From contig JAWOFN010000062.1 in NCBI GenBank assembly GCA_046497505.1, forward strand, positions 1 through 33,509: a stretch of 33,509 nucleotides of DNA. The letters run 5' to 3'. A program made the position numbers and the translations under genes. Below the pieces are notes generated by a model, which searched no databases, had not been told where the DNA came from, and saw only the letters and a list, made by a program, of their open reading frames with translations. Of the stretch, positions 1-33,509 are shown in pieces; position 1 is the stretch's first letter, and every line of letters begins with the position of its first letter. The stretch comes from JAWOFN01 sp046497505 [NCBI: bacterium] (GTDB taxonomy: Bacteria; Blakebacterota; Blakebacteria; Blakebacterales).

Positions 1-57
1 GGGCGAGCCGGGGGTAGGAAGGATAACCCCAGTCCCCGGACCACAGGAGAGCAGCAG

Positions 58-2769
58 ATGAACAGATTCAGCAGGATCCTCCGGATCGCGGGCCTCGCGG
101 TCCTGACCCTCGGGATTACACTCCCCGGCACCGCGTCCGGACAGGTCCCCGACGGTCTCCTCGACCGGATCGAATACAGGGAGATCGGACCCACACGCCA
201 GGGCGGCCGGTTCGTGGATTACGCCGTCCCCCTGCAGCAGCCCCACACCTTCTACGCGGCCACCGCCTCGGGCGGCCTGTGGAAGACGGTGAACCGGGGG
301 CAGTCCTTCACCTCCCTGCTGGACGAGACGGACATCATCTCCCTGGGCGCGGTGGCCGTGGCCCCCTCCGACCCGATGATCGTGTGGATCGGGAGCGGGG
401 AGGGGAACAACTCACGGAGCCAGTACTACGGGGACGGGGTCTACGTCTCCACCGACGCCGGCTCCACCTGGACCCACAAGGGCCTGCCCGAGAGCCACCA
501 CATCAGCCGGATCGTGATCCACCCCCGCGACCCGGATATCGTCTACGTGGCGGCCAACGGCCACCTCTACACCGAGAACGAGGAGCGGGGACTCTACAGG
601 ACCACCGACGGCGGCGAGACCTGGGCCAAGGTCCTGGACGTCCGGGCCGAGGGGCGCGCCATCGGGGTCACCGACGTGGTGATGGACCCCCGCCGGCCGA
701 AAACCCTCTACGCCGCGGCCTACGACAAGGTGCGTCGTCCCTGGACCTTCAACGAAGGGGGGCCCGGCAGCGGCATCTATAAGAGCACCAACGCGGGACG
801 TACCTGGACGAAGCTCACCGGGGGCCTCCCGGGGGGCATGCTGGGACGGATCGGTGTCACCATCTCGCCCCAGGACACCGACATCCTCTACGCGGTCATC
901 GAGAATGCCAACTCCGAGGAAACGAGCGAGGAGGAACGCCGGCAGGAACTGCTGGAAGGACGCCCGCCGAAGAACGAAACCTACGGGAACGAGATCTACC
1001 GCACCGACGACGCGGGGAGGACCTGGAAGAAGGTGAACGAGGAAGGACGGGTGGGGGGCAACCCGCCCTACTACTACGGCCAGATCATCGTGGACCCGAA
1101 CGACCCCGAGCACGTGTACAACCTCGGAGTGGGGGTGACCCACTCAGTGGACGGGGGGAAGACGTGGAAGCGGGCCTTCCGCTTCGGCGGGGACAACCAC
1201 GCCCTCTGGATCGACCCCGAGGACAGCGACCACATGATCATGGGACACGACCATGGCATGGGGATCACCTACGACGCCGGTCGCACCTGGTACCATCCCG
1301 ACGACATGCCGCTGGCCCAGTTCTACGCGGTGGGCTACGACATGGCCTACCCCTACAACGTGTACGGGGGCACCCAGGACAACGGCTCCTGGCGCGGCCC
1401 CAGCACCAAGGCCGGGCGGGGTCCCATCGAGTTCGAGGAGTGGTTCCGTGTCGGCGGCGGGGACGGCATGTACAACGAGGTGGACCCCTCCAACAGCCAG
1501 TTCCTCTACAACGAGAGCCAGTTCGGGCCCATTCGGCGCCTGGACATGCGGACCGGTGAGACCCGGTCGATCCGTCACCGGGGCGAGGGCCTGCGCTTCA
1601 ACTGGTGCGCCCCCATCCTGGTCTCCTTCCACGACCCGGACGTGATCTACCACGGAGCGAACAAGGTCCTGAGGTCGGACTGGCGGGGTGAGGCATGGGA
1701 GGAGATCAGCCCCGACCTGACCACCGCCGACTCCACCAAGATCGTCGGTACCGGCAACATCCAGTACTGTACCGTCACCACCCTGGACGAGTCCCCCATC
1801 GTACCCGGCGTGCTCCTGGCCGGGACCGACGACGGCAACGTCCAGCTCACCCGGGACGGCGGGCAGGAATGGATCCTCCTGAACGACCGGATCCCCGACT
1901 GGCCCGGTTACTGGGTGACCCGGGTGGTGACCTCCTACCACGACACCTCCACGGCGTACGTGACGGCGAGCGGCCTGCGCCGTGACGACTTCCGGCCGTT
2001 CGTCTGGAAGACAACCGACTACGGGAAGAGCTGGCGCTCCATCACCGACGGGCTGCCCGAGGACGAGTCGGTGAACGTGATCCGCGAGGACCGGCGGAAC
2101 CCCGACCTGCTCTTCCTCGGGACCGACCGGGCGGTGTACGTCTCCCTGGACGGCGGGGAGAGGTGGACGGAGATGCGCAGCGAGATGCCCGCGGTGGCGG
2201 TCCACGACCTGAGGATCCACCCGCGGGAGAACGACCTGATCGTGGGCACCCACGGCCGCGGTTTCTATGTCGCCGACATCTCCGCCCTCCAGGAGGCCAC
2301 CCCCGAGGTGCTGGACTCCGATGCCCACCTCTTCCGGGTGGAGCCGGGGATCCGGTGGCAGGAGGGCCTGAGCCGGGCCACCAGCTCCCAGAACTACCGG
2401 GGAGAGAGCGAGCCCCAGGGCATGCCGATCCGCTACTGGCTGGAGGAAGGGGCCGAGGAGGTCCGGGTGAAGGTGTACGCAGGGACACGGCTGGTCCGGG
2501 ATCTGGAGGCCGGCACCCGCGCAGGCCTCAACTCGGTGGTCTGGGACATGGAGGGCACGCGGCCCCGTACGCCGAAGGAGAAGGATCAGTTCCAGCGGCA
2601 GAAGGAGCGGATGGAGCGTATGGGTCGGGAGATGCGGGGGGACCCCGAGTTCATCGAGGTCCCGCTCCCTCCGGCCGACTACCGGGTGGTCCTGGAGGTG
2701 GGCGGCCGTCCGGTGATGGAACGGGAGGCGGTCGTCATGCCCGACCACTGGTGGGAGGACCGGAAGTAG
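58..2769 (+). CDS. Secreted sortilin/VPS10-type beta-propeller protein (BNR/Asp-box repeats)
   Basis: Of 903 residues, the first ~28 form a signal peptide (basic start, hydrophobic core, cleavage near ASG-Q), so the product is exported. The body carries at least nine Asp-box repeats of the S/T-x-D/N-x-G-x-T-W type (for example STDAGSTW, TTDGGETW, STNAGRTW, SVDGGKTW, TTDYGKSW, SLDGGERW), which mark one or two sialidase/VPS10-like beta-propellers. The last ~150 residues leave the propeller: a charged, helix-prone segment and a final PPADYRVVLEVGG stretch like the FlgD-type Ig fold that often ends such proteins. Automatic pipelines often call these 'glycosyl hydrolase', but no catalytic residues of a glycosidase can be assigned here. 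The start is supported by AGGAG at 45-49, eight bases before ATG. Substrate and role are unknown; cell-surface or periplasmic binding or processing is an inference. Confidence 0.85.
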   Translation: MNRFSRILRIAGLAVLTLGITLPGTASGQVPDGLLDRIEYREIGPTRQGGRFVDYAVPLQQPHTFYAATASGGLWKTVNRGQSFTSLLDETDIISLGAVAVAPSDPMIVWIGSGEGNNSRSQYYGDGVYVSTDAGSTWTHKGLPESHHISRIVIHPRDPDIVYVAANGHLYTENEERGLYRTTDGGETWAKVLDVRAEGRAIGVTDVVMDPRRPKTLYAAAYDKVRRPWTFNEGGPGSGIYKSTNAGRTWTKLTGGLPGGMLGRIGVTISPQDTDILYAVIENANSEETSEEERRQELLEGRPPKNETYGNEIYRTDDAGRTWKKVNEEGRVGGNPPYYYGQIIVDPNDPEHVYNLGVGVTHSVDGGKTWKRAFRFGGDNHALWIDPEDSDHMIMGHDHGMGITYDAGRTWYHPDDMPLAQFYAVGYDMAYPYNVYGGTQDNGSWRGPSTKAGRGPIEFEEWFRVGGGDGMYNEVDPSNSQFLYNESQFGPIRRLDMRTGETRSIRHRGEGLRFNWCAPILVSFHDPDVIYHGANKVLRSDWRGEAWEEISPDLTTADSTKIVGTGNIQYCTVTTLDESPIVPGVLLAGTDDGNVQLTRDGGQEWILLNDRIPDWPGYWVTRVVTSYHDTSTAYVTASGLRRDDFRPFVWKTTDYGKSWRSITDGLPEDESVNVIREDRRNPDLLFLGTDRAVYVSLDGGERWTEMRSEMPAVAVHDLRIHPRENDLIVGTHGRGFYVADISALQEATPEVLDSDAHLFRVEPGIRWQEGLSRATSSQNYRGESEPQGMPIRYWLEEGAEEVRVKVYAGTRLVRDLEAGTRAGLNSVVWDMEGTRPRTPKEKDQFQRQKERMERMGREMRGDPEFIEVPLPPADYRVVLEVGGRPVMEREAVVMPDHWWEDRK

Positions 2770-2792
2770 GATCTCCCGGCCAGCGGGACAAG

Positions 2793-2825
2793 AGAAGCCC
2801 GGAGGGGGACCCCCTCCGGGCTTCT
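2793..2825. terminator. Long perfect palindrome, bidirectional terminator between convergent genes
   Basis: AGAAGCCCGGAGGGG (from 2793) is followed after three bases by its exact reverse complement ending at 2825, giving a 15-bp GC-rich stem. It lies 23 bases after the propeller gene's stop and 10 bases before the end of the rocD gene on the other strand. No clear T-run follows on either side, so it may act with Rho or as a 3'-end stabiliser. A shared bidirectional terminator is the natural reading. Confidence 0.75.
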
Positions 2826-2835
2826 GCGTACCGGG

Positions 2836-4047
2836 TCAGGCCCGGGCCTCCACCACGGTCTTGATCCGCTCGAAGGCCCAGTCCAGTTCCTCCCGGGTGA
2901 TGACCAGGGGAGGGGCGAACCGGATCACGTTCTGGTGGGTCTCCTTGCAGAGCAGACCCTGGTCCATCAGGTCCTCGCAGTAGGGACGGGCCGGCTCGTC
3001 CAGTTCCAGACCGATGAAGAGGCCCTTGCCCCGGATCTCCGCTACATGAGGGCTCTGGATGGTCCGCAGCTGCTGCATGAAGTACTCACCCAGTTCCGCG
3101 GACCGCTCCGGAAGCTCCTCGTTCACGATCACGTCCAGGGCCGCCGAGGCGATGGCGCAGCCCAGGGGGTTACCCCCGAAGGTGCTGCCGTGGTCACCGG
3201 GGGTGAACACGTCCATGATCTCTTTGCGGGCCAGGAAGGCGGAGACGGGGTAGAAGCCGCCCGAGAGCGCCTTGCCCACGATGAGACCGTCCGGCTCCAC
3301 GTCCTCGTGCTGGTAGGCGAAGAGCCTGCCCGTCCGTCCCAGCCCGGACTGGATCTCGTCCAGGATGAAGAGGACCTGGCTCTCGCGGCAGAGGGCTGCT
3401 GCCTCCTCCAGATAGCCCGCAGGGGGGATGCGGATGCCCGCCTCGCCCTGGATCGGCTCCACCACGAAGGCGCATGTGTCGGAGGTGATGGCCTCTTCCA
3501 GCGCCTCGATGCTGCCGTACTCCGCCATGACGAAACCGGGGGTGTACGGACCGAAGCCCTGGCGGTACTGTGGCTCGCTGCTGGCTGAGATGATGGTGAT
3601 CGTACGGCCGTGGAAGTTGTCCCCGCAGACGATGATCTCCTGCTTCCCGGCTTCGATCCCCTTCACCTGCTCACCCCACTTCCGGGCGGCCTTGAAGGCG
3701 GTCTCCACCGCCTCGGCGCCGGAGTTCATGGGGAGCGTCACATCCATGCCGGTCATGTCGTGGAGCTGCCGGTAGAGGAGGGGGAGCCGGTCGTTGCGGA
3801 AGGCCCGGCTGGTGAGGGTCACCTTCTTCATCTGCTCCTCTGCCGCCTCCCGGATGTCCGGGTGGCAGTGGCCCTGGTTCACGGCGGAGTACGCGGCCAG
3901 GAAGTCGAGGTACTTCTTCCCCTCCACGTCCCAGACCCAGATGCCCTCGGCCTTCGTGATGATCACATCCAGGGGATGGTAGTTGTGCGCGCCGTACTCG
4001 TCCTCGAGGGCGATGTATTCCGAGGGGTTCATGGTCGCGGTACTCAC
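2836..4047 (-). CDS. rocD: Ornithine--oxo-acid aminotransferase (class III PLP enzyme)
   Basis: The predicted 403-residue cytosolic enzyme moves the delta-amino group of ornithine to 2-oxoglutarate, giving glutamate semialdehyde and linking arginine/ornithine catabolism with proline and glutamate. The N-terminal YIALEDEYGAHNYHPLDV is characteristic of ornithine aminotransferases. Further marks are NSGAEAVETAFKAARKW (phosphate and substrate region), FVVEPIQGEAGI, LFILDEIQSGLGRTG (the PLP-pyridine Asp) and IVGKALSGGFYPVSA with the Schiff-base lysine. I chose the GTG at 4047 (VSTATMNPSEY) because an AGG lies seven bases upstream; the ATG at 4032 has no ribosome-binding site. The open frame continues further upstream, but without family-like sequence. 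It is a single gene, divergent from the ABC exporter and convergent with the propeller gene. Other class III aminotransferases are possible, but the match is strong. Confidence 0.92.
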   Translation of the reverse strand: MSTATMNPSEYIALEDEYGAHNYHPLDVIITKAEGIWVWDVEGKKYLDFLAAYSAVNQGHCHPDIREAAEEQMKKVTLTSRAFRNDRLPLLYRQLHDMTGMDVTLPMNSGAEAVETAFKAARKWGEQVKGIEAGKQEIIVCGDNFHGRTITIISASSEPQYRQGFGPYTPGFVMAEYGSIEALEEAITSDTCAFVVEPIQGEAGIRIPPAGYLEEAAALCRESQVLFILDEIQSGLGRTGRLFAYQHEDVEPDGLIVGKALSGGFYPVSAFLARKEIMDVFTPGDHGSTFGGNPLGCAIASAALDVIVNEELPERSAELGEYFMQQLRTIQSPHVAEIRGKGLFIGLELDEPARPYCEDLMDQGLLCKETHQNVIRFAPPLVITREELDWAFERIKTVVEARA

Positions 4048-4100
4048 GGTGCACCTGTTCCTTGCTGCGGGGTTGAACGGCTCTATCGAATGTCCGACGG

Positions 4101-4120
4101 ATACAAGATATATATTGTTC
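4101..4120. promoter_or_regulatory. AT-rich core of the rocD / ABC-exporter divergent promoter region
   Basis: The 157 bases between the rocD GTG (4047) and the exporter ATG (4205) are the only divergent non-coding gap in the first 15 kb. Within it a nearly GC-free block (ATACAAGATATATATTGTTC) stands out against a GC-rich background. TATA-like hexamers can be read on both strands, but I could not pair any of them with a good -35 at 16-18 bases. I call it a likely promoter core for one or both genes without fixing the start sites. Confidence 0.4.
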
Positions 4121-4204
4121 AGAGACCGGTCGGCCCAAATCCGTACCGCGCCGGCCGGGGGCCTCACCCCAGGTCCCGGTGTACACACGACGGATGGGAG
4201 CGTG

Positions 4205-5128
4205 ATGATCCAGCTCACCGTGGATTCGGCGGTCAAGGACTTCGGCAGGGTCCGGGCGGTGGACCGGGTCTCCCTGGAGGCCGGGGGCGGTGAGGTCTTC
4301 GCCCTCCTGGGCCCCAACGGGGCGGGGAAGACCACCCTGATCCGGATGATCATGGACATAACCCGGCCTGACTCGGGTGCCGTACGTTTCGACGGCCGCC
4401 CCATCGGTGAGGACATCAAGCACCGCATCGGCTACCTGCCGGAGGAGCGGGGTCTCTACCTGAAACAGAAGGTGGCCGAAGTGGTGGCCCATTTCGGGCG
4501 GCTGCACGGGCTGGGCAGGTCCGAGGCGAGGGAGCGGACCCGCGAGTGGCTGCATCGGGTGGACCTCGGAGCGTGGGGGGAGAAGAACGTCGAGGACCTC
4601 TCCAAGGGGATGCAGCAGAAGGCGCAGCTGGCCCTCACCCTCCTCCACGACCCCGACCTGGTCATCCTGGACGAGCCCTTCAGCGGATTGGACCCGGTGA
4701 ACACCCGGATGGTGAAGGACTTCATCCTGGAGATGAAGCAGCAGGGGAAGACGGTGGTGCTCTCCACCCACCAGATGGCCCAGGTAGAGGCGGTGGCGGA
4801 CCGGGTGTTCATGATCAGCCGGGGGCATCGGGTCCTCTACGGGACCCTCAAGGAGATCAAGCAGGAACATTCAGACAACGCGGTGCTGGTGAACCCCGGT
4901 GTGGACGCCTCAGGGGTCGAGGGTGTCGTGAAGGTCGGGGAGAGGGCGGAGGGTGAGCTCAGCAAGGTATGGCTGGAGGAGGGGGTCGAGCCCCGGACCT
5001 TCCTGAACCGGCTGCTGGAGAGGCGGGCCCCGGTGGAACATTACGAGCTGGCCGAGACCCCCCTCGAGGAGATCTTCGTCAAGATGGCCCGGGACACCTC
5101 CCGGCCGGAGGAGGGGGGGGTGTCATGA
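4205..5128 (+). CDS. ABC transporter ATP-binding protein, NatA-type exporter
   Basis: The 307-residue cytosolic ATPase has Walker A LLGPNGAGKTTLIRM near residue 35, the Q-loop region at GYLPEERGLY, the signature as LSKGMQQKAQLALTLLHDP, Walker B LVILDEPFSGLDP and the H-loop LSTHQM. The C-terminal tail (HYELAETPLEEIFVKMA) is the DUF4162-like extension seen in NatA/CcmA-type exporters. The ATG at 4205 follows GGGAG with short spacing; the open frame runs back to 3983, but residues before MIQLTVDSAVKDFG do not look like this family. Its TGA overlaps the ATG of the permease, so the two are co-translated and surely form one transporter. The substrate is unknown: NatAB was described as a sodium exporter, but the family also handles drugs and peptides. 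Confidence 0.92.
   Translation: MIQLTVDSAVKDFGRVRAVDRVSLEAGGGEVFALLGPNGAGKTTLIRMIMDITRPDSGAVRFDGRPIGEDIKHRIGYLPEERGLYLKQKVAEVVAHFGRLHGLGRSEARERTREWLHRVDLGAWGEKNVEDLSKGMQQKAQLALTLLHDPDLVILDEPFSGLDPVNTRMVKDFILEMKQQGKTVVLSTHQMAQVEAVADRVFMISRGHRVLYGTLKEIKQEHSDNAVLVNPGVDASGVEGVVKVGERAEGELSKVWLEEGVEPRTFLNRLLERRAPVEHYELAETPLEEIFVKMARDTSRPEEGGVS
5113..5120 (+). repeat. G8 homopolymer at the NatA/NatB junction
   Basis: Eight consecutive G bases lie in the last codons of the ATPase gene and serve as the purine-rich ribosome-binding region four bases before the permease ATG. A one-base slip would change the ATPase C-terminus and remove its stop/start overlap. Confidence 0.6.
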
Positions 5129-6489
5129 GGAACCCCCTCATCGTGGCGGCTCGGGAGCTGCACGTCACCCTGCGGCGGAAATCGTACCTCTTCGCCACCT
5201 TCGGGACCCCCGTACTCTTCGTGGGGGTCATCGGAGCCATGGGTCTGCTCACCGCCCGGACGGTGGGGAAAATTCAGCCGAAGACGGTCGCCGTGGTGGA
5301 CAGCAGCGGGGTGCTGGACAGCGGGGCCCTCCGGGCCATGCAGTCCGACACCTCCCGGGGTATGGACGAGGAGGTGCGGTCGGAGCTGGATCGCATGATG
5401 GAAGGGCTGCCCTCCTCGGTGCGTTCCATCACCAGCGAGTCCTTCCCCGGGGTCTACGGGGCGCTCAACCTGACGCTGGTGAGCGATGCGGATTCGGCCC
5501 GGAGCGCGGTACGGAGGGGGGAACTGGACGCCCTGCTCACGGTGGCGCCCGACTACCTGGCTTCGGGGCGCGTCACCCTGTACGGGAAGGCCGCCTCCGT
5601 CTTCGAGGAGGGGGAGGAGGGCGGCGGGGCCGCCGGACGCATGCTTCGGCGGGCGCTGGTCCTGAGCATGACGAAACGGGAGGGAGTGGGCCCGGAGGTC
5701 GGAGAACGGCTGCTGAATCCGATGCGCCTTGAGCGCTACGAACTCAAACGCACCGGTGAGGATGCCGGGACCTTCTCACGGAGCGACATGGGGAGTCGGC
5801 TGAGGAGCTTCTTCCTCCCCTACGGGTTCGCCCTCCTGATGCTCATGTCCATCATGATGACGGGGAACTTCCTGCTCCAGGGGGTGGCCGAGGAGAAGGA
5901 GAACCGGGTCATCGAGATCCTCCTCTCCACCTGCACCACCGACGAGATCATGCTGGGCAAGGTGCTGGGGCAGGGGGCGGCGGGGCTGCTCCAGATGGCC
6001 ATCTGGCTCAGCATAGGGGCCGGCATCCTCCTCTACACCGCCGGGATGTCGGGGGGCTTCAGCCTGCCGTGGGGTCTCTTCGTCCTTGCCCTGGGCTATT
6101 TCGTGTTCGGCTATCTCCTGGTGGCCAGCATCATGGGGGGTGTGGGGAGCCTGATGAGCTCCTATCGGGAGGCCCAGCAGTTCTCCTCATGGCTCGCGTT
6201 CCCGGTGGTGATCCCCCTCTTCTTCCTGCCGGTGATCCTCTCCGAGCCGAACGGGGTGCTGGCCCGTGTGCTCAGCTACATCCCCATCACCGCACCGGTG
6301 GCCATGATGATGCGGCTGCCCACCGAGGAGGTCCCGTGGCTCGAGGTGCCCCTGACCCTCCTGGTCCTGCTCGGGGGGGCATGGGTGGCGATCAAGCTGG
6401 GGGGGAGACTCTTCCGCCTGGGAAGCCTGATGTACGGCAAGCGGCCCACACTCCCGGAGATCTGGAAATGGCTCTGGCAGAAAGCGTAG
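5125..6489 (+). CDS. ABC-2 type permease, NatB-like
   Basis: The 454-residue inner-membrane partner of the preceding ATPase has one N-terminal membrane segment (LFATFGTPVLFVGVIGAMGLL, about residues 20-40) and a large extracytoplasmic domain of about 200 residues. A cluster of five or six helices follows in the C-terminal half. The family hallmark VAEEKENRVIEILLSTCT sits just after the second helix and is typical of ABC2_membrane_3/NatB proteins. The ATG overlaps the ATPase stop (ATGA), so translational coupling is expected. The outer-membrane Wzi-like gene starts 9 bases downstream and may belong to the same transcript. Known for the family: export of ions, antibiotics or peptides. Nothing in the sequence identifies the cargo here. 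Confidence 0.9.
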   Translation: MRNPLIVAARELHVTLRRKSYLFATFGTPVLFVGVIGAMGLLTARTVGKIQPKTVAVVDSSGVLDSGALRAMQSDTSRGMDEEVRSELDRMMEGLPSSVRSITSESFPGVYGALNLTLVSDADSARSAVRRGELDALLTVAPDYLASGRVTLYGKAASVFEEGEEGGGAAGRMLRRALVLSMTKREGVGPEVGERLLNPMRLERYELKRTGEDAGTFSRSDMGSRLRSFFLPYGFALLMLMSIMMTGNFLLQGVAEEKENRVIEILLSTCTTDEIMLGKVLGQGAAGLLQMAIWLSIGAGILLYTAGMSGGFSLPWGLFVLALGYFVFGYLLVASIMGGVGSLMSSYREAQQFSSWLAFPVVIPLFFLPVILSEPNGVLARVLSYIPITAPVAMMMRLPTEEVPWLEVPLTLLVLLGGAWVAIKLGGRLFRLGSLMYGKRPTLPEIWKWLWQKA

Positions 6490-6498
6490 GCGGCTGAC

Positions 6499-8136
6499 AT
6501 GGACCCCACCCCTCCCCCCCCATCCTCCGCGGGTCCGGTCACCCTCCTGCTGTGTGCGGCGTTCTCCCTCTGCTGGGGAGCCGGACCCTGCGCGGCCCAG
6601 TCCTCCCATCTCCCGCTCCCCGACCGTGACCTCCTGGAAAGGCGCATACGCTCCTTCGAGCTCGCGGAGGGCAGCACGGGGAGGCTCCTGAGGACTCCGC
6701 GGCTGGGGTGGCTCATGGATCGGGACGACCCCTGGTCCGGCGAAGCGGTGCGCCTCATGCGTCCCCCCGACGGTCCCACCCCGGTTCGCGTCCGGGTGGA
6801 GGGGGCGGTCCACTACTTCCCCCCCGCTCCCGGGACCTCCTTCCGGGAATTGAGACTCAGTGAGGAACTCCCGCTGCTGAGCGTCCGGGGGATGGCCGCG
6901 GGAGCGGGATGGTGGGCGGTCGTCGAACCCCGCTGGCGGCAGAGATGGGCAGCGGAAGAGCACGATGCGTGGAACCTGCCGCGCACCCTCCGGCAGAGCG
7001 ACCGGCAGGTCCTCCACAGGGCGCTGCTCGGCACCCGGATCGGTCCCTTCCATGTGGAGATGGGACGTCTGGGCCGGAGAGGAGGTGTCGGACGGACGGG
7101 CGGCCTGCTCCTGGGAGGGGATGTGCGTTCCTTCGACGGTCTGGCGGTGGAATCGGGCGGATCGGTGTGGGGGTTCGAGTACCTGCTGGCTCCGCTCGAC
7201 CCCTCGATGACATCCGCCGAGCAGGCGGTCATCCCCGATCTCGGAGAGGAGGCCTTCGGCGGGTTCGAGAAGGTCTTCCTGCTCCAGCGGCTCAGCTGGC
7301 GGCCCCGGGAGGGACTCACCCTCGCCCTCACCGAGGCCGCCCTCTTCTACGGCCGGGCCCCCGGACTCTCGGACGTGCTGCCGGTGCTCAGCCAGCATGA
7401 CCAGTACCGGGACTACGACAACCTGGCGTGGGGTCTGGACGCCAGGTGGTACCCCATGGCCGGCTTCGGGGCGTACGGAGAGGTCATGCTGGACGACCTC
7501 CGTGTCCCGACCCTGGAGGGGGGAGGCTCCGATCCGAGCGCGTTCGGGTTCCTGGCGGGGATCGAGGGGAGGAGGGGTGCGTGGGAGGGGTTCGTGGAGT
7601 GCGTGTACACCTCCGACCGGCTCTACCGTTTCGAGCACCCCCTGGGCCGGTGGTCGAGCCGGCTCCGGTTCGGGAGCCTGACCCGCTCCTGGATACCCGA
7701 CCACGACCAGCCGCTGGGGCACTGGCTGGGTCCGGACGCATCCGGTCTCTTCCTGGGCATGACCCGGGTGTTCGGGGGGGAGGATCCGCGGCGGGGCGAG
7801 GGAAGGGGCCTGCTCCCGCCCGGGCGTCCCCGCCTCTCCCTGCTCGTGAGCAGGCGTCTCCACCGCACCCTTCCCGAGCCGCCGGGGCCGCTCCCTCGGC
7901 CCATCCCCCTCACCGACCCTGCCGGCCCCTATCGCTCCCGCACCGCGCTCACCGTCACCGAGTTGGGGTTCGTCCTGCCCCCGGGGATCGTTCCGGGGAT
8001 CGGGGTGGAGGCGGTGGCGGTGCGTACCCACCTGGTGAGCGAGGCCCTGGAAGGGCCCCCCCCGGGTCCCGGTCCCGACCGGTTCGAGCGGTGGCTCACC
8101 GAACTGCGTCTGGGAATCGCGATCCCGCTTCTTTGA
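6499..8136 (+). CDS. Outer-membrane beta-barrel, capsule-assembly Wzi-like
   Basis: This 545-residue exported protein has a signal peptide whose hydrophobic core is VTLLLCAAFSLCWG, ending near CAAQ. Its n-region is proline-rich and has no positive charge, which is unusual. The mature part shows the alternating pattern of a beta-barrel, and several stretches recall the capsule assembly Wzi family: GPFHVEMGRLGRRGG, the central YGEVMLDDLRVP (the family has a similar aromatic-gly-x-LLDD strand), and the following EGFVECVYTSDRLYRF. There are no enzymatic motifs. Family assignment rests on these weak patterns, so an unrelated barrel is possible. It lies nine bases after the NatB stop, suggesting a shared transcript with the exporter. 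A C8 run falls in codons 5-8. The start is the first ATG after an in-frame stop (6487); the ribosome-binding site is weak. Confidence 0.6.
   Translation: MDPTPPPPSSAGPVTLLLCAAFSLCWGAGPCAAQSSHLPLPDRDLLERRIRSFELAEGSTGRLLRTPRLGWLMDRDDPWSGEAVRLMRPPDGPTPVRVRVEGAVHYFPPAPGTSFRELRLSEELPLLSVRGMAAGAGWWAVVEPRWRQRWAAEEHDAWNLPRTLRQSDRQVLHRALLGTRIGPFHVEMGRLGRRGGVGRTGGLLLGGDVRSFDGLAVESGGSVWGFEYLLAPLDPSMTSAEQAVIPDLGEEAFGGFEKVFLLQRLSWRPREGLTLALTEAALFYGRAPGLSDVLPVLSQHDQYRDYDNLAWGLDARWYPMAGFGAYGEVMLDDLRVPTLEGGGSDPSAFGFLAGIEGRRGAWEGFVECVYTSDRLYRFEHPLGRWSSRLRFGSLTRSWIPDHDQPLGHWLGPDASGLFLGMTRVFGGEDPRRGEGRGLLPPGRPRLSLLVSRRLHRTLPEPPGPLPRPIPLTDPAGPYRSRTALTVTELGFVLPPGIVPGIGVEAVAVRTHLVSEALEGPPPGPGPDRFERWLTELRLGIAIPLL
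6514..6521 (+). repeat. C8 homopolymer in the first codons of the Wzi-like gene
   Basis: Eight C bases encode most of a four-proline run right after the start codon of a predicted surface protein. The position is where phase-variable tracts are found in other bacteria. A C9 run inside bamA (16473-16481) shows that such runs also arise here from GC-rich proline codons. Confidence 0.6.
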
Positions 8137-8184
8137 CCCCTCCCCCGGGAAGGGGTACTCTCCCGGTACGACCTGGAGGCGAGC

Positions 8185-9264
8185 ATGGAATGGATACAGA
8201 GGCTGCCCGGCGTCCTGGTGGGGATGCTGGCGGACCTGGCACCCCCCGCAGGGGTCCTGGTGCTGGTCGTACTGACCATCTACGCGGCGAACCGATACCT
8301 GGGGGAGCGGCAGGCGGCCAGCGAGGGGCGCCGCTACCGGATGCAGCTCATCAACGCGGGGATCGGCCTGCTGGGGCTCCTGGCCTTCGTCCTGGTGCTC
8401 CCGGTGAAGAGCTCGATACAGGGGCAGCTCCTCAGCCTCATCGGCATCATCGTCTCGGCGGCCATCGCACTCTCCTCCACCACGGTCCTGGGGAACGCCA
8501 TGGCCGGCTTCATGCTGCGGGTGGTGAAGGGGTTCGGCATGGGCGACTTCGTCAGCGTGGAGGACCACTTCGGGCGGGTCTCCGAGCGGGGCCTCTTCCA
8601 CACCGAGATCCAGACCGAACAGCGGGAGTTCACCACGCTCCCCAACCTCTACCTGGTCCAGAACCCGGTCACCGTGGTCCGTTCCTCGGGGACCGCCATC
8701 AGCTGCCGTGTCTCTCTGGGGTATGACGTCCCCCGGGGGAGGGTGGAGGAGCTGCTCAAGGAGGCCGCTCGAGGCGCCGGGCTCGAGGATCCCTTCGTCC
8801 ACGTGATGGAACTGTGCGACTTCTCGGTGACCTACCGGGTCTCCGGGCTGCTCTCGGAGGTGAAGGAACTCATCACCGCCCGCTCCCGACTCCGTTCCGC
8901 GGTGATGGACAGCCTGCACGCGGGAAGGGTGGAGATCGTCTCACCCGCCTTCACGAACCGCCGTACCGTCGACGAGGAGACCTTCATCCCCGAGGTGGAG
9001 GAGCACGAGGAAACGGCGGAGGAAGGGGCTGAAGAGAAGCAGGCCGAGGACCTGGTCTTCGACAAGGCGGAGGAGGCGGAGTCCCGGGAGGAACGCATGC
9101 GGATCCTCAAGGAGCGCCTCGAGGAGATCCAGGGGGAACTGGAGGAGGGAGCGGAAGAGGGACGGGAAGAGCAGCTGGAGGCCGAGAAGGAACGGATCAA
9201 GGAGCGTCTGGAGGTCCTGGTCGCGGAGGTGGAGGAGGCGAAGGAGGAGGAGGAGGAGGGCTGA
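8185..9264 (+). CDS. MscS-family mechanosensitive channel with acidic coiled-coil tail
   Basis: The 359-residue inner-membrane protein has three membrane helices: about 20-37, 53-75 and a pore helix region starting near 84 (LLSLIGIIVSAAIALSSTTVLGNAMAG). The MscS beta domain follows, with MGDFVSVEDHFGRVSERGLFHTEI and the family-typical TLPNLYLVQNPVTVV. These channels open when membrane tension rises and release osmolytes. After about residue 265 the chain becomes a Glu/Lys/Arg-rich predicted coiled coil ending in EAKEEEEEG, with a (GAG)5 codon run at 9244-9258; this tail is not part of the core family. GGAGG at 8175-8179 supports the ATG. It converges with the acyl-CoA synthetase gene, 10 bases away. 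I infer, without proof, that the tail binds a partner or senses ionic conditions. Confidence 0.88.
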   Translation: MEWIQRLPGVLVGMLADLAPPAGVLVLVVLTIYAANRYLGERQAASEGRRYRMQLINAGIGLLGLLAFVLVLPVKSSIQGQLLSLIGIIVSAAIALSSTTVLGNAMAGFMLRVVKGFGMGDFVSVEDHFGRVSERGLFHTEIQTEQREFTTLPNLYLVQNPVTVVRSSGTAISCRVSLGYDVPRGRVEELLKEAARGAGLEDPFVHVMELCDFSVTYRVSGLLSEVKELITARSRLRSAVMDSLHAGRVEIVSPAFTNRRTVDEETFIPEVEEHEETAEEGAEEKQAEDLVFDKAEEAESREERMRILKERLEEIQGELEEGAEEGREEQLEAEKERIKERLEVLVAEVEEAKEEEEEG

Positions 9265-9274
9265 GACCGGGCTC

Positions 9275-12007
9275 TCAGCCCACCCGGATCCGTGCGTCCG
9301 CCACCCGGCACCCCTCCCCGGGACGGAGTGCGAAGATGGGGTTGAGGTCGAGTTCGGCGATCTCCTCCACCGCGTCCACGAGGCGGGAGATGCGGAGCAC
9401 GGCGTCCTCGAGAGCGTCCACGTCGCCGGGGGGGTAGCCCCGGTAGCCCTCGAGCAGCCGGCGGCCCCGGATCTCCCGGATCATCTCCCGGGCATCACGA
9501 TCGGTGAGGGGGCACAGGCGGAAGGCCACGTCCCGCAGGATCTCCACGTAGATACCCCCCATCCCGAAGGCCAGGACCGGCCCGAATACCGGGTCGGCAC
9601 TCACGCCGATCATGACCTCCGCCGAGCCCTCGAGCATGGGCTGGATGAGCACCCCCTGCATCGCCTCCCGCTGCCCCTCGGCCTCCACCCGCCCCTCGAT
9701 CTCTCGGAAGGCCTCGCGCACCGCCTCCTCGCCCTCCACGCCCAGCTTCACTGCCTCCAGCTCCGTCTTGTGGACGATCTGGATGGAGGCCAGCTTCACC
9801 GCCACCGGGAAGCCGATCTCCGCCGCCATGTCCGCGGCCTCGTCGGCGCTGGTGGCCACACCCCCCCGGGCAACGGGGACGCCGGCCCTCTCCAGCACCT
9901 CCCGGGCCTCGGAGACGGAGAGCCACCCCTCCCCTCGCTCGTCCAGGGCCTCACGGCAGATCTCGCGGGCTCCCTCCAGGTCCTGATCCTCGAACTCGGG
10001 GAAGGTGCCCGGGTCGGATTCGCGCCACTCTGCATAGTCGGCCAGTTTCCCGGCCACCTGTCCGATCTCCTCGGGGAAGGCGTAGACGGGGATGCTCTCC
10101 CCGCCCCCGGTCGGGAGGAGGTAGGTCTCCTCGTCCTCCTCGCCGACGATGGAGGCCATGACCGGTTTGGAGGCGCCGGTGTTCTCACGGGCGGCGGCCA
10201 CCCCCTCCGCGATGGCCTCCGCCACCTCCCGGTCGTCGAAGATCCCCACCGGGGTGTAGATGACCACCGCCCCGTCCACCTCGTCGGCGGAGAGCACGAT
10301 CTCCACCGCACGGCGGTAGGTGTCCGGTCCTGCCGAGGCGATCATGTCGACCGGGTTGCCGCTGGCCGCTTCCTCGGGGAGGAAGGATTCGAGTTCTCCC
10401 CGGGTGCCCTCGCTCAGACCTTCCACCTTCATCCCCGCGCCCTCCAGGGCGTCGGCACAGAGGATGGCGGGACCGCCGGCGTTGGTGATCACCGCGAAGC
10501 GGCGGCCGGCGGGCAGGGGCTGCTCGGCCAGGCAGCGGGCCACCGCGAACATCTGGGCCAGGCTCTCCGCCCGAATCATCCCGGTCTGATGGAAGAGGGC
10601 GTCCACCGCGGTCTCGTCCGCGGTGAGGGCGGCGGTGTGTGAGCCCGCGGCCCGCTCGCCCGCCGAGGTGCGTCCCGACTTCACCACCACGATGGGCTTG
10701 CGGCGTCCGACCCGACGGGCGATCCGAGAGAAGCGGCGGGGACGCTTGAAGGATTCCAGGTAGAAGAGGAGCACGTCGGTGTTGCGGTCCTCCTCCCAGT
10801 ACTCCAGGAGATCGTCGGCCGCAACGTCCGCTTTGTTCCCGATGCTCACGAAGGAGGAGAGCCCCAGCTGCAGCCTGCGGGCCAGGGCCACGATGGCGAC
10901 CCCGAGGGCCCCGCTCTGGGAGCAGAGGCCCACCCTGCCTTCCGGGGGCATCGCGGGGGCGAAGGAGGCGTTCATGCTCACCGAGGGGTCGGTGTACATC
11001 ACACCCAGGCAATTGGGCCCCACCATCCGCATGCCGAACCGGCGGACCTGTCCCATGAGGGCCTCCTGGTGCTCCCGGCCCTCTTCCCCGACCTCGGCGA
11101 AGCCTGCGGTCACCACCACGAGGGCCTGGATCCCCTTCTCACCGCACGCCTCCACCACCTCGGGGACCGCACCGACCGGGACGGCCACCACGGCCAGGTC
11201 CACCTCCTCTTCGATCGCGTCCACCGAGGGGTACGCCCTGACCGAGGCGACCTGCCTGGCCTTCGGGTTCACCGGGTAGACGGTACCCTCGAACCCGCCC
11301 CGGAGCAGCCCCAGGAGGATCCGGTGTCCCACACTGGCGGGGTCGCGGGAGGCGCCGGCAACGGCCACCGAGCGGGGATGGAAGAGGGGCCGGAGGGAGG
11401 CCGCGGTGAATACCCGGCGGGCGGTGTTCCGGTCCAGCCCGGTCAGCTCCTCGGCGGAGGAGGGTACCTCGGTGATGAAAGTCATGATCTCGCCCCCCTC
11501 CTGCCGGGAGACGGCGAAGCCGGCCCGTTTGAAGAGTTCCACCACGTGTTCGTCCCCGGCGGAGTAGGTGCCCACCAGGTGGTCCACCCCCCGGTGGGCG
11601 GCCAGCACGGCCAGCCGGTCCAGGAGCAGGCGTCCGATCCCCTTCTTGCGGACCCGGGGGCCCACGGCGAGGGTCGTGGCGGCGGTGTTCTCCTCCACCA
11701 TGCGGTAGGCTCCGAAGGCCACCACCTCCTCCCCGGGGCCGGACCCCAGGACGAGGAAGGCCTCTCCGCCGGCCCCTCCCTTCAGTTCCTCGAAGAACTC
11801 CTCCAGCCGATCCTCCTCCAGTTCCAGGGAGGCGATCACCGCCCGGCGCTCGGTCCCGGTGAGTCGGCCGAAGAGGGTCCGGATGCGCTGGACGTCCTCG
11901 GGGAGGGCACGCCAGAGGGGCAGGCGGGTGCCGTCCCTCAGTACCAGGATGCCTGCCTCCTGTTCCCTCGTGGACTCGGAAGGATGGAATTGGGGTCGGA
12001 CGCTCAT
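9275..12007 (-). CDS. GNAT acetyltransferase fused to ADP-forming acyl-CoA synthetase (Pat-like)
   Basis: In this 910-residue cytosolic fusion, residues ~20-180 are a GNAT domain with the acetyl-CoA loop VGPRVRKKGIGRLLLDRL. Residues ~205-330 are a CoA-binding Rossmann domain (SVAVAGASRDPASVGHRIL), ~355-640 succinyl-CoA ligase-like domains, and ~690-905 an ATP-grasp domain (PVAVKLASIQIVHKTELEAVKLG). The phosphohistidine position of ADP-forming acyl-CoA synthetases is kept (GSHTAALT, His457), as is the ATP-grasp HKTE histidine. The enzyme could therefore make acyl-CoA plus ADP, whereas Pat regulators of enterobacteria are described as degenerate there and have GNAT at the C-terminus. ATG 12007 has an ideal AGGAG five bases upstream; a longer frame from 12040 lacks one. 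Third in the TonB-receptor operon, 13 bases after the lipoprotein. Roles: acetate/acyl-CoA metabolism, lysine acetylation, or both. Confidence 0.9.
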   Translation of the reverse strand: MSVRPQFHPSESTREQEAGILVLRDGTRLPLWRALPEDVQRIRTLFGRLTGTERRAVIASLELEEDRLEEFFEELKGGAGGEAFLVLGSGPGEEVVAFGAYRMVEENTAATTLAVGPRVRKKGIGRLLLDRLAVLAAHRGVDHLVGTYSAGDEHVVELFKRAGFAVSRQEGGEIMTFITEVPSSAEELTGLDRNTARRVFTAASLRPLFHPRSVAVAGASRDPASVGHRILLGLLRGGFEGTVYPVNPKARQVASVRAYPSVDAIEEEVDLAVVAVPVGAVPEVVEACGEKGIQALVVVTAGFAEVGEEGREHQEALMGQVRRFGMRMVGPNCLGVMYTDPSVSMNASFAPAMPPEGRVGLCSQSGALGVAIVALARRLQLGLSSFVSIGNKADVAADDLLEYWEEDRNTDVLLFYLESFKRPRRFSRIARRVGRRKPIVVVKSGRTSAGERAAGSHTAALTADETAVDALFHQTGMIRAESLAQMFAVARCLAEQPLPAGRRFAVITNAGGPAILCADALEGAGMKVEGLSEGTRGELESFLPEEAASGNPVDMIASAGPDTYRRAVEIVLSADEVDGAVVIYTPVGIFDDREVAEAIAEGVAAARENTGASKPVMASIVGEEDEETYLLPTGGGESIPVYAFPEEIGQVAGKLADYAEWRESDPGTFPEFEDQDLEGAREICREALDERGEGWLSVSEAREVLERAGVPVARGGVATSADEAADMAAEIGFPVAVKLASIQIVHKTELEAVKLGVEGEEAVREAFREIEGRVEAEGQREAMQGVLIQPMLEGSAEVMIGVSADPVFGPVLAFGMGGIYVEILRDVAFRLCPLTDRDAREMIREIRGRRLLEGYRGYPPGDVDALEDAVLRISRLVDAVEEIAELDLNPIFALRPGEGCRVADARIRVG

Positions 12008-12020
12008 ACGCTCCTCCGCA

Positions 12021-12575
12021 TCATGGGTCCAGGGCGTCATAGATTAGCGTGACCCGCTGGCTGGGGATCACGATCGGCAGGGGACTGGCCTCGGGTACGC
12101 GGACCTCCCCCTGGAAGATCAGTTCATGCTCCTGGAGGTCCGGTTCGCCCCAGTTCCAGACCCGGCCCTCGTCGTCCCTGAGGGGGAAGTACTCCAGTTC
12201 CATACGCACGAGTTCCCCGGGACCCACCGGATCGCTCCCCGCCCCGAAGGTCCTCCGGGTGGCCTCGAAGCGGCTGAACATCCTCCCCGGGTCCCGAGCC
12301 AGGCGGACCGTCACCGCCACACGGACCTCGAAGGGGGGGTTCAGTACGAACTGGGAGAGGCCCGAGTCGTCGCTGACGTTCAGCACGTCCACGATGAGGA
12401 CCCGGGTGGGATCCAGATCCTCCACGTAGGCCCGGTCGGGGAGGCGGAAGGTGGCGGCCAGCTGGGCCTCCGGCCTCGCATAGGTGGGCAGACTCTCCTC
12501 GCAGCCGGGAAGGAGCAGGAGGGCCAGCAGGGAGAGGAGGGAGGCGGCGGGCAGGGGCCGGGAGGAGAGGGGCAT
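12021..12575 (-). CDS. Small lipoprotein of the TonB-receptor operon, unknown family
   Basis: The product has 184 residues. The start shows a lipoprotein signal: a hydrophobic run LLSLLALLLLPGC with the lipobox cysteine at 25, followed by Glu-Glu, so it is probably sorted to the outer membrane. The remaining ~160 residues look like an all-beta domain with no motif I recognise; RVLIVDVLNVSD and VRVAVTVRLARD are predicted strands. Its ATG overlaps the last base of the TonB receptor stop (TGATG), and GAGG lies five bases upstream, so translation is coupled. A one-to-one pairing of a TonB receptor with a lipoprotein suggests a surface or periplasmic accessory to import, by analogy with SusC/SusD-like pairs, but there is no SusD similarity visible. 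Confidence 0.75.
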   Translation of the reverse strand: MPLSSRPLPAASLLSLLALLLLPGCEESLPTYARPEAQLAATFRLPDRAYVEDLDPTRVLIVDVLNVSDDSGLSQFVLNPPFEVRVAVTVRLARDPGRMFSRFEATRRTFGAGSDPVGPGELVRMELEYFPLRDDEGRVWNWGEPDLQEHELIFQGEVRVPEASPLPIVIPSQRVTLIYDALDP

Positions 12576-15178
12576 CAGAACCTCACCTCCAGTCCGATCC
12601 GGGTCCGGCGGCCGACCGCGTAGGCTCCGGGGTCCCCCAGTTCGCCGCCGATCTTCCCGTCGCTGGCCACCCAGAGGACGTTCTGCCTGTCGGTGAGGTT
12701 GCGTACGTCACCGAAGAGGACCAGCCGCATCCGGCGGCCCCCCGCTTCGAACGGGATGGCGCGGTCGAACCGGAGGTCGAGGGTGAACGTGTCGCGCATG
12801 CGGGCCTCGTTGGGCATGATCTCCTCGTCCGCCGGGAGGATCCCGTTGGGGGAGGGTGCGTAGGTGTAGGGGCGGGGGGAACTGTAGCGGCCCACCAGGT
12901 GATACCCCAGGCCGTTCCACATCCCGTTCACGTCCACGGCCAGCGTGTGCCGCTGGTCCCAGGAGAGGCAGTGCATGCGGCGCGATGGCTGGAAGCCCCA
13001 CGCGAAATAACTCAGGCCGGAGGTGCCGGTGTCCGCATGTCCCCGGGCCACCATGTAGGTGTAGGCGACCCGGACCCCGGGCAGGTCGGGAGCGGGCCGT
13101 CGCTCCAGGGCCGCCTCCACACCGGAGGAGCGGGCGAGGGGGAGGTTGACGAACTGGGTGTAGCCGTCCTCCAGGGCCCTGCTGTCGGCGGCCAGGAAGG
13201 TCTTCGTGTCGATGAGGTTGTTGGATTCCTTGAAGAAGTAGGTGAAACTCCCCGCGGTGCGTTCGTCGAAGGTCCGCCGGAAGGCGAACTCGTACGCCTT
13301 GGTCCGCATGTGCTTGAGGTCGGGGTTCCCCACCAGCACCCTCAGCCCCCGGGTGAGGTCCAGGTCGAGACCGCTGTAGAGCTGATCGAAGAGGGGTACC
13401 TGGAAGAAGAGACCGTAGTTGAAGAGGAAGTAGGTCCGCTCATCCAGAGGGAAGGAGAGACCGATACGGGGGCTCACCTGGTGCTTCAGGCCGGCGGGCA
13501 CCCAGTCGGTGATCTCCTGCTGGAACTCCTCGGAGGTGGTGGGCACCCATTCGATCACCGGACGCCGTGCCCGCGGGTCGAGCCAGTCGTAGCGCAGCCC
13601 GGTCTTCAGCACCAGGCCGTCGCCCGCCTCGTAGGTGTCCTGGAGGTAGAAGCTCCCGACCCGGGGGAAGTATCGGTAGGAGCTGGAGAAGTCCAGGGGG
13701 GCCTCCTCCGGCATGGGCTGCCCGTAGAAGGTGGTCCGGGGTTCCAGCTTCAGCAGATCGGAGTCGAGCTGATAGAAGGAGAGGTCGAACCCCCCCTTGA
13801 GACGGTGGCTCCCCAGGTGGGCCGTCATGCTCCCCCGGGTGGTGTTCACCCTCTGGTCCCCGCGAAACCACCACAGACGCTCCCCGCTGTCCACGTACTG
13901 CAGGAAGGAGTCGTACGTCCAGCGCGGACGGTCCTCCACTTCGGCCCGGTCGTCGCTGTTCACCCCGCTCCGGATCCTGAGGGTGGAGAACTGCAGGTCG
14001 TAGAAGATCCAGGGGGCCAGCAGGTGGTTCACCGAGAGGGAGAGCCGGTCGCTGGTCCGCCACGTGACCGGCAGTCCTTCCAGGTTGAAGCGCCACCGCC
14101 ACTCGTACCCCCGCTCCCACGTGTGGCTCGAGACCGCCTCCCCAGCCAGCCGGAGACTGGGACCGAGATAGACGTCGGTCCGGCCGAAGAGGTTCCACTC
14201 CCTGCTGTGGGGGGGCTGCAGGGCGGTGTGTTCGAAGTCCTGGCGCCAGCGGGTGGCGTCGGTGACCAGGTCGCCGGCCGCCAGCCAGAAGGCCCGGTCC
14301 CGGAAGAGGGGTCCGCCGCTCATGAGCTCGGCCTCCACCCGGCCGGAGTGCTCCGACCCCCCGAAGGGGGCCCCCAGGTCGTCCCGTTCGTACCGAAGCA
14401 GGGTCTCCGGGCTGTTGCCGCCCCGGCGGGTGATGATGTGCACCACGCCGGAGAGGGCGTTCCCGAACTCGGCGTCGAACCCGCCGGTGTGGATGTTCAG
14501 CTCGGTGATGGCCGACCGGGGCACCCCCGCGGCTGCACCTCCCGCCATCGGGTCCTGGACGGGCAGGCCGTCCAGGACGTAGAGGGTCTCGGTGGATCGC
14601 CCCCCGCGCACGTGCCCCCCCGCCGTCACACCCGGCTGAAGTTCCACCATCTCCTGGACCGTGTCCACCGGCAGACTCTGGATGGCCACCGAACCCACCC
14701 GGTGCATGGTCCCGGTGATGTCCTTCTGGATCAGGGGCCGGTCGGCCGTGACGGTGAGGGGACTCATCTGGACTTCGGACGGCTCGAGCCGCACGTCCAC
14801 CACCGTCCTCAGGGAGGGGAGCACGGCCACCTGCTCCATGCGGAGGGGCCGGTAGCCCACGAAGCTGAAACGGAGCGTATGCTCGCCGGCGGGGATGTTC
14901 CGGATGAGGTAGAACCCCTCGGCGTTGGTGATCCCCCCGTAGGGGGTCCCCTCCACGACCACGTTCACCGCGGCGAGGGGCTCCCCGGTCTCATCGTCCA
15001 CCACATCCCCCTGGAGGATGCCGGTGGACGAAGACTGGGCAAAAGACGTCCCGATACCGAAGACCAGGAGGAGCAGGGGGAACAGGGCGGGAAAGGCCGG
15101 GAAACCCGGACGCCCTTCGCCGGTATAACCCTGTACAGGCGGGAGGGACCCGCCTATTTTAGCACAGCTTCGGAGCAA
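12575..15178 (-). CDS. TonB-dependent outer-membrane receptor with CarboxypepD_reg-like domain
   Basis: The protein has about 867 residues. A signal peptide (FPALFPLLLLVFGIGTSFAQ core) is followed by a carboxypeptidase-regulatory-like beta domain (GDVVDDETGEPLAAVNVVVE to VGYRPLRME). The plug domain (VRGGRSTETLYVLDGLPVQD, then FDAEFGNALSGVVHIITRRG) comes next, then a 22-strand type barrel ending RIGLEVRF with the terminal Phe used by the BAM machinery. It takes up a large substrate driven by TonB; the substrate is unknown. I favour the TTG at 15178 because GGGAGG lies six bases upstream. The GTG at 15196 gives six more residues but has no ribosome-binding site and lies two bases from the GTG of the divergent bamA. 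No ATG exists before the signal core. It is the first gene of a three-gene minus-strand operon. Confidence 0.9.
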   Translation of the reverse strand: MLRSCAKIGGSLPPVQGYTGEGRPGFPAFPALFPLLLLVFGIGTSFAQSSSTGILQGDVVDDETGEPLAAVNVVVEGTPYGGITNAEGFYLIRNIPAGEHTLRFSFVGYRPLRMEQVAVLPSLRTVVDVRLEPSEVQMSPLTVTADRPLIQKDITGTMHRVGSVAIQSLPVDTVQEMVELQPGVTAGGHVRGGRSTETLYVLDGLPVQDPMAGGAAAGVPRSAITELNIHTGGFDAEFGNALSGVVHIITRRGGNSPETLLRYERDDLGAPFGGSEHSGRVEAELMSGGPLFRDRAFWLAAGDLVTDATRWRQDFEHTALQPPHSREWNLFGRTDVYLGPSLRLAGEAVSSHTWERGYEWRWRFNLEGLPVTWRTSDRLSLSVNHLLAPWIFYDLQFSTLRIRSGVNSDDRAEVEDRPRWTYDSFLQYVDSGERLWWFRGDQRVNTTRGSMTAHLGSHRLKGGFDLSFYQLDSDLLKLEPRTTFYGQPMPEEAPLDFSSSYRYFPRVGSFYLQDTYEAGDGLVLKTGLRYDWLDPRARRPVIEWVPTTSEEFQQEITDWVPAGLKHQVSPRIGLSFPLDERTYFLFNYGLFFQVPLFDQLYSGLDLDLTRGLRVLVGNPDLKHMRTKAYEFAFRRTFDERTAGSFTYFFKESNNLIDTKTFLAADSRALEDGYTQFVNLPLARSSGVEAALERRPAPDLPGVRVAYTYMVARGHADTGTSGLSYFAWGFQPSRRMHCLSWDQRHTLAVDVNGMWNGLGYHLVGRYSSPRPYTYAPSPNGILPADEEIMPNEARMRDTFTLDLRFDRAIPFEAGGRRMRLVLFGDVRNLTDRQNVLWVASDGKIGGELGDPGAYAVGRRTRIGLEVRF
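15132..15160 (+). promoter_or_regulatory. Candidate bamA promoter embedded in a hairpin
   Basis: TGTACA (15132-15137) and TATTTT (15155-15160) are separated by 17 bases and each match four of six sigma-70 consensus bases. They lie about 40 bases upstream of the bamA start codons. The spacer holds an inverted repeat (AGGCGGG 15137-15143, CCCGCCT 15149-15155) followed by ATTTT. The same DNA could therefore be a small intrinsic terminator on the plus strand. On the minus strand TAAAAT (15161-15156) is a good -10 but has no -35. All of this is inside the N-terminal coding region of the TonB receptor. Confidence 0.35.
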
Positions 15179-15201
15179 GAACTTCCTCCCAGACACGGGT
15201 G

Positions 15202-17580
15202 ATGATGCGAGGATATCCTATTCCATATCGGACGGGGGCCGCCACCCTGCTCGTCCTGGCCGCCCTGCTCCTGGCCCTTCCGGGAGCGGTCGGGGCCCAG
15301 GGAGGTTCGAATCCCACCGTGACCGTCACCGAGATCCGGGTGGAGGGCAACGTCTCTACCTCGCGGAGCCTCATCCTGGTCTCCTCGGGCCTTGCGGAGG
15401 GGCGTGCGTACGACCTGGCCTCCTTCACCGACGCCACGGGCCGGGCGATCCGGCAGCTCTGGCGCCTGGGTCTCTTCTCCGATGTCGAGATCTGGGCGGA
15501 ACAGCTGGGCGGCACCGGATCCAGCTTCGATGCGGTCCTGATCATCCGGGTGGTGGAGCGGCCCAAGGTGGCCAGCATCACCTTCCAGGGGAACGACGAC
15601 CTCAAACGGCGGGAACTCCTCGAGGCGGCGGGTCTCCGGGAGGGGACGGCCCAGGGGCCCAGTTCCATCGCCCGGGCCATGGACAGGATCCGTGAGAAGT
15701 ACCGGGAGGAGGGGCGGCTCCGGGCGGAACTGGACTACGAGTTCCTCTACACAGACAGTGATTCCACCCTCGCCAACCTGGCGGTCTCCATCGAAGAGGG
15801 TCCCAAGGTCGGGATCACCGACATCGAGGTCCTCGGCAACCGGGCCCTGAGCGACCGCCAGGTGAAGGGCCCGATGGAGACCGGTACCGGGTTCCTCTTC
15901 TTCTCGCGCGGGAAGTACGACCGCCGCACCCTGGAGGAGGACAAGGAACGGATCGCCCAGGCGTACGCGGACCGGGGCTACCTGGACGCAAGGGTGGTGG
16001 CGGACAGCCTGGCCTACGACGAGGACGGGAAGGACATGACCGTGGTCCTCACCGTGGACGAGGGGGAGCAGTACACCCTGGGGAGCCTCACCTGGGAGGG
16101 GCTCAGCGTGATCGACTCCACCGAGGTGGCGGAGGTGGTTCAGAGCAGGCCGGGGGAGGCATACAGCGAGGGACGGATCAGGGCGGACCTCCAGGCGGTG
16201 AACGGACTCTACTTCGAGGAGGGCTACGTCTACGCCAACGTGGTCCCCCAGGAGAGCTACGAGGGGCGGACCGTCCACCTCACCATGATGGTCCGCGAGG
16301 GGGAGCCGGCCAATGTGGCCCACATCTTCATCACCGGCAACACCAAGACCAAGGAGCACGTGATCCGCCGGGAACTGCTCCTCAAGCCCGGGGACCGGTT
16401 CTCCAACTCCCTCTTCCAGCGTTCCATCCGAGAGGTGATGGCCCTCAACTTCTTCGCCAACGTCGAGCTGGACCCCCCCCCGACCCCCACCGCCAGCGGC
16501 GATCTGGACGTGACCATCAAGGTCACCGAGAAGCCTACGGGACAGGCCACCATGGGGGCTGGGTTCAGCGAGCGGGACGGGCTCATCGGCAATCTGGGGC
16601 TGAGCCTCCCCAACCTCTTCGGGAACGGGCAGGAGCTCGACTTCCAGTGGGATTTCGGGCGGATCCGGCGGACCATCTCCTTCGGTTTCACCGAACCGTG
16701 GTTCATGAACACCCCCACCCTGGTGGGGTTCAACATCTACAGCAGCGAACTCTTCTGGACCACCTTCTACAAGCAGAAGCGCCAGGGGTTCAGTTTCCGG
16801 GTGGGCCGCCGGCTCCGCTGGCCGGACGACTACTTCCGAACCAGCGTGGGGTATCGGGTCGAGGACACCTCCTTCCTGGACTTCTCGCAGAACTACAACC
16901 CCAGCCCGGCCTACGACCTGAGGCAGTACGACTGGCCCATCCGCAACTCGAGCGTCTCGTGGACGGTGAGCCGGGACTCCCGGGACCAGCCGGAGTTCCC
17001 CACCAGCGGGTCCTCCAACAGCCTGCGGATCGAGGTGGCGGGGGGGCCCTTCGGTGGGGACGAGCAGTACGTGAAGTGGGATCTCAGCCAGTCATTCTTC
17101 ACCCCCGCCTGGTGGAACCTGGTGATGAACATGCGGATCCGGGCGGGCCTGGTGGAGGGGTATACAGGCTACGGACAGAGCGGGTTCGTCCCCTTCCAGG
17201 CCAAGTACCTGCCCGGGGGCACCTCCTTCGACGGCCAGATCCGGGGATACGAGAACCGCCGGGTGGGTCCGAAGGACCGGGACGGACTGGAGGTCGGAGG
17301 GCAGTCGCTGCTCATATTCACCCTGGAGTACACCTTCCCCCTGGCCCAGGCACAGTCCCTCTACGGACTCTTCTTCGCCGAAGCGGGGAACGCCTGGCAG
17401 GACCTCGGGGACACCGACCCCTTCGACCTGCGGCGTTCGGTGGGCTTCGGCCTGCGCATGTTCACGCCGCTGGTGGGGCTCATCGGATTTGACTTCGCAT
17501 ACGGCTTGGACCACTTTGTGGACGGCCGCCGGCAGGGGCGGTGGGTCCCTCACTTCCAGTTCGGCTACCAGTTCTATTGA
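15202..17580 (+). CDS. bamA: Outer-membrane protein assembly factor BamA
   Basis: The mature protein (about 792 residues in the precursor) inserts beta-barrel proteins into the outer membrane. A signal peptide (TLLVLAALLLALPGAVGAQ) is followed by five POTRA repeats to about residue 415, recognisable by VTVTEIRVEGN, VASITFQGNDDLKRREL, VGITDIEVLGNRALSDRQV, YTLGSLTWEGL and VAHIFITGNTKTKEHVIRREL. The 16-strand barrel follows, with the conserved loop-6 motif RGYENRRVG near residue 681 and the terminal aromatic FGYQFY. GTG-ATG-ATG are in frame at 15199, 15202 and 15205; none has a clear Shine-Dalgarno, so the first ATG is a choice by convention. The next gene is its periplasmic partner Skp. A C9 run lies at 16473-16481. 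Confidence 0.96.
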   Translation: MMRGYPIPYRTGAATLLVLAALLLALPGAVGAQGGSNPTVTVTEIRVEGNVSTSRSLILVSSGLAEGRAYDLASFTDATGRAIRQLWRLGLFSDVEIWAEQLGGTGSSFDAVLIIRVVERPKVASITFQGNDDLKRRELLEAAGLREGTAQGPSSIARAMDRIREKYREEGRLRAELDYEFLYTDSDSTLANLAVSIEEGPKVGITDIEVLGNRALSDRQVKGPMETGTGFLFFSRGKYDRRTLEEDKERIAQAYADRGYLDARVVADSLAYDEDGKDMTVVLTVDEGEQYTLGSLTWEGLSVIDSTEVAEVVQSRPGEAYSEGRIRADLQAVNGLYFEEGYVYANVVPQESYEGRTVHLTMMVREGEPANVAHIFITGNTKTKEHVIRRELLLKPGDRFSNSLFQRSIREVMALNFFANVELDPPPTPTASGDLDVTIKVTEKPTGQATMGAGFSERDGLIGNLGLSLPNLFGNGQELDFQWDFGRIRRTISFGFTEPWFMNTPTLVGFNIYSSELFWTTFYKQKRQGFSFRVGRRLRWPDDYFRTSVGYRVEDTSFLDFSQNYNPSPAYDLRQYDWPIRNSSVSWTVSRDSRDQPEFPTSGSSNSLRIEVAGGPFGGDEQYVKWDLSQSFFTPAWWNLVMNMRIRAGLVEGYTGYGQSGFVPFQAKYLPGGTSFDGQIRGYENRRVGPKDRDGLEVGGQSLLIFTLEYTFPLAQAQSLYGLFFAEAGNAWQDLGDTDPFDLRRSVGFGLRMFTPLVGLIGFDFAYGLDHFVDGRRQGRWVPHFQFGYQFY

Positions 17581-17656
17581 TCCGGTCTCCCGGGCCCTGC
17601 CGGGGCTTGGTGTATGCCTGCGGGGAGGAGCGGATCACTTGAAGGAGGCAGTTCTC

Positions 17657-18214
17657 ATGCGCAAGACCCTCGCCGCCGGAGCCCTGGGCGGCCTCGTGTT
17701 CGCCGTGGCCACCGGAGCCATCATGGTGCCCGTGCAGGACGCGGGTCTGAGGATCGGCTTCATCGACTCCCAGGCCGTCATCAGCGCCTATCCGGGGACC
17801 TCCGAGGCACAGGCCACCTTCAACGCCGAGAACGAGGCGTGGGAGCGTCAGGCCCAGCAGATGGAGGAAGAGGTCAACCGGCTGACCCAGGAACTCGAAC
17901 GACAGAGCCTGGCCATGAGCGAGGAGCGGAAGGCGCAGCTCAACGCCGAGCTCCAGCGCAAGGCCATGGAGTACCAGCAGTTCGTGAACCAGATCTGGGG
18001 ACAGCAGGGGCAGGCCTATCAGAGGAACCAGGAGCTGATGCAGCCCATCATCAACAAGGTGAACGCCCTGCTGGAGCAGGTGGGCAGCGACGAGGGATAC
18101 GACTACATCCTCGACGCCGCCTCCGGGGGCATCGTGCACGCCAACCCCGAGTACGACCTCACCCCCCGGGTCATCGAGCTGATGAACGAGGGCTCAGGCC
18201 CCGGCGGAGCATAG
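17657..18214 (+). CDS. skp: Periplasmic chaperone Skp/OmpH family
   Basis: A 185-residue exported chaperone that holds unfolded outer-membrane proteins on the way to BamA. The signal peptide covers about 25 residues (TLAAGALGGLVFAVATGAIM). The mature start LRIGFIDSQAVISAYPGTSEAQ matches the OmpH family opening (I-x-x-VD-x-Q-x-V). A long helical, coiled-coil region rich in Glu, Gln, Arg and Lys (about residues 50-125) forms the tentacles, and a short C-terminal strand region (YDYILDAASGGIVHANP) completes the body domain. AGGAGG at 17643-17648, eight bases before the ATG, fixes the start. The gap from bamA is 76 bases and contains no strong terminator. The bamA-skp-lpxD order is widely conserved. 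Confidence 0.92.
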   Translation: MRKTLAAGALGGLVFAVATGAIMVPVQDAGLRIGFIDSQAVISAYPGTSEAQATFNAENEAWERQAQQMEEEVNRLTQELERQSLAMSEERKAQLNAELQRKAMEYQQFVNQIWGQQGQAYQRNQELMQPIINKVNALLEQVGSDEGYDYILDAASGGIVHANPEYDLTPRVIELMNEGSGPGGA

Positions 18215-18250
18215 TGTCCTGCCGCGCTACGCGAGACCCGGGACCTCCGC

Positions 18251-19285
18251 GTGCTCGCCAGTAAGCTGGCCGACCGGCTGGGAGGCCGCCTGGAGGGGGA
18301 GGACAGCGAACTGACCGGCGTGGCCCCCCTCGACGAAGCGGGCCCCGGTGAGCTCTCCTTCCTCCATGCCGCGAAGTACGCCGACCGGCTCGCCGGGACC
18401 GGGGCCTCCGCCGTCCTCGTCTCCGAGGAGTATGAGGGACCGGCCCCCGCTGCCCTCATCCGGGTGGACTCCCCCTACGCCGCCCTGCGCCGGACCCTTG
18501 GATGGCTCTATCCCGAGACCGACCCGCCCACCCCGGGCGTGCATCCCTCCGCGGTGGTGGACCCCTCGGTCCGCCTGGGAGAGGAGGTGTCCGTCGGACC
18601 CCTGGCCGTGGTGGAGGCAGACGCGGAGGTGGGTGCCCGGACCGTCATCGGAGCAGGCAGCTATCTGGGCCGCAGGGTGAAGGTGGGTTCGGACTGTCGT
18701 ATCCACCCCAACGTGTGTGTCTGCCGCCGCTGCCGGATCGGTGATCGGGTGGAGATCCTCTCCGGCGCCGTCATCGGCAGCGACGGCTTCGGGCACAGCC
18801 GGGAGGAGGGGGTCTATCGGAAGATGCCGCACATCGGCATCGTCGTCCTGGAGGACGACGTGCTGGTGGGAGCATGCACCACCATCGACCGGGCCACGTT
18901 CGGTGAGACCCGGATCGAGAAGGGTGCCAAGCTGGACAACCTGGTCATGGTCGCCCACAACTGCGTGATCGGGCCGGACACGGCCGTGGTGGCTCAGGCC
19001 GGCATGGCCGGGTCCACTATCGTCGGAGGCGGCGTGCAGATTGGAGGGCAGGCGGGATTCGCAGGCCATCTGGAGGTGGGCGACGGTGCGGTGGTGGGGG
19101 CCCAGGCCGGCGTGACCAAGGACATCCCCGAGGGGACCTTCGTATCCGGTTACCCGGCCCGCCCGCACCGCGAGGCCCAGCTCCAGCTGGCCGCCGTCGC
19201 CCGGCTTCCCGAGCTGCGCAGGAAGGTGCGGGAGATGGAGTCCCGCATCGCCGACCTGGAGGCCAGGCTCGGCGAGGAAGAGTGA
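18251..19285 (+). CDS. lpxD: UDP-3-O-(acyl)glucosamine N-acyltransferase
   Basis: This 344-residue cytosolic trimeric acyltransferase adds the second acyl chain in lipid A synthesis using acyl-ACP. The N-terminal uridine-binding domain (LTGVAPLDEAGPGELSFLHAAKY) is followed by left-handed beta-helix hexapeptide repeats from about residue 95, the catalytic His236 in NLVMVAHNCVIG, and a C-terminal helix (LRRKVREMESRIADLEARL). Start is GTG 18251: it puts LASKLADRLGG exactly where the family begins. No Shine-Dalgarno is evident, no other in-frame start lies between it and the preceding gene, and the gap to skp is 36 bases. Cys residues at 156, 158 and 161 in the helix region (VCVCRRC) are unusual. 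Confidence 0.95.
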   Translation: MLASKLADRLGGRLEGEDSELTGVAPLDEAGPGELSFLHAAKYADRLAGTGASAVLVSEEYEGPAPAALIRVDSPYAALRRTLGWLYPETDPPTPGVHPSAVVDPSVRLGEEVSVGPLAVVEADAEVGARTVIGAGSYLGRRVKVGSDCRIHPNVCVCRRCRIGDRVEILSGAVIGSDGFGHSREEGVYRKMPHIGIVVLEDDVLVGACTTIDRATFGETRIEKGAKLDNLVMVAHNCVIGPDTAVVAQAGMAGSTIVGGGVQIGGQAGFAGHLEVGDGAVVGAQAGVTKDIPEGTFVSGYPARPHREAQLQLAAVARLPELRRKVREMESRIADLEARLGEEE

Positions 19286-19313
19286 TCCTCCTCAGAACGG
19301 ACAAGGAGTCCCG

Positions 19314-20759
19314 ATGACGCTTCAGGCCCTCCAGGCCACTGTGGTCCGACCCGCGACCCTGGACGGGATGGGTCTCCATACCGGCAGTCCCACCTCGGTG
19401 ACCTTCCGTCCCGCTCCCCCGGGGAGCGGGATCATCTTCATCCGGTCCGACCTGCCCGGACGTCCCGAGATCAAGGCGGACATCGACAACGTCATCGGCC
19501 TGGACCGGGGCACGACCATCGGGGCGGGAGATGCCCGGGTGCACACGGTGGAACACTGTCTGGCCGCCCTGAGCGGCATGGGCATCGACAACTGTTATGT
19601 GGAACTGGACGGGCCGGAGCCCCCGGTGGGGGACGGTTCGGCCATGCCCTTCGTGGAGGCCCTCACCGAAGCCGGGAAGAAGGAGCAGGAGGCTCCCCGG
19701 CGCTACCTCGAGGTGGACGAGGTCATCACCTATTCCGAGGCGGAGCGGGGTGTGGACCTGCTGGTGCTCCCCTCTGACCGCTTCCGCATCACCTTCATGG
19801 TGGATTACCAGAACCCGGCCCTGGGGACCCAGTACACCAGCATGTACGGCCTGGAAGAGGAGTTCGTGGAGGAGTTCGCCGCCGCCCGGACCTTCTGTTT
19901 CCTCAGCGAGGTGAAGGAGATGAACGACCGGGGCCTGATCCAGGGCGGTGACGTGCACAACGCGGTGGTCATCATCGACCATCCCATCGACGACGAAGCG
20001 TTCGAGATCATGCAGGACCGCTTCGGCATTCCCCCCGATGCTCCCCGGGAGCAGGGTGAGGTGATCGTCGGGGGAGGCTTCCGCTGGCCCAACGAGCCGG
20101 TCCGTCACAAGACCCTCGACCTGGTGGGGGACTTCGCCCTGCTGGGGATGCCCCTGAAAGGGCACGTGCTGGCGGCCCGGTCGGGTCACGCCGCCAACGT
20201 GGCCGTGGTGAAGAAGCTGAGGAAGTTCGCCGAGCGGAAGGAGATCGAACTCAAGTACCAGGGGAGCAAGGCCGAGAAGGGCGTGCTGGACCATACCGCT
20301 CTCCAGCGGATCCTCCCCCACCGCTATCCCTTCCTGCTGGTGGACCGGATCGTGGAACTGGTCCCCCGGGAGCGGGTCGTGGGCATCAAGAACGTGACAC
20401 TGAACGAGGAGTTCTTCACCGGGCACTTCCCGGGGCAGCCGGTGATGCCGGGGGTCCTCATCATCGAGGCCATGGCCCAGGCGGGGGGCGTGCTCCTGCT
20501 GAACACCTTCGAGGATGCCGACGACAAGCTGGTGTACTTCATGGGGATCGACGGTGTGCGTTTCCGCAAGCCGGTCGTCCCCGGGGACCAGATCCGCCTC
20601 GAGGCGGATCTGGCCCGCCTGAAGGGCCGTACCTGTAAACTGCTGGCCCGTGCCTACGTGGACGGCCAGCTCGTTGCCGAGGGGGAGTTCCTCGCCAGCG
20701 TCCAGGACCGTCCCCCGGAACCGGGTACCGGCGAGGGGGAGGAGGAAGTCCCGGGATGA
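19314..20759 (+). CDS. lpxC/fabZ: Bifunctional LpxC-FabZ fusion
   Basis: This ~481-residue cytosolic fusion joins two activities. The LpxC half (residues 1-~305) is the zinc deacetylase for the committed step of lipid A synthesis. It shows HTVEHCLAAL (Glu80, zinc His81), VRHKTLDLVGD (His264, Asp268) and the catalytic His291 in SGHAANV. The FabZ half (~322-470) is the (3R)-hydroxyacyl-ACP dehydratase of fatty acid elongation, with LPHRYPFLLVDR, GHFPGQPVMPGVL (His370) and IEAMAQAGG (Glu384). Both active sites look intact. Fusion puts the enzymes competing for, or consuming, hydroxyacyl-ACP in one chain; it is known from Bacteroidota and relatives. AAGGAG at 19303-19308 supports the ATG. The stop overlaps the lpxA start (ATGA). 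Confidence 0.96.
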   Translation: MTLQALQATVVRPATLDGMGLHTGSPTSVTFRPAPPGSGIIFIRSDLPGRPEIKADIDNVIGLDRGTTIGAGDARVHTVEHCLAALSGMGIDNCYVELDGPEPPVGDGSAMPFVEALTEAGKKEQEAPRRYLEVDEVITYSEAERGVDLLVLPSDRFRITFMVDYQNPALGTQYTSMYGLEEEFVEEFAAARTFCFLSEVKEMNDRGLIQGGDVHNAVVIIDHPIDDEAFEIMQDRFGIPPDAPREQGEVIVGGGFRWPNEPVRHKTLDLVGDFALLGMPLKGHVLAARSGHAANVAVVKKLRKFAERKEIELKYQGSKAEKGVLDHTALQRILPHRYPFLLVDRIVELVPRERVVGIKNVTLNEEFFTGHFPGQPVMPGVLIIEAMAQAGGVLLLNTFEDADDKLVYFMGIDGVRFRKPVVPGDQIRLEADLARLKGRTCKLLARAYVDGQLVAEGEFLASVQDRPPEPGTGEGEEEVPG

Positions 20760-21538
20760 GCCCGGAGAGGAGCATCCATCCCACCGCGGCGGTGGATCAC
20801 CGTGCGGTAGTGGGCAGCGGGGTGGAGATCGGTCCCTACGCTGTGGTGGAGGAGGATGTGACCCTGGGCGACGGGGTACGCATCGGTCCCCACGCCCACA
20901 TCGCACGGGGTTCCCGGCTGGCCGAGGAGGTGCAGGTCTTCACCGGCGCGGCGGTGGGGAACGTACCCCAGGACCTGAAGTTCGCAGGGGAGGAGACCAC
21001 CCTGGAGGTGGGTCCCCGAACCATCGTCCGCGAGTTCTGCACCCTGCATCGGGGGACCGACGACCGCTCCCGAACCGTCATCGGCGCCGACTGCCTCCTC
21101 ATGGCCTACGTCCACGTGGCCCACGACTGCATCATCGGCGACCACTGCATCCTCGCCAACGCGGTACAGCTGGGGGGACATGTGGTGATCGGCGACTGGG
21201 TGATCATTGGCGGCAGCGTGCCGGTCCACCAGTTCTGCCGCATCGGCGACCACGCCATGGTGGGGGGCGGCTACCGGGTGGTACAGGACGTGCCTCCCTT
21301 CCTGCGGGTGGCGGGGGAACCCCTGCGGCCCGCGGGGATCAACTCCATCGGCCTGCGGCGCCGGGGATTCAGTGACGAGGCCCTCGCTGAGCTCAAGAGG
21401 GTCTACCGTCTCCTCTACCGGTCCGACCTGAACACCTCCCAGGCGGTACAGCGTATCCGGGAAGAGGTCCCGGACACCCCCGAGGTGGAGCAGATGCTGG
21501 ACTTCATCGCCTCCTCCGAGAGGGGGATGGTGGGGTGA
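20756..21538 (+). CDS. lpxA: Acyl-ACP--UDP-N-acetylglucosamine O-acyltransferase
   Basis: This 260-residue cytosolic beta-helix trimer catalyses the first step of lipid A synthesis. Hexapeptide repeats run from residue 7. The family segments VGNVPQDLKFAGE, TLHRGTDD, VHVAHDCIIGDHCILAN (catalytic His123), GGSVPVHQFCRIGDHAMVGGG and VPPFLRVAGEP are all present, followed by the C-terminal helical tail (GFSDEALAELKRVYRLLYRS). Start and stop overlap neighbours: its ATG shares bases with the lpxC-fabZ TGA, and its TGA with the next gene's GTG. Because the next gene may make a 3-amino sugar donor, this LpxA may form amide rather than ester links. I could not judge acceptor specificity from residues alone. 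Confidence 0.96.
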   Translation: MSPERSIHPTAAVDHRAVVGSGVEIGPYAVVEEDVTLGDGVRIGPHAHIARGSRLAEEVQVFTGAAVGNVPQDLKFAGEETTLEVGPRTIVREFCTLHRGTDDRSRTVIGADCLLMAYVHVAHDCIIGDHCILANAVQLGGHVVIGDWVIIGGSVPVHQFCRIGDHAMVGGGYRVVQDVPPFLRVAGEPLRPAGINSIGLRRRGFSDEALAELKRVYRLLYRSDLNTSQAVQRIREEVPDTPEVEQMLDFIASSERGMVG

Positions 21539-22551
21539 GCGTATCCCCCGGGGATCCCGGCACCCTCACCGTCGGCGTGACGGGCGTGGGACACCTGGGC
21601 ACCTATCACCTGCAGAAATACGCAGTCCATCCCCGGGTAGGGCGCATCCTCGTCTACGACATCCGTGAGGAGCAGGCCGCGCAGCGGGCCGAGAGCGTGC
21701 CGAGCCCACGGCCGGTCCAGGCAGCGGGTTCCCCGGCGGCCCTCTTCGAGGCATGCGACGCGGTGAGCGTGGCGGTCCCGACCCGTGCCCATCGGGAGGT
21801 GACCGAACAGGCTCTTGCCGCGGGATGCCACGTGCTGGTGGAGAAGCCGATCGCCGCCGACTCGGACGAGGCACGGGCCCTGGTCGAGGCCGCGGAGCGG
21901 GCGGACCGTGTGCTCCAGGTCGGTCACGTGGAGCGGTTCAACCCGGCCCTGCAGGGACTGGAGGCCGAGGGGATCGTCCCCGGTTTCATCGAGGCCCATC
22001 GCCTCGCACCCTACAATCCCAGGGGCACCGATGTCCCGGTGGTCCTGGACCTCATGGTCCACGACCTCGACCTGATCCTCCACCTCGTGGGGGAGGAGCC
22101 CTCCGAACTGCATGCGGCCGGGGTGGCGGTAATCACCCCTTCCGCGGACATCGCCAACGTGCGGCTCTCCTTTCCCGGCGGCTGCGTGGCCAACGTCACG
22201 GCCAGCCGGGTCTCCCTGACGGCGATGAGGAAACTGCGGGTGTTCCAGCGGGACACCTACCTCGGTCTCGACCTGCAGCAGGGAAGGCGCGAGATCGTGC
22301 GCCTCCGAGACCGGGACCAGGGACTCGGGGAGGGGGAACTCCCGGTGATGGGCCTGGAAGGGCGCCGGGTGACCCGGGTGGAGGTACAGGGGGGGGAGGA
22401 TGCCCTGGCCATGGAGATCGACGCCTTCCTCCGGGCCGTGGAGGCCCACCGCGCCGGGGGGGAGCCGAAGGTCCCCCGCGGGGTGAGCGGGAGGGAAGCG
22501 GCCCGGGCACTGGCCCTGGCCGAAGAGATCACCCGGGCCATCACCGCCTGA
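21535..22551 (+). CDS. Gfo/Idh/MocA oxidoreductase, GnnA-like, between lpxA and lpxB
   Basis: The protein is a 338-residue cytosolic NAD(P)-dependent sugar dehydrogenase. The N-terminal Rossmann fold has GVTGVGHLGTYHLQKYA, followed by AVPTRAHREVTEQAL, the family catalytic-lysine motif VLVEKPIAAD, then QVGHVERFNPALQGL and VVLDLMVHDLDLILHLVG. The last two are typical of the Gfo/Idh members found in lipopolysaccharide clusters. Position is telling: GTG overlaps the lpxA stop and lpxB follows after one base. In Acidithiobacillus ferrooxidans, GnnA of this family oxidises UDP-GlcNAc at C3 so that GnnB (a PLP aminotransferase) can make UDP-GlcNAc3N for amide-linked lipid A. No GnnB-type gene is in the window, so that function is inferred. 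Confidence 0.85.
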   Translation: MSVSPGDPGTLTVGVTGVGHLGTYHLQKYAVHPRVGRILVYDIREEQAAQRAESVPSPRPVQAAGSPAALFEACDAVSVAVPTRAHREVTEQALAAGCHVLVEKPIAADSDEARALVEAAERADRVLQVGHVERFNPALQGLEAEGIVPGFIEAHRLAPYNPRGTDVPVVLDLMVHDLDLILHLVGEEPSELHAAGVAVITPSADIANVRLSFPGGCVANVTASRVSLTAMRKLRVFQRDTYLGLDLQQGRREIVRLRDRDQGLGEGELPVMGLEGRRVTRVEVQGGEDALAMEIDAFLRAVEAHRAGGEPKVPRGVSGREAARALALAEEITRAITA

Positions 22552-22552
22552 G

Positions 22553-23767
22553 ATGGATCGGGTCCGTGTATTCGTGCTCGCGGGCGAACCCAGCGGCGAC
22601 CTGCACGCCGCAGCCCTGGTTCGGGCCATGAGGCGGCGCTGCCCCCGGCTCCGATTCACCGGGCTGGGAGGGGACCGCCTCCAGGACGAGGGGGTGGAGA
22701 TCCTCCACCACACCGACCAGCTCGCCGTCATGGGTTTCGCCGAGGTGGTGCGCCATCTGCCCCGGATGCTCCGGGTCATGGGGGACGTGCGGAGCTTCCT
22801 CCACGCCCATCGGCCCCGACTGATGATCTGCGTGGATTACCCGGGGATGAACCTCCGGGTCGCCCGGGAGGCCGCTGAGCTGGGCATCCCCGTGCTCTAC
22901 TACATCGCGCCCCAGGTCTGGGCCTGGCACGAGGAGCGGGTACGGGAGCTCGCCGAGTTCACCGACGTCATAGGCTGCGTGCTTCCCTTCGAACCGGAGT
23001 TCTTCCGTACCAAGGGGGCGGAGCTGGGCGTGGAGCCCAGGGCGGAGTTCGTCGGGCACCCCCTGGTGCACGCGGCCCGGCCCCGGGTCGACGCCGCCCA
23101 GTTCCGGGCCGAGATGCTCCTCCCCCCGGACGTCACCATCCTCGCCCTCCTCCCGGGGAGCCGGGAACAGGAGGTGAGCCGCCTGCTCCCGCCCATGCTG
23201 GAGGCGATGGGGCTGCTGCGACGCGAGCGTCCCGGCCTGGTCCCCATCCTCTGCGCGGCACCGGGGCTGGAGCGGGAGCGGTACGAGAAGATCGTCTCGA
23301 AGGGACCGCTCCTTCCGGCCCCTGCCGTCCCCGATGGACCGACCCATGCCCCGGGAGGGGGACTGCACATCGTCGCAGGACGGACCTACGATGTCCTCAA
23401 CGCCGCACGGGGAGCCCTTGTCGCCTCCGGGACCGCGACCCTGGAGACGGGGCTGCTGGGCATCCCTATGGTGATCGCCTACCGGATGAGCCCGCTCTCC
23501 TGGCGTATCGGCCGGGCACGGGTGAAGGTGCCCCACGTGGGGCTGGTCAACCTGGTCGCCGGGGAGCGGGTGGTCCCGGAACTGCTCCAGGAAGAGGCCA
23601 CCCCGGGGCGCATGGCGGCGGAGCTGGGAGCCCTCATGGACGAGGGACCGGACCGGCACCGTGTGCTGGAGGGGCTGGCGGCGGTCCGGGCGGAACTGGG
23701 GGAGGAGGACGCCCCGGAACGGGGTGCCGAGCTGGCCATGGAACTGCTGGAGTGGGAGGGACCGTGA
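22553..23767 (+). CDS. lpxB: Lipid-A-disaccharide synthase
   Basis: This 404-residue peripheral inner-membrane glycosyltransferase (GT19) joins UDP-2,3-diacylglucosamine and lipid X. Motifs in order: FVLAGEPSGDLHAAALVRAM at the N-terminus, GLGGDRLQDEG, QLAVMGFAEVVRHLP, ICVDYPGMNLRVAREA, VLYYIAPQVWAWHEERV, LLPGSREQEVSRLLP, ASGTATLETGLLGIPMVIAY, and VGLVNLVAGERVVPELLQEE near the C-terminus. Length and order are standard. There is one base between the preceding TGA and this ATG; no independent ribosome-binding site is obvious, which fits translational coupling. The TGA shares its last base with the waaA ATG. Confidence 0.96.
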   Translation: MDRVRVFVLAGEPSGDLHAAALVRAMRRRCPRLRFTGLGGDRLQDEGVEILHHTDQLAVMGFAEVVRHLPRMLRVMGDVRSFLHAHRPRLMICVDYPGMNLRVAREAAELGIPVLYYIAPQVWAWHEERVRELAEFTDVIGCVLPFEPEFFRTKGAELGVEPRAEFVGHPLVHAARPRVDAAQFRAEMLLPPDVTILALLPGSREQEVSRLLPPMLEAMGLLRRERPGLVPILCAAPGLERERYEKIVSKGPLLPAPAVPDGPTHAPGGGLHIVAGRTYDVLNAARGALVASGTATLETGLLGIPMVIAYRMSPLSWRIGRARVKVPHVGLVNLVAGERVVPELLQEEATPGRMAAELGALMDEGPDRHRVLEGLAAVRAELGEEDAPERGAELAMELLEWEGP

Positions 23768-25161
23768 TGAGGGGCCTGGAACGCGGGGTCGGGGCGGTAC
23801 TGCAGGCAATCTACTCCGGGCTGGCCTGGGTAACCGCCCTCGCGGGCCTTCCGTGGTGGGTCTACCGGGGCCTGAGGGAGCCGGGGAACCCCCTGGAACG
23901 CTACGGCCGGGTCCCGGTGCGGATACGCCGGGCCGCGGACGCCTGCGGGAGTCTCTGGTTCCACGCGGCAAGCGTGGGGGAGGTCGGGGTGCTGGCCCGG
24001 GTGATCCCCCGCCTGGCGTCCCTCCTCCCCGATCTCCCCGTGGTGGTGACGACCGTCACCGCCACCGGCCGGGAACGGGCCCGCCAGCTCCTGGGCGAGG
24101 GTACCCATATCATGTACCTGCCCCTCGACGCGCCCGGGCTGGTCCGCTCCGCCGTGCGGACCCTCCATCCCCAGCTCCTGGTGGTGGCGGAGACCGAGCT
24201 GTGGCCCAACCTCATCCGGGAGGTACACCGCTACGGGGCACCCATCCTGCTGGTGAACGGACGACTCAGTGAGAAGGCCTTCCGGCGCTACAGGCTGGTC
24301 CGACCCGGCATGGCCGGGGTGCTGGGCCCGGTGGAGGCGTTCTGCGTGAAGTCGGAGAGGGACAGGGAACGCTTCACGGCCCTGGGTGCCTCGCCGGAGA
24401 GGGTCTGTGTGGCGGGGGACCTCAAGATGGAGCCCCTGCCCGGGGAGGGGAGGGACCGGGAGGACGTGCGCCGTTCCGCCCGCCTCCCCGCCGACCGTCG
24501 GGTGGTCACCGCCGGGAGCACGCGAGAGGGGGAGGAGCCCCGGGTCCTGGAGGCCTTCCGGGCGGTGAGGAGGGCCCACCCGGGAACGCTCCTCGTCCTG
24601 GCTCCCCGCTATCCCCACCGGGGCGACGAGGTGGAGGGGATCATCCGGGCGGAGGGGCTTGAGGTCCTCCGCCGGACCCGCCAGGAGGGGGAGAGCGTCC
24701 CCCCCGAGACGGATGTCCTCCTGCTGGACACCCTGGGTGAGCTGGAGGGGGTGTTCGCCGCATCGGAGGCGGCCTTCGTGGGGGGGAGTCTGGTGCCGGT
24801 GGGGGGCCACAACCTCCTGGAGCCCGCGGCCTCCGGTGTCCCCGTCCTCTTCGGGCCCCATACCGAGCAGACCGGAGGGGCGGACGAGGTGCTGCTGGAG
24901 GAGGGGGGAGGGCGGCGGGTGCGGGACGCCGAAGGGCTGGCACGGGCCTGGAACGAACTCCTGGCGGACGAGGGACTCAGGGTCCGAACGGGGGAGAGAG
25001 CCCGCAGGGCCGTGAGAGAGGGACAGGGGGCCCTGGACCGCGTCACCGCCCGGTGCCGCCGGATCGTGGGTATGGACAGCCCCGGCGGGGGTGCTCACAC
25101 CGACCGGGGGAGCAGGGGCCCCAGGGCCGAGGACGAGCCGGCCGGTGAGGGGATACGGTGA
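23767..25161 (+). CDS. waaA: 3-deoxy-D-manno-octulosonic acid (Kdo) transferase
   Basis: This 464-residue inner-membrane-bound GT30 enzyme adds Kdo to the lipid IVA precursor. An N-terminal membrane anchor (VTALAGLPWWVYRGL region) precedes NPLERYGRVP, where the family's acidic base lies. WFHAASVGEVGVLARVIPR, VVTTVTATGRERARQLL, VVAETELWPNLIREV and ILLVNGRLSEKAFRRY follow. The C-terminal domain has TAGSTREGEEPRVLEAF, LAPRYPHRGDEV and VGGSLVPVGGHNLLEPAA. ATG 23767 has GGAGG seven bases upstream; the GTG at 23764 is also possible. It is not evident from sequence whether one or two Kdo are added. The last ~30 residues are Gly/Arg/Glu-rich and outside the core. Confidence 0.95.
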   Translation: MRGLERGVGAVLQAIYSGLAWVTALAGLPWWVYRGLREPGNPLERYGRVPVRIRRAADACGSLWFHAASVGEVGVLARVIPRLASLLPDLPVVVTTVTATGRERARQLLGEGTHIMYLPLDAPGLVRSAVRTLHPQLLVVAETELWPNLIREVHRYGAPILLVNGRLSEKAFRRYRLVRPGMAGVLGPVEAFCVKSERDRERFTALGASPERVCVAGDLKMEPLPGEGRDREDVRRSARLPADRRVVTAGSTREGEEPRVLEAFRAVRRAHPGTLLVLAPRYPHRGDEVEGIIRAEGLEVLRRTRQEGESVPPETDVLLLDTLGELEGVFAASEAAFVGGSLVPVGGHNLLEPAASGVPVLFGPHTEQTGGADEVLLEEGGGRRVRDAEGLARAWNELLADEGLRVRTGERARRAVREGQGALDRVTARCRRIVGMDSPGGGAHTDRGSRGPRAEDEPAGEGIR

Positions 25162-26285
25162 GACGGGCACTGGAGGCGATGTTTCACAGGATTTGGGCCG
25201 GCAGGAGGGAGCGCCCCCTGGCTCCATGGGAACGCCTCTTCTACTGGCTGATGGTCCCCTTCGGCACCCTATATTCCTCCTTTGCCTGGGCCCGCCGTGA
25301 ATTGTATCGGGCCGGGGTGCTGCGCAGCAGGTCGGTCCCCGGACTCACGGTCGTGAGTGTGGGGAACATCACGGTGGGGGGGACGGGGAAATCCCCCCTG
25401 ACCATCGCCCTGGCCCGGGGTCTCATGGAGCGGGACATACCCGTCGCCGTGGTCTCCCGGGGGTACGGTGCGGTGGGCCGGGGTTCGGGCCCGCTGCTGG
25501 TCTCGGACGGCACGGGACCCCTGGTGGGACCGGACCGGGCGGGGGACGAGCCGGTGATGATCGCCCGCTCCGTACCGGTGACGGTCATCGTCAGCCGTGA
25601 CCGCCCGACCGGAGCCCGCCTGGCACGTGATCGATACGGGGCCAGGGTGGTGATCCTGGACGACGGTTTCCAGCACCGGGCCCTGGCACGGGACGCGGAC
25701 GTGGTGCTCCTGGACGGCCGTGACCCTTTCGGCAACAGGTGGACCCTCCCCGCGGGCCCCCTCAGGGAACCGCTCTCCGCCCTTCGGGACGCCGACCTCT
25801 ATTTCTTCGTCTACCGGGGCCTGGAGGGGATCCGTCCCGTCCCCGACCGTCTCAAGGGGCTGCTCGCGGCCTTCAACCGCGACGCCCTCCTGGTGCAGGG
25901 GAGTCTGAGGATCCAGGGCCTTCGCCGCTTCAGGGGGGGCGAACTCAGGGAGAGGGAGTGGCTGAAGGGACGCAGGGTCCTCCTGGTCTCCGGGATCGCC
26001 CGCCCCGCCGACTTCCGGGCGGAGGTGGAGGGGCGGGGAGCCGAGGTGGCCGATCACCTCGCTTATCCCGACCACCACGACTACGGCTCCGAGGAGGCGG
26101 CTTTCATCCGGGAACGGCTGGCCGGGGTGGATGCGGAGGTCCTGCTCACCACCGCCAAGGACGAGGTAAAGCTCATACCGGCTGGGCTGCGGATCCCGGA
26201 GGGGAGGGAGGGTTGGGTGGCGGAGGCGGGTTACGACCCCCGGAGCGTGGACCTCCTGGTCGACGCGCTGGCCGGGCTGGATTGA
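25158..26285 (+). CDS. lpxK: Tetraacyldisaccharide 4'-kinase
   Basis: This 375-residue inner-membrane-associated P-loop kinase phosphorylates the 4' position of the lipid A disaccharide. A hydrophobic N-terminal helix (FYWLMVPFGTLYSSFAW) attaches it to the membrane. The P-loop SVGNITVGGTGKSPLTIAL, the VAVVSRGYG segment, the DDGFQHRALARD catalytic motif, LPAGPLREPLSALRDAD and the C-terminal LLTTAKDEVKL are all present. The GTG start overlaps the waaA stop (GTGA), with GAGGGG five bases upstream. It closes the block of overlapping lipid A genes; nadB starts 35 bases later. Confidence 0.95.
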   Translation: MRRALEAMFHRIWAGRRERPLAPWERLFYWLMVPFGTLYSSFAWARRELYRAGVLRSRSVPGLTVVSVGNITVGGTGKSPLTIALARGLMERDIPVAVVSRGYGAVGRGSGPLLVSDGTGPLVGPDRAGDEPVMIARSVPVTVIVSRDRPTGARLARDRYGARVVILDDGFQHRALARDADVVLLDGRDPFGNRWTLPAGPLREPLSALRDADLYFFVYRGLEGIRPVPDRLKGLLAAFNRDALLVQGSLRIQGLRRFRGGELREREWLKGRRVLLVSGIARPADFRAEVEGRGAEVADHLAYPDHHDYGSEEAAFIRERLAGVDAEVLLTTAKDEVKLIPAGLRIPEGREGWVAEAGYDPRSVDLLVDALAGLD

Positions 26286-26320
26286 CCCACCCGGTCCCCG
26301 GAGCTACCTTGAGCAGCGAT

Positions 26321-27973
26321 ATGAAGGATCCGGTGGACATCCTGGTGATCGGCAGCGGGATCGCCGGCCTGAGCTTCGCCCTCAAGGCCGCGGAGCATGG
26401 GCGGGTGGCCGTGGTCACCAAGAAGGAACACCGTGACTCCGCCACCAACTACGCCCAGGGCGGCATCGCAGCCGTCCTCTCCCCCCTGGACGACTTCGAC
26501 TCCCACATCCAGGACACCCTGGAGGCCGGGGCGGGCCTCTGCCGCCGTGAGGTGGTGGAACCCATGGTCCGGGCCGCCCCCGCCCTCATCTCGGAACTTC
26601 TGGACCTCGGGGTCTCCTTCACCCGGGACCGGGACGCGGGGGACCCGGAGGCCCCGGACGGGGGCGCTCCCCTGGACCTGGGGCGCGAGGGAGGGCACAG
26701 CCATCCCCGCATCGTCCATGCCAAGGACCTCACCGGCCGGGAGGTGGAGCAGGCCCTGGTACGCGCCGTCACCGAGCATCCGGACATCCGGGTCTATGAG
26801 GACCACGTGGCCGTGGAACTCATCACCGAACACCACCTGGACCGGGGACCGGGGGGGCCGGAAGGGCAGCCGACGGTCTTCGGCGCCTACGTGCTGGAGA
26901 GGGGGTGTCAGGAGGTGACAGCGGTACCGGCCCGGCTGACCCTCCTGGCCACCGGTGGGGTGGGACAGGTCTATCGGCACACGACCAACCCGGACATCGC
27001 CACCGGGGACGGGCTGGCCATGACCGCCCGGGCGGATGGGACCCTCGCGAACCTGGAGTTCATGCAGTTCCACCCCACCAGTCTGTACGGGACCGGCGAC
27101 CCCGCCTTCCTCATCAGCGAGGCGGTACGCGGGTTCGGGGGGATCCTCCGGAACCAGGAGGGAGAGGCGTTCATGGAGGGGGTGCATCCGCTGAAGGACC
27201 TGGCCCCTCGTGACGTCGTGGCCCGGGCCATCGACCGGCAGCTCAAGGCCAGCGGAGCCCCGTACGTGCACCTCGATCTGACCCATCGTTCCCGGGAGGA
27301 GATCGAGGAGCGTTTCCCCCACATCACCGAGATGTGCGGAGCGATGGGGCTGGACCCCGCCTCCGATCCCCTGCCGGTAGTACCCGCGGCCCATTACATG
27401 TGCGGGGGTATCCCCACCGATACCGAGGGGCGCACCGGGCTCGACCGCCTCTTCGCCGTGGGAGAGACCGCCTGTACGGGTGTGCATGGGGCCAACCGGC
27501 TGGCCAGCAACTCCCTGCTGGAGGGACTCTTTTTCGCCGACCGGGCCGCTCGTGCCGCCGGGAGGCGGCTGGAGGACGAGCGGCTCGATGTCCCGGATGT
27601 GCCGTCCTGGGACCCCTCGGGGACACGGCAGGCCCGGGAGGCGGTGCTGCTTCGTCACGACCGGGATGAGATCCGCGACCTCATGTGGGACTACGTCGGC
27701 CTGGTCCGGTCCCGGGAACGCCTCAAGCGGGCCGAAGGACGCCTGGCCCTCATCGCCCGCGAGGTGGAGAATTTCTACAAGTACACCCGGGTGACCATGG
27801 AACTGCTGGAACTCCGCAACCTGGCCCAGGTGGGTCTGCTGATCGCCCGGTCCGCCCTCAAGCGCCGCGAGAGCCGCGGGCTCCACTTCATCCTCGACCA
27901 CCCGGAGAAGGACCCGGAACTGGGACGTCGAGACACCTCCATCGAACTGGACTGGGAGATCGAGCCGACGTGA
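26321..27973 (+). CDS. nadB: L-aspartate oxidase
   Basis: This 550-residue cytosolic FAD enzyme oxidises aspartate to iminoaspartate, the first step of de novo NAD synthesis. The FAD site ILVIGSGIAGLSFALKAAEHG is followed by SATNYAQGGIAAV and LGREGGHSHPRIVHAKDLTG. Then come FMQFHPTSLYG, VVPAAHYMCGGIPTDTEGRT, CTGVHGANRLASNSLLEGL and a C-terminal helical domain ending in LDWEIEP. This pattern distinguishes it from succinate dehydrogenase SdhA. ATG 26321 has no good Shine-Dalgarno; an in-frame TTG at 26309 has GGAG five bases upstream and would add four residues (LSSD). The stop overlaps the guaA GTG. nadC begins at 33305, with guaA, a phosphoesterase-like gene, rpsU and uvrB between; nadA is not in the window. 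Confidence 0.94.
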   Translation: MKDPVDILVIGSGIAGLSFALKAAEHGRVAVVTKKEHRDSATNYAQGGIAAVLSPLDDFDSHIQDTLEAGAGLCRREVVEPMVRAAPALISELLDLGVSFTRDRDAGDPEAPDGGAPLDLGREGGHSHPRIVHAKDLTGREVEQALVRAVTEHPDIRVYEDHVAVELITEHHLDRGPGGPEGQPTVFGAYVLERGCQEVTAVPARLTLLATGGVGQVYRHTTNPDIATGDGLAMTARADGTLANLEFMQFHPTSLYGTGDPAFLISEAVRGFGGILRNQEGEAFMEGVHPLKDLAPRDVVARAIDRQLKASGAPYVHLDLTHRSREEIEERFPHITEMCGAMGLDPASDPLPVVPAAHYMCGGIPTDTEGRTGLDRLFAVGETACTGVHGANRLASNSLLEGLFFADRAARAAGRRLEDERLDVPDVPSWDPSGTRQAREAVLLRHDRDEIRDLMWDYVGLVRSRERLKRAEGRLALIAREVENFYKYTRVTMELLELRNLAQVGLLIARSALKRRESRGLHFILDHPEKDPELGRRDTSIELDWEIEPT

Positions 27974-29796
27974 CCCTTGCAGCCGACCGACCGTTCGTGG
28001 CCGTGCTTGATTTCGGGGGGCAGTACACCCATCTCATCGCCAACCGGATCCGCCGCCTCGGGGTATACAGCGAGATCCTTCCGCCCGACGCCCGGGAGGA
28101 GGACCTGGAGGGCGCGGTGGGCATCATCCTGAGCGGCGGTCCCAGCAGTGTCTACGACGCGAGCCAGCCCCCTTTCAACGCGGAGCTCTTCGAGCAGGAG
28201 GTGCCCATGCTGGGGCTCTGCTACGGCCACCAGCTCCTGGCCCAGCAGATGGGGGGACAGGTGGTCCGCGGGGAGGTGCGTGAGTACGGGGCAGCGGCCA
28301 TGGAGGTGGAGAAGGGCGGAGGCCTCCTGGAGGGCCTGGAGGACCGAGAGCAGGTATGGATGAGCCACGGGGACCAGGTGGTGGAGCTCCCGGAGGGGTT
28401 CCAGGTACTGGGACGCACCCGGGACTGCCCGGTCGCCGCCATGGGGGACCCCGACCGCAGGCGATACGGTCTCCAGTTCCATCCCGAGGTGACCCACACC
28501 CCCCACGGCATGAGAGTCCTGGACAACTTCCTGGATCTATGTGAAACCGCAAGAGACTGGAACCCAAGGGGCTATGTAGAACACATCACACAGTACATGA
28601 GGAAGAGGGTGGGGGAGCATCGGGTCCTCCTCCTGGTCTCGGGCGGGGTGGACTCCACCGTCTGCTTCGCCCTGCTGAACCGTGCCCTGGGGGAGGAACA
28701 GGTCCTGGGGCTGCACATCGACAACGGGCTCATGCGCAAGGGGGAGTCGGGCCTGGTGGCGCGGGTCTTCCGGGAGGAGGGCTACCGCAACCTGGAGCAC
28801 GTGGACGCGTCCGGGACCTTCCTGGACGCGCTGGAGGGTGTGGTGGACCCGGAGGAGAAGCGGCGGATCATCGGGCGGGTCTTCGTGGAGGTGGCCCACG
28901 ACCACCTGGCGGGCCTGGGACTCGAGGAGGGGTGGGTCCTGGCCCAGGGGACGATCTACCCGGACACCATCGAGACCGGCGGCACCCGGCACGCCGCCAC
29001 CATCAAGACCCACCACAACCGGGTCGAGGAGATCGAGCTCCTCATCGAGCAGGGGAAGGTGGTGGAGCCCCTGGCCGACCTCTACAAGGACGAGGTGCGT
29101 GAAGCGGGGCTCGCCCTGGGGCTCCCCGGGGAACTGGTCTGGCGCCATCCCTTCCCCGGTCCCGGTCTGGGCGTGCGGCTCCTCTGCGACGACGGCATCC
29201 CCCTGGAACCGGAACAGCTCCTCGATCTGGGTGAGGCTGAGGAGCAGGCCCGGACCGTGGCGGGCGGCTACGGCTACGAGGCCCGGGTACTCCCGATCCG
29301 TTCGGTGGGTGTGCAGGGGGACTTCCGCACCTACGCCCACCCGGTGGCCCTCTTCGGCGGGGATAGGGACTGGCGGACACTGGAGGAGGTCTCCACCCGC
29401 CTCACCAACAGCATCGACCTGGTCAACCGGGTGGTCTACGCCCTGCGGCCGGGGGCTCCGGCGGAGTTCGAAGCCGAGGCGGCGGTGGTCACCCGGGAGC
29501 GCCTCGACCAGCTGCGCGAGGCGGACGCCCTGGCCATGGAGCACCTGCGGAGCGCCGGGAGGCACCGCGAGGTATGGCAGATGCCGACCGTCCTGGTCCC
29601 CCTCTCGGTGGACGGCCGGGGGGAGAGCGTGGTGCTTCGGCCCGTGCTGAGCCAGGAGGCCATGACGGCACGCTTCGCCGACCTGCCGTGGGACGTGGTG
29701 GAGGAGATGGCCCGGAGGATCGGGGGGCTCGAAGGCATCTCGGGTGTGTTCTACGATGTGACCCACAAACCGCCCGGCACCATCGAATGGGAATGA
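27970..29796 (+). CDS. guaA: GMP synthase (glutamine-hydrolysing), long human-type form
   Basis: This cytosolic enzyme converts XMP, glutamine and ATP to GMP. At 608 residues it is some 85 longer than the usual bacterial form (about 510-525). The class I glutaminase has LGLCYGHQLLAQQMGG (Cys) and YGLQFHPEVTHT (His, Glu). The ATP pyrophosphatase has LLLVSGGVDSTVCF near residue 224, AQGTIYPDTIETGG and HPFPGPGLGVRLL. The extra length is a second copy of the dimerisation module: residues ~440-495 (LPIRSVGVQGDFRTY to VNRVVYAL) precede the usual C-terminal module, which ends KPPGTIEWE. This arrangement is known from eukaryotic GMP synthetase. GTG 27970 overlaps the nadB stop (GTGA) and its TGA overlaps the next gene's ATG. 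Confidence 0.95.
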   Translation: MTLAADRPFVAVLDFGGQYTHLIANRIRRLGVYSEILPPDAREEDLEGAVGIILSGGPSSVYDASQPPFNAELFEQEVPMLGLCYGHQLLAQQMGGQVVRGEVREYGAAAMEVEKGGGLLEGLEDREQVWMSHGDQVVELPEGFQVLGRTRDCPVAAMGDPDRRRYGLQFHPEVTHTPHGMRVLDNFLDLCETARDWNPRGYVEHITQYMRKRVGEHRVLLLVSGGVDSTVCFALLNRALGEEQVLGLHIDNGLMRKGESGLVARVFREEGYRNLEHVDASGTFLDALEGVVDPEEKRRIIGRVFVEVAHDHLAGLGLEEGWVLAQGTIYPDTIETGGTRHAATIKTHHNRVEEIELLIEQGKVVEPLADLYKDEVREAGLALGLPGELVWRHPFPGPGLGVRLLCDDGIPLEPEQLLDLGEAEEQARTVAGGYGYEARVLPIRSVGVQGDFRTYAHPVALFGGDRDWRTLEEVSTRLTNSIDLVNRVVYALRPGAPAEFEAEAAVVTRERLDQLREADALAMEHLRSAGRHREVWQMPTVLVPLSVDGRGESVVLRPVLSQEAMTARFADLPWDVVEEMARRIGGLEGISGVFYDVTHKPPGTIEWE

Positions 29797-30728
29797 GCCC
29801 CCTCACGCGCATACTGGCTGCTGCCGGACTGGCGGCGGCGCTGCTCCTCCCCGCCCCGGACACGCAGGCACAGCGGTCCCCGGAGCGGGTCCGGCTCCTC
29901 TTCACCGCCAACGGTCTGGGCTACATCGACCCCTGCGACTGCAGTTCGGGTCTGCTGGGCGGTCTCGACCACCGGGCCGCGGCCATCCGGCGGCTCCGGG
30001 AGGAGGGACTCCCCACCCTCCTGCTGGACCTGGGCAACCTCTTCGAGATCCCGGCCGGCCCCATGACCGAACTGGGCCGGCGGCAGGCGGCCTTCCTCGA
30101 GGGGGAGCTGGACTCCCTGGGCTATCAGCTGGTGGCTCTGGGACCGAACGACCTGCAAATGCATCCGGAGGAGCTGCAGGGCTGCCTGCCCGGAGGGGCG
30201 GCCCCCTTCCTCCTCACCAACGCCGGTGAGGGGGTCCTGCCGGGCGAGGGGCCCGTCCCCGTGCGGCGGTTTCGCCTGGGGGACGTGGAGGCGGCCTTCC
30301 TGGCCGTGGTGGAGGAGGGGGCCGCGGAGAAGCTGGTCCCATGGGAAGAGGCCCTGGCGGGCGCGCTGGAGGAGGTCTCCGACGCCGACCTCCGGGTGGT
30401 CATCGCCCATCTGGGCTTCGAGACGGTACAGGGGCTGCCCGAGCGTTTCCCCCTGGCGGACGTGGTGCTGGACGCGGCTCGTCTCATCCCCCGCCAGGCC
30501 ATGCGGTACCGGGGTGCTCTGCTCATGAGCGCCGCGGGGAAGGGGCAGCAGCTGGCGGTCCTCGATCTGACCGTCGACCCGTCGCCGGGAAGGAGGGGTC
30601 GCGGGGTCACCGCCTTCCAGGGACGGCACATCCTCCTGGAGCCGGAGAGCCCGGCGGACCCCGATGTGAAGGCCCGGATGGGCGCCTTCCGCGCCCGGCT
30701 CGTCCGGGACGGCCTCATCCTCCCCTGA
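29793..30728 (+). CDS. Secreted 5'-nucleotidase/UshA-like protein with Cys-Asp-Cys motif
   Basis: This 311-residue protein has a signal peptide (RILAAAGLAAALLLPAPDTQAQ). The mature part starts VRLLFTANGLGYIDPCDC and continues GGLDHRAAAIRRLREEG and LLLDLGNLF. This is the pattern of the metallophosphoesterase domain of UshA-type 5'-nucleotidases, in a subgroup where a Cys-x-Cys loop (Cys48, Cys50) replaces the first metal-binding D-x-H. The later sites also look altered: the usual GNH(D/E) reads GPND (near 117-120), and the expected GGH after AHLGFETVQGLP is lost. The C-terminal UshA domain is absent. Phosphoesterase activity is doubtful; a metal, haem or redox role for the cysteines is a guess. 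ATG 29793 overlaps the guaA stop; ATG 29787 is also in frame. It is the last gene of the plus-strand run. Confidence 0.6.
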   Translation: MSPLTRILAAAGLAAALLLPAPDTQAQRSPERVRLLFTANGLGYIDPCDCSSGLLGGLDHRAAAIRRLREEGLPTLLLDLGNLFEIPAGPMTELGRRQAAFLEGELDSLGYQLVALGPNDLQMHPEELQGCLPGGAAPFLLTNAGEGVLPGEGPVPVRRFRLGDVEAAFLAVVEEGAAEKLVPWEEALAGALEEVSDADLRVVIAHLGFETVQGLPERFPLADVVLDAARLIPRQAMRYRGALLMSAAGKGQQLAVLDLTVDPSPGRRGRGVTAFQGRHILLEPESPADPDVKARMGAFRARLVRDGLILP

Positions 30729-30739
30729 GACGCCGTCGG

Positions 30740-30776
30740 TCGGGTCCTCCCTTGAAACGCCTGGGTCGCGACCCGA
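30740..30776 (+). terminator. Overlapping inverted repeats after the lipid A/NAD/GMP run, rpsU leader
   Basis: TCGGGTC (30740-30746) can pair with GACCCGA (30770-30776), closing a 23-base loop. The loop's 3' part overlaps a perfect 12-base palindrome, GGGTCGCGACCC (30763-30774). The two structures exclude each other. A short T-rich stretch (TTATTT, 30783-30788) follows but not immediately. It may terminate the upstream operon or form an attenuator for rpsU. Confidence 0.4.
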
Positions 30777-30803
30777 TCCACGTTATTTCGGACCAAAAGG
30801 ACT

Positions 30804-30832
30804 TTGACCTCCATTAGCGGCGAGGATTAGTT
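30804..30832 (+). promoter_or_regulatory. Weak candidate rpsU promoter
   Basis: The 153-base gap before rpsU is clearly more AT-rich than the rest of the window. TTGACC (30804-30809) matches five of six -35 bases. The -10 at the right distance (TTAGTT, 30827-30832) is poor. The general position, 50-80 bases before the gene, is right for a promoter, but the exact elements are uncertain. Confidence 0.3.
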
Positions 30833-30881
30833 GATTTGCTGAATCTTTCCGGTAAGAAGGAGCCCTAAGAAGAGAACGGAT

Positions 30882-31073
30882 GTGGTCAGATTGGCTTACG
30901 TTCAGGCCCGAGACAACGAGTCCTTCGAGAAGACCCTGAAGCGGTTCCAGAAGCAGGTGAAACGAGAAGGGATCACCACGGACCTGAAGCGGAAGCGCTA
31001 CCACATGAAGCCGTCGGAACGGAAGCACCAGCGCAGGCTGAGCCAGAAGAGGAAGAACCGGCGCCGCAGCTGA
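30882..31073 (+). CDS. rpsU: 30S ribosomal protein bS21
   Basis: This 63-residue basic protein of the small subunit platform sits next to the anti-Shine-Dalgarno region of 16S rRNA. The sequence AYVQARDNESFEKTLKRFQK matches the S21 N-terminal helix, and the C-terminus is a run of basic residues (HQRRLSQKRKNRRRS). The start must be a non-ATG codon: GTG 30882 (VVRLAYVQ) or TTG 30891 (LAYVQAR, which best matches the family's usual beginning). An out-of-frame ATG at 30880 follows a purine-rich AAGAAGAGAACGG. It stands alone with its own leader and terminator, not in the classical rpsU-dnaG-rpoD operon. Its own start arrangement may allow control by S21 levels, which is inference. Confidence 0.92.
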   Translation: MVRLAYVQARDNESFEKTLKRFQKQVKREGITTDLKRKRYHMKPSERKHQRRLSQKRKNRRRS

Positions 31074-31113
31074 TCCCCTCCCTCCCCGCATAGCTGCTTC
31101 CCGTGCGACCGAG

Positions 31114-31137
31114 CGGCCCCTTCTCCGGGACGGGCCG
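31114..31137 (+). terminator. First hairpin downstream of rpsU
   Basis: CGGCCC (31114-31119) pairs with GGGCCG (31132-31137) across a 12-base loop, followed by TTCCTCTC. The T-run is weak, so it may be a 3'-end stabilising hairpin upstream of the stronger terminator at 31160. Confidence 0.35.
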
Positions 31138-31159
31138 TTCCTCTCTCCCGCCGAGATGC

Positions 31160-31189
31160 GGACGGGGAGGCGGCCGTCCCTTTTGTCTT
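31160..31189 (+). terminator. Intrinsic terminator of rpsU
   Basis: GGACGG (31160-31165) pairs with CCGTCC (31174-31179) around an eight-base loop, and the stem is followed by CTTTTGTCTT. A GC stem plus T-rich tail in the right place, 87 bases after rpsU and 40 before uvrB, makes this the best intrinsic terminator in the window. Confidence 0.7.
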
Positions 31190-31229
31190 GGCGGGTCATC
31201 GGGCCCCTCCGTACGTTTCAGCCTGTGCC

Positions 31230-33304
<2,075 letters not shown>

Positions 33305-33308
<4 letters not shown>

Positions 33309-33509
33309 GTGACGGTTCCCGATCGAGGTTCCGGGGCCCGGGAGCCCTCTTCGACGGAGGACCCGGCGCGGGGGGGCGGGCAGGGGGCCACCCTGCGGGG
33401 GACGACGTGGATCGGGTGGTGAGGGCCGCCCTGGCGGAGGACCTGGGTACCGGGGACATCACCAGCAGCCTGACCATCGGTCCCCGGTCGGAGAGCGAGG
33501 GGATCAGCC
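33305..33509 (+). CDS. nadC: Nicotinate-nucleotide (quinolinate) pyrophosphorylase, N-terminal part
   Basis: The gene is cut by the window edge; 68 codons are visible. After a Gly/Arg/Pro-rich stretch of about 34 residues, the family start appears: [24 protein letters not shown], which matches the usual ALxEDLGxGDIT opening of NadC. The enzyme turns quinolinate and PRPP into nicotinate mononucleotide, the step after NadB and NadA. ATG 33305 overlaps the uvrB TGA. The Gly-rich extension is not typical; a GTG further in (33407, V-D-R-V-V-R) would give a family-like N-terminus, so the true start is open. Confidence 0.85.

Follow-up and report, generated by a model that had tools for sequence, protein, structure and literature searches.

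A GnnA-type dehydrogenase gene between lpxA and lpxB suggests amide-linked lipid A in a small bacterial phylum

Introduction

The closest characterised counterpart of the protein described here is GnnA of Acidithiobacillus ferrooxidans, whose two structure entries (7bvj and 7bvk) are titled UDP-N-acetylglucosamine 3-dehydrogenase GnnA. In that organism gnnA presumably stands beside lipid A genes, and we take gnnB to be its immediate neighbour. Another known enzyme sharing the Gfo/Idh fold of our protein is WlbA/WbpB, a UDP-GlcNAcA 3-dehydrogenase, whose partner is likewise a DegT aminotransferase acting at C3. Homologues of gnnA and gnnB have been reported together with GlcN3N-containing lipid A in Mesorhizobium loti, Phyllobacterium and Granulibacter, as described in PMC5644692 and PMC8036547. 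The two genes are apart in M. loti (PMC5644692), and Granulibacter has a single putative gnnA with two candidates for gnnB (PMC8036547). The lipid A of Legionella pneumophila has a GlcN3N backbone (PMC7956469). In the genome of another Legionella, the gammaproteobacterium L. adelaidensis (NZ_LR134421.1), a GnnA-type gene lies directly before lpxB, with no DegT gene annotated within 16.8 kb.

Here we analyse a stretch of DNA of 33,509 nucleotides, called the window throughout, in which a gene for a Gfo/Idh oxidoreductase (gfo) is located between lpxA and lpxB. The arrangement resembles that of L. adelaidensis in that the gene directly precedes lpxB, and it differs in that no lpxA precedes the gene in the 16.8-kb Legionella stretch. 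The window's gfo also lies inside the lpx cluster, whereas gnnA of M. loti and Phyllobacterium lies outside it (PMC5644692).

Results

Naming by NCBIfam and Pfam models gives the gene run bamA, an ORF of 216 aa, lpxD, lpxC/fabZ, lpxA, gfo, lpxB, kdtA and lpxK, all on the forward strand. It opens with bamA (15199-17580), for an outer membrane assembly factor (TIGR03303, 513.7 bits against a cut-off of 297), and with the 216-aa ORF (17614-18264), which has neither a Pfam nor an NCBIfam match and occupies a position where, we assume, Skp/OmpH is often found. Then follow lpxD (18251-19285; TIGR01853, 347 bits), an lpxC/fabZ fusion (19314-20759; NF009667, 594 bits) and lpxA (20756-21538; TIGR01852, 330 bits), for an acyltransferase expected to act on position 3 of the UDP-sugar, each above the cut-off of its model. 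Beyond gfo lie lpxB (22553-23767; lipid A disaccharide synthase; TIGR00215, 274 bits) and lpxK (25158-26285; 4'-kinase; TIGR00682, 194 bits), also above cut-off, and between them the Kdo transferase gene kdtA/waaA (23752-25161), which scores above cut-off with PF04413 (187 bits) and below it with its best NCBIfam model (330 bits, cut-off 438).

The gfo ORF (21535-22551, forward strand) starts with GTG and encodes 338 aa. It overlaps the end of lpxA at 21538 by four bases (GTGA), and a single base separates its stop from the lpxB ATG at 22553. An initial annotation had described this overlap and one-base gap and had read the GxGxxG, EKP and HDxDLIL motifs as intact; both descriptions held on measurement, with GVGHLG at residues 17-22, EKP at 103-105 and the HDLDLIL stretch beginning at H176. 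The protein matches the Pfam families GFO_IDH_MocA (85.6 bits, cut-off 24) and GFO_IDH_MocA_C3 (37.5 bits, cut-off 27). In an alignment of 32 Gfo proteins that includes the window's, G17, G19, G22, E103, K104, P105, D172, H176, D177 and D179 are invariant, and the EKP lysine and the HD pair are also found in GnnA; the A. ferrooxidans enzyme differs in having K, V and H where the 32 have E133, F135 and N136. Because its codon-position G+C (0.80/0.47/0.87) is in line with that of the neighbouring genes and related genomes keep the same arrangement, this is a real, intact gene for a Gfo/Idh/MocA oxidoreductase.

A Pfam scan of 22 window ORFs found no DegT aminotransferase, which bears out the earlier remark that GnnB is missing from the operon and sets the window apart from A. 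ferrooxidans. The class-III aminotransferase encoded at 2836-4428 (-) belongs to a family other than DegT. Elsewhere in the window, the ORF at 9275-12040 (-) has synthetase domains, which we take to be of the NDP-forming acyl-CoA synthetase type, fused to a GNAT acetyltransferase domain, and that at 12575-15196 (-) encodes a TonB-dependent receptor preceded by a carboxypeptidase-regulatory-like domain. The ORFs at 29574-30728, 31103-31945 and 12021-12575 (-) have no Pfam match and are putative genes.

Compared by sequence with all solved structures, the window's Gfo has its best match in GnnA (7bvj/7bvk) at 203 bits, and the next match reaches 65 bits. Its predicted model, built from 32 sequences with a pLDDT of 94.9, again fits GnnA best (Z 38.5, rmsd 1.7 A over 298 residues, 41% identity), ahead of a second match at Z 33.2 and 19% identity. 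The Gfo/Idh fold is common, with many PDB chains above Z 30 and WlbA (3q2k) at 31.1. The two proteins thus share family, length, EKP and HD motifs and 37-42% identity. Against the archaeal UDP-GlcNAc 3-dehydrogenase model NF040723 the window's protein scores 149 bits, below the curated cut-off of 450.

Our main Gfo tree has 37 rows, after removal of five partial or extreme rows from 42, with three long rows as outgroup. A branch with 96/98 support separates the window's Gfo, GnnA, the Legionella gfo-lpxB protein, a Haloferax Gfo and lpx-linked relatives from a WlbA-like protein, a Gfo of genome G026 and a paralogue of G001. The WlbA-like protein, from G023, has genes for a hexapeptide transferase and a DegT protein as neighbours and is 26% identical to the window's Gfo. 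Within its group the window's Gfo joins its own phylum (100/99) and then the single row from Gemmatimonadota (98/97), while the branching order of the GnnA-type group is otherwise mostly without support. When a Gfo of genome G041 is added (38 rows), support for the GnnA group becomes 88/94, and an inner branch with GnnA, the G041 protein and the window's Gfo stands at 96/97; a quick tree of all 42 rows, which keeps the partial and very long ones, gives the GnnA-group branch 53. The placement with characterised GnnA that had been suggested for this protein is what we recovered. From sequence, predicted structure, trees and operon position, it is well supported that gfo encodes a predicted GnnA-type dehydrogenase.

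Stretches encoding relatives of the window's Gfo number at least 567, of which we used the best 80. The closest among the matches listed are two MAGs (L001 and L002) at about 60% identity, and most of the best 80 are from Bacteroidota, with a gene about 38-48% identical and no lpx gene recognised close by. No DegT gene was found at E 1e-20 around gfo in these 80 loci, many of them short or cut, or in 11 further lpx regions of relatives. All four available genomes of the window's own small phylum have gfo adjoining lpxA, lpxB or both on the stretch that their contigs cover, and in G011 and G012 the gfo region is truncated by a contig end. In a set of 31 genomes made up of G001 and 30 relatives, gfo is present at E 1e-20 or better in 19. 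We opened the surroundings in 15 of them (all but G027, G028, G029 and G034) and found gfo by lpxA, lpxB or both in 13, including G013, where it precedes lpxB with a gap; we recognised no lpx gene around gfo of G018 and G036.

The gene is widespread in Gemmatimonadota, the phylum to which G003 with its locus L010 belongs, where 53 of 61 genomes have it. Of 30 gfo loci inspected in that phylum, lpxA is present in 27, lpxB in 29 and both in 26; a protein that reads, presumably, like MurB recurs near gfo in 11 of the 30. The slot between lpxA and lpxB can also hold an LpxI gene: in G017 it follows gfo and is followed by lpxB, and in G033, which has no gfo, it occupies the slot alone (LpxI ORFs of G033 and G017: L193:9270-10094 and L196:8109-8930).

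A DegT gene within an lpx cluster was found in the three genomes of a third, small phylum (L230:7223-8380, L243:1501-2625 and L244:1091-2314, all on the minus strand), where the genes are 85-100% identical and the G040 match carries one TGA. The order in G026 and G040 is fabZ-DegT-lpxA-lpxB, and in G041 it is fabZ-DegT-gfo followed by the contig end. The G041 gfo is of GnnA type, 37% identical to the window's Gfo and in its clade, so that this DegT-gfo pair among lpx genes would be the expected linked gnnB-gnnA pair, judged by sequence. Downstream in G026 lie a second LpxB-like ORF and two divergent Gfo genes. On plasmid pHME505 of Haloferax mediterranei a DegT gene and a Gfo gene, of GnnB and GnnA type by sequence, stand side by side (L258:2842-4966), and many haloarchaeal plasmids give similar Gfo matches.

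For a partner gene beyond the window the analysis covered related genomes. In the window's phylum, G001 and G002 have three DegT genes each at E 1e-46 or better, fragments counted. One of them sits after clpX and engB in both genomes, with tig and clpP also ahead of it in G001, and is unlinked to the lpx operon; the G001 copy is a fragment cut by a contig end, and the G002 copy is split over two contigs with an exact overlap of 114 bases. The best PDB matches of the G002 protein are 7b0d (357 bits), whose entry name is scyllo-inositol transaminase, 2oga (332), which we take to be DesV, QdtB (280), 7n63 (277) and WbpE (246), with lower scores for perosamine synthetase (214-217) and ArnB (149-198). 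We assume that enzymes of the 7b0d, DesV, QdtB and WbpE type act at C3 and that perosamine synthetase and ArnB act at C4. In a DegT tree, the G002 protein falls in a 100/100 clade with QdtB, 7b0d and WbpE-like proteins, apart from PseC and perosamine synthetase. By these sequence comparisons it is a predicted sugar C3-aminotransferase, the type that GnnB must be. Because it lies outside the 99/99 clade that unites the Haloferax DegT with those of G026 and G041, in a tree whose rows include no characterised GnnB, we name it a candidate and not GnnB itself, and after the finding in G041 we put its chance of performing the GnnB step somewhat below even.

The candidate gene was not found in G011 and G012, and neither was engB, so that the locus may be absent from these two assemblies. 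Two WlbA-like queries were compared with the Gfo loci of these four genomes of the window's phylum, loci that had been gathered with the window's protein as query so that a distant WlbA could escape; the highest identity reached was 37%, over 84 residues. The comparison thus gave no good WlbA candidate, which leaves the lpx-linked gfo as the simplest supplier of a 3-keto sugar to the candidate DegT. Other DegT genes of G001 and G002 were considered and set aside as GnnB: L085 and L083 both score above the PseC cut-off, and the divergent L098 (G001) lies beside WbqC and glycosyltransferase-4 genes. The relatives of L098 in G002 (L181, 73%) and G012 (L173, 62%) have the same neighbours.

Co-occurrence of gfo with D-like DegT genes was rejected as support. 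In 27 relatives outside the window's phylum, a set that leaves out G001, G002, G011 and G012, the median D-like DegT score is 261 bits in the 15 genomes with gfo and 150 in the 12 without (Mann-Whitney p 0.0007), and without five genomes lacking a full lpxA match the comparison is 13 against 9 (p 0.008). These differences are confounded by ancestry and genome completeness, and there is no association in Gemmatimonadota, where a D-like DegT is present in 52 of 53 genomes with gfo and in 7 of 8 without. We likewise set aside the Gemmatimonadota DegT as GnnB: Pfam applied to two of eight neighbourhoods opened (L324 and L327) places a UDP-sugar dehydrogenase gene beside DegT in both, with Gfo and a hexapeptide transferase also present in L327, neighbours that point to a WbpE-type role.

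In a comparison of LpxA proteins with G027 and G034 set aside as weak, no alignment column separates genomes with gfo (16 LpxA) from those without (9). A published study of Leptospira LpxA reportedly bears on the selectivity of the enzyme; our own literature search returned no paper that, by its listing, deals with LpxA selectivity.

Discussion

The reading that we prefer, and hold to be probable, is that gfo encodes a GnnA-type enzyme which, with a partner encoded elsewhere, leads to lipid A that contains GlcN3N and is amide-linked. The gfo product, synthesised along with the lipid A enzymes, would be an NAD-dependent UDP-GlcNAc 3-dehydrogenase that turns the 3-hydroxyl of UDP-GlcNAc into a ketone. 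Amination of this ketone would fall to an aminotransferase from another locus, for which the DegT after clpX and engB is the best candidate, and LpxA would acylate the amine of the resulting UDP-GlcNAc3N. LpxC/FabZ, LpxD, LpxB, KdtA and LpxK would then complete a lipid A that contains one or more 2,3-diamino sugars and hence amide-linked acyl chains, and a lipid of this amide-linked kind is likely in the window's lineage.

The initial annotation had proposed hydrolysis-resistant lipid A with four amide-linked chains. Its central element, a GnnA-like enzyme inside the operon, stands; the number of four exceeds the evidence, since the LpxA comparison gave no selectivity residue and backbones with one GlcN3N are known from Campylobacter jejuni and Capnocytophaga canimorsus (PMC7956469, PMC3342949). 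The same two points favour a hybrid backbone, in which one of the two sugars is GlcN3N because LpxA takes both UDP-GlcNAc and UDP-GlcNAc3N, and which would give three amide-linked primary chains and not four. Against it, the window has a single lpxA and C. canimorsus has two (PMC3342949), a difference that is not decisive. The hybrid is a variant of the preferred pathway and compatible with its main claim; since LpxA holds no telling residue it is an equally possible form of that pathway, and as the specific outcome we hold it tentatively, well short of an even chance.

A true UDP-GlcNAc 3-dehydrogenase might instead supply an amino sugar mainly for another glycan, such as O-antigen or capsule, and leave lipid A ester-linked. 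That the pathway can serve other glycans is indicated by the plasmid-borne DegT-Gfo pair of Haloferax, since archaea, to our knowledge, have no lipid A. The UDP-sugar dehydrogenase genes beside D-like DegT in L324 and L327 point the same way, as does the fact that no lpx gene was recognised near 17 of the 31 relatives chosen for the Gfo tree (11 of them Bacteroidota), on stretches of which some are short and where divergent lpx genes could escape. In the window and its close relatives, however, gfo is embedded in the lipid A operon, where it overlaps lpxA and adjoins lpxB, and we consider this use of the sugar improbable. Still less probable is that the protein has a different Gfo/Idh activity, such as that of WlbA, which oxidises UDP-GlcNAcA, or that of an inositol-type dehydrogenase, and came into the operon by chance. 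The wide occurrence of the fold would allow for it, but GnnA stands clear of all other structures in both comparisons (203 against 65 bits, Z 38.5 against 33.2), and the WlbA-like protein of G023 falls outside the clade.

The lack of a DegT gene next to gfo, in the window and in the relatives examined, is a weak objection to the preferred reading, because gnnA and gnnB are apart in M. loti and the gfo-lpxB pair of L. adelaidensis has no annotated DegT; with Granulibacter as a further precedent, an unlinked partner is unremarkable. A wider and rather doubtful extension is that both Gemmatimonadota and the window's phylum have, throughout, GlcN3N-containing lipid A with an operon-borne GnnA, and that the GnnB step is carried out there by C3 aminotransferases of another lineage than the lpx-linked DegT, in Gemmatimonadota perhaps by a WbpE-like enzyme shared with surface polysaccharides. 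If this were true, the GnnB step would have been filled on more than one occasion, and orthology alone would not suffice to find GnnB.

The type of gene, the reaction it serves and its position next to lpx genes were already known. New to us is the near phylum-wide presence of gfo, both in Gemmatimonadota and in the window's small phylum, together with a hint of more than one DegT lineage for the GnnB step. Our literature search, which covered titles and the openings of abstracts and few subscription papers, returned no report of either, and a search for Gemmatimonadetes or Gemmatimonas with lipid A, again with few subscription papers covered, returned nothing on the topic. If the preferred reading is correct, the absence of gnnB beside gnnA would not mean that the pathway is absent, and one gene between lpxA and lpxB would allow readers of genomes to predict amide-linked lipid A. 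Amide-linked, alkali-resistant lipid A would then be the usual form in the large, mostly uncultured Gemmatimonadota and in neighbouring lineages, and not a scattered speciality.
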